This document shows positions 1-45,924 of a DNA stretch of 45,924 bases, in pieces. The translations under genes were made by a program, and so were the position numbers. Every line of letters begins with the position of its first letter. Positions within the stretch are counted from its first letter, which is position 1. The notes beneath the pieces are model-generated. The model was not told where the DNA came from and did not search any database. It saw only the letters and a list, made by a program, of their open reading frames with translations. The DNA lies in contig CAIKMZ010000045.1 in the NCBI GenBank assembly GCA_903828665.1, positions 1 through 45,924 of the forward strand, given 5' to 3'. This stretch comes from an uncultured beta proteobacterium. GTDB lineage: Bacteria; Pseudomonadota; Gammaproteobacteria; Burkholderiales; Burkholderiaceae_C.

Positions 1-139
1 AGCAGTTGATTCAGCGCATCGACCAGTTTGTCACTCACCACAATGCCCACAGCCAACCCTTCCAATGGACGGCTACTGCAGATTCGATCCTGGAAAAGTT
101 GCATCGACTTTGCTCACGTATCAGTGGGACAGGACACTA
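1..139 (+). mobile_element. Right end of an IS630-family insertion sequence
   Basis: The first 137-139 bases are the distal end of an insertion sequence that continues left of the window. They encode the C-terminus of a transposase. The DNA then switches, without spacer, into a histidine kinase reading frame ([10 protein letters not shown]). The junction is CTAG at 137-140. IS630-family elements are known to insert at TA, often within CTAG, and to duplicate only TA. The likely terminal inverted repeat is the stretch ending ACAGGACAC at 136 or so, but the left end is outside the window, so the repeat cannot be confirmed. Confidence 0.8.
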
Positions 140-140
140 G
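3..140 (+). CDS. IS630-family transposase, C-terminal fragment (partial at the window edge)
   Basis: Reading from base 3 gives 45 residues ending in a TAG stop at 138-140. They include [18 protein letters not shown] and end SRISGTGH, the characteristic C-terminal tail of the IS630 subgroup whose DDE transposases end in PFxWTxTADxIL...RINGTGH. The DDE catalytic core is upstream of the window. The final G of the stop codon belongs to the target gene, and its TA is probably the duplicated target dinucleotide, so the stop is completed by the insertion site itself. Whether the full transposase is intact cannot be seen. Confidence 0.8.
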
Positions 141-1798
141 ACCTATCGAAGATCGAGGCCGAACGCCTGCAACTCGAAACGACCGACTTCCACTTGAGCG
201 CCGTTCTGGACAACGTCGGCTCCATCATCACCGAGACCGTGCAAGCCAAGGGGCTTGCGCTCACGCTCGACACCGACTCGGTGCCGCTGTGGCTGCGCGG
301 CGACCCGACGCGGCTGCGCCAGGCGCTGCTCAACTACGCGAGCAACGCCGTCAAGTTCACCGACCAGGGCTCGGTTGCGCTGCGCGCGAGGCTGCTGCAG
401 GAAGACGCCGATGGCCTGCTGGTGCGATTCGAAGTGCAGGACAGCGGCATCGGCATCGCCCCGGCGCAGCAGGCCCGACTGTTCCAGACTTTCGAGCAGG
501 CCGACAGTTCGACCACGCGCCGCTATGGCGGCACCGGCCTGGGGCTGGTGATCACGCGGCGCCTGGCGCAGCTGATGGGTGGTGAAGTGGGCCTTGACAG
601 CACGCCTGGCCAGGGCAGCACCTTCTGGTTTACGGCCCGGTTGCAACACGGCCGCGGCGTCACGCCGGCCGTCCCGGGTGCCGACGTCGCCAACGCGGTG
701 GAAGATGGCTTGCGCCGGCGCCAGGGCCGAGACCACCTGCTGCTCGTGGAAGACAACCCGATCAATCGCGAGGTGGCGCTGGAACTGCTGCACGGTGTCG
801 GACTGGCCGTGGACACCGCCGCCGACGGCCTCGAGGCGCTGCAACAGGTGAAGCAACGGGACTATGACCTGATCCTGATGGACATCCAGATGCCGCGCAT
901 GAACGGACTGGAAGCCACGCGCGCCATCCGCGCCCTGCCCGGCTGGCAGAACAAGCCGATCCTGGCCATGACGGCCAACGCCTTCAGCGAGGACCGTGCA
1001 GCCTGCCGCGAAGCCGGCATGAGCGATTTTCTGAGCAAACCGGTGGAGCCCGATGCGCTCTATCGGATGCTGCAGCAATGGCTGCCGCCCGGCACCCAAG
1101 CGGCCCCGGGCGGCGAGGCAATGCCGACCGCCCCCGGCTCCCCAGCGCCAGCGGTCGCGGAGACGCAGTCCCTGAGCACACTGGCGCGCCTGGGCCGGGT
1201 GCCGGGACTCAAGCCGGAACGGGGGCTGGCAGCGGTGCGCGGCCACGCCGACAAGTACATCGAACTGCTGACGCGCTTCATCGAATGCAGCATCGAAGAC
1301 ATCATGAAGCTCGAACCGGGCGACCTCGTCGCCACGCGGCGCCTGGCGCATACGCTCAAGGGCACTGGCGCGACGCTCGGACTCGACCGGCTGGCTCTGG
1401 TCGCAAAGGGCCTGGAAGAACGACTGCACACCACGGCAGCCGAGGATCTGCAGGCCGGCGAAGTGCGGCGCGAGCTTGACGCCATCAACAGCCTGCTGGT
1501 CTCGTTGGCCGCGCTGCTGCCGCCGCCCTTGCGGCACGAGCGCGCGCGCGACACCGTGCCGCTCGATGCGAGCGCGCGCGGGGCTGTGCTGCAGCAGCTG
1601 CAGAGCCTGCTGACGCAGCACGACACGGCGGCGATTGCGCTGTTCGAGGACAACGCGGGTGCGCTGCGCGCGGCCTTCGGGGCGCCCATCGACGAGCTGG
1701 CCAAACAGCTGCGGCAGTTTGCCTTCGAGCCGGCACTGGAGCGCGTGCGCGCCCTGGATCAAACCGAAGCGATGCTTGACAGCACCGCCCAGCCATGA
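137..1798 (+). pseudogene. Hybrid sensor histidine kinase, 5'-truncated by the IS element (HATPase, receiver and Hpt domains remain)
   Basis: The intact part begins in the last residues of a HisKA domain ([13 protein letters not shown]). It is followed by an HATPase_c domain with an N-box ([10 protein letters not shown]), a G1 box (DSGIGI) and a G2 box (GGTGLGL). Next comes a receiver domain ([11 protein letters not shown], phospho-acceptor Asp in LILMDIQMP, Lys in LSKPVEPD), and then an Hpt-like domain with its His in [12 protein letters not shown]. The sensor region and the H-box helix are missing because the IS lies upstream. An ORF can be opened at an ATG at 65, but its first 25 residues are out-of-frame IS sequence. 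The family role is phosphorelay; autophosphorylation by this remnant is unlikely. The end overlaps the next gene by ATGA, so the two were one operon. If the 5' half exists beyond the IS, this is a simple insertional knockout. Confidence 0.85.
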
Positions 1799-2919
1799 CC
1801 CATCCGGAAGCCGCGACGATCCTGGTCATCGACGATTCGATCGAAAACCTCTACGTGCTCAGCGAATTGCTGCGCCCGCTGTACCGCGTGCTGGCGGCGA
1901 CTTCGGGCGCCGAGGGTTTGAGCGTGGCGGCCAGGGAACCGCAGCCCGACCTGATCCTGCTTGACGTCATGATGCCCGACATGGACGGCTACCGCGTGCT
2001 GGCACAACTGCTGCAGAACCCGGCCACCTGCGGCATCCCGGTCATCTTCCTGACCGCGCTGACGACAGCCGACGACGAAGAGCATGGACTGCTGCTGGGC
2101 GCGGCCGACTTCATCACCAAGCCGATCCGCCCGGCGGTGGTCAACGCCCGTGTGCGCACGCAACTGCTGGCCAAGCAGGCGCGCGACGGCATGCGCGACC
2201 AGAACGCCGCGCTGGAGGTCGAGGTCGCGCGGCGCATGCGGGAAAACGACCTGACGCAAAAGGTCAGCATCCGCGCCCTGGCGCACCTGGCCGAGACGCG
2301 CGATCCCGAGACCGGCAACCACATCCGGCGCACGCAGGCCTATGTGCGGCGCCTGGCCAGCGCGCTGCAGCGCAATCCTGCCTACAGCGCAAGCCTGAGT
2401 GCGCGCGCCATCGACCTGCTGGCGCGCTCGGCACCGATGCACGACATCGGCAAGGTCGGCATCCCCGATCACATCTTGTTCAAGCCCGGCAAGCTCGACG
2501 CCGCCGAATGGGCCATCATGCAGACCCACGCCAAGCTCGGCAGCGACGCCATTGAGCAGGCCGAGCGCGACATCGAGATGCCGCTGCCATTCCTGGCACT
2601 GGCCAAGGAGATCGCGCACTGGCACCACGAGAAATGGGACGGCAGCGGCTATCCCGACGGCCTGGCCGGCGCCGCGATACCGCTGTCGGCGCGCCTGATG
2701 GCGGTGGCCGACGTCTTCGACGCGCTGATCACGCCGCGCAGCTACAAGTCCGCCATGTCGTACGCGCAGGCGCGCGACATCATTGCGGCGGCGAGCGGCA
2801 CGCATTTCGACCCCGACGTGGTCGATGCCTTTCTGGACGGCTTTGACGACTTCGTGGCAATCGCCGGGCAGTACCTGGAGCCCGTCGCGCGGCCCTCGCC
2901 CCGCTTGACGGGCAATTGA
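1795..2919 (+). CDS. Two-component response regulator with HD-GYP domain (c-di-GMP phosphodiesterase type)
   Basis: This 374-residue protein has an N-terminal receiver domain ([14 protein letters not shown], phospho-acceptor Asp in [13 protein letters not shown], Lys in ITKPIRP). A short helical linker leads to an HD-GYP domain with the metal-binding HD pair in [11 protein letters not shown], then [11 protein letters not shown], a full GYP signature. Known members hydrolyse cyclic-di-GMP to GMP in a phosphorylation-dependent way. The start ATG overlaps the stop of the upstream kinase (ATGA), so the kinase is its likely partner. With that kinase cut by an IS element, the regulator may be orphaned, or transcribed from IS-derived promoters. 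Confidence 0.92.
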
Positions 2920-2933
2920 CGCTGCCGTCTGCC

Positions 2934-3470
2934 ATGACCAAACGCGCGTATCCGCTGTCCAGGGTCTACGGCCTGCTCGAGCCCGGGCCGGTGCTGCTGC
3001 TGACGACGGCGCACAAGGGCAAGGCCAACGTGATGACGCTGTCCTGGCACACCATGATGGAATTCGAGCCGCCGTTGGTGGGCTGCATCGTCAGCAACCG
3101 CGACTTCAGCTTTGCCGCGCTCAAGGCAAGCCGGCAATGCGTGCTCAACATCCCGACGCGCGAACTCGCCGCGCAGGTCGTGGGCTGCGGCAACACAACG
3201 GGCCGCACGATCGACAAGTTCGAGACCTTCGCGCTGACGCGCGAGCCGGCCAGCCTGGTCGCGGCGCCGTTTATCAAGGAGTGCTACGCCCAGCTCGAAT
3301 GCCGCGTCGTCGATACGCGCGCGTTGAACCGCTACGGCCTGTTCGTGCTGGAGGTCGTCAAGGCCTGGATCGACCCTGCTATCAAGGAACCCGCGACGCT
3401 GCACCACCAGGGACGCGGCGCGTTCCGCGTGGCCTGCGAAACCATCCGCTTGCCCTCGAAGATGAAATGA
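2934..3470 (+). CDS. Flavin reductase-like, FMN-binding split-barrel protein
   Basis: The 178-residue product (MTKRAYPLSRVYGLLEPGPV) has the flavin reductase-like (DIM6/NTAB) layout: a PGPVLLLTT strand, NVMTLSWHTMMEFEPP and VGCIVSNRDFSF near the flavin site, then a domain ending GRGAFRVA. Known relatives bind FMN and reduce flavins or act as oxidoreductases; the substrate cannot be told. I chose the ATG at 2934. A TTG at 2916 is in frame and overlaps the upstream stop, and could instead serve as a coupled start adding six residues. The tight spacing to the HD-GYP gene suggests co-transcription. Confidence 0.8.
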   Translation: MTKRAYPLSRVYGLLEPGPVLLLTTAHKGKANVMTLSWHTMMEFEPPLVGCIVSNRDFSFAALKASRQCVLNIPTRELAAQVVGCGNTTGRTIDKFETFALTREPASLVAAPFIKECYAQLECRVVDTRALNRYGLFVLEVVKAWIDPAIKEPATLHHQGRGAFRVACETIRLPSKMK

Positions 3471-3817
3471 GCAGCGGCATTGCAAGTCTGCTCAGCGCGG
3501 CACCCGGCGTTCGTCGGCCCTGATCACCCGATGTTGCCGCAGCCCTGTCGGCTTCCGCAAACCGGGCATTGCTTCCAGCAGGCACAACCACTCTTTTGAA
3601 ACGCCGTATCGATCTGCGGGACGCAAGGGGTACCCCTCTTCATGGTCACTGCCTCGACGCCGGACAGTTGTGCCAACTGGCGTGATTGAGGGACTTTGTG
3701 CGCTGCCGCACGGACAACCTGTCACGCGTTTTGGCATGCTGCAAATTGGACGTTGTCTGACAGGCTTGTGTTCTGCCAGACGCCGATATTGTTTAAACTT
3801 TAACTTGAAAGTTAACC
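3471..3817 (+). other. Intergenic region with inverted repeats, no convincing gene
   Basis: These 347 bases carry no ORF that resembles a protein. They hold a 12-base palindrome AGGGGTACCCCT (3626-3637), a perfect inverted repeat CAGTTG-TGC-CAACTG (3665-3679), and a longer imperfect one at 3755-3781. The segment just before the next gene is AT-rich (TTTAAACTTTAACTTG), unlike its surroundings. This looks like a regulatory leader for the BON-domain gene, but I could not assign firm -35/-10 boxes. Confidence 0.5.
3755..3781. promoter_or_regulatory. Imperfect inverted repeat upstream of the BON-domain gene
   Basis: GTCTGACAG at 3755-3763 and CTGCCAGAC at 3773-3781 are 9-base arms with one mismatch and a 9-base spacer, ending 36 bases before the start codon at 3818. 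The position and 18-base arm periodicity fit an operator for a dimeric regulator or a leader hairpin. No regulator is identified. Confidence 0.35.
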
Positions 3818-4177
3818 ATGACCACCACAAATACCGGCAAAACCGCCTTTGGAACCGCACTAGTCGCCGCGGCGCTTCTTTTCGGCACGAACATGTCGCA
3901 AGCGGCGTCCGACCAGACCACCGCAGCACCAACCAGGGCTGTCAACAAAGCAGAACGGGTCGTCTCCGATAGCTGGATCACTACCAAAGTAAAGTCGGAA
4001 ATCCTTGCAAATAGCGCGTCCAAGGCATTCAAGGTGAGTGTAAAAACCAAGCACGGTGTGGTTTTGCTCAAGGGCAAATTGCCCAGCCAGGATGCCATTG
4101 ACGTGGTGAAGATGACCGCCGAGAAGGTGAAGGGCGTCAAGAGCGTCGACGTGTCGGGCCTTGTGATCGGATCTTGA
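3818..4177 (+). CDS. Periplasmic BON-domain (OsmY-like) protein
   Basis: This 119-residue protein has an N-terminal hydrophobic segment (TAFGTALVAAALLFGTNMSQAA) that reads as a signal peptide with a possible cleavage after SQA-A. One BON domain follows: SWITTKVKSEILAN, then VSVKTKHGVVLLKG and a final VKGVKSVDVSGLVI. BON proteins such as OsmY are periplasmic and thought to bind phospholipid or stabilise the envelope under stress. It has only one BON domain, where OsmY has two. The Shine-Dalgarno is weak (GAAAGTTAACC). Inverted repeats upstream suggest regulated expression. Confidence 0.88.
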   Translation: MTTTNTGKTAFGTALVAAALLFGTNMSQAASDQTTAAPTRAVNKAERVVSDSWITTKVKSEILANSASKAFKVSVKTKHGVVLLKGKLPSQDAIDVVKMTAEKVKGVKSVDVSGLVIGS

Positions 4178-4531
4178 AATAATTCACCTTTCGGCTTCCA
4201 GCACCCTTGACCGAAGGCCGTCAAACCAATGAACCACGATTGACCCCATGAAACGCATGATATGTATCGGAGCACAGTCGATCCCTGTGACTGAAATGAT
4301 GACCGCGCCGTCTAGCATTGAAATGTCGCGCAGCCCTGCTCGGCTTTGCACGACTTTCAGCGCCCCGCCAATTGATTTGCACTTGATTGTTCCAATGCAG
4401 GTCGCTCTTTCGGGGAACGTATCGCCGGGACCGGCAGGGCTTACCGCCGGAGCCGCTGCCATGATGCCGCTGCTGGCGCCGAAAATGGTGCCGAGTGGTC
4501 CGGCGGCAGCTTCCAACAGGATGGGCGCATC
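4178..4531 (+). other. Stretch without a confident gene (weak ORF 4248-4535)
   Basis: No known domain is visible in either strand. A 95-codon plus-strand ORF at 4248-4535 (MKRMICIGAQSIPV...) ends with a TGA that overlaps the ATG of the CheB-like gene as ATGA, the arrangement of a coupled gene. Its sequence is low-complexity and matches no family I know. The opposite strand is also open here, as usual in GC-rich DNA. Confidence 0.4.
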
Positions 4532-4535
4532 ATGA
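4248..4535 (+). CDS. Possible small hypothetical protein, translationally coupled to the CheB-like gene
   Basis: The 95-residue reading frame starts MKRMICIGAQSIPVTEMM and ends PAAASNRMGAS. It is rich in Met, Ala, Pro and Ser, with no signal peptide, membrane span or recognised motif. The only positive argument is the ATGA overlap with the next gene at 4532. No clear Shine-Dalgarno precedes the ATG. It may be a chance frame; function unknown. Confidence 0.25.
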   Translation: MKRMICIGAQSIPVTEMMTAPSSIEMSRSPARLCTTFSAPPIDLHLIVPMQVALSGNVSPGPAGLTAGAAAMMPLLAPKMVPSGPAAASNRMGAS

Positions 4536-5122
4536 AAGATTTTCCAGTTGTCTGCGTCGGTGGCTCGGCCGGGGGGCTCGATGCCTACATCCGGCTGCTG
4601 AAAAATCTTCCGGCCGACATGGGCGTTGCGATCGTGATCGTCAACCACATCACCATCATGCCGACGCAGCTGCATGAAGTCCTGCCGCGCTTCACACCGA
4701 TGCCGGTGGAACTGATCACCGAGAACCTGCAGATCGAGCGCAACCATGTCTACATCATCCCGGCCAATCGCGATCTGCACGTCGATGGCGAAGAGTTTCA
4801 CCTCAAGCCGATCTCGAAGCCACGCGGCTGGCCCGATGTGATCACCGTCTTTCTGCGCTCGCTGACGCAGTTCTGGGACGGCAAACTGATCGCCGTGATT
4901 GTCTCGGGTTACGACGGCGACGGTGCTGCTGCGATGTGCGGCATCAAGGAAGTCTGCGGCGTCACCATCGCACAAAGACCCGACACCGCGACCCAGCCCG
5001 ACATGCCAGCGAGCGCCATTGCCAGCGGCTGCATTGATTTCATCCTGTCGCCGGAAGGCATCGCGAAAGAAATTCTGCACATCGCGCGGGTGCAAGAAAC
5101 GATTGGTTCGACGGCGCCGTAA
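4532..5122 (+). CDS. Stand-alone CheB-type methylesterase domain protein
   Basis: The 196-residue product is a single CheB esterase domain. It shows the nucleophile Ser12 in VGGSAGG, His39 in IVNHITIMP and Asp130 in the SGYDGDGAAA turn, matching the CheB Ser-His-Asp triad. In chemotaxis, CheB removes methyl groups from glutamates of receptors. Here there is no receiver domain, and no CheR, receptor or kinase beside it. It may work with a distant CheR/PAS hybrid or on a non-chemotaxis target. HPGM-type residues typical of classical CheB are not evident, so it belongs to the divergent stand-alone group. The function is inferred from fold only. Confidence 0.85.
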   Translation: MKDFPVVCVGGSAGGLDAYIRLLKNLPADMGVAIVIVNHITIMPTQLHEVLPRFTPMPVELITENLQIERNHVYIIPANRDLHVDGEEFHLKPISKPRGWPDVITVFLRSLTQFWDGKLIAVIVSGYDGDGAAAMCGIKEVCGVTIAQRPDTATQPDMPASAIASGCIDFILSPEGIAKEILHIARVQETIGSTAP

Positions 5123-5124
5123 CG

Positions 5125-5153
5125 CAAAAAAAACCCAGCGGGTCAGGCTGGGT
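5125..5153 (-). terminator. Rho-independent terminator-like hairpin reading leftward
   Basis: ACCCAGC (5133-5139) pairs with GCTGGGT (5147-5153) around a 7-base loop, preceded on the plus strand by eight A residues. Read on the minus strand this is a GC-rich hairpin followed by a T run, the form of an intrinsic terminator. It could end minus-strand transcription coming from the SRPBCC gene. It may also slow plus-strand transcripts leaving the CheB-like gene, though the plus side lacks a T run. Confidence 0.55.
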
Positions 5154-5387
5154 CAAATCTCGAGCGAACCGCGACAAATGAACGAAGCGCGGGGGTCTTG
5201 GCACCCGCCCTCAATGTATTTCACATTCAGAACCGCGTCCGTTCGCCAACGCACGGTCCGGCGGCATCGCTGCTTGAGCCAACGGGCTCTCTCCAAGTTA
5301 GCTGGGGCACAGACGGCGACGCCTGCCATTGTTTCAATAGCCCCTTGAGCGTTTCTTCAGGCATCCTCTTCGAGGGCGGGAAACGCG

Positions 5388-5459
5388 ATGGAGCTTCTTA
5401 TGTATATCGGCGTCGGCACTCTCGTCATCATCATCATTCTGTTTCTCATCTTGCGCTAA
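5388..5459 (+). CDS. Tiny single-span membrane peptide (23 residues)
   Basis: The frame encodes MELLMYIGVGTLVIIIILFL followed by ILR and a TAA stop. Nearly the whole peptide is one hydrophobic helix with a C-terminal Arg, typical of very small inner-membrane proteins in proteobacteria. A purine-rich GAGGGCGGG lies about 8 bases upstream as a possible ribosome site. I recognise no named family. Being short it could be chance, but a chance frame this hydrophobic, with a ribosome site and a positive end, is uncommon in GC-rich DNA. Confidence 0.5.
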   Translation: MELLMYIGVGTLVIIIILFLILR

Positions 5460-5680
5460 GCAATTTACGCTTGAACCACCACGTCGTGGAGCCGGCGCGG
5501 ACGACCGGTCTCCACGGTCGTGGCCATTGGTTTTGGATACGATGCAGGCCGCCACGAACGGCCTCTGGCGAGCAATGAATCGGGCAACCCGTTGGCTCAC
5601 TGCCGTGACCGGCGGCAATGTGTCCAAGCCCGACCGCACCTGGACCGCCTCGCGTCGTCCGGCGCGCCGGGCGAGTCGGC

Positions 5681-6190
5681 TCAAATCCCTTGCTTGACCA
5701 TGGCAACCAGTTGGTCCAGGGCGGCACCCCAGCCTGTCTCGAACCCCATGGCCGCGTGCTTTGCCCTTCCGGCTTCATCCGCGTGAATCACGGTCGCCGC
5801 ATAGCGTGTGCCGTGTTCGTGGTCGGCCAGATCGATCACCGCGGTAAACATGAAGCCGGCGTCGTCAGTGCCGCATTTCTCGGTCACGAAGCTCGGCCTG
5901 AAGTCCGGCAACAGCGCGTTGGTCCAGACCAGTTTGTGCTCCGGGATCACTTCCAGATAGCAGCCGGTGTTGGGGAACTCCTTTCCTTCCGGCGACTGCA
6001 TCGTGGTGCGAAAGATGCCGCCGGGCCGAAGGTCAATTTCACAATCAATCACTTTCCATGGCTGCGGGCAAAACCAGTGCATGAGCAGCTCGGGCTCGGC
6101 CCACGCGCGCCAGATGAGGTGTCTGGGCACGTCGACGATGCGCGTGAAGCTGAGGTCGAAACGGGCATTCGGTTGGTACGCGCTGGTCAT
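5681..6190 (-). CDS. SRPBCC (AHSA1-type) domain protein
   Basis: This 169-residue protein starts [20 protein letters not shown] and shows the AHSA1/START-like pattern: [20 protein letters not shown], then [28 protein letters not shown] and the final helix [17 protein letters not shown]. The family forms a helix-grip fold with a hydrophobic pocket, and most bacterial members have unknown ligands. I chose the ATG at 6190 because GGACAG lies about 8 bases upstream. The longer frame to 6229 adds 13 residues without family likeness. It stands alone, convergent with the upstream plus-strand genes. Confidence 0.88.
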
Positions 6191-6401
6191 GTTACTGTCC
6201 TGTGTTGTCGGCCGCGCTAAACGACCCATTGCCGCGAATGGCTTGCATGCCGGCCGTCATTCTCGCCGGGTACCGCATACCTTGAGACGCCAGTAGGGTT
6301 ATTCACAGCGGCTCATTGCAAGCACCGGCGCAAGGCGCCAAATGCGGAACTCAAGCGGCCAATCCCGGTGCTTGAATCACGTTTCACAGCAAGGAAACAC
6401 T

Positions 6402-6716
6402 ATGTCGCAATGCATCGCCCAGTACGTATTCAAACCCAACCCCGGCGCCGACATGAGCAAGGTCATGGTCCATGTCAAACAGGCTGCGGGAATCTGGAAG
6501 CGCCACGGCGCCGACGTGTCGTTCTGGACCGTCTCGGCGGGTGAAATCGGCAACCTCGTGTTTGCCTGCCGCTTCGACAGCTTCACCGCCTACGGCAAGA
6601 GTTACGACGCTGTCACGGCCGATCCGGCTTTTCAAAAATGGAGCGCAGAGACCACCGCCTCCGGGCTGACATCCTGGGTCCGCAGCAATGTGGCGCGCGC
6701 GATCGCCCTGGACTGA
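6402..6716 (+). CDS. Small conserved hypothetical protein, possible dimeric alpha/beta-barrel
   Basis: The 104-residue product begins MSQCIAQYVFKPNPGADMSK. Its order of elements (strand, helix KVMVHVKQAAGIWKRHGA, strands around VSFWTVSAGEIGNLVFACRF, helix SYDAVTADPAFQKWSAE) resembles NIPSNAP/ABM-type ferredoxin-like barrels. That is a fold guess, not a family match. AAGGAAAC sits 5 bases before the ATG at 6402, which decides this start over an in-frame ATG at 6342. It is a single gene with no operon partner. Confidence 0.75.
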   Translation: MSQCIAQYVFKPNPGADMSKVMVHVKQAAGIWKRHGADVSFWTVSAGEIGNLVFACRFDSFTAYGKSYDAVTADPAFQKWSAETTASGLTSWVRSNVARAIALD

Positions 6717-6772
6717 GATTGAGCGGGGCTTCGGCCAGCCGGCAAGCGCTGGATTGTTAACGCGCACGCTGG

Positions 6773-9565
6773 TCAGCAAGCTGACGCGGGCTCGATGGCC
6801 ACCGCGCAGTACTTGAATTCCGGGATCTTGCCAAATGGGTCGAGCGCGGCGTTGGTCAGCAGATTGGCCGCTGCCTCGCGGTAGGCAAAGGGCATGAAGA
6901 CCGTGCCGTCGGGCGTGCCATCGTCGCGGCGCAAGGCGACTTCGAGCGAGCCGCGGCGCGAACGCAGGCAGACCGTGGCGCCGGCCTGCAATCCTAGGCG
7001 CGCAAGCTCGCGGCCGTTGAACGAGGCGCTCACCTGCGGCTCCAGCGCGTCGAGCACGCGCGAGCGCCGCGTCATGCTGCCGGTGTGCCAATGCTCCAGT
7101 TGGCGCCCAGTAATCAGGATCAATGGATAAGCCGGGTCCGGCTTCTCATCGGCTGCAATCAGGCTCGTTGGCACGAGGGTCGCCCTGCCGTCAACGGTGG
7201 CAAAGCGCTCCTTGAACACCGTCGGCTGCCCCGGATCGTCCGCGCTCAGACAGGGGTAGGTCACGCTGCCCTCGCGCTGCAGGCGCTCCCAGCTGATACC
7301 GCCGATCGCCGCCGCCATCGCCTGGCGCATTTCCTCGAAGACTTCAGCCACGCCGTCATCCTCGCCCGCGTAGTTCCAGCCCAGGTCGAAGCGCTTGGCA
7401 ATCTGCTGGATGATCCACAGGTCCGGCATCGCCTGGCCCGGCGGGGCTATTGCCGCGCGCCCGAGCTGCAGCATGCGGTCGGTGTTGCTCACCGAGCCGG
7501 TCTTCTCCGGCCAGGCCGTGGCCGGCAGCACGACGTCGGCCAGCCACGCGGTCTCGGTCAGGAAGATGTCCTGCACCACCAGATGCGACAGCGCGGCGAG
7601 CGCCTGGCGCGCGTGGTTCAGATCGGGGTCGCTCATGGCCGGGTTCTCGCCCATGATGTACATGCCGCGCACCTTGTGCGGGTCGCTATCCACCACGAGC
7701 ATCTTGTCCATGATCTCCACCACCGTGTAGCCCGGCCTGGCATCGAGCGCCGTGCCCCAGAACCGCTCGAACCAGGCGTGTGCCTGCGGGTCCGTCACGC
7801 GCTGGTAGTTCGGGAACATCATCGGGATCAGGCCGGCGTCGCTGGCGCCCTGCACGTTGTTCTGGCCGCGCAAGGGATGCAGGCCCGAGCCCGGCTTGCC
7901 GATCTGCCCGGTCACCAGGCACAAGGCCATGAGCGCGCGCACGTTGTCGGTGCCGTGCACATGCTGGCTGACCCCCATGCCCCACAGGATCATCGCCGCC
8001 TTGGCGCTGGCGTAGGCGCGCGCCACCTCGCGGACGGTCGCTGCGGCGATGCCGCAGACCGGTGCCATCGCCTCCGGGCTGAAGCCCTGCACGGCTTCGC
8101 GCACGGCCTCGAAGTTGCTGACGCGCGCGGCGATGAAGGCCGGGTCGGTCAGGCCCTCCTCGATCACCGTGTGGATCATGGCGTTGATCAGCGCCACATC
8201 GGTGTCGGCCTTGAAGCGCAGGCTGCGCCAGGCATGGCCTGCCAGATCAGTGCCGCGCGGATCGGCCACGACGATCTTCAAGCCGCGTTTCGCCGCGTTC
8301 TTCATCCAGGTCGCGGCCACCGGGTGGTTGCCCGACGTGTTGGAGCCGATCACCAGGATCAGCTCGGCCTGCGCCACATCGCCCACCTGGTTGCTGACCG
8401 CGCCGGAGCCGACGCCTTCGAGCAGCGCCGCCACGCTCGAGGCATGGCACAGGCGCGTGCAGTGGTCGACGTTGTTCGAGCCGAAGCCGGTGCGCACCAG
8501 CTTCTGGAACAGATACGCTTCCTCGTTGCTGCCCTTGGCCGAGCCGAAACCGGCCAGCGCCGTTGCGCCGAAGCGGTGGCGCAGGTCTGTCAGGCCGCCA
8601 GCCGCGTGCGCCAGCGCTTCCTCCCACGAGGCCTCGCGAAAGACACGGGCCCAATCAGCCGGATCGCGGGTGAGCAGCGCGGTGTCCTTGGGCGCGTCGC
8701 GGCGGCGGATCAGCGGTTTGGTCAGGCGATGCGCGTGATGCACGTAATCGAAACCGAAGCGGCCCTTGACACACAGGCGACCGTGATTGGCCGGACCGTC
8801 GCGCCCCTGCACGCCGACGATCGTGTTGTCGCGCACCTGGTAACGCAGCAGGCACCCGACGCCGCAGAACGGACAGACCGAATCGACCACCCGATCGAAG
8901 CGCTGTGATCCGATCAAGGTCTTCGCGCTCAGGGCGCCGGTTGGGCAGGCCTGCACGCACTCGCCGCAGGCCACGCAGCTGCTCTCGCCCATCGCGTCCC
9001 CGAGATCGAACACAATGGCGCTCTCGGCGCCGCGGCGGGCATAGCCGATGACGTCGTTGACCTGCAGGTCGCGGCAAGCGCGCAGGCAGCGCGTGCACTG
9101 GATGCAGGCGTCCAGGTTCACCGCGATGGCCGGATGCGACAAATCGGTGGGCGGTGGCGCGCGGCGCAAGGCGCTCAGTGCGGGGCGCGGCGTGACCGCG
9201 AGGCGCTGCGCCCAGTCGCTGAGCTCGCCATGCGGCAGCACGGCGTCATCACCGAGCCACTGGTAGCCGCGCTCGGGCATGTCGGAGAGCAGCAGCTCCA
9301 GCACCATGCGCTGGCTGGCGCGCGCGCGCGAGCTGTCGCTGTGCACCTGCATGCCAGGCGCGGGGCTGCGGCAGCAGCTCGCCGCCAGCGCGCGTTCGCC
9401 GGCGATCTCGACCACGCAGGCGCGGCAGTTGCCGCTGGCGGGCAGGCCGTCCTTGTGGCACAGATGGGGAATCCCGACCCCGTGGCGCTGCGCCGCCTGC
9501 AGGATGCTCTCGCCCTGCAGCGCCTCGACGGCAACGCCGTTCAAATGAAACGGGATGCCACTCAC
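6773..9565 (-). CDS. fdsA: Molybdopterin formate dehydrogenase, alpha subunit (FdsA-like, Cys type)
   Basis: This ~930-residue protein should oxidise formate to CO2 at a bis-MGD molybdenum centre. It starts with a [2Fe-2S] ferredoxin domain (C36, C47, C50, C64), followed by two [4Fe-4S] motifs (C154/157/160/164 and C197/200/203/207). The molybdopterin domain has its own cluster (CPFCGVGC at 231-238 plus C265) and the active-site Cys373-His374 in HCTRLCHAS, where some relatives have selenocysteine. The His-Cys3 cluster motif usually found after the first domain is missing: the stretch reads SDMPERGYQWLGDD. I chose the GTG at 9565, two bases past the stop of the upstream gene, because the longer frame runs into that gene. 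It is co-transcribed with the fused beta/gamma subunit. No FdhD-type sulfur-transfer gene is nearby. Confidence 0.9.
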   Translation of the reverse strand: MSGIPFHLNGVAVEALQGESILQAAQRHGVGIPHLCHKDGLPASGNCRACVVEIAGERALAASCCRSPAPGMQVHSDSSRARASQRMVLELLLSDMPERGYQWLGDDAVLPHGELSDWAQRLAVTPRPALSALRRAPPPTDLSHPAIAVNLDACIQCTRCLRACRDLQVNDVIGYARRGAESAIVFDLGDAMGESSCVACGECVQACPTGALSAKTLIGSQRFDRVVDSVCPFCGVGCLLRYQVRDNTIVGVQGRDGPANHGRLCVKGRFGFDYVHHAHRLTKPLIRRRDAPKDTALLTRDPADWARVFREASWEEALAHAAGGLTDLRHRFGATALAGFGSAKGSNEEAYLFQKLVRTGFGSNNVDHCTRLCHASSVAALLEGVGSGAVSNQVGDVAQAELILVIGSNTSGNHPVAATWMKNAAKRGLKIVVADPRGTDLAGHAWRSLRFKADTDVALINAMIHTVIEEGLTDPAFIAARVSNFEAVREAVQGFSPEAMAPVCGIAAATVREVARAYASAKAAMILWGMGVSQHVHGTDNVRALMALCLVTGQIGKPGSGLHPLRGQNNVQGASDAGLIPMMFPNYQRVTDPQAHAWFERFWGTALDARPGYTVVEIMDKMLVVDSDPHKVRGMYIMGENPAMSDPDLNHARQALAALSHLVVQDIFLTETAWLADVVLPATAWPEKTGSVSNTDRMLQLGRAAIAPPGQAMPDLWIIQQIAKRFDLGWNYAGEDDGVAEVFEEMRQAMAAAIGGISWERLQREGSVTYPCLSADDPGQPTVFKERFATVDGRATLVPTSLIAADEKPDPAYPLILITGRQLEHWHTGSMTRRSRVLDALEPQVSASFNGRELARLGLQAGATVCLRSRRGSLEVALRRDDGTPDGTVFMPFAYREAAANLLTNAALDPFGKIPEFKYCAVAIEPASAC

Positions 9566-9566
9566 C

Positions 9567-11336
9567 TCAGCCCCCGATCTCGTGCGCAAAGTATTTCTGC
9601 ACGCAGCGCACCGGGTTCGGCGCAGCCTGGCCCAGGCCGCAGATCGAGGCGTCCGCCATGACGGTGTTGAGATCATCGAGCGTTGCCTGATCCCAGACCG
9701 GCGCTTGCATCAACTGCAGCGCCTTGGCGGTGCCGACGCGGCACGGCGTGCACTGGCCGCAGCTCTCGGCGGCGAAAAAGCGCATGGCATTGAGCGCGGC
9801 GTCGCGCGCCCGGTCATGCTGACTGAGCACGACGATGGCAGCCGAGCCGATGAAGCAGCCATAGGGCTGCAGCGTGTCGAAGTCCAGCGGCAAATGACTC
9901 AGGCTGGCCGGCAGGATGCCGCCCGACGCGCCGCCCGGCAGGTAGGCATACAGGCTGTGCCCCTCGGACATGCCGCCGCAATATTCATCGATCAGTTGCT
10001 GCACCGAGATGCCGGCCGGCGCGCGCTTCACGCCCGGCTGCCGGACGCGGCCGCTGACGCTGAAGGAGCGCAGGCCGTGGCGGCCCTGGCGCCCGAAACT
10101 GCTGAACCAGGACGCGCCTTTCTCCAGGATCTCACGCAGCCAGTACAGGGTCTCGAAGTTGTGCACCAGCGTCGGCCGGCCAAACAGGCCGACTTCGGCC
10201 ACGTAGGGCGGGCGCAGGCGCGGCTCGCCGCGCTTGCCCTCGATGCTCTCGAGCATGGCCGACTCTTCGCCGCAAACATAGGCGCCGGCGCCGCGGCGCA
10301 GTTCGATCTGCGGCAGCGGACAGGGCGGGTCGGACTGCAGCGCCTCGATCTCGCGCGAGAGCATGCGCCGCGCCGCGTGGTATTCGTCGCGCAAGTAGAT
10401 GGTGCAGACCTCTGTGCCCGCCACCTGCGCCGCGATCAGCATGCCTTCGAGGAAACGATGCGGGTCGCGCTCCAGATAGGTGCGGTCCTTGAAGGTGCCG
10501 GGCTCGCCCTCGTCGAGGTTGACGACGAGCCTGCGCGGCGCGCTCTGTTCGCGCACGATGCGCCATTTGCGCGCCGCCGGGAAGCCGGCGCCGCCGAGTC
10601 CGCGCAGGCCCGAATCCTCGATGCAGCGCAGCACATCCTCGGCAGCCTCTTCGCCATTGACCACCGCCGCCGCCAGCGCGTAGCCGCCCTGCGCGCGATA
10701 GGCATCGAATCCCGCGAACGCGACATCCGCCAGCCCGTCGATGCGCGCGAGCGCCTGCTGCGGATCGTCGCTAAGTGCCTGCCGCACCGCCTGCTCCACC
10801 TGCGGGCAATCGGCCTGCGGCAAGGCGCGCTGGCCGACCAGCACGGCCGGCGCCTGCTCGCAACGGCCCAGACAGGGCGCGGCGATGACCCGCACGGACG
10901 GACCCAGCAGGACCGCAAGACGCGCCAGCAGATCGGCCGCGCCGGCCATGGCACAGCTCTGGCTGTCGCAGACGCGCACGGCAAGCGCCGGTGGCTGCTG
11001 GCCATCGCGCACGATCTCGAAGTCGTGGTAGAAGCTCGCGACTTCGTAGACCTCGGCCACGGGTCGACGCATGTCGCTGGCCAGCGCCACCAGATGGCGC
11101 TCGAACAGACCGTGGTAGCCATCATTGAGCTGGTGCAGGTACTCGATGAGCAGTTCGCGCGGCTGGCCGTCGGGTGGCGGCGCGCCGATCAGCGCGCGCA
11201 CTTCCTGCAGCGAGCGCTCATCGGGTTGGCGGCCTTTGAGCTGCGCCAGACGGCGTGCACTGCGGCGCAGCAGGTCTGGCGTCAGCGGCATCTGCGGCGC
11301 AGGCGCTTCGACTCGTGGCAAGGTGATGGGAGACAT
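9567..11336 (-). CDS. fdsB: Formate dehydrogenase diaphorase subunit, NuoE-NuoF fusion (FdsG-FdsB-like)
   Basis: The 589-residue protein joins two complex I-type modules. Residues ~30-160 are a thioredoxin-like NuoE/FdsG domain with [2Fe-2S] ligands in CDSQSC and CLGRC. The rest is NuoF/FdsB with a glycine-rich nucleotide site (LRGLGGAGFPAARKW), an FMN loop (NLDEGEPGTFKDR), and [4Fe-4S] ligands in ESCGQCTPC plus a later Cys in ASICGLGQ. It should carry electrons between the alpha subunit and NAD(P)H. In classic fdsGBACD operons the G and B subunits are separate genes, so the fusion is notable. ATG at 11336 is preferred over 11387, whose extra 17 residues look random. It is first in a two-gene minus-strand operon. 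Confidence 0.9.
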   Translation of the reverse strand: MSPITLPRVEAPAPQMPLTPDLLRRSARRLAQLKGRQPDERSLQEVRALIGAPPPDGQPRELLIEYLHQLNDGYHGLFERHLVALASDMRRPVAEVYEVASFYHDFEIVRDGQQPPALAVRVCDSQSCAMAGAADLLARLAVLLGPSVRVIAAPCLGRCEQAPAVLVGQRALPQADCPQVEQAVRQALSDDPQQALARIDGLADVAFAGFDAYRAQGGYALAAAVVNGEEAAEDVLRCIEDSGLRGLGGAGFPAARKWRIVREQSAPRRLVVNLDEGEPGTFKDRTYLERDPHRFLEGMLIAAQVAGTEVCTIYLRDEYHAARRMLSREIEALQSDPPCPLPQIELRRGAGAYVCGEESAMLESIEGKRGEPRLRPPYVAEVGLFGRPTLVHNFETLYWLREILEKGASWFSSFGRQGRHGLRSFSVSGRVRQPGVKRAPAGISVQQLIDEYCGGMSEGHSLYAYLPGGASGGILPASLSHLPLDFDTLQPYGCFIGSAAIVVLSQHDRARDAALNAMRFFAAESCGQCTPCRVGTAKALQLMQAPVWDQATLDDLNTVMADASICGLGQAAPNPVRCVQKYFAHEIGG

Positions 11337-11579
11337 GGCGGCCAAGCTTACCCAGTTGGCCGCAAATGGCAAGCCCCGACGCAACAAGCACCGCGACCTT
11401 CTGTGGCCAGCCTCGCACCGGGTCGTGCCCGCGTGCGCATCGGTGGCCGGATCTGCTCCCCATTTATGCCGTCTGTTCCACCGATCACGGGCACGCGAAC
11501 GCTGTCATCATGCAGCGACCGCAGCCTTCAGCACGACGCGCAAAACATGACAACCGAGGTTCATTTGTGAAGCCCTGAC

Positions 11580-12761
11580 ATGGTGACGTTCATCTTCATC
11601 GGCGTGGCGCTGCTGCTGGCGGCTGTGGCGGTGCTGTTGCTCCGCACGCCGGCAACACCGGCCCGGCCCCAGGCCGCACCGCGGACGCCTGCGCCCGCAT
11701 CCGCACCGGCATCCGCGCCCGTTCCCCTGCCCGTGCCCGGGCCCAACCAACCGCTCACCGTCAACGCAAGCGCAGTAACCGGCGCGCTTGGAGCCGGCGC
11801 GGCGCCGATCGCGCCACCCCCGGCTCTGGTTGCCCTTCGCTTTGTGCTGCAGGACGAACTCAGCCCCGACTACCGAAAGACCATGGTGGAGGAGCTTCGC
11901 CATATCCCGCAGCCGGCGCCGTCCCTGCAAAAGCTCGTTTCAAAGGACTTCATGACGCGCGCCACGACCAAGGAATTGGGTGAGTTGGTGATGAGCAATC
12001 CCCTGCTCGCGGCCAAGGTCCTGGCCACCGTAAACTCGCCTTTCTACGGTCTGCAAACGTAGGTGCTTAGCATGGGGCAGGCGATCACCTTCCTCGGCTT
12101 CAACACGGTGCGCTCAATCGGCCTGCGCTACATGTTGGGCGACCCCATCAAAGCCGGCAGCCCGGAGCTCACGCGCGTCTTCGACACCATCTGGACCGCC
12201 AGCGCGCTGGTCAGCGAACTGTGCCTGAAGTTGGCCCAGAAACTCAATCTGCCCGATCAGGGCGTACTGGCCACCCACATGGTGCTGGCCTTCATCGGCC
12301 AGTTGGCAAGCTGTTCGCTGATGCCCGAACATGTCGCCAGCGTCATGACCAAGCTTGGCATGCTGGAACGGACCCAGGGCGAGCAACTGCAATTGGGACT
12401 GGGGTCTACAGAAACCGGCAGCCTGCTGATGCAGGAGTGGGGCCTGCCGCGCGGCATCATCGACGATATCCGCGACATCGACCACATCCTGGTTACGCCG
12501 GCGCAAACGCCGCTCGAAGCGCAACGCGGCGCACGCCTGGCGCTGTGCTATCTGAGCGCGCGATTGGGCGAGCGGCTGGCCAAGGGGACGCTGAGCGAGC
12601 TCGCATCATTCGATCTCGGTGACGAGCAGGATCTCAACCTGTTCCATCTGCGAAGTTACCTGCAGGTACCGGCCTTGGCCCGGCTGCCCGATCACCTGCA
12701 CTCGGACGAGGTACTTTCCGCCGTGCAGCGAATGCAGGAATCGATCCCTGCGCCGGGCTGA
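11580..12761 (+). pseudogene. HDOD-domain protein interrupted by an in-frame amber stop
   Basis: One reading frame runs from 11580 to 12761, broken only by TAG at 12060-12062. The first part (160 residues) has a membrane anchor (FIFIGVALLLAAVAVLLL), an Ala/Pro-rich linker and the first half of an HDOD domain (RHIPQPAPSLQKLV ... NPLLAAKVLATVNSPFYGLQT). The second part continues at once with VLSMGQAITFLGFNTVRSIGLRY, the rest of the same domain, and a C-terminal helical region. HDOD proteins are regulatory scaffolds in signalling and motility. The stop falls in the middle of the conserved fold, so the short product would probably be inactive. A single base change (for example CAG to TAG), a sequencing error or readthrough could explain it. 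A separate start at 12063 lacks support. Confidence 0.85.
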
Positions 12762-14771
12762 TCAGTTGGCCTGCCTGGGCCGGTCTTCCTGGCGCCGGGG
12801 CCCGTCGCGCCCGTCTTCCGGCTCTTTGGACCGGCCTTCGGCGGGCGGCGCCTTGGCATCCTTCTGCTCGTCCTTCGGTCCCGCATGGACCGCGGCCGGC
12901 GCGGGCACCGGCCCTTTGGGCGCAGCGGCTGGCGCGCGGCTCTCGGGCGGCCGCGCCGGCGGGACCGGCGCAGCGGCCTGCGGCGTTGCAACTTGCGGCA
13001 CGACGGCCTTCGATTCGGGCGGATGCGGTCGTTGCGGTGGCTGCGGCTGCACTTGCGGTTGCGCTGGTGGCGGCACCGGTGGCACGGGCTGAACCCGTGG
13101 CTGCGGCTGCACTTGCGGTTGTGCTTGTGGTTGACCCAATGGCGCTGGCTGAACCCGTGGCTGCGGCTGAAATTGCGGCTGCGGCCGGCCCTGCGGCGGT
13201 GGCAGCGCTTGCGCTGGCGGGCTCGACGCGGGTACGACGTTGACCGGCGCTCGCTGCGGCCCGTTGTCACGACCCTGCGGCCGCGCACGCGGCTCAATGA
13301 CCGGTGCCGCAACCGGTGTTGGCACGCTCGGCTGCATGACCGGCGACGCATCGCGGCGCAGCGCCGGCACATGGCCCTGCGGCGCAATGCGGGTCACGGC
13401 GGGCCGCTCGAAAGCGCGCGGTGGCGGCAGGCTGGCAGCGGGTGCGGCAGCGCCGCGACGGCGCTCGTCCGGCGCCACCTGGGGCGCGGCCACCAGCGGC
13501 GCGCGGCCGAGCATCTCGGGCGCCATGCGAACGGCGGCACCGCTCACATGCTGCGAGTTGATGAAGGTGTTTCGCGGCACGGCGATCACGGCGCCGGGTA
13601 TGCGACGATTCGCGTAGTCTCGGTCATCCCGGTCCCGCGTGTTGTAGCTGTTGTTGATCACGGTGGTGCTGATGACCGTGTTGCTGCGGTTGATGTTTTC
13701 AAAATAGCGCCGGCTGGCCACATAGGACGGCCGGTAGACCTCGCGCGGCGCCAGCGGGAACCAGCCGATGCCGCCGACATTGCCGCTGGCGATCGTCAGG
13801 CGGAAGTTGTCGCCACCGACGAAGGCCACCAGGGCGGGCGCGTAGTACGCGCTGGTGCGCACGGGGCCCGGAACCCAGGCCCAGCGACTGCCCAGGTTGG
13901 CCCAGCGGCCGTAATGGGATACGGCAAAACCCCAGGGTGCGTCATCGACCCAGGTCCAGCCCCAGGGCGCGATCCAGGTCCAGTGACCATCGCGGTACGG
14001 CGCCCAGTCGGATCCGACCTGATTCGGGTACCAGACATTGCCGTAGGTCGCATCGACGCGCCAGACGCCGTTCGCATCAAGGTCCTGGTAACCGATCACA
14101 TCGGGCGAGACATAACGCGCCGAGGCGGAATTGTCGAACGCGCGGTCGCGCTCGCTGGCCCAGCGGTCGAACTCGTCGGGACGCGGCGCGGCCAGAAACT
14201 CGTTGTCGCGCAAGTCATTGCCGCGGAAGCGGTAGCGCTGCTGCGCATCGATGATGTAGGCGGCACCCGGTCCCGAGACTTCGGCCTGTCCGCTGCGCAC
14301 GATGACGTCGGTCACGTTGCCGTCAGGGTCCACCGCGATGCGGTAGTCGCCGCGCTGTCGCAGCGTGAGCGCGAGCTGGGGCGTGTCAACCTCGACCACC
14401 TGGTTGGGCGCCAGGCGCCGCACCCGCAGATTCAGGCTGCCCTGCGTCAGCTGCAGCAGCGTGCTGCCCTCGTCGAGATTGAGAACGGAGATGCCGGTGC
14501 CGCCATGCAGGCGTATCACGGCGCCGCCGTCCTGGAGTTCAGCCCTTGCGCCATCTTCGACCCAGAGGCGGTCACCGATGGTCAGCGGCCGGTTCAGCGC
14601 AGCCTGGGACCACTCGTCCTCCCCCGCTGCTGAAAAAATGACCCCGCCCGACGCATAACCCAGGCGCGCAACGCGCGACGGCGGGTCGGCGCTCGCCGCA
14701 GCGCTGAAGCTCAGCGCTGCGGCCGCGACAAACAGGCCCAGAACCCGAAGAACGAAAGATTGCACTGGCAT
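12762..14771 (-). CDS. Secreted FecR/DUF6600-domain protein with a proline/glutamine-rich tail
   Basis: The 669-residue protein has a signal peptide (VLGLFVAAAALSFSAAASA). A FecR-like beta domain covers ~35-190 (LTIGDRLWVEDGARAELQDG, VVEVDTPQLALTLRQRGDYR). A Trp-rich DUF6600 region follows (YGNVWYPNQV, DWAPYRDGHWTWI, PWGWTWVDDAPWGFAVSHYGRW). From ~400 on it is a long Pro/Gln/Arg-rich tail with 20-residue tandem units. No sigma-factor gene lies beside it, so an anti-sigma role is unlikely; an envelope or cell-surface role is guessed. A strong GAGGAG precedes the ATG. Its TGA stop and the stop of the HDOD gene meet in the palindrome TGATCA. Confidence 0.85.
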   Translation of the reverse strand: MPVQSFVLRVLGLFVAAAALSFSAAASADPPSRVARLGYASGGVIFSAAGEDEWSQAALNRPLTIGDRLWVEDGARAELQDGGAVIRLHGGTGISVLNLDEGSTLLQLTQGSLNLRVRRLAPNQVVEVDTPQLALTLRQRGDYRIAVDPDGNVTDVIVRSGQAEVSGPGAAYIIDAQQRYRFRGNDLRDNEFLAAPRPDEFDRWASERDRAFDNSASARYVSPDVIGYQDLDANGVWRVDATYGNVWYPNQVGSDWAPYRDGHWTWIAPWGWTWVDDAPWGFAVSHYGRWANLGSRWAWVPGPVRTSAYYAPALVAFVGGDNFRLTIASGNVGGIGWFPLAPREVYRPSYVASRRYFENINRSNTVISTTVINNSYNTRDRDDRDYANRRIPGAVIAVPRNTFINSQHVSGAAVRMAPEMLGRAPLVAAPQVAPDERRRGAAAPAASLPPPRAFERPAVTRIAPQGHVPALRRDASPVMQPSVPTPVAAPVIEPRARPQGRDNGPQRAPVNVVPASSPPAQALPPPQGRPQPQFQPQPRVQPAPLGQPQAQPQVQPQPRVQPVPPVPPPAQPQVQPQPPQRPHPPESKAVVPQVATPQAAAPVPPARPPESRAPAAAPKGPVPAPAAVHAGPKDEQKDAKAPPAEGRSKEPEDGRDGPRRQEDRPRQAN
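13087..13169. repeat. 60-bp tandem repeat within the FecR/DUF6600 gene
   Basis: GGCTGAACCCGTGGCTGCGG is repeated exactly at 13087 and 13147, a 60-base period equal to 20 codons, with a further degenerate copy near 13038. The repeats encode QPQPRVQP-type units of the proline-rich tail. Copy number may vary between strains. Confidence 0.75.
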
Positions 14772-14945
14772 GATGACTCCTCGCGAAAGACAGCCCGTGC
14801 CGGAACAGGCGGGCCTGTCGCTACAACGCGCCAGACACCGGTTTCGACACCAAGCATTACGTTCTGTTGCAATGATGAAGCGTCACAGGATGCGCCGCGC
14901 AGCGGACTGGGTCTGTCCGCTGGCGCACGGTCAACCCGGCGCGGC

Positions 14946-16037
14946 TCAGGTGTCTTTGGAGATCTTGATCGACGGGAACTTGGACGAGAAGTCCTTGTTC
15001 TTGGCGGCGATGGCCAGCGCCACCTTGCGCGCCACGGCCTTGTAGATGCCGGCCACGTCGCTGTCGGGATCGGCCACCACGGTGGGCTTGCCGCTGTCGG
15101 CCTGCAGACGGATCTGCAGGTCCAGCGGCAGCGCGCCGAGGTAATCCATGCCGTACTCGGCCGCCATCTTCTTGCCGCCGTCGGCGCCGAAAATATGCTC
15201 CACATGGCCGCAGTTGCTGCACACATGCACCGCCATGTTCTCGACGATGCCCAGGATCGGCACGCCGACCTTCTCGAACATCTTGATGCCTTTCTTGGCG
15301 TCGAGCAGCGCGATGTCCTGCGGCGTGGTCACGATCACGGCGCCCGTCATGGGCACGCGCTGCGACAGCGTCAACTGGATGTCGCCGGTGCCGGGCGGCA
15401 TGTCCACCACGAGGTAATCGAGGTCACGCCAGTTGGTCTGGCGCAGCAGTTGTTCGAGCGCCTGCGTGGCCATCGGGCCGCGCCAGATCATGGCTTCGTC
15501 CTGCGCCACCAGAAAACCGATCGACATCACCTGCACGCCGTAGTTCTCCAGCGGCTCCATGGTCTGGCCATCGGTGCTCTCGGGCTGGCCGGTGATGCCC
15601 ATCATCATCGGGATGCTCGGGCCGTAGATGTCGGCATCGAGCAGGCCGACGCTGGCGCCCTCGGCCGCCAGGGCCAGCGCCAGATTGACGGCGGTGGTGC
15701 TCTTGCCGACGCCGCCCTTGCCGGAGGCCACGCCCACGATGTTCTTCACCTTGGGCAGCAGCTGCACGCCGCGCTGCACGGCGTGCGCCGCGATCTTCGT
15801 GACGACGTTGACGGACACGTTGTTGACACCGGCCACCGTCCTGGCGGCGGCGATCAGGGCCGTGCGAAAGCCCGCGATCTGGCTTCTGGCCGGGTAGCCG
15901 AGTTCGACGTCGAAGGCCACGTCACCGTCGGCGATGGTCAGGTTCCTGATGGCTTTGGAGGACACGAAATCGTGCCCGGTATTGGGATCGACCACACCCT
16001 TGAGTGCGTCCATCACTTGCTGTTGCGTCACGGTCAT
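14946..16037 (-). CDS. apbC: Iron-sulfur cluster carrier protein ApbC/Mrp
   Basis: This 363-residue cytoplasmic P-loop ATPase delivers Fe-S clusters to apoproteins. An N-terminal MIP18/DUF59 domain (QQQVMDALKGVVDPNTGHD) precedes a ParA/MRP domain with a deviant Walker A (SGKGGVGKST), a Walker B-like VVDMPPGTGD and the CSNC pair (CxxC) that holds the bridging cluster. The length is normal. A strong AGGAGAATC lies upstream of the ATG. It is divergent from the patatin gene. Its product could serve the many iron-sulfur proteins encoded in the window, but it is a housekeeping gene in most proteobacteria. Confidence 0.95.
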   Translation of the reverse strand: MTVTQQQVMDALKGVVDPNTGHDFVSSKAIRNLTIADGDVAFDVELGYPARSQIAGFRTALIAAARTVAGVNNVSVNVVTKIAAHAVQRGVQLLPKVKNIVGVASGKGGVGKSTTAVNLALALAAEGASVGLLDADIYGPSIPMMMGITGQPESTDGQTMEPLENYGVQVMSIGFLVAQDEAMIWRGPMATQALEQLLRQTNWRDLDYLVVDMPPGTGDIQLTLSQRVPMTGAVIVTTPQDIALLDAKKGIKMFEKVGVPILGIVENMAVHVCSNCGHVEHIFGADGGKKMAAEYGMDYLGALPLDLQIRLQADSGKPTVVADPDSDVAGIYKAVARKVALAIAAKNKDFSSKFPSIKISKDT

Positions 16038-16153
16038 TGATTGATTCTCCTGAGGGCGATAGTCTAGCGAAGAAAAATTTAACCTTAAGCCCTGCTGAAG
16101 ATCCGGGTTTACCCCGGCCGCTCGCGCATCAGCGCCAGCTCGATAATGTTTTC

Positions 16154-17398
16154 ATGCCAAACGACATGCCAGCGCCGTCCCCGACCGGGCTCATGCTCGG
16201 CGGCGGCGGTGCGCGCGCGGCCTACCAGGTCGGGGTGCTTGAAGCCATCGCCGACATCCGCAAGGCGGCCGGCGCGCTGCATGGGCTCAACCCGTTCCCG
16301 ATCATCACCGGCACCTCGGCCGGCGCCATCAATGCCGCCGCGCTGGCCTGCGGTGCCGATGATTTCGATGGCGCCGTGCTCCGCATCGTCGATATCTGGA
16401 GGGACATCCATGCCGATCAGGTCTACCGCGCGGACAGCTTCAGCATGCTGCGCTCGGGCGCGTCGCTGATGGGCTTGCTGGCCCTGGGCTGGCTGCTGGC
16501 GAAGTGGCAGCACAAGACGCCGCACTCGCTGCTCAACAACGCGCCGCTGCAGCGCCTGCCGGAACTGATCGCCCAGGGCCACATGCAGGCGCTGGCGGTC
16601 ACGGCATCGAGCTACAGCACCGGGGACCACATCACCTTCTTCGAAGGGGCGGCGCACCTGGCGCCCTGGATCCGCATGCAGCGCCGCGCCGTGCACGATC
16701 GCATCACCTATTCGCACCTGCTGGCGTCCTCGGCCATTCCCTTCGTCTTTCCGGCCACGCAGCTCGCGCTGGCCCGGCAGATGCAGTACTTCGGCGACGG
16801 CTCGATGCGCCAGTCGGCGCCGATCGCCCCCGCCATCCATATCGGCGCCAGCCGCATCCTGGTGGTCGGCGCCGGGCGCATGGTCGAGCCCAAGGAGGAA
16901 GCGCATCTGCACACCAGCCTGAGCTACCCCTCGCTGGCGCAGATCGCCGGGCATGCGCTGTCGAGCATCTTTCTCGATTCGCTGGCAGTGGACCTGGAGC
17001 GCATGCGCCGCATCAACCAGACCATGGCGCTGGTGCCGCCCGAGGCGCGCAGCGCCAGCGCACTGCACCACATCGACCTGCTGATGATCGCGCCCTCGCA
17101 GCGCCTGGACAGCATTGCCGCGCGCCACATCGGCGACCTGCCGCCGGCGGTGCGCACCATGCTCGGCGGCGTCGGCGTGTCAACCAAGGCATCCGACGTC
17201 AAGGGCGCGGCGCTGGCGAGCTACCTGCTGTTTGAATCGAACTACACACGCGAGCTGATGGCGCTGGGCTACGCCGACGCGCAGCGCCAGCGCGCGGAAA
17301 TCTGCACCTTCTTCGGCTGGGTCGATCGCGAAGCCGACGCATCAGCACGCACTAGCGCGATGCCCGAGCGCCGGGTCGATCCGCTGCGGCTGCATTGA
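16154..17398 (+). CDS. Patatin-like phospholipase
   Basis: The 414-residue protein carries the patatin catalytic dyad: an oxyanion loop GGGGARAAYQ (16-25), nucleophile Ser55 in GTSAGA and Asp215 in FGDGS. Known relatives are acyl hydrolases acting on membrane phospholipids or stored lipid. A hydrophobic stretch (MGLLALGWLLA) may touch the membrane. ATG 16154 is preferred; an in-frame start at 16004 would run back into the apbC start region. There is a GATAAT about 7 bases upstream that could be a -10 box. A palindromic repeat follows the stop. Confidence 0.9.
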   Translation: MPNDMPAPSPTGLMLGGGGARAAYQVGVLEAIADIRKAAGALHGLNPFPIITGTSAGAINAAALACGADDFDGAVLRIVDIWRDIHADQVYRADSFSMLRSGASLMGLLALGWLLAKWQHKTPHSLLNNAPLQRLPELIAQGHMQALAVTASSYSTGDHITFFEGAAHLAPWIRMQRRAVHDRITYSHLLASSAIPFVFPATQLALARQMQYFGDGSMRQSAPIAPAIHIGASRILVVGAGRMVEPKEEAHLHTSLSYPSLAQIAGHALSSIFLDSLAVDLERMRRINQTMALVPPEARSASALHHIDLLMIAPSQRLDSIAARHIGDLPPAVRTMLGGVGVSTKASDVKGAALASYLLFESNYTRELMALGYADAQRQRAEICTFFGWVDREADASARTSAMPERRVDPLRLH

Positions 17399-17434
17399 GG
17401 GAACGAAACAGCCCTGGAGGTCAGGAACCCGGTC

Positions 17435-17548
17435 TTGTCATTACGGGCTTGACCCGCAATCCACACAACGCATGCCACTGGATGCCGGATCGAGTCCGGC
17501 ATGACAAGCCGATGGATCGCCGCGTCGCTACGCTCCTCGCAATGACGG
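17435..17548. repeat. REP-like palindromic intergenic repeat, copy A
   Basis: Downstream of the patatin gene lies a block TGTCATTACGGGCTTGACCC..., a perfect 8-bp-arm palindrome ATGCCGGA-TCGAG-TCCGGCAT (17482-17502), and a second unit ending CGCAATGACGG. Close relatives occur at 24142 and, inverted, at 34041. The block fills the whole gap between two convergent genes. Confidence 0.8.
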
Positions 17549-17560
17549 CCAACGTGGCAA

Positions 17561-18343
17561 TCAAACGCCGGTCTTGAAGCGCGCCGCCAAGGCGCTGCTG
17601 TGGCGGGCCAGCAGGTTGCTGTCCAGGCCGACGGCGACGAACAGGCCACCGAGGTCGATGTAGCGCCGCGCCAGCGCTTCGTCGGCCATCAGGATGCCGG
17701 GCGCCTTGCCGGCGCGCAGGATGCGCTCGAACGCGTCCTCCATGGCGGCGCGCACCTGCGGGTGGTCCTGTTGGCCGATGAAGCCTATCGACGCCGACAG
17801 ATCGGCCGGGCCGATGAAGACACCATCGACACCGTCGACCGCCACGATGGCGTCGAGGTTGTCGAGCGCGGTCTGCGTTTCGGCCTGCACCAGCACGCAG
17901 ATCTGCTCGTTGGCCTGATGACCGTAGTCCGCAACGCGGCCCCAGCGCGAGGCCCGTGCCCCCCCCATGCCGCGGATGCCCTGCGGCGGATAGCGCGTGG
18001 CCTGCACCACGGCGCGCGCCTGCTCGGCCGTGTCGACCATCGGCACCAGAATCGTCTGCACGCCGAGGTCGAGGTACTGCTTGATCAGCGCAGCGCCAAC
18101 GTGGCCATGCCCGACCGGCACGCGCGCGATCGCGTGCGAAGCCGGATAGCCCGCGATCACCTGCAACTGCGCCAGGATGGTGTTGAGATCATTGGGCGCG
18201 TGCTCGCCGTCGATCAGCAGCCAGTCAAAGCCGGCGCCGGCGCAGATCTCGGTCGTGTACGAATTCGCCAGACCGAGCCACAAGCCGATCTGCAGTTCTT
18301 TCTGCGCCAGTGCGCGCTTGAACGGATTGACCGGATTTTTCAT
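17561..18343 (-). CDS. hpaI: 4-hydroxy-2-oxoheptanedioate aldolase (HpaI/HpcH family)
   Basis: This 260-residue class II aldolase is strongly HpaI-like: [65 protein letters not shown] and [13 protein letters not shown], ending [13 protein letters not shown]. HpaI enzymes use a divalent metal, held by the Glu of QAET and the Asp of GPAD, to cleave hydroxy-oxo acids to pyruvate and an aldehyde. The usual setting is homoprotocatechuate degradation, but no other hpa genes are seen. Instead it follows, with ATGA overlap, a MetE-like gene. The true substrate may therefore differ. A REP-like repeat lies downstream. Confidence 0.9.
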
Positions 18344-19383
18344 ACTGCACCGTAGCGCTGCCGCGCCAGCGCGGCGCCGGCCGCCAGCGCCGCGAGTTTC
18401 TTCTCGGCCACAGCGCGGCTCATCGGCGCCAGGCCGCAGTTGGTGCAGGGAAACAGGCGGTTCTTCGGCACGAACTGCAGCGCTTTGCCGATGGTGTCGG
18501 CCACCTGCTCGGGCGTTTCGATCGCGTCACTGGCGACATCGATCACGCCGACCATCACGTCCTTGCCCGCCAGCAGCGCCATCAGATCGGGCGGCACGTG
18601 CGAGTGGTAGCACTCGAGGCTGACCTGCTGGATGCTGCTCGCCGCCAGCGCCGGGAAGATCGCCTCGTACTGGCGCCATTCGTTGCCCAGCGTTTCCTTC
18701 CAGTCGACATTGGCCTTGATGCCGTAGCCGTAGCAAATGTGAACGGCCGTCGTGCAGGTCAGGCCCTGCGCCGCGCGCTCGAGCGCCTTGACGCCCCAGT
18801 CCGCCGCGTCCTTCAGGTAAACATTGAAAGCCGGTTCGTCGAACTGGATGATGTCGACGCCGTCGGCCTGCAGCGCCAGCGCCTCCTGGTTGAGCAGCTC
18901 GGCAAACGCGAAAGCCATCTTGACCTTGTCGCCGTAGAAGCGGTCGGCCACGGTGTCGACGATCGTCAGCGGTCCGGGCAGCGTGAACTTGAGCCTCTTC
19001 TTCGTGTGCGCGCGCGCCAGTTGCGCTTCGATCGCGTGGACCCGGCCCTTGAGGCGCAGCGGCGCAATGACCTGCGGCACCTGCGCGTCGTAGCGGCCGT
19101 TGCGGATGCCCATGGTGACCTTGTGCTCAAAGTCGATGCCTTCGACCTGTTCCAGAAAACCGTGCACGAAGTGCTGGCGCGACTGCTCGCCGTCGCCGAT
19201 GATGTCCAGGCCCGCATCCTCCTGCTCCTTGATCCACAGCAGCGTCGCGTCCGCCTTGGCCTGCTGCAGTTCGGCGCCCTGCGCCTTCCACTGCGGCCAG
19301 AGTTTTTCGGTCTCGGACAGCCAGGCCGGTTTGGGAAGGCTGCCGGCGATGGCGGTTTGAAACAGTTCGGTCGATTGCGGCAT
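18340..19383 (-). CDS. Short MetE-like (cobalamin-independent methionine synthase C-terminal type) protein
   Basis: The 347-residue protein corresponds to the C-terminal catalytic barrel of MetE, without the N-terminal half of the ~750-residue enzyme. Visible are [10 protein letters not shown] at the start, [32 protein letters not shown], and zinc-ligand motifs [16 protein letters not shown] and [10 protein letters not shown]. Relatives transfer a methyl group to a thiol; methyl donor and acceptor for this short type are uncertain. Start ATG 19383 has GGAATCC just upstream. Longer in-frame reading to 19830 overlaps the membrane-protein gene and is not used. It is the middle gene of a three-gene minus-strand operon. 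Confidence 0.85.
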
Positions 19384-19394
19384 GAGGATTCCAA

Positions 19395-19730
19395 TCAAGA
19401 AAAAGGATAGCGCTGGTGCAGGCTTCGCGCATTGAGCAGCAGGCCCGACACTAGGGTGAACAAGGCAACCGCACCCAGGATGACGGCGGCGGTCGTCCAG
19501 GGCCTGCCCATTTGCTGGCGCATCTGCACCAGCTCCAGCGCGGCAGCCAGCCAAACCAGACTCGCCGCGTACGCCGCGCACTGCAGCACGATCAGGCTCC
19601 AGCGTTTCCTGTAGAACAGGAGCAGCGGCAAGGCCATGCAAAGGGCAACCAGCGCATAGCTGCCGGCGCGGAAGAAGTGCGCGCCGATCAGGGCCGCGGA
19701 GATGATGAACAGGGTGATGCGAGGAATCAT
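19395..19730 (-). CDS. Small membrane protein, four predicted spans
   Basis: The 111-residue product starts MIPRITLFIISAALIGAHFF and has about four hydrophobic segments: LFIISAALIGAHFFRAG, ALVALCMALPLLLF, LIVLQCAAYAASLVWLAAALEL and AAVILGAVALFTLVSGLLL. It ends 11 bases before the MetE-like gene, so they are probably co-transcribed. No family is recognised. A role linked to the methyltransferase or aldolase is speculation. Confidence 0.75.
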   Translation of the reverse strand: MIPRITLFIISAALIGAHFFRAGSYALVALCMALPLLLFYRKRWSLIVLQCAAYAASLVWLAAALELVQMRQQMGRPWTTAAVILGAVALFTLVSGLLLNARSLHQRYPFS

Positions 19731-19883
19731 GGGACGAGGTGCGAAGGGTCGCCGGATTCTGCCACGAGTCCCCGATAATGCAGAGCGTCGCTGCGACCGC
19801 AATACCCGCTCTGGTAGCATGGCCACCCATACCAAGAAACGATCCGCCGGTGGGCGCAACGTTCGCTCATCTACAGGAAAACC

Positions 19884-21056
19884 ATGAAGACAGTTCCGTT
19901 TTTTCTCACTCTGATATGCGGCCTGGGTGCAGCCTCGCTCATCGGCTGCGGCGGCAAGGCCGACGGCGCGGGCCCGGCTGCGCCAGCCAGTGCGGCGGCG
20001 GCATCGAGCACCGGCCCGGCCATCACGGTCAGCACCGTGCGCGCGCTCAAGCGCGATTTGCGCGTCCTGCTCGAAGCCGCCGGCACCGTCACGCCGCTGA
20101 CCAGTGTCGATGTGCGCTCCCAGGTGACCAGCATCGTGAGCAAGGTCCATATCAAGGATGGCCAGTTCGTCAAAACCGGCGAGCTGCTGTTCACGCTCGA
20201 CGCCCGCACGGATGAGGCCAATGTCGCGAAGGCGCAGGCGCAACTGGCCAAGGACAACGCCGCGCTAGCCGACGCCCAGCGCCAGTGGGCGCGTTCCCAG
20301 CAGCTGCTGGCGCAGAATTTCATTTCGCAGGGCGCCGTTGATACGACGCGGGCACTGGTCGATTCGCAGCTCGCCGCAGTGGCAGCCGACCAGGCCGCGA
20401 TCGACGCGGCGCGCGTCGCGCTGTCCTACTCCCGCATCACGGCACCCAACGCCGGACGCGCCGGCACCGTGGCCGTCTCCGCCGGAAACGCGGTGCAGGC
20501 CAATCTCACGCCGCTGGTGACGATCACGCAACTCGATCCAATCGCGGTGGCCTTCAGCATTCCACAGCGCAACCTGAGCGATGCGCTGGCGGCGCTCAAG
20601 AATGGCGGCGCCGAGGTCACGGCCGAACTGGGCGACCAGGGCGGGCGCTTCAGCGGACGCCTGAAGTTCGTGGACAACGCGGTCGATGCCAACTCGGGCT
20701 CGGTCAAGGTCAAGGCCGTGTTCGACAACCCGGATGGCAAGCTCTGGCCCGGCGCTTTTGTCCAGGTGTCGCAGACCGTGAGCACGCTCAAGGACGTGGT
20801 CGTGATCCCGCAGGCCTCCATTATCCAGAGCGCGCGCGGCGCCATTGTCTACGTCGTGCAGGACGGCAAGGCGATCCTCAAACCGGTGCAGGTTTTGAAC
20901 GCCCAAGGTGAGGACGCGGCAGTCAGCGGCGTCACCGCCGGCGAATCGGTGGTGCTGGTCGGCAAGCAGAATCTGCGGCCCGGCTCGGCGGTGGTCGAGC
21001 GCGCTAAGGGCGACGCCGCCAACCCGGCCGCGAGCAAGCAACCGGCCAAGCCATGA
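19884..21056 (+). CDS. RND efflux periplasmic adaptor (membrane fusion protein)
   Basis: This 390-residue lipoprotein-type adaptor has a signal peptide with lipobox (SLIGC, Cys at ~22). The usual layout follows: barrel-sandwich/lipoyl half (VDVRSQVTSIVSKVHIKDGQFV), an alpha-helical hairpin (ANVAKAQAQLAKDNAALADA), the second lipoyl half (YSRITAPNAGRAGTVAVSAG), a beta-barrel (LDPIAVAFSIPQRNL) and a membrane-proximal domain. It would bridge an inner-membrane RND pump and an outer-membrane channel, MdtA-like. CAGGAAAACC precedes the ATG. The stop overlaps the permease start as ATGA. No TolC/NodT-type channel gene follows. Confidence 0.93.
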   Translation: MKTVPFFLTLICGLGAASLIGCGGKADGAGPAAPASAAAASSTGPAITVSTVRALKRDLRVLLEAAGTVTPLTSVDVRSQVTSIVSKVHIKDGQFVKTGELLFTLDARTDEANVAKAQAQLAKDNAALADAQRQWARSQQLLAQNFISQGAVDTTRALVDSQLAAVAADQAAIDAARVALSYSRITAPNAGRAGTVAVSAGNAVQANLTPLVTITQLDPIAVAFSIPQRNLSDALAALKNGGAEVTAELGDQGGRFSGRLKFVDNAVDANSGSVKVKAVFDNPDGKLWPGAFVQVSQTVSTLKDVVVIPQASIIQSARGAIVYVVQDGKAILKPVQVLNAQGEDAAVSGVTAGESVVLVGKQNLRPGSAVVERAKGDAANPAASKQPAKP

Positions 21057-24000
21057 ACCTGTCCGAACTTTTCATCCGCCGTCCGGTGATGACGATGCTG
21101 CTCAACGCAGCGATCGTGCTGGCCGGCGTGCTCGGCTATCGCAACATCCCGGTGGCGGCTTTGCCGAGCTACGACACGCCGGTTATCAACGTTTCGGCAG
21201 ATCTGGCAGGCGCCAATCCGGAAACCATGGCGAGCTCGGTGGCACTGATGCTGGAGAAGCAGTTCCAGACCGTGCCCGGACTCAAGACCATCAGTTCCAC
21301 CAGCACGCTGGGCAACACCTCTCTGACGCTGGAATTCGAGGAAGGCCGCAACATCGACGCCGCCGCGGTTGACGTGCAGGCGGCGCTGCTGCGTGCCCAG
21401 CGCTCGCTGCCGGTCGACATGACGGCAACGCCGGCCTACCGCAAGGTCAATCCGGCCGATGCGCCCATCCTGCTGATCGCACTGACCTCGCCCTCGGTCA
21501 ACCCGTCGGATCTGCAGGACTACGCCGAACACCTGATCTCGCCGACGCTGACCACCATCGACGGCGTGGCCCAGGTCAGCATCTTCGGCTCCAAGCGTTA
21601 CGCGGTGCGGGTGCGCGTCAAGCCCGAGGCGCTCGCGGTGCGCAACATCGGCCTGGACGAATTGAGCTCGGCGCTCAAGGCCGCCAACGTCAATACCCCG
21701 GTGGGCACCTTTGACGGCCCGAACCAGACCCTGACGCTGCAGGCCAACCGGCAGCTCAAAAGCGCGGCCGATTTTGCCGACCTGATCGTCAGCACGCGCG
21801 GCGGCAACCCGGTGTGGCTCAGGGATGTGGCGCAGGTCGAGGACAGCCTGGAGACGCTCAAGAGCTGGGCCACGCTCAATGGCGAGAACTCGATCACAAT
21901 CGCCGTGCAGCGCCAGCCCGGCGCCAACACGGTCAAGGTGGTCGACGCGGTGCGCGCCACCCTGCCAAAGCTGCAAAGCCAGATGCCGCAGTCGGTCGCG
22001 ATGACGCCGATCAATGACCGCTCGGTCTCGGTGCGCGAGGCGCTGCACGACGTCTCGCTCACGCTGCTGGGCACCATCGCCCTGGTGGTGCTGGTGATCT
22101 TCCTGTTCCTGCGCCGCTTTGTCGCCACCCTGATTCCGACGCTGTCGCTGCCGGTCTCCCTGATCGGCGCCGTCGCGCTGCTGTGGGGCTTCTCCTACAG
22201 CCTGGACAACATCTCGCTGCTCGGACTGACGCTGGCCGTCGGGCTGGTGGTGGACGACGCGATCGTGGTGCTGGAAAACATCATCCGCCACGTCGAGAAC
22301 GGCGTGCCGCCGTTTTCCGCCGCCATGCGCGGCGCGCGCGAAGTGGGCTTCACCATCATCGCGATTTCGACCTCGCTGATCGCCGTCTTCATCCCGATCT
22401 TCTTCATGCCGGGCGTGATCGGGTTGCTGTTCCACGAGTTCGCCGTGGTCGTCGGTCTGGCCATCGTGGTCTCGGCTTTCGTCTCGCTCACGCTGGTGCC
22501 GATGCTGGCGAGCCGCTTCCTGTCGGACGAGGCGCACAAGAAGCCGCCCGGCGCCCTGGTGCGCTCTTTCGAACGCGGCTTCAACGCGGTGCTTGCTGTC
22601 TACACGCGCATGCTCGACGTCGCCCTGCGCCACCGCAAGTTAGTGCTGCTGATCGCCCTGGCCACGTTTGTCGCGACCGCCTGGCTGATGGTCATCATTC
22701 CAAAGGGTTTCTTCCCGGAAGAGGACATCGGCCAGATTTCGGTCTCGACGGAAGCCTCCGAAGACACCTCCTTTCCGGCCATGGTCACGCTGCAGGAACG
22801 CGTGGCCGCGGTCTTTCGCGCCGACCCGAACGTGGCGGCCGTGAGCTCCTTCAACGGCGGCAGCGGCGCGCAGAACACCGGACGCATGTTCATCACGCTC
22901 AAACCCGGCGGCCAGCGCCAGCCGATGGCCAAGGTGGTCGAGGGCCTGCGGCGCAAGCTGCGCGGTGTCGCCGGCATTGCGGTCTTCATGCGCCCGATCC
23001 AGAACCTGCAGCTCGGCGGGCGCCAGAGCAAGGCGCAGTACCAGTACATCCTGCAAAGCGTGCGCGCCGACGAACTCAACGCCTGGGCCACCAAACTGCA
23101 GGACCAGTTCCGCGCCGACCCGATCTTCCGCGATGTGACCAGCGACGCGCAATTGCGCGGGCTGCAGGCGCAGCTCAAGATCGACCGCGATCGCGCCAAC
23201 ACGCTGGGCGTCTCGATCGACGCCATCCGCACCGCCCTGTTCAGCGCCTTCGGCGAGCGCCAGGTCTCGACCATCTACCTGCCGACTGACAGCTACCAGG
23301 TGATCATGGAAGTCGCGCCCGAAGGCAAGCTCGACGAGCACGCCCTGGGCGGCATCTACGTGCGCTCGACCAATGGCGCGATGGTGGCACTCTCGAGCTT
23401 CACCACGGTGGAGCGCACCGTCGGCCCGATGTCGATCAACCATGTCGGCCAGCTGCAGGCGGTGACGATCTCGTTCAACCTGGCGCCGGGCGCGGCGCTG
23501 GGCGATGCCACGGCCAAGATCGATGCGGCGCGCGGCGCGATCCAGATGCCGACCTCCATCATCACCAGCTATGGCGGCGACGCGGCGGTGTTCAAGAGCT
23601 CGCAGGGCAGCCAGGCGATCCTGATCGTGGCGGCCCTGCTCGTGATCTACGTGCTGCTCGGCGTGCTGTACGAGAGTTACATCCACCCGATCACGATTCT
23701 GGCCGGCTTGCCGTCAGCGGCGGTCGGCGCGCTGGCGACGCTGATGCTATTCGATCAGGACCTGACGCTGATCGCCACCATCGGCATCGTGCTGCTGATC
23801 GGCATCGTGAAGAAGAACGCCATCATGATGATCGACTTTGCGCTCGATGCGCAGCGCCATCAGGGCATGACGCCGGCGATGGCGATCCGCGAAGCCTGCA
23901 TCCTGCGCTTCCGCCCGATCATGATGACGACGCTGGCCGCGCTGATGGGCGCGCTGCCGATCGCCATCGGCATCGGCGCCGGCGCCGAACTGCGCCAGCC

Positions 24001-24136
24001 GCTGGGCCTGGCCGTGGTCGGCGGCCTGGTGTTCTCGCAGGCCATCACGCTCTTCATCACCCCGGTGATCTACCTCGCCCTGGACCGATTCAGCGGCCAT
24101 GGGCCGGTGCTGACGCCGGAAGTGGCGACGAGCTGA
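21053..24136 (+). CDS. RND efflux permease, HAE-1 type (MdtB/AcrB-like)
   Basis: The 1027-residue pump starts MNLSELFIRRPVMTMLLNAA, the first span of RND permeases. It has two large periplasmic domains and the conserved TM4 motif LAVGLVVDDAIVVLEN, whose paired Asp residues relay protons. The second half repeats the pattern, with IVLLIGIVKKNAIMMIDFAL carrying the TM10 Lys. It should export hydrophobic or amphiphilic drugs by proton antiport with the adaptor encoded just upstream. Substrates cannot be predicted. Full length, no damage seen. A pair of REP-like palindromes follows the stop. Confidence 0.95.
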   Translation: MNLSELFIRRPVMTMLLNAAIVLAGVLGYRNIPVAALPSYDTPVINVSADLAGANPETMASSVALMLEKQFQTVPGLKTISSTSTLGNTSLTLEFEEGRNIDAAAVDVQAALLRAQRSLPVDMTATPAYRKVNPADAPILLIALTSPSVNPSDLQDYAEHLISPTLTTIDGVAQVSIFGSKRYAVRVRVKPEALAVRNIGLDELSSALKAANVNTPVGTFDGPNQTLTLQANRQLKSAADFADLIVSTRGGNPVWLRDVAQVEDSLETLKSWATLNGENSITIAVQRQPGANTVKVVDAVRATLPKLQSQMPQSVAMTPINDRSVSVREALHDVSLTLLGTIALVVLVIFLFLRRFVATLIPTLSLPVSLIGAVALLWGFSYSLDNISLLGLTLAVGLVVDDAIVVLENIIRHVENGVPPFSAAMRGAREVGFTIIAISTSLIAVFIPIFFMPGVIGLLFHEFAVVVGLAIVVSAFVSLTLVPMLASRFLSDEAHKKPPGALVRSFERGFNAVLAVYTRMLDVALRHRKLVLLIALATFVATAWLMVIIPKGFFPEEDIGQISVSTEASEDTSFPAMVTLQERVAAVFRADPNVAAVSSFNGGSGAQNTGRMFITLKPGGQRQPMAKVVEGLRRKLRGVAGIAVFMRPIQNLQLGGRQSKAQYQYILQSVRADELNAWATKLQDQFRADPIFRDVTSDAQLRGLQAQLKIDRDRANTLGVSIDAIRTALFSAFGERQVSTIYLPTDSYQVIMEVAPEGKLDEHALGGIYVRSTNGAMVALSSFTTVERTVGPMSINHVGQLQAVTISFNLAPGAALGDATAKIDAARGAIQMPTSIITSYGGDAAVFKSSQGSQAILIVAALLVIYVLLGVLYESYIHPITILAGLPSAAVGALATLMLFDQDLTLIATIGIVLLIGIVKKNAIMMIDFALDAQRHQGMTPAMAIREACILRFRPIMMTTLAALMGALPIAIGIGAGAELRQPLGLAVVGGLVFSQAITLFITPVIYLALDRFSGHGPVLTPEVATS

Positions 24137-24141
24137 ACAAG

Positions 24142-24252
24142 ACATGGATGCCGGATCAGGTCCGGCATGAAGAATCCGGGCTGTCGTTGCGGACCCCGAC
24201 CCGCAATCCATGGCCCGCACCGCCTGGATGCCGGATCGAGTCCGGGATGACA
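24142..24252. repeat. REP-like palindromic intergenic repeat, copy B (double unit)
   Basis: Two related palindromes flank a GTTGCGG...CCGCAAT unit. They are ATGCCGGA-TCAGG-TCCGGCAT at 24148-24168 and a one-mismatch copy, ATGCCGGA-TCGAG-TCCGGGAT, at 24228-24248. TTGCGG (24187-24192) pairs with CCGCAA (24201-24206). It sits between the RND permease stop and the metG promoter region. Confidence 0.8.
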
Positions 24253-24273
24253 ACCGGGTGCGGCGACTAAAAT
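24247..24273 (+). promoter_or_regulatory. Candidate metG promoter
   Basis: ATGACA (24247-24252) and TAAAAT (24268-24273) form a sigma70-like pair with a 15-base spacer, 30 bases before the metG start. The -35 candidate overlaps the end of REP-like copy B, so the repeat may have supplied part of the promoter. The short spacer lowers confidence. Confidence 0.35.
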
Positions 24274-24303
24274 CACGCTTCCCCCTCGAAAGCCACAGCT
24301 CCC

Positions 24304-26475
24304 ATGCCACGCCAACTCTTCGTCACCACCGCCCTGCCCTACGCCAACGGCAACTTCCACATCGGCCACATCATGGAGTACATCCAAGCCGACATCTGGG
24401 TGCGCTACCAGCGGATGATGGGCAACGTGGTGCACTTTGTCTGCGCCGACGACGCGCACGGCGCGCCGATCATGATCGCGGCCGAAAAGGTCGGCAAGAC
24501 GCCGCAGCAGTTCGTGGCCGACATCGCGGCCGGTCGCAAGCCGTATCTGGACGGCTTTCACATCGGCTTTGACAACTGGCATTCGACCGATGGCGCGGAG
24601 AACCATGCGCTGGCGCAGGCGATCTACCGCGACCTGAAGGCCAACGGGCTGATCGCAACGCGCGTCATCGCGCAGTTCTTCGACACCGAGAAGAACATGT
24701 TCCTGCCGGACCGCTTCATCAAGGGCGAATGCCCGAAGTGCGGCGCCAAGGACCAGTACGGCGACAACTGCGAAGTCTGCGGCGCCGTCTACAGCCCGAC
24801 CGAACTCAAGAACCCCTATTCTGCGCTGACCGGCGTGACACCCGTGCTGCGCGACTCGGAGCATTACTTCTTCAAGCTCTCCGACCCGCGCTGCGCCGCG
24901 TTCCTGGAGAAGTGGACGCAGGGCAGCAATGCGCGCGGCCAGACCCACCTGCAAAGCGAGGTCTACAACAAGATCAAGGAATGGCTGCTGCCCGACGAGA
25001 ACGGCAAGCGCGACCTCGGCGACTGGGACATCAGCCGTGACGCGCCCTACTTCGGCATCGAGATCCCGGACGCGCCGGGCAAGTACTTCTACGTCTGGCT
25101 CGATGCGCCGATCGGCTACCTGGCCTCGCTCGAGAACCGCTTCGTCAAGCTCGCCGGCGACGCCGAGACCGGATCGCAGGCCTACCACGCCTTCATGGCC
25201 GACCCGGCGACCGAGCAGTACCACTTCATCGGCAAGGACATCATCACCTTCCACACGCTGTTCTGGCCCGCCATGCTGCATTTCAGCGGGCGCAAGACGC
25301 CCAACGCGGTGTTCGTGCACGGTTTCCTGACCGTCAACAGCGAGAAGATGAGCAAGAGCCGCGGCACCGGCCTGGACCCGCTCAAATACCTGAGCCTGGG
25401 AATGAACCCGGAATGGCTGCGCTACTACATCGCGGCCAAGCTCAACGGCCGCAACGAAGACGTCGAATTCAGCCCGGAAGACTTCATGGCGCGCGTCAAC
25501 AGCGACCTGGTCGGCAAGTACATCAACATCGCGTCCCGCGCCGCCGGCTTCATCGCCAAGCGCTTCGACGGCCGGCTCGGCGAGATCACGGCCGACGGCA
25601 GCGCGCTGCTGACGCTGCTGCGCGCGCAGCGGCTCGCGATCGAGGAACTGTTCGAAGACCGCGAGTACGCCAAGGCGCTGCGCGAAACCATGCTGCTGGC
25701 CGATCGCGTCAACGAATATGTGGACGCCAACAAGCCCTGGGAACTGGCCAAGCAGGCGGGCATGGACGCGCGATTGCACGATGTCTGCACCGTCTGCATC
25801 GAAGCCTTCGCCATGCTCACGGCCTACCTCAAGCCCGTGCTGCCCATGCTCGCGTCGCAGGTCGAGGGCTTCCTCGCCGTTGCACCGCTGAGCTTCGCCA
25901 GTGTCGAGCAGGAACTCGGCACCGGCCACCGCATCGGCAGCTACCAGCACCTGATGCAGCGCGTCGACATCAAACAACTCGAAGCGCTGTTCGAGGCGCC
26001 CGCCGTTGCCGAACCGGAGAAGCTGCTGCCCGGCGGCGAACCAGTCGCCCACACGGTCGGCGCTGTCGCGTCCTCCCTGCCCCCCGAGGGGGCCGTCCTC
26101 GCCTTGGGGCGGCCCGGCGGCGAGGCGATTGCTGGTCCCATCGGCATCGAGGACTTCAGCAAGATCGACCTGCGCATCGCCCGCATCGTGAACTGCGAGC
26201 CGGTCGAAGGCTCGACCAAGCTGCTGCGCCTGACCCTGGACGCCGGCGAGGGCCGCACGCGCAACGTCTTCAGCGGCATCGCCGGCTCGTGCAAGCCGGC
26301 CGACCTGATCGGCAAGCTCACCGTGCTGGTGGCGAACCTGGCGCCGCGCAAGATGAAGTTCGGCATCAGCGAAGGGATGGTGCTCGCCGCCAGCCACGCC
26401 GACGAAATAGCCAACCCCGGCATCTACGTTCTCGAACCCACCGACGGCGCGCAGCCCGGCATGCGGGTTCACTAG
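24304..26475 (+). CDS. metG: Methionyl-tRNA synthetase with C-terminal tRNA-binding domain
   Basis: The 723-residue enzyme charges tRNA-Met. The catalytic domain has the HIGH motif in [10 protein letters not shown], a zinc-knuckle insertion ([21 protein letters not shown]) and the KMSKS loop ([10 protein letters not shown]). A helical anticodon-binding domain follows, with WELAKQ. An EMAP/Trbp111 dimerisation domain ends the protein ([20 protein letters not shown]). Between the last two domains, residues ~590-607 read [18 protein letters not shown]. This is encoded by a GC-rich repeat of the kind found scattered in Comamonadaceae, so a mobile repeat has been absorbed into the linker. The gene should be functional. 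Confidence 0.97.
26071..26125. repeat. In-frame dispersed repeat inside the metG linker
   Basis: The 55 bases include a strong hairpin GCCCCC-CGA-GGGGGC and then GCCTTGGGGCGGCCCGGCGG. From memory this matches a dispersed Comamonadaceae repeat usually seen between genes or in protein linkers. Here it adds about 18 codons without shifting the frame. Confidence 0.6.
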
Positions 26476-26551
26476 TTCCGCCAAGCCCCTCCGGTCCATT
26501 TCCTGCACTCTGGCCGATACCCAGGGTGTCTTGTCGCGTCTGAACAAACAT

Positions 26552-26583
26552 CTTGTAAGCAAGTGTGATTACAATAACATTAT
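26552..26583 (+). promoter_or_regulatory. Candidate promoter/operator for the RHH gene and the Ehr operon
   Basis: An AT-rich island lies 16-47 bases before the ribbon-helix-helix gene. It holds a small inverted repeat CTTG-TAAG-CAAG (26552-26563), a good -10-like TACAAT (26570-26575) and another AT-rich CATTAT. RHH repressors often bind short palindromes at their own promoter, so autoregulation is plausible. No convincing -35 box was found. Confidence 0.35.
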
Positions 26584-26598
26584 CATGAAAGACACATC

Positions 26599-26808
26599 AT
26601 GGAACTAAAAACCGCGCGACTGACTGTTCTGGTGGATCCGGCCAAGAAGAAGGCTTTCGAGGCGCTGTGCGCGAGCCAGGACCTGACGCCGTCGCAGGTC
26701 GTGCGCCGCCTGATCCGCGACTACCTCGTGCATTACGGCGTGGAGTTCGTCCCCAGCGGCCTGAGCGCGGCAGACGACGCCGCTGCCGACCCGACGCAAA
26801 AGCCCTGA
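26599..26808 (+). CDS. Ribbon-helix-helix (CopG/Arc-like) transcription factor
   Basis: The 69-residue protein begins ELKTARLTVLVDPAKKKAFE and continues CASQDLTPSQVVRRLIRDYLVHYG. That is one N-terminal beta strand and two helices in RHH order, with a TPSQ turn typical of the second helix start. RHH proteins bind DNA as dimers through the paired strands. It ends 20 bases before the first gene of the Ehr-like operon. It is not accompanied by a toxin gene, so I read it as a local regulator rather than an antitoxin. Confidence 0.8.
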   Translation: MELKTARLTVLVDPAKKKAFEALCASQDLTPSQVVRRLIRDYLVHYGVEFVPSGLSAADDAAADPTQKP

Positions 26809-26827
26809 GAGCCGGCGACCCGAAGTC

Positions 26828-28831
26828 ATGATCCAGCTGATCTGGGCCGTTCTCGTGCTGTTGCTCGGCGCTGGGCTATGCTTGGCCCCGCTGGGCAACC
26901 GCACGCGCGCCGGCATCGGCGTCGCCTCGCAACTGCTTGCCACGGCGCTGGTCTGGCACACGCTGGCGCCGGTGCTGTTCGGCGGTGCCACGGTCCGCGG
27001 CGAACTGGCCTGGTCCTATCCGGTGGGAACGCTGCGCATCGAGCTCGACGCGCTGGGCGCCTTCTTCCTGGCCTGGGCCATGCCGATGACGCTGCTCGGC
27101 AGCGTCTACGCGCTGGGCTACATGCGGCCCTTCTTCGATTCCACACGCCACCTCGGAGTGCACTACGCGCTGCTGAACCTGACCTCGCTGTCCTTCGTGC
27201 TGGTCTACACGGCGCAGCACGCGCTGGTCTTCCTGCTCGGCTGGGAGATCGCGGCACTCGCCGCCTGGCTGCTCGTGATCTGGGACTTCACGAACCAGAA
27301 AGTGCGATTCGCCGGCTTCAACTACCTGGTCTCGACGCACCTGGGCCTGATCTTTCTGGTGGCGGCCTTCATGATCCTGTACGCGCATTCGGCTTCCTGG
27401 GACCTGGCGCAGTTCGGGCGCTGGCTGCAGGACAACACCGGCTCCGAGCGCGACCTGGTGTTCCTTCTGCTGGTGGCGAGCTTCGGTCTTAAATCCGCGT
27501 TCTTCCCCTTTCACTCCTGGCTGCCGCGCGCCCACGCTGCCGCGCCGGCCCACGTCTCGGCGCTGATGTCGGGCGTCATCCACAAGGCCGGCCTGTACGC
27601 GCTGGTGCGCTTCGTGTTCCTGATCGGGCGACCGGACGAATGGATGGGCTGGTTCCTAATCGGCTTCTCCGCGCTCTCGGCGCTGGTCGGGGCGCTCTAC
27701 ACGGTCGGGCAGCGCGACTTGAAGCGCCTGCTCGGCTACTCGTCGACCGAGAACGTCGGCATTGCCGGCATCGGATTTGGCGTGGGCTGCCTGGGCCTGA
27801 GCTGGAACCAGCCGGCGCTGGTGGCGCTGGGCTTTGCCGGCGGCCTGATGCACGTGCTCAACCATGCCTTCTTCAAGTGCCAGTTGTTCTACGCCGCGGG
27901 CGCCGTCTACCAGGCCAGCCATACCGTGGACATGGAGCGCCTGGGCGGCCTCTCACGCCTGATGCCGTGGACGGCGCTGAGCTTTCTGCTCGGCGGTGTG
28001 GCGATCTCGGGACTGCCGCCGCTCAACGGCTTCACCGGCGAGTTCGTGATCTATTCGGCCCTCTTCAACAGCGCGGCAATCGGCGTCTGGGCCAAGGTCG
28101 CGCTGTGCGCGGCCGGCGCGCTGCTGGCCTTTGTCGGCGCCGTCTCGGCGCTGAGCATCACGCGCGCCTTCGGCGTCGTCTTCCTCGGAAAGGCGCGCGA
28201 TGCCAGCGTGCACGCGCCGGGCGAGATCAGCCGCTGGATGCTGCTGCCGATGGGCTTGCACGGCGTGGGCGTCGTCGTGCTCGGCGTCGCGCCGGTGCTG
28301 GGCTTCATGCTGGTGCAGCGAGCGACCGCCATCGCGCTGGCCCTGCTGCCGGCCTCGCGCATCGATGTGCTGCAACCGATCGCCGATACGCTGGGCCGGG
28401 TCGGCCTCATTTCCGCCGCGCTCGCGCTTGTCATTGCGCTGCTGTGGTGGCTGCGTCCGCGCGTGCCGTCCGCGCCTACGGCGCAGCGCCCGACCTGGGG
28501 CTGCGGCTACATCGCGCCGAATGCGCGCATGCAGTACACGGGCTCAGGCTTCTCGTGGGATTTCAGCGCGCGCTTTCGCGGCGTGCTGCTGATGCTGCAG
28601 CGGCAAAAGGCGCCGGCGGGCTATTTCCCGAGCGACAGTTACGTCGTCACCGATTGCGTCGATGCCGTGGAGCGGCGCGTCTTCTCGGTCGTCGCCAACG
28701 GCGATCTCTCGGCCAAGACTTGGTCGCGCTGGCTGCGCGAGGATGACCCGCGCATTGCCTTCGGCGTGGCGCTGGTCGCCATCGTCGCCATCGCCGGCCT
28801 GGTGGTCCTGAGCACGGGAGCGCTGCCGTGA
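26828..28831 (+). CDS. hyfB: Ehr/hydrogenase-4-like antiporter subunit (HyfB, NuoL-type)
   Basis: This 667-residue polytopic membrane protein belongs to the Mrp antiporter/NuoL family. The proton-path residues are kept: Glu140 in LGWEIAAL, Lys222 in FGLKSAFFPFHSWLP and Lys350 in HAFFKCQLF. The C-terminal region has the HyfB-type TWGCGY motif and a late hydrophobic segment. It should move protons (or Na+) as part of a complex I-like machine. It opens a run of six tightly packed genes; the next start (GTG) overlaps its TGA. The name hydrogenase describes ancestry only, since the large subunit of this operon lacks NiFe ligands. Confidence 0.9.
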   Translation: MIQLIWAVLVLLLGAGLCLAPLGNRTRAGIGVASQLLATALVWHTLAPVLFGGATVRGELAWSYPVGTLRIELDALGAFFLAWAMPMTLLGSVYALGYMRPFFDSTRHLGVHYALLNLTSLSFVLVYTAQHALVFLLGWEIAALAAWLLVIWDFTNQKVRFAGFNYLVSTHLGLIFLVAAFMILYAHSASWDLAQFGRWLQDNTGSERDLVFLLLVASFGLKSAFFPFHSWLPRAHAAAPAHVSALMSGVIHKAGLYALVRFVFLIGRPDEWMGWFLIGFSALSALVGALYTVGQRDLKRLLGYSSTENVGIAGIGFGVGCLGLSWNQPALVALGFAGGLMHVLNHAFFKCQLFYAAGAVYQASHTVDMERLGGLSRLMPWTALSFLLGGVAISGLPPLNGFTGEFVIYSALFNSAAIGVWAKVALCAAGALLAFVGAVSALSITRAFGVVFLGKARDASVHAPGEISRWMLLPMGLHGVGVVVLGVAPVLGFMLVQRATAIALALLPASRIDVLQPIADTLGRVGLISAALALVIALLWWLRPRVPSAPTAQRPTWGCGYIAPNARMQYTGSGFSWDFSARFRGVLLMLQRQKAPAGYFPSDSYVVTDCVDAVERRVFSVVANGDLSAKTWSRWLREDDPRIAFGVALVAIVAIAGLVVLSTGALP

Positions 28832-29757
28832 GCCCGATGCTGATCCTGACGCTCGCCCACGTGCTGATCGCGCTGGCCATGCCGGTGCTGCTGCCCGGCC
28901 TCGTGAACCGCACCAAGTCGCTGTGGGCCGGACGCAAGGGTCCGGGCCTGCTGCAGCCGCTGTGGGACCTGCTGCGCCTGCTGCACAAGCGGCCGGTCTA
29001 CAGCGCGGTGACAACGCCGCTGTTTCGCGCCGGGCCCTGGGTGGTGCTGGCGGGCAGCGTGCTCGCCGCCCTGATCGCCCCGATCCTGGGCGCGCTCGCG
29101 CCGCTGCAGTTCAGCCACGACTTCATTTTCTTCGCCTACACGCTGGGCCTGGCGCGCCTGTTCCTGATGCTCTCGGCGCTCGACGTCGGCAGTTCCTTCG
29201 AAGGCATGGGCGCGGCGCGCGAGGCCTCGTTCACGAGCTACATCGAGCCCGCGCTGTTCCTTCTGATCGGCTCGGCCCTGGTCGCGGGCGGCGGCAGCAG
29301 CTTTGCCGAGCTGATCGGCGGCCTGCAGCGCAGCGACGCCTTCGTCTGGCTGGCGCCGCCAACGGTCCTCGTGCTGTTGGTTCTGCTGCAGGCCGAGGCC
29401 GCCCGCGTGCCGGTGGACGACCCGCTGACGCACCTCGAACTGACCATGATCCACGAAGTCATGATCCTCGACCACAGCGGCCCCGAGCTGGCCGCCATGC
29501 AGTACGCGGCCGGCCTGAAGATGACAATCTACGCCGGCCTGATCGCGGCGCTGCTCAATCCCTTCGATGTTGCCACCGCGCCGCTGGCCGCCGTGCCCGC
29601 TGCGCTGCTCATCATGGCGCTGGTGGCCGTCGCTGTGGGCTGCGTCGAATCCCTGACGGCTCGCCTCCGCATGAGCCTGGTGCCGCGCTACCTGATGCTG
29701 GCGAGCCTGCTCGCGGCGCTGTGCCTGGGCGGCGCCGGCTGGCTGGTGAGGTCCTGA
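28828..29757 (+). CDS. hyfC: Ehr/hydrogenase-4-like subunit C (HyfC, NuoH-type)
   Basis: The 309-residue membrane protein is NuoH/HyfC-like: NRTKSLWAGRKGPGLLQPLW near the first loop, and EAARVPVDDPLTHLELTMI with HEVMILDHSGPE in the acidic loop that faces the hydrophilic arm. In complex I and group 4 hydrogenases this subunit links redox chemistry to the ion-pumping modules. It has about eight spans and starts with GTG overlapping the previous stop. ATG 28837 is a possible alternative. The end overlaps the next gene by one base. Confidence 0.9.
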   Translation: MSPMLILTLAHVLIALAMPVLLPGLVNRTKSLWAGRKGPGLLQPLWDLLRLLHKRPVYSAVTTPLFRAGPWVVLAGSVLAALIAPILGALAPLQFSHDFIFFAYTLGLARLFLMLSALDVGSSFEGMGAAREASFTSYIEPALFLLIGSALVAGGGSSFAELIGGLQRSDAFVWLAPPTVLVLLVLLQAEAARVPVDDPLTHLELTMIHEVMILDHSGPELAAMQYAAGLKMTIYAGLIAALLNPFDVATAPLAAVPAALLIMALVAVAVGCVESLTARLRMSLVPRYLMLASLLAALCLGGAGWLVRS

Positions 29758-30350
29758 TGACGCTGCCGCTGATCGTCTTTCTGCTAGCTGCCGTGATCCC
29801 GGTCTTCTTCAGCAAGATCCGCGCGGCGCCGCTCTGGCTTGCCGTGCAGGCGCTGGCGCTGGGCTGGAACGCGGTCAACCACCACGGGCTGGATTCGCTG
29901 CATGCGCTGATCGCGCTGCTGGAGCTGCTGCTGCTGCGCGCTGCCATCGCACCGCTGCTGCTACGACGCGCCATCCAACAGCGGGCCTGGCCGAATCGGG
30001 ACCTGATGCCGTCGAACCTCTTCACCTGGGTTGTCGCCATCGCGCTGGTCGTGCTGGCGTTCAAGTTCGGCGCGCCGAGCATGGGCGACTACCAGGCCAT
30101 CACGCTGGGCGTCGTCGGCGCCACGGTGGCGGTCGCCCTGCTGCTGCTGGCCACCAACGACGCGCCGCCGGCGCAGCTGGTGGCCATGCTGTTCATGGAA
30201 AACGCGCTGGCGCTGTTCGAGTCGCTGTTTCCCGAGCCCTGGCCACTGCCGGTGCACGGGGCCCTGAGCGCCATCTACCTGCTGACGATCTTCGTCGGAA
30301 CCTGGCTTATCGGCACGCCCGATGCGCCGGTCGCGCAGGAGCACGCATGA
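29757..30350 (+). CDS. hyfE: Ehr/hydrogenase-4-like subunit E (HyfE, NuoK-like region)
   Basis: The 197-residue protein has about six spans and fits HyfE: ALIALLELLLLRAAIAPLLL with a buried Glu, NLFTWVVAIALVVLAFKFG, and LVAMLFMENALALFESLFPEP with two further membrane acids, as in NuoK-type proton paths. It begins in the last base of the hyfC stop and ends in an ATGA overlap with the next gene. HyfE is found in hydrogenase-4 and related complexes but not in complex I itself. Confidence 0.87.
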   Translation: MTLPLIVFLLAAVIPVFFSKIRAAPLWLAVQALALGWNAVNHHGLDSLHALIALLELLLLRAAIAPLLLRRAIQQRAWPNRDLMPSNLFTWVVAIALVVLAFKFGAPSMGDYQAITLGVVGATVAVALLLLATNDAPPAQLVAMLFMENALALFESLFPEPWPLPVHGALSAIYLLTIFVGTWLIGTPDAPVAQEHA

Positions 30351-31792
30351 GCGAAGACATGAACGCCATGAGCGCCGCGCTGGGCCACCCAGAACAAGCC
30401 ATCGCACCGACGCGCCACCTCTGGATCGGACCGGCGCTGGTGGCCGTGGCGCTGGCCACGCTGCTGCTGTGGATCGGCGTTTTCGTGCAGACGCCGCTGG
30501 CCGAGATGCCGCGCTACTACGTACAGCGCTACTTCGTGCTCGACGCCACCTCGATGCTATTCCTGCTCGTGATCAACAGCGTGTTCCTGGGCATCAGCGT
30601 CTACATGTCCTCGCGCGTCAAGACCTCGCAGATCCTGTCGGACAACATGCTCTCGCGCAGCGCGCTGACGCTGGCCTTCATGCTCGCGATGAACCTGGGC
30701 GTGATGGCCAACAACCTGCTGCTGCTGTGGGCCTTCATCGAGCTCACCACACTGTGCGCCGCGCCGCTGGTGGCGCAGGGCGACGCCGGCCGCGCGCGGC
30801 ACGTGGCCTGGAACTACCTGCTGTATTCGAGCATCTCGCTGGCGCTGACCTTCCTGGGCATCATGTGCCTGACGCGCTCGGCGCAATTGCAGGGCCTGGA
30901 GCTGAACTTCGCGCTCGACCAGATGGGGCGCCACATCGCCGTGACCGGCGACAGCTGGCAGCGCCTGGGTCTGGCGCTGATGCTGTTCGGCCTGGGCAGC
31001 AAACTCGGCCTGGCGCCGCTCTACAACTGGATGCCCGAGACCTACGAAGCCGCGCCGAGCAGCACCAGCGCGCTGCTGGCGGCCGTGCAGTTCAACATCA
31101 GCGTGGTGGCCGTGTTTCGCATCCTGCACGTGTTTCGCGGCCAGGACCCGGCCTTCCTGTCGCACGAGCTGCTGTTCATGGGCTGCCTGTCCCTGCTGGT
31201 GGCGGCGGTCCAGGTGATGGCGGCGCACAGCTACAAGCGCCTGGTGGCCTATGCCTGCGTCAGCTCCTCGGGTGTGATCGCGATCGGCCTCTCGGTGGGC
31301 AAGCTCGCCGCCTACGGCGTGCTGCTCTACATCGTGAGCAACGCGTTCGTCAAGGCGCTGCTCTTCCTGACCGCAGGGCGCCTGCGCGCGATCTACCACA
31401 GCAACGAGATCAAGTCGCTCAGCGGCGTGATCCGCGTGCTGCCGTTCTCGGGCCTGCTGTTCGCGGTGGGCATCTTCGCGCTGCTGGGCTTTCCGCCCTT
31501 CGGCAGCTTTCTGGCCGAAATGCTGATCCTCTCGGGCATCGTGCAGTCGGGCAACCTGATCGCCTTCACGCTGATGTGCACCATGCTGACCATCATCTTC
31601 GTCGCCACCGGGCGCTCGATCTTCCCGATGCTCTGGGGACCGTCGAACTGGCAGGGCCCGACCGTCCATGAAACCTGGGTCACGACCGTGCCCAAGCTCG
31701 GCTTCGTGCTGGTGCTGCTCGTGCTCGGCCTGTACACGCCGGCCGCGCTGAGCCAGTTGCTGGTGCAGGTGGCGCAATCGATCGGAGGCTGA
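30347..31792 (+). CDS. hyfF: Ehr/hydrogenase-4-like antiporter subunit (HyfF, NuoN-type)
   Basis: This 481-residue second antiporter-like subunit keeps the pump residues: Glu132 in WAFIELTTL, Lys219 in LGSKLGLAPLYNWMPETYE and Lys336 in NAFVKALLFL. It has about 14 spans. HyfD, the third antiporter of E. coli hydrogenase-4, has no counterpart here, so this complex should have two pump modules of this kind. It is separated from hyfG by two bases, with GGAGG before the hyfG start. Confidence 0.9.
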   Translation: MSEDMNAMSAALGHPEQAIAPTRHLWIGPALVAVALATLLLWIGVFVQTPLAEMPRYYVQRYFVLDATSMLFLLVINSVFLGISVYMSSRVKTSQILSDNMLSRSALTLAFMLAMNLGVMANNLLLLWAFIELTTLCAAPLVAQGDAGRARHVAWNYLLYSSISLALTFLGIMCLTRSAQLQGLELNFALDQMGRHIAVTGDSWQRLGLALMLFGLGSKLGLAPLYNWMPETYEAAPSSTSALLAAVQFNISVVAVFRILHVFRGQDPAFLSHELLFMGCLSLLVAAVQVMAAHSYKRLVAYACVSSSGVIAIGLSVGKLAAYGVLLYIVSNAFVKALLFLTAGRLRAIYHSNEIKSLSGVIRVLPFSGLLFAVGIFALLGFPPFGSFLAEMLILSGIVQSGNLIAFTLMCTMLTIIFVATGRSIFPMLWGPSNWQGPTVHETWVTTVPKLGFVLVLLVLGLYTPAALSQLLVQVAQSIGG

Positions 31793-31794
31793 CG

Positions 31795-33273
31795 ATGACA
31801 CCCCATCCGCCCCTGCTGCTGATCGCCACGCGCGAACTGGAGACGCTCACGCTCGACGCATGGGCCGCGCGCTGCGCGCAGTACCTCGGCGCCGGCGCGC
31901 GCCTGCTGACGCTGTTCGGCCGCTCGACCGACGGCGACCAGGCCATCACCACCGCGCTGCTGCAGGATTCGGACGGCGCGCTGCGCGTGCTGCGCGGCAG
32001 CGGCGCACGCGGACAGTTCTTCGCCTCGCTCACGCCGCAATTCCCGGCCGCCCAGATGGCCGAGCGCGAGCTGTGGGAGCAGACCGGCCTGGTGCCGCGC
32101 GGCCACCGCTGGCTGAAACCCGTGCGCTACGAGGGCGCGCGCCAGCAGCGCATGCACGAACACCTCTTCTTCACGGTGCGCGGCCAGGAGGTGCACGAGG
32201 TCGGCGTCGGCCCGATCCATGCCAGCGTGATCGAGCCCGGCCATTTCCGCTTCATGTGCCACGGTGAGAAGGTTCATCACCTCGAAATCCAGCTCGGTTA
32301 CCAGCACCGCGGCATCGAGGCGCAGCTGCTGCGCCGCCCCGCGCTGTCGCTCTCGCCGCTGGTCGAGTCGATCGTCGGCGACAGCAGCGTCGCCTACGCC
32401 TGGGGCTATTGCGCTGCGGTGGAAGCGCTCAGCCGCACCGGCGTGAGCGCGGGGGCGCAGGCGCAGCGCGGCGTCGCGCTGGAGATGGAGCGCATCGCCA
32501 TGCACCTGGCCACCCTCAATGGCCTGGCGACCGACATCGCCTTCCTGCAGGGCGGCGCCAGCTACGGGCGATTGCGCACCGCCATCATCAACGCCAGCAT
32601 GCGCGTCTGCGGCAGCCGCTTCGGCCGCGGCTGGCTGCGCCCGGGCGGCGTGCGCAGCGCGATCGACGACGCCCTGCGGCAGGACCTGCTCGCGACCCTT
32701 TCCGACTTTGCGCGCGACCTCGCGCAGGTCAACACGCTGATGCTCGAATCACGCAGCGTGCAATCGCGCTTCCAGGGCACCGGCATCGTCAGCCAGAAGG
32801 CGGCGCAGGACATCGGCCTGAGCGGCGTGGTGGCGCGCGCCAGCGGCGTGGCGTTCGATACGCGCGTCGGCTTGGCCGCAACGCCCTACGAAGCGCAGCC
32901 GGTGACGCTGCTGACCGAGAGCAGCGGCGACTGCTGGGCGCGCATGCAGCTGCGCATGCGCGAGATCGACGAATCGGTGCGCTGGCTGCAATCCGTATTG
33001 CAGACGGCGCCGCACGCCGAGGCAATCGCACTGCCGCTGGCCGCGCCGCTCGCGCCGGACCATTTGTGCCTCTCGATCGTCGAGGGTTTTCGCGGGCCGG
33101 TGATCCAGGCGCTGGAGACCGGTGCCGATGGCCGACTCGTGCATTACAAGCTGCAGGACCCCTCGCTGCAGAACTGGTTCGGCCTGGCGCTCGCCGTGCG
33201 CGACAACGAGATTTCTGATTTTCCGATCTGCAACAAGAGCTTTGACCTGTCCTACTGCGGCAACGATCTTTAG
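31795..33273 (+). CDS. hyfG: Ehr large subunit (HyfG/NuoCD-like) lacking the NiFe-binding cysteines
   Basis: The 492-residue protein joins a NuoC-like domain (~1-115, ending ERELWEQTGLVPRGH) to a NuoD/hydrogenase large-subunit domain (VGVGPIHASVIEPGHF, LGYQHRGIEAQL). In hydrogenases, CxxC motifs at both ends hold the NiFe centre. Here the first site reads ESIVGDSSVAY, so the cysteines are Val194 and Ser197. The last one reads FDLSYCGNDL in place of DPCxxC, with Ser486 and a single displaced Cys488. It cannot bind NiFe in the known way. Complex I quinone-site residues are not obviously substituted in either. It is thus an Ehr-type subunit whose substrate is unknown. Confidence 0.9.
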   Translation: MTPHPPLLLIATRELETLTLDAWAARCAQYLGAGARLLTLFGRSTDGDQAITTALLQDSDGALRVLRGSGARGQFFASLTPQFPAAQMAERELWEQTGLVPRGHRWLKPVRYEGARQQRMHEHLFFTVRGQEVHEVGVGPIHASVIEPGHFRFMCHGEKVHHLEIQLGYQHRGIEAQLLRRPALSLSPLVESIVGDSSVAYAWGYCAAVEALSRTGVSAGAQAQRGVALEMERIAMHLATLNGLATDIAFLQGGASYGRLRTAIINASMRVCGSRFGRGWLRPGGVRSAIDDALRQDLLATLSDFARDLAQVNTLMLESRSVQSRFQGTGIVSQKAAQDIGLSGVVARASGVAFDTRVGLAATPYEAQPVTLLTESSGDCWARMQLRMREIDESVRWLQSVLQTAPHAEAIALPLAAPLAPDHLCLSIVEGFRGPVIQALETGADGRLVHYKLQDPSLQNWFGLALAVRDNEISDFPICNKSFDLSYCGNDL

Positions 33274-33285
33274 CAAGACACCCCC

Positions 33286-34035
33286 ATGCTCAATTCCATC
33301 AAGGTCCGCATCGCACAAGGGTCGCAGTACATCCCTGATCCGCGCCAGGCCAGTCCGGCCGGGCTGCGCGGCAAGCCCGTCATCGGTGCGGCCGACTGCG
33401 CGTCAGGCTGCGACGCCTGCGTGAGCGTGTGCCCGACGCAGGCGATCACGCTCGCGCCGCTGCAGATCGACCTCGCGCGCTGCGTGCTGTGCGGCGAGTG
33501 CGCGCCGGTCTGCCCGGGACGCAAGCTCTCGTTCACGAATGATTTCCGGATCGCCTGCACGACGCGCGAAGGCCTGCTGCTCAGCGAGAGCCGGCCCACA
33601 CCCGATCCGGTCCAGGTATCGGCCGCGCTGCACAAACGCTTCGGCCGATCCCTCAAACTGCGCTCGGTGTCGGCCGGCGGCTGCAACGGCTGCGAGCTCG
33701 AAGTCAACGCCCTGTCGAACGTCAACTTCGACCTCGGGCGCTACGGCATCGACATCGTGGCCTCGCCGCGCCATGCCGACGGCCTGATGCTGACCGGCCC
33801 CATCACGCGCAACATGACGGCGGCCCTGCAACTGTGCTGGGACGCCATGCCCGAGCCCAAGCTCGTGATCGCCGTGGGCGCCTGCGCGATCTCGGGCGGC
33901 CTGTTCGCCGACAGCGACAGCATCGACCGCGAATTCCTGGACCGCTTCAAGCCCTCGCTCTACCTGCCGGGCTGCCCGACGCATCCGCTGACCATCGTCT
34001 GCGGCATCCTGGACCTGCTGGGCATTGCAAGTTAA
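33286..34035 (+). CDS. hyfI: Ehr small subunit: ferredoxin-HyfI/NuoB fusion
   Basis: The 249-residue protein fuses a two-cluster ferredoxin to a NuoB-like small subunit. Cluster one uses Cys38, 42, 45 and 49 (note three, not two, residues between the first pair). Cluster two uses Cys66, 69, 72 and 76. The NuoB part has Cys133 and Cys136 in GGCNGCELEV, Cys200 in VGACAISGG and Cys230 in PGCPTHP, the full set for the N2-type proximal cluster. In E. coli hydrogenase-4 these are two genes, hyfH and hyfI. Electrons should enter through the ferredoxin part. It closes the operon; a REP-like palindrome follows. Confidence 0.9.
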   Translation: MLNSIKVRIAQGSQYIPDPRQASPAGLRGKPVIGAADCASGCDACVSVCPTQAITLAPLQIDLARCVLCGECAPVCPGRKLSFTNDFRIACTTREGLLLSESRPTPDPVQVSAALHKRFGRSLKLRSVSAGGCNGCELEVNALSNVNFDLGRYGIDIVASPRHADGLMLTGPITRNMTAALQLCWDAMPEPKLVIAVGACAISGGLFADSDSIDREFLDRFKPSLYLPGCPTHPLTIVCGILDLLGIAS

Positions 34036-34040
34036 GTGGA

Positions 34041-34136
34041 TTGTCATCCCGGACTCGATCCGGGATCCATGCCTTCTGCCCCGTGGATTGCGGGTTCCTG
34101 AATCAAGTTCAAGACAGGCTCCGCCCGCCATGACAG
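34041..34136. repeat. REP-like palindromic intergenic repeat, copy C (inverted)
   Basis: A perfect palindrome ATCCCGGA-CTCGA-TCCGGGAT (34046-34066) lies 11 bases after the hyfI stop. It is followed by GTGGATTGCGGG and CCGCCATGACAG, the same building blocks as copies A and B but in reverse orientation. It may act as a terminator or mRNA 3' stabiliser between the Ehr and glycogen operons. Confidence 0.8.
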
Positions 34137-34158
34137 CCTTGGCGTCGATAATCGAGCC

Positions 34159-36113
34159 ATGAATTTGACGCGCCAAGCAAGCATGCCCCCGACCGACCCG
34201 CACCCGACCCCCGAAACAAAGCACAACTTCAGTCCCTGGCTGGGCGAAATGGACGCATGGCTGCTGCGCGAAGGCAAGCACCTGCGTCCTTGGCAGAAGC
34301 TCGGCGGGCATCCGACCCGGATCGACGACGTCGATGGCGTCGCCTTTGCAGTCTGGGCGCCCAACGCACAGCGGGTGTCGGTGGTGGGCGACTTCAACCA
34401 GTGGGACGGACGGCGCGACCTGATGCACTGGCGCGGCGATTGCGCGGTCTGGGAAGTCTTTGTGCCCGGCGTGCGCCCCGGCGCCCTGTACAAGTTTGAA
34501 ATCATCGACGTGCACGGCCACCTCAGCCTCAAGACCGACCCCTACGCGCTGCGCAGCGAAGGCCCGCCCGGCAACGCGGCGCTGGTCTGCGACGGGCCGC
34601 CGGCCGCCGACGCCGCAGCAGCCCCGGCGCCAACCGACGCCGGCAATCCGCTGTCGACTCCGATGGCCATCTACGAGGTCCACGCCGGCTCCTGGCGCCG
34701 CCCCGGCGGCCAGATGCCGGATTGGGACTTTCTGGCCGGCACACTCGTGCCCTACGCGGTCGAGCTCGGCTTCACCCACATCGAGCTGCTGCCCGTCACC
34801 GAGCACCCGTTCTACGGTTCTTGGGGCTACCAGCCCACCGGGCTGTACGCGCCGACCGCGCGCTACGGCTCGCCCGATGCGCTGCGCCGCTTCATCGCCG
34901 CGGCGCATGGCGCCGGGCTCAAGCTGATCCTCGACTGGGTGCCGGGCCACTTCCCCTCCGACGCCCACGCGCTGGCGCGTTTCGACGGCACGGCCCTGTA
35001 CGAGCACGCCGATCCGCGCGAAGGCTTTCACCAGGACTGGAACACGCTGATCTACAACTTCGGCCGCAACGAGGTGCGCAACTTCCTGGTCGGCAGCGCG
35101 CTGTTCTGGATCGAGCAGTACGCGGTGGACGGCCTGCGCGTCGACGCCGTGGCCTCCATGCTGTACCGCGACTACAGCCGCGCCGCCGGGCAGTGGCTGC
35201 CCAACCGCGACGGCGGGCGCGAGAACTACGAGGCGATCGACTTCCTGCAGCAAACCAACCAGACCCTGCACCAGGAGGCGCCGGGCGTGCTGACCCTGGC
35301 CGAAGAATCGACCGCTTTTCCGCGCGTCACCGGCGCCACGGGAGCGGGCGGCCTGGGCTTTGACTTCAAGTGGAACATGGGCTGGATGAACGACACCCTG
35401 TCCTATTTCGCGCTCGACCCGGTGCACCGCCGCTGGCACCACCACCGCATCACGTTCGCGCTGACCTATGCCTGGAGCGAGCACTACGTGCTGCCGCTGT
35501 CGCACGACGAGGTGGTGCACGGCAAGGGCTCGCTGCTGGGCAAGATGTGGGGCGACCCCTGGCAGAAGCGCGCCAACCTGCGCGCGCTGTATGCGCTGAT
35601 GTACGCCTTCCCGGGCAAGAAGCTGATGTTCATGGGCAACGAACTGGCCGCGCCGGCCGAGTGGAACCACGACACCGAACTCGATTGGGGCCTGCTGCAG
35701 GACCCGGCGCACGCCGGCGTGCAGCGCCTGGTGCGCGACCTCAACCAGATCTACCGCAGCCGGCCAAGCCTGCACGCGCGCGACTCCGACGCCGCTGGCT
35801 TTCGCTGGATCGAAGCCGACGACGCCGACCACTCGGTCTACAGCTTCATGCGCCTGGGCGCGCAGCCGCAACAGCAACTGCTGGCCGTGTGCAACCTGAC
35901 GCCGGTGCCGCGCTCCGGCTGGCGCATCGGCGTGCCGCAGGGCGGCCTGTGGCGCGAAGTGCTCAACACCGATTCCGCGCACTACGGCGGCAGCAACGTC
36001 GGCAACCACGGTGGCGTCAAGACCGAGCCGGTGCCGATGCACGGCCAGGCCCAGTCGGTGAGCCTGAATCTGCCGCCGCTCGCCGTGGTCTGGTTTGAAC
36101 TGGAGAGCGCGCC

Positions 36114-36117
<4 letters not shown>
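34159..36117 (+). CDS. glgB: 1,4-alpha-glucan branching enzyme
   Basis: The 652-residue GH13 enzyme makes the alpha-1,6 branches of glycogen. It has a CBM48-like N-terminal beta domain ([20 protein letters not shown]), then the catalytic barrel: [32 protein letters not shown], nucleophile Asp329 in [15 protein letters not shown], acid Glu382 in LAEESTAFP, and the third acidic residue in [11 protein letters not shown]. Length is normal. ATG 34159 is used; ATG 34183 is an in-frame alternative. First gene of a six-gene glycogen cluster, overlapping the next start. Confidence 0.95.
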
Positions 36118-38275
<2,158 letters not shown>

Positions 38276-38279
<4 letters not shown>

Positions 38280-39784
38280 AGGACCATCCACACCCTCTGC
38301 TCGCGCGCCGTACCAGCGGTGTGCTGCTGCACCTGACCTGCCTGCCCGGACCGCACGGCTCGGGTGACCTCGGCGAGTCCGCGCGCCATTTTGTCGACTG
38401 GCTGGTCTCGGCCGGACAAACCATCTGGCAGGTGCTGCCGCTGACGCCACCGGGCCCGGGCCATTCGCCCTACCAGAGCCCGTCGGCCTTCGCCGGCAGC
38501 CCGTGGCTGGTCGATCTCGATGACCTGGTGCGCCATGGCTGGCTGGTCACACCGCCGGTGCCGGACTTCGATGCGCAGCGCTGCGATTTCGAGCGCGTGC
38601 TGCCCTACCGCCTGGCCGCGCTGCGCCTGGCCTGGCGCGGCTTCTGCAAGAAGGCCAGCAAGGCCGAGCAAAGCCGGCTGGCCGACTTTGCGCAGCGGCA
38701 CAGCGCCTGGCTTGACGACTACGCCCTGTTCATGGTGTTGCAGGAGCGCCATGGCGAGCCCTGGACCGCCTGGCCCGGGCCTTATGCGCGCCACGACCCC
38801 GAGGCCTTGCAGGCACTCACGCAGGAGGCGCGCACCGAGGTCGATTTCTGGCGCTTCGTGCAATGGCGCTTTCACGTGCAATGGGCGAGCCTGCGCGAGC
38901 ATGCCCATGGCCGCGGCATCCACATCGCCGGCGACGCCCCGATCTTCGTGGCGCATCACAGCGCCGATGTCTGGGCCAACGCCGGCCAGTACCTGCTCGA
39001 CGAGGCGGGCGAGCCCAGCGTCGTCGCCGGCGTTCCGCCCGACTACTTCAGCGCCACCGGACAGCGCTGGGGCAATCCCCTGTACCGCTGGGACGCCATG
39101 GCCGGTGACGGCTACCACTGGTGGAAGCAGCGCATGAGGCACCTGATGTCGCAGGTGGACCTGGTGCGCCTGGACCATTTCCGCGGCTTCGAGTCCTACT
39201 GGGAAATCCCCGCCACATCGTCCACCGCGTCCGAGGGCGAATGGAAATGCGGCCCGGGGCTGGCGTTCTTCCAGTCGCTCGAAGACACGCTCGGCGTGCT
39301 GCCGATCATCGCCGAGGACCTGGGCATCATCACCGATGCGGTGCGGACGTTGCGCAGCGAATGCGAGTTTCCGGGCATGCGCGTGCTGCAGTTCGCCTTT
39401 GGCGACTCGGCGCGCAATCCCTACCTGCCGCACAACTACGAGCCGCAGACCGTGGCCTACACCGGCACCCACGACAACGACACCAGCGTCGGCTGGTGGC
39501 AGCAGGCGCAGCCGCAGGAACGCGCGGCGGCGTACGACTACCTGGGCCCCCTGGCCGAGCGCGAAATCCACTGGGCCATGATCGGCGCGCTCTCGCAGTC
39601 GGTGGCGCGCACGCTGCTGGTCCCGCTGCAGGACGTGCTCGGCCTCGACACGGCGCACCGCATGAACACGCCGGGCCAGGCCAGCGGCTGCTGGACCTGG
39701 CGCTTTGAGTGGTCGCAGATCAGCTCGGCGCCCGCGCACCGGCTCAAAGCCATGGCCATCGCGCACGGCCGCAGCGGGTGCTGA
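38276..39784 (+). CDS. malQ: 4-alpha-glucanotransferase (amylomaltase)
   Basis: The 502-residue GH77 enzyme disproportionates maltodextrins, recycling short chains released by debranching. Visible are QVLPLTPPGPGHSPYQSPSAFAGSP, the nucleophile region VRLDHFRGFESYWEIPA, the acid in IIAEDLGIITDAV, and the third Asp in TGTHDNDTSVGWW. It ends RMNTPGQASGCWTWRF, typical of MalQ. The start at 38276 overlaps the glgX stop; the longer reading frame from 37955 runs inside glgX and is not real. A 43-base gap with a strong ribosome site separates it from glgC. Confidence 0.95.
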
Positions 39785-39815
39785 CCGACATCACCATTGA
39801 CCCAACCAGTCGAAA

Positions 39816-39822
39816 AAGGAGG
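39816..39822 (+). promoter_or_regulatory. Strong Shine-Dalgarno for glgC
   Basis: AAGGAGG lies 5 bases before the glgC ATG at 39828, the strongest ribosome site in the glycogen cluster. The other junctions rely on ATGA or GTGA overlaps, so glgC, the committed step, may be translated independently. Confidence 0.7.
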
Positions 39823-39827
39823 TTCCC

Positions 39828-41117
39828 ATGGATACCAGCTCACCCCAATGGCTCGCACGCCACACCGTCGCCCTGGTGCTCGCGGGCGGCCGCGGCTCGC
39901 GGCTGCAGGCGCTGACCGACCAGCGCACCAAACCGGCGGTCTATTTCGGCGGCAAGTTCCGCATCATCGATTTCGCCCTGTCCAACTGCCTGAACTCGGG
40001 CGTGCGCCGCATCGGCGTCGTGACGCAGTACAAATCGCACAGCCTGCTGCGCCATCTGCAGCGCGGCTGGTCCTTCCTGCGCAGCGAATTCAACGAGTTC
40101 ATCAACCTGCTGCCGGCGCAGCAGCGCATCGATGAATTGTCCTGGTACCGGGGCACGGCAGACGCGGTCTACCAGAACCTCGACATCCTGCGCGCCGACC
40201 GGCCCCAGTACATCCTGATCCTGGCGGGCGACCACATCTACAAGATGGACTACGCGAACCTGATCGCCGACCATGTGGCCCAGGGCAAGCCCTGCACTGT
40301 GGCCTGCATTGAAGTGCCGCTGGCCGAGGCCAACGCGTTTGGCGTCATGGCCATCGACGACAAGCGCCGCATCAAGCGCTTCGACGAGAAGCCCGAGCAC
40401 CCGACGCCGATGCCCGGCAAGAGCGACCATGCGCTGGCCAGCATGGGCATCTACGTTTTCGACGCCGAGTACCTGTACGCGGCGCTGAAGGCCGACGCCG
40501 ACCTGGCGGGGTCGAGCCGCGACTTCGGCAAGGACCTGATTCCGGCCATCGTGGCACGCGGCGAGGCCGTCGCCCATCCGTTCGGGCTGTCCTGCGTCAA
40601 GAGCACGCCCGAGGCGCCCGCCTACTGGCGTGACGTCGGCACCATCGACGCCTACTGGGCCGCCAACCTCGACCTGACCCGCACCATCCCCGAGCTTGAC
40701 ATGTACGACCGCGAGTGGCCGATCTGGACCCACCAGGAGCAGCTGCCGCCCGCCAAGTTCGTCTTCAACGATGACGGCCGGCGCGGCATGGCGGTCGATT
40801 CGCTGGTCTCCGGCGGCTGCATCATTTCGGGCACGCTGGTGCGGCGCTCCGTGCTGTTCTCCAAGGTGCGCCTGCATTCCTACAGCACCGTCGAGGAAGC
40901 GGTGCTGCTGCCGGAAGTCGAGGTCGGCCGGCGCTGCCATCTGCGCAAGGTGGTGATCGACAAGGGCTGCCATATCCCCCCGGGCATGCAAATCGGGCTG
41001 GACCCTGTCGAGGATGCGCGCCGCTTCTACCGTACCGACCAGGGTGTGGTGCTGGTGACACGCGCCATGCTGGAGCGTGTGGCACAGGAAGCCGGCGCCG
41101 GGGGCGCCTCAGCGTGA
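39828..41117 (+). CDS. glgC: Glucose-1-phosphate adenylyltransferase
   Basis: The 429-residue enzyme makes ADP-glucose from glucose-1-phosphate and ATP, the committed step of glycogen synthesis. It has the nucleotide loop [20 protein letters not shown], the region [16 protein letters not shown], the ATP/Mg motif [12 protein letters not shown], substrate residues in [10 protein letters not shown], and a C-terminal left-handed beta-helix ([16 protein letters not shown]). The AKPAV-like Lys (TKPAV) is kept. Allosteric control by glycolytic intermediates is known for the family. It overlaps glgA (GTGA). Confidence 0.96.
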
Positions 41118-42595
41118 AGATTCTTTACGTTTGTACCGAGCTCTATCCGCTGCTCAAGACGGGCGGCCTGGCCGACGTCGGCGCAGCGCTGCCGGCCGCG
41201 CTGCAGGCCGCGGGTTGTCATGTCCGGCTGCTGCTGCCGGCGTTCGCGGCGATTGCCGCCGGTGTGCGCGCCGACGGACCGGCCGTGCCTCTGCCGGCCG
41301 CCGGCGGACCGCAGGTGCTGCGCACGCTGCAGCCGGCACCGCGGCTGATCCCCGGCCATGTGATCGAAAGCGGGCAGCCGGTCTATCTTCTCGATGCCCC
41401 GGCGCTGTACCAGCGCGAGGGCGGACCGTACCAGGATGCGGCCGGTCAGGATTGGAGCGACAACGCGGCGCGCTTTGCGCTGCTGGGCTGGGCCGCTGCC
41501 GCGCTCGCCTACGGCGCCGACCCGCACTGGCAGCCCGATCTGGTGCATGCGCACGACTGGCATGCCGGTCTGGCCCCGCTCTACCTCAAGCTGCAGGCCA
41601 ACGGCCGGCCGGCCAAGCCCAGCGTCTTCACGGTCCACAACCTGGCCTTCCAGGGGCTGTTTCCGGCGAGCAGCTGCGCCGAGCTCGGACTGCCTCAGTC
41701 GTTGTTCACGATTGACGGCCTCGAATACCACGGTCTGTTGTCGTTCATGAAGGCCGGCCTGCAGTTTGCCGACACCATCACCACGGTGAGCCCGCGCTAC
41801 GCGCAGGAGATCACGACGAGCGAGCAGGGCTGCGGCCTGGACGGCGCGCTGCGCTCGCGCAGCGAACACCTGAGCGGCATCCTCAACGGCGTTGACTATG
41901 AGCTCTGGAATCCGGCCACGGACCCGCTGCTCAACGCCCATTTTGACGGCAAGCGCATGACCGGCAAGGCCCGCGTCAAACGCGCCCTGCAGCGCCTGCT
42001 GGGCCTGGAGGAGCGGCCCGACGCGCTGCTGTTCGCTGCCGTGACGCGCCTGACCGAACAAAAGGGCCTGCATCTGCTGCCGCCGATCCTGCCGGAGCTG
42101 GTCGAGCGCGGCGGCCAGGTGGTGATACTGGGCAGCGGCGACGACGCGATCGAGACCGCCCTGCGCGACGCGCTGGAGCGCCACCCGGGGCAAGCCGCCC
42201 TGCGCATCGGCTACGACGAAGCGCTGGCGCACCGCATCATCGCCGCCGCCGATGTGGTGCTCGTGCCCTCGCGCTTCGAGCCCTGCGGGTTGACCCAGCT
42301 GTACGGCCTGCGCTATGGCGCGCTGCCGCTGGTGCACGCGGTCGGCGGCCTGGCCGACACCGTCACCGACTGCAGCCTCGAAGCCATCGATGACGGCAGC
42401 GCCAGCGGCTTTGTGTTCCATGAATTCAGCAGCGACGCGCTGCGCGGCGCCGTGCGCCGCGCCTTCGCGCTGCGCCGGCGCAGCGCCGACTGGAACGCCG
42501 TGCAACGCCACGCCATGCATCAGCGCTTTGACTGGCAGGAGCCCGCGCACGCCTACCGCGCGCTGTACCAGCGCCTGCTTTCGATTCCTGTCTGA
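41114..42595 (+). CDS. glgA: Glycogen synthase (ADP-glucose type)
   Basis: The 493-residue GT5 enzyme extends alpha-1,4 chains using ADP-glucose. It starts from GTG within the glgC stop: [22 protein letters not shown], where KTGGL binds the sugar nucleotide. The C-terminal half has [16 protein letters not shown] and the retaining-transferase motif [17 protein letters not shown] with its catalytic Glu. [16 protein letters not shown] and [12 protein letters not shown] are typical. Length is normal. glgP follows after 25 bases. Confidence 0.96.
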
Positions 42596-42620
42596 AACTC
42601 TTTGTCCCCGGAGATTGTTA

Positions 42621-45095
42621 ATGCCCACCGTTGTGCCGTTTCAGTTTGATCAACCCACCAACTCGGTCGACGCGCTGCGTCGTTCCATCTCCAATCGGCT
42701 GGTGTACCAGGTCGGCAAGGATGTGCGCTCGGCAACGCGGCGCGACTGGCTGTTCGCCATCTTCTGCGCGGTGCGCGACCGCACCATGGACCGCTGGCGC
42801 ACCAGCCTGAATGCGGCCGAGGACCAGGACGTCAAGCGCGTCTACTACCTCTCGATGGAGTTCCTGCCCGGGCGCATGCTGACCAACGCGCTGATGGCCC
42901 TGGGCATCTACGACGAAACCCGCACGGCCTGCTCGCAGCTCGGCGCCGACTTCGATTCCATCATCGACTTCGAAGCCGATCCGGGGCTGGGCAACGGCGG
43001 CCTGGGCCGCCTGGCGGCCTGCTTTCTGGACTCGATCGCCAGCGTCGGCCTGCCGGGCATGGGCTACGGCATTCGCTACGACTATGGCATGTTCGCGCAG
43101 CGAATCGTGGACGGCCGGCAGGTGGAAGAGCCCGATGGCTGGCTGGTCAATGGCAACCCGTGGGAATTCATGCGGCCTGAATTCAGCCACACGGTGCGCT
43201 TCGGCGGGCGCCTGACGACGGAGAACGGCGTCGTGCACTGGGTCGACACCGACGACGTCATCGCCACCGCCTACGACAGCGGCGTGCCGGGCTACGAGCT
43301 GACCTCGGTCTCGACGCTGCGCCTGTGGTCGGCGCGCGCCACAAGCGTGATCAACCTGGACGCCTTCAACAAGGGCGACTACATGCGCGCGGTGGAGGCC
43401 AAGAACGAATCGGAAAACGTCTCGCGCGTGCTGTACCCGGACGACAGCACGGAGCACGGCAAGGAGTTGCGCCTGCGCCAGGAGTACTTCTTCGTCAGCG
43501 CCTCGCTGCAGGACATGCTGCGCCGCTACCTGCGGCGCCACAGCAGCTTCGACGCGCTGGCCGACAAGGTGGCCATCCACCTCAACGACACGCATCCCGC
43601 GCTGGCCGTGCCGGAGCTGATGCGGCTGCTGGTGGACGAGCATCGCCTGGAATGGGATCAGGCCTGGTCGCTGTGTTGCCGCATCTTCAGCTACACCAAC
43701 CACACGCTGATGCACGAGGCGCTGGAGACCTGGTCGGTGGAGCTGATGGGCAAACTGCTGCCACGCCACCTGCGCATCATCTATGACCTCAATGCCCGCT
43801 TCCTGGCCAGCCTGCACGAGAGCTACCCGGGCGACCCGGACCTGCTGCGCCGCGTCTCGCTGATCGAGGAGAACGGACACCGGCGCGTGCGCATGGCCTA
43901 CTTGTGCCTGCTCGCCAGCCACAAGATCAACGGCGTCTCGGCCCTGCACAGCGATCTGATGGTGCAGACCATCTTCGCCGATTTCGCGCGCCTGTTTCCC
44001 GAGCGCTTCTGCAACAAGACCAACGGCATCACACCGCGGCGCTGGCTGGCGCAGGCGAACCAGCCGCTGGCCCGGCTGATCGATGACCGGATCGGGCCGA
44101 ACTGGCGCCGCCATCTGGGCCAGCTCGCGCAGCTGCGCGATCTCGCCAGCGAACCGGCCTTCAACAACGCCGTGCGCCTGGCCAAGCAGCAGAACAAGCG
44201 CCGCTTGGCCGACTACATCGCGCGCGAGCTCGGCATCCGCGTCAACCCGGAGAGCCTGTTCGATGTGCAGGTCAAGCGCATGCACGAGTACAAGCGCCAG
44301 CTGCTCAACCTGCTGCACGTGATCAGCCGCTACCACCAGATCCTAGCCAATCCACAGGGCAACTGGGTGCCGCGCACGGTGATCTTCGCCGGCAAAGCGG
44401 CCTCCGCTTACTACATGGCTAAGCAGATCATCCGCCTCATCAACGACGTGGCCGCGGTCATCAACGCCGACCCGCATGTCGGCGACCGGCTCAAGGTCGT
44501 GTTCATTCCGAACTACCGCGTGACGCTGGCCGAGCTGATCATCCCGGCGGCCGACCTCTCGGAGCAGATCTCGATGGCCGGCACCGAGGCCTCGGGCACC
44601 GGCAACATGAAGTTCGCGCTCAATGGCGCGCTGACCATCGGCACCTGGGACGGCGCCAACATCGAGATCGCCGAGAACGTCGGCCTGGACAACATCTTCA
44701 TCTTCGGCAACCGCACGCAACAGGTCAGCGAACTGCGCGCGCACGGCTACCAGCCGCGCCGCTATTACGACAACAACTACGAGCTCAAGACCGCGATCGA
44801 CCGCATCGCCGACGGCGCGTTCTCGCCCGAGGAGCCGCAGCGCTACCAGGACATCACACGCACCCTGCTGGAGTCGGACTACTACCAGCTGCTGGCGGAT
44901 TTTCCGGACTACCTGGCAGCGCAGCAGCGCGTCGATGCGCTCTACCGCCGCCCGTCCGAATGGACACGCCAGGCGATCCTCAACATCGCCGCCATGGGTC
45001 CGTTCTCGTCCGACCGCACGATCGGCGAATACGCCAGCGAGATCTGGAACGTGCAGCCCCTTTTCGGTGAACCGGTGCCGGCCAGCACCGCTTGA
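42621..45095 (+). CDS. glgP: Glycogen/starch/maltodextrin phosphorylase
   Basis: The 824-residue GT35 enzyme releases glucose-1-phosphate from glycogen. It shows YYLSMEFLPGRMLTNAL, FEADPGLGNGGLGRLAACFLDS, HLNDTHPALAVPELMR and the pyridoxal-phosphate site EASGTGNMKFALNGALTIG with Lys664. CGGAG lies upstream of the ATG at 42621. A longer open frame from 42315 overlaps glgA and is not real. It is the last gene of the cluster. With glgX and malQ it provides the breakdown arm beside the glgC/A/B synthesis arm. Confidence 0.96.
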   Translation: MPTVVPFQFDQPTNSVDALRRSISNRLVYQVGKDVRSATRRDWLFAIFCAVRDRTMDRWRTSLNAAEDQDVKRVYYLSMEFLPGRMLTNALMALGIYDETRTACSQLGADFDSIIDFEADPGLGNGGLGRLAACFLDSIASVGLPGMGYGIRYDYGMFAQRIVDGRQVEEPDGWLVNGNPWEFMRPEFSHTVRFGGRLTTENGVVHWVDTDDVIATAYDSGVPGYELTSVSTLRLWSARATSVINLDAFNKGDYMRAVEAKNESENVSRVLYPDDSTEHGKELRLRQEYFFVSASLQDMLRRYLRRHSSFDALADKVAIHLNDTHPALAVPELMRLLVDEHRLEWDQAWSLCCRIFSYTNHTLMHEALETWSVELMGKLLPRHLRIIYDLNARFLASLHESYPGDPDLLRRVSLIEENGHRRVRMAYLCLLASHKINGVSALHSDLMVQTIFADFARLFPERFCNKTNGITPRRWLAQANQPLARLIDDRIGPNWRRHLGQLAQLRDLASEPAFNNAVRLAKQQNKRRLADYIARELGIRVNPESLFDVQVKRMHEYKRQLLNLLHVISRYHQILANPQGNWVPRTVIFAGKAASAYYMAKQIIRLINDVAAVINADPHVGDRLKVVFIPNYRVTLAELIIPAADLSEQISMAGTEASGTGNMKFALNGALTIGTWDGANIEIAENVGLDNIFIFGNRTQQVSELRAHGYQPRRYYDNNYELKTAIDRIADGAFSPEEPQRYQDITRTLLESDYYQLLADFPDYLAAQQRVDALYRRPSEWTRQAILNIAAMGPFSSDRTIGEYASEIWNVQPLFGEPVPASTA

Positions 45096-45443
45096 GGCAG
45101 CACCGTGCGACGCGGCTTTGCGGCAAGCCTTTGGGGTTGCGCAACGCTTGGCATGCGTCGGGTCGCACAGCCGGCGCATCGCTGCGCCTGACCTTTCTTG
45201 AGTCACTTCAGTGCAGGAGCGGTCGAGTCCGAACACTAGTGTGGCCAATGGCTCTACTGTGCGCCTGCCGGTCAGCCAGGGCTGGACGAAGCAGTCATCC
45301 AACGTGGTGCCGAGAATCAGCAAGCCGGCATCCGTTGTCGCAGAGCAGCTTCTGCTGACTGTGCTGCACCTATGCAGCGTGAGCCGACCGTCACGATAGG
45401 TTGGTTACTGGAAGTCCAGCTTGACGGTTTTTCGTTACATCAC
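45096..45443. other. Intergenic region after the glycogen cluster, no gene seen
   Basis: No domain-like ORF is visible. A long-loop inverted repeat, CCGTCA (45388-45393) with TGACGG (45422-45427), encloses a small CTGG/CCAG hairpin and is followed by five T residues. It could be a weak terminator for the glycogen operon. A 10-base palindrome ACACTAGTGT lies at 45233-45242. Confidence 0.4.
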
Positions 45444-45548
45444 CTAACGGTTCGTCATAGCCACCGCCATACAAGCAGGGCACAGCGTGTAAGTACAGGT
45501 TTCATCATGCGCCACCAGTGCGCAGTAGCGTAAGGCATCGATGCCCAT
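45444..45548 (-). CDS. Possible 34-residue Cys-containing mini-protein
   Basis: The frame reads MGIDALRYCALVAHDETCTY and ends LCPACMAVAMTNR. It contains four Cys, one pair as CPAC, which suggests a small zinc-binding knuckle. It begins 16 bases after the stop of the upstream minus-strand ORF, as in a small operon. No clear ribosome site. Such short Cys-rich frames near small accessory genes may be real, but evidence is thin. Confidence 0.3.
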   Translation of the reverse strand: MGIDALRYCALVAHDETCTYTLCPACMAVAMTNR

Positions 45549-45564
45549 GTCTTCGCAGCAGCAC

Positions 45565-45792
45565 TCACTTGATCTCCCTTGCCGGCTGCTTGGCGAATGA
45601 GTACACAGGGGACATGACGTTCTTTCGCTCATCGAAAGTATCAGCAATTCTCAACTCGCGGCGTGAATCATCAATGCGTATGGCCTCGGAGTGTTCCCGG
45701 CGGATTTGCTCCTCGGTGCAGTGGTGGCCGGTTGTTGCCCAATGACCTAGCCACATGATGCGCCAGCGGTATTGAATTTCGGTCTTACTCAT
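45565..45792 (-). CDS. Small hypothetical protein (75 residues)
   Basis: The product begins MSKTEIQYRWRIMWLGHWAT and includes CTEEQIRREHSEAIRIDDSRRE. It is basic and Trp-rich, with no signal or membrane span. It resembles short uncharacterised proteins I have seen in accessory regions of betaproteobacteria, but I cannot name a family. The start codon abuts the boundary of the IS630-type element to its right, so its natural promoter has probably been displaced. Confidence 0.5.
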   Translation of the reverse strand: MSKTEIQYRWRIMWLGHWATTGHHCTEEQIRREHSEAIRIDDSRRELRIADTFDERKNVMSPVYSFAKQPAREIK

Positions 45793-45817
45793 AAGTCAGT
45801 AATTTAGCGGACATTTA

Positions 45818-45846
45818 TTGCCAATTTCAGATTTTTGCTTTATGCT
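45818..45846 (+). promoter_or_regulatory. Sigma70-like promoter of the right-edge transposase
   Basis: TTGCCA (45818-45823) and TATGCT (45841-45846) have an ideal 17-base spacer and match consensus at 5 and 4 of 6 positions. The start codon at 45854 follows only 7 bases after the -10 box, so the transcript would be nearly leaderless, which can keep transposase levels low. Confidence 0.5.
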
Positions 45847-45853
45847 ATGCGGC

Positions 45854-45924
45854 ATGAAGCGAGATGGACGTACTTTGGCTCACAACACGCTCGAAGAGAT
45901 GCGGGGTCTGGCAGTTCAACGCAT
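45854..45924 (+). CDS. IS630-family transposase, N-terminal fragment (partial at the window edge)
   Basis: The 23 visible residues, MKRDGRTLAHNTLEEMRGLA and then VQR, match the N-terminal start of the IS630 subgroup that begins MKxDGRxLxHxTLEEIRxxAVxRV, leading into a helix-turn-helix domain. The rest is outside the window. This subgroup differs, from what I know, from the one whose C-terminal tail ends at base 140, so the two fragments are not simply the two ends of one gene. Confidence 0.75.
   Translation, partial: MKRDGRTLAHNTLEEMRGLAVQR

Follow-up and report, generated by a model that had tools for sequence, protein, structure and literature searches.

A six-gene Ehr-type operon without the NiFe cysteines of hydrogenases in an uncultured beta proteobacterium

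What can a membrane complex built like hydrogenase-4 do once its large subunit lacks the NiFe site? We analyzed this question for a locus in a 45,924-nucleotide stretch of DNA (the window), in which 6 co-directional genes at 26828-34035 are packed with overlaps of 1 or 4 nt or gaps of 2 or 12 nt. These genes and a small gene preceding them are as follows:

26599..26808, + strand: ribbon-helix-helix (RHH) protein, 69 aa, a candidate regulator or companion encoded 19 nt upstream of hyfB (Pfam RHH_9, PF19839, E 1e-22)
26828..28831, + strand: HyfB-like antiporter subunit, 667 aa (Pfam Proton_antipo_M, E 1.8e-53; E140, K222, K350)
28828..29757, + strand: HyfC/NuoH-like membrane anchor, 309 aa, GTG start (Pfam NADHdh, E 6.6e-27)
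29757..30350, + strand: HyfE-like membrane subunit, 197 aa (profile match, probability 96.8%, E 2.8e-10)
30347..31792, + strand: HyfF-like antiporter subunit, 481 aa (Proton_antipo_M, E 1.4e-37; E132, K219, K336)
31795..33273, + strand: HyfG-like large subunit, 492 aa, lacking both the NiFe cysteines and the C-terminal extension seen in E. coli HyfG (Pfam Complex1_49kDa; alignment, tree, and model)
33286..34035, + strand: Fd-HyfI, a 2[4Fe-4S] ferredoxin domain (HyfH/NuoI-like) fused to a HyfI/NuoB-like small subunit, 249 aa (Fer4, Oxidored_q6)

Large, small, and membrane subunits resembling those of group 4 hydrogenases therefore lie in a single operon, and the coordinates, the Pfam domains, and the HyfE profile match confirmed the packed six-gene Ehr-type operon proposed in a sequence-only reading. 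HyfE had no Pfam match; its profile match was obtained with an 11-row alignment against 14 HyfE-like rows including E. coli HyfE, and the same alignment against E. coli HyfE alone gave no match (1.1%). In HyfC, E140, E190, E204, and E210 were present in 43 of 43 rows and E132 in 42. The gene order B-C-E-F-G-I recurs among relatives, except for 3 loci (L081, L084, and L086) with G and I ahead of B. Because this order recurs and the HyfG model matches a solved structure (below), the complex is more than a chance assembly. By its sequence, it is of the Ehr type, a known kind with an unknown reaction; passages of PMC4378227, PMC6349859, PMC7894505, PMC10284858, PMC10432482, and PMC7304191 call the reaction or function of Ehr complexes unknown, and one in PMC6688271 names an Ehr complex as one of several systems with a possible role in pH homeostasis. 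The term "hydrogenase-related" in the relevant part of a Cupriavidus fitness paper (PMC11540253) does not mean this complex.

Alignment of HyfG with E. coli HyfG placed V194/S197 and S486/G489 at the positions of the 2 CxxC pairs and L485 opposite a proline, so that none of the 4 NiFe cysteines is present, as expected of an Ehr complex and not of a group 4 NiFe hydrogenase. In group 4 NiFe hydrogenases, the large subunit carries a C-terminal extension that is removed in maturation. HyfG ends where this extension starts in E. coli HyfG, with 0 residues after L492 compared to 32 in E. coli HyfG and in the relative L045. The structure model of HyfG (pLDDT 90.6) had as its best solved match HycE of E. 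coli formate hydrogenlyase (7z0s_E, E 1.7e-31, TM 0.91 by query length). The HycE residues Glu193, Arg478, Asp529, His284, Glu437, and Arg395, named in a passage of PMC9474812, correspond in a manually read alignment to HyfG E147, R433, D484, H237, E390, and R348; on this alignment, the pocket retains the putative proton-delivery residues of a hydrogenase. Across the 2 Ehr types described below, A and B, E147, H237, and E390 were retained in 66 of 66 rows and R433 in 65 of 65. The HycE canopy residue Ser283 is not kept (M236), and the Asp529 position is Asn in 13 of 39 type B rows and all 26 type A rows.

The electron wiring is kept, with all 12 Fe-S ligands present in Fd-HyfI (model pLDDT 92.5), including C133/C136/C200/C230 of the small subunit, as the sequence-only reading had said. 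The same 12 ligands were retained in 24 of 24 proteobacterial relatives, and D/D/N replaces the proximal ligands in Bacteroidota relatives, indicating that some members of the wider clade can do without the complete electron path. The pump residues named in that reading also held, as HyfB E140/K222/K350 and HyfF E132/K219/K336 align with the E/K/K of E. coli HyfB and HyfF. In the alignments of the 2 antiporter-like subunits, Glu occupied the E column in 95 of 97 and 96 of 98 covered rows, and both K columns were Lys in every covered row; the rows departing from Glu, L042 and L045, are neither type A nor type B. In E. coli HycC, the lysine of the pair is lost, according to a passage of PMC9474812.

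In a tree of types A and B, E. coli HyfG, and 5 other rows, HyfG grouped with the NiFe-less sequences (types A and B, support 99/94), apart from E. coli HyfG and 1 CGIC-bearing relative. This position and the missing cysteines agree with the earlier call of Ehr rather than hydrogenase-4. Judged from the tree, the complex is a member of type B, a supported clade distinct from type A; the latter is the more common form and is also present elsewhere in the same genome. We identified 3 cysteines specific to type B, namely, C155, C479, and C488, in an alignment drawn from 45 loci, with L066, L071, L076, L082, L085, and L091 left out as broken, partial, or near-copies or for shortening; these bear the type B cysteines where the columns are covered, except that the C-terminus of L066 is broken and cannot be judged. 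As L089 lacks its C-terminus, type B counts in the C-terminal columns are out of 39 and not 40. The 5 type A small subunits that were read have no ferredoxin domain. Cultured carriers of type B include Quisquiliibacterium transsilvanicum and Hydrogenophaga taeniospiralis. In Q. transsilvanicum DSM 29781, type B was the sole Ehr identified at E <= 1e-60, and the 2-oxoacid:ferredoxin oxidoreductase family PF01855 is present; H. taeniospiralis (L080, G564) carries both types and gave no strong match to PF01855. The sequence-only reading did not include the second Ehr, the kept proton-delivery residues, the cysteines particular to type B, or the absence of the C-terminal extension.

Among 24 proteobacterial loci, 12 have an RHH-like gene (E under 1e-15) within about 1 kb of the type B operon, 10 of them upstream of hyfB and 2 (L055 and L071) on the other side, where 5 of the 24 have no DNA upstream of hyfB to judge; none of 21 distant loci has such a gene. 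MetG is a neighbor of type B in the window and at 5 of the 24 proteobacterial loci. Beyond the 6 genes, neighbor clusters (frames of at least 90 aa, flanks up to 10 kb) recurred only among kin and not across phyla, and no ferredoxin or oxidoreductase gene recurred next to the operon in the flanks of relatives. Rfam and tRNA scans of the window returned nothing.

We then counted possible electron partners genome-wide, scoring Ehr as present at a HyfG match of E <= 1e-60; G011, G126, G257, and G260, whose matches were weaker or broken, were scored as lacking Ehr in the order sample. In a separate sample, G560 was omitted as the same organism as G270. The 2-oxoacid:ferredoxin oxidoreductase family PF01855 was identified in 17 of 19 genomes with Ehr and 50 of 181 without in the family sample (p 1.7e-7), and in 56 of 77 and 65 of 223, respectively, in the order sample (p 2.8e-11), where most Ehr is type A; neither count is corrected for ancestry. 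The association in the order had the same direction within genomes with and without Rnf. The window's own genome had 5 PF01855 matches at E <= 1e-30 and a sixth above the Pfam cut-off at 1.2e-14, had no RnfC match at 1e-15, and holds several enzymes that use ferredoxin. This co-occurrence supports ferredoxin as the putative donor; it may instead reflect an anaerobic way of life, and the prevalence in the order of type A, without a ferredoxin domain in the 5 small subunits read, also speaks against it. The idea of Ehr as a stand-in for Rnf holds only locally, with RnfC in 1 of 200 family genomes; in the order, the 2 co-occur more than chance (Rnf in 42 of 77 genomes with Ehr and 57 of 223 without).

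On balance, we consider it probable that the complex is a ferredoxin-fed, proton-coupled ion pump with an acceptor bound in the former NiFe pocket, the donor being suggested by co-occurrence and the pumping by the retained residues. Ferredoxin, the most likely soluble low-potential donor, would be reduced by 2-oxoacid:ferredoxin oxidoreductases and pass electrons to the fused ferredoxin domain of HyfI, from which they would cross 2 [4Fe-4S] clusters to the proximal [4Fe-4S] cluster. The acceptor would then be reduced in what was the NiFe pocket of the ancestor, with protons arriving via the retained hydrogenase-type route, and this redox step would power ion pumping through HyfC, HyfF, and HyfB. 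We infer the direction of flow, from ferredoxin to the pocket acceptor. For the ferredoxin-driven pump put forward in the sequence-only reading, the donor thus gained support from gene co-occurrence, and the pump, acceptor, and direction stay at the level of inference.

The same anatomy, with pump residues in both antiporter subunits, could also run in reverse, the proton-motive force driving ferredoxin reduction from a higher-potential donor in the HyfG pocket. The genome could provide electrons through its formate dehydrogenase and NiFe-hydrogenase matches and consume the product through its ferredoxin-using enzymes, but the pocket has no known donor site and sequence does not fix the direction; we regard this as unlikely. 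We attach similarly small weight to a bolder form of the pocket idea, in which C488 and C479 of type B, at the former C-terminal motif, together with C155, D196, N480, and K481, make up a novel active site within the vacated NiFe pocket and carry out a proton-consuming reduction not known from the complex I superfamily, and the electron chain has been dismantled stepwise in the clade, with conserved D/D/N at the proximal cluster and kept pump residues as the Bacteroidota end state.

A ferredoxin:quinone oxidoreductase, resembling a small complex I that lacks its NADH module, would fit the homology to NuoD, NuoB, and NuoH and the complex I folds among the structural matches at 19-24% identity. 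However, Nqo4 H38 and Y87, given as quinone head-group residues in a passage of PMC7684303, align with HyfG I146 and G195 (manually read alignment), and the proximal CxxC is hydrogenase-like, unlike the adjacent pair of complex I. Further, relatives of the complex occur in Gastranaerophilales, and for Riflemargulisbacteria, another sibling lineage with Ehr, a passage of PMC6349859 reports that a full quinone pathway was not found. We consider quinone reduction improbable. A sulfane-sulfur (polysulfide) reductase with catalysis at the proximal cluster in the manner of archaeal MBS is very unlikely: MBS, described in part of PMC7684303, is also ferredoxin-fed and without a NiFe center or Nqo4 H38/Y87, but its catalysis needs a shortened motif with 1 cysteine off the cluster, whereas the motif here is the hydrogenase-type CNGC (C133-x2-C136), and the glutamate MbhL E21, absent from MBS, is retained as E147.

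Formate is another candidate source of electrons, since a formate dehydrogenase (FDH) is encoded at 6773-11387, with FdhA (TIGR01591, 694.6 bits against 666.25) lying 15 kb from the operon together with a fused NuoE-NuoF. An FDH-Ehr complex was proposed for Riflemargulisbacteria and Saganbacteria in a passage of PMC6349859, and in Geobacter, all Ehr subunits reached higher abundance on formate than under hydrogen-containing conditions, which that part of PMC7894505 takes as a link to formate dehydrogenases. Searches with the window's FdhA alone identified FDH at 63-85% identity in all 9 proteobacterial carriers searched. However, FDH was also common without type B (23 of 35 genomes compared to 6 of 7 with it at >= 60% identity, p 0.40), lay about 380 kb from the operon in the one-contig genome G414, and in 13 distant carriers gave a best full-length-like match of 36% identity (G578), with none in 4. 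Given these identities and genome counts, we rejected FDH as a specific partner, and a formate-driven complex is a decidedly poor prospect.

A functional hydrogenase-4, whose models gave the best scores for HyfB and HyfF, is contradicted by the sequence (0 of 4 NiFe cysteines, no C-terminal extension, and a separate clade) and has next to no chance of being correct. The expectation that automated annotation would call it hydrogenase-4 was not borne out by the NCBIfam models, none of which scored as high as its curated cut-off (438.7 bits for hydrogenase 4 subunit B, with a cut-off of 667; 170.4 for NuoD, the best for HyfG, with a cut-off of 360) among the best 25 of 72 matches for HyfB, 68 for HyfF, and 42 for Fd-HyfI and all those for HyfC and HyfG, with none for HyfE. 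Likewise, the absence of hyp genes from the window, once offered as support, is not informative, since contigs C88 and C42 of this genome hold matches above the NiFe-hydrogenase cut-off and C88 also has hyp genes (manual reading of translated frames).

This clade offers several handles on Ehr function, including a likely donor with a genome-wide count, proton-delivery residues kept against metal ligands lost, 3 clade-specific cysteines as targets for mutation, carriers in culture, and, for contrast, a second, paralogous complex. The Bacteroidota sequences are relevant to which parts of complex I coupling needs; if the bolder reading is true, these relatives would be complex I-like pumps no longer needing the last Fe-S cluster. 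The sources returned by our literature search, in the parts covered, held no description of the type B cysteines, the D/D/N change, or the Ehr-PF01855 co-occurrence.

Compared with known systems, the complex shares with Ehr complexes the HyfB/C/E/F/G/I-like set and the lack of NiFe cysteines, and may be set apart by its ferredoxin domain fused to HyfI, by C155/C479/C488, and by the second (type A) Ehr in the genome. With E. coli Hyf/Hyc, it shares subunit homologues, gene order, HycE as the best solved fold, and the proton-delivery residues, but it has no NiFe ligands, no C-terminal extension, and no separate HyfA, HyfD, HyfH, or HyfJ gene in the operon. Like Pyrococcus MBS, as described in part of PMC7684303, it would be, as read here from sequence, NiFe-less and ferredoxin-fed, with 3 [4Fe-4S] clusters and without the quinone residues; unlike MBS, it retains the CxxC proximal motif and E147 and has far fewer membrane subunits in its operon. 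Respiratory complex I/NDH-1 has homologues of the same kinds (NuoD, NuoB, NuoI, NuoH, and antiporter subunits), whereas the operon here encodes no NADH module, no H38/Y87 equivalents, and a hydrogenase-like proximal motif.

The positions given by the sequence-only reading were confirmed for all six genes of the energy-converting hydrogenase-related (Ehr) operon, which are closely packed: neighbours either overlap, by 1 or 4 nt, or are separated by 2 or 12 nt. The following features of the window were considered:

6773-11387, reverse strand: formate dehydrogenase alpha subunit, NuoG-like at its N-terminus, together with a partner in which NuoE and NuoF are fused
12762-14771, reverse strand: 669-aa protein (DUF6600) with a long proline/glutamine-rich tail
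26599-26808, forward strand: ribbon-helix-helix gene (RHH_9), 19 nt ahead of hyfB
26828-34035, forward strand: HyfB, HyfC, HyfE, HyfF, HyfG, and the ferredoxin-HyfI fusion (Fd-HyfI)
34159-45095, forward strand: glycogen cluster GlgB, GlgX, MalQ, GlgC, GlgA, GlgP (our reading), immediately 3' of the Ehr operon

Among the operon proteins, domain searches identified two subunits of the antiporter type, an anchor resembling NuoH, a large subunit resembling NuoC/NuoD, and a fusion of ferredoxin with a NuoB-like part; the NuoC domain of HyfG (Complex1_30kDa) scored slightly below its cut-off (21.5 vs 22.5 bits). HyfE had no match in the Pfam search; profile comparison confirmed its identity against HyfE-like rows (96.8% probability) and not against E. 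coli HyfE alone. At 12 of the 24 proteobacterial loci, the RHH_9 gene adjoins the operon of type B, the HyfG clade that includes the window; it occurs in either orientation and is possibly a dedicated regulator. At locus L071, it precedes the operon of type A, the commoner Ehr clade. The same glycogen cluster is present in locus L054 and partially in L048.

The absence of NiFe cysteines from HyfG, claimed from the sequence, was upheld, with V194/S197 and S486/G489 occupying the four cysteine positions. A lone first NiFe cysteine occurs at position 194 in 13 of 40 type B rows (e.g., ESICGDS). Hydrogenases are cleaved at a C-terminal extension during maturation; in the alignment, HyfG ends at L492, and E. 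coli HyfG and the CGIC-bearing L045 run 32 residues further. The predicted structure of HyfG (pLDDT 90.6, pTM 0.92) had HycE as its nearest solved chain. According to the accessible text of PMC9474812, Glu193, Arg478, Asp529, His284, Glu437, and Arg395 of E. coli HycE are thought to deliver protons, and these align with E147, R433, D484, H237, E390, and R348 of HyfG by our own reckoning, which allows 12 residues for the PDB-chain tag. In types A and B combined, 66/66 rows keep E147, H237, and E390, and 65/65 keep R433; the R348 position holds Arg in 62 and Lys in 4 of 66. Of 39 type B rows, 25 have Asp at the D484 position, 13 have Asn, and one has Ser, whereas all 26 type A rows have Asn there. 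The HycE canopy residue Ser283 is not retained (M236). In HyfC, E140, E190, E204, and E210 are conserved in 43/43 rows.

In a HyfG tree of 72 rows, subject to warnings about uneven composition and some long branches, type B (40 rows, including the window) and type A (26 rows) each formed one clade (100/99 each) and together split from the remaining rows (99/94). C155 (40/40 rows), C479 (37/39), and C488 (38/39) mark type B, vs 0/26 for each in type A, and the ferredoxin domain is absent from the five type A small subunits read. A search of 300 order genomes identified a second, commoner Ehr in the window's own genome (contig C32, 30687-32162; 39% identical). This locus (L037, 9916-11466) is a type A operon whose HyfI has no ferredoxin domain. 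At five of the 24 proteobacterial loci (L051, L053, L071, L080, and L092), the two types occur together on one retrieved stretch; in genome G435 they lie about 9 kb apart. Among 200 family genomes, assigned to type by identity, type A was present in 5/6 with type B vs 13/194 others (p 2e-5).

All 12 Fe-S ligands of Fd-HyfI, which serve a proximal cluster and two clusters of the ferredoxin type, are retained, as the sequence-only reading had it. From the known 2[4Fe-4S] ferredoxin pattern, we take cluster I to be held by residues 38, 42, 45, and 76 and cluster II by 49, 66, 69, and 72. The same 12 ligands occur in 24/24 proteobacterial relatives (L066 and L068 being placed as proteobacteria only) and in L073, from a bacterium without a phylum name. 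The rows from Gastranaerophilales-like bacteria (10), spirochaetes (2), and Cloacimonadota (1) have 0/4 cluster I ligands and retain cluster II and the proximal four. All 33 Bacteroidota rows keep cluster II, have an incomplete cluster I, and replace C200 with D and C230 with N; at C133, 32 rows have D and one has E, and at C136, Cys persists in 23. This D/D/N pattern is conserved in the small subunits of L083, L087, L088, L090, and L164-L192. Of these rows, 29, read for the small subunit only, come from the order of G575 (the Rikenellaceae genome of L087), where 57/247 genomes matched and 30 loci were taken, L087 among them. The other four fall within type B in the HyfG tree, and the E/K/K residues of HyfB and HyfF are present in L083, L087, and L088 wherever the columns are covered.

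For evidence on the electron donor, we searched the same 200 family and 300 order genomes, judged the same by shared handles, for the 2-oxoacid:ferredoxin oxidoreductase family PF01855. It was identified in 17/19 family genomes with Ehr vs 50/181 without, including 6/6 with type B, and in 56/77 vs 65/223 order genomes (odds ratio 6.5). The order genomes lacking Rnf gave 25/35 vs 47/166, and those with Rnf 31/42 vs 18/57. In 49 hand-picked genomes, overlapping both samples, strong matches were found in 13/15 type B carriers (exceptions G561 and G564), 8/10 with type A only, and 4/24 without Ehr. The association points the same way in every sample, with p values that are too small because genomes share ancestry. 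The window's own genome has six genes above the Pfam cut-off (contigs C101, C146, C113, C27, C102, and C126), one in a 1671-aa frame; five reach E <= 1e-30, the joint top count in the 200 family genomes.

The formate dehydrogenase and fused NuoE-NuoF of the window were considered as a candidate partner, an FDH-Ehr complex having been proposed in the accessible part of PMC6349859. The enzyme is present in 9/9 proteobacterial carriers searched, and Geobacter Ehr goes up on formate in the portion of PMC7894505 available. However, this partnership was not borne out by co-occurrence, with FdhA at at least 60% identity in 6/7 type B genomes vs 23/35 without type B; by linkage, FdhA and type B Ehr being unlinked in the one-contig genome G414; or by 13 distant Ehr carriers, in which the top FdhA match was 36% identical.

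The window complex has both Ehr-defining features tested and most likely works as an ion pump. Ferredoxin would feed it, and an acceptor site that uses protons would sit at the former NiFe position. Hydrogenase-4 identity, a complex I quinone site, and an MBS-type proximal cluster were each rejected for it on testing. Two leftover cysteines of the old NiFe site in MBS turned out to be uninvolved in catalysis, according to the accessible text of PMC7684303, so the conserved C155, C479, and C488 are to be interpreted with caution. Relative to known Ehr complexes, the fusion of a ferredoxin domain to HyfI and the clade-specific cysteines are probably new.
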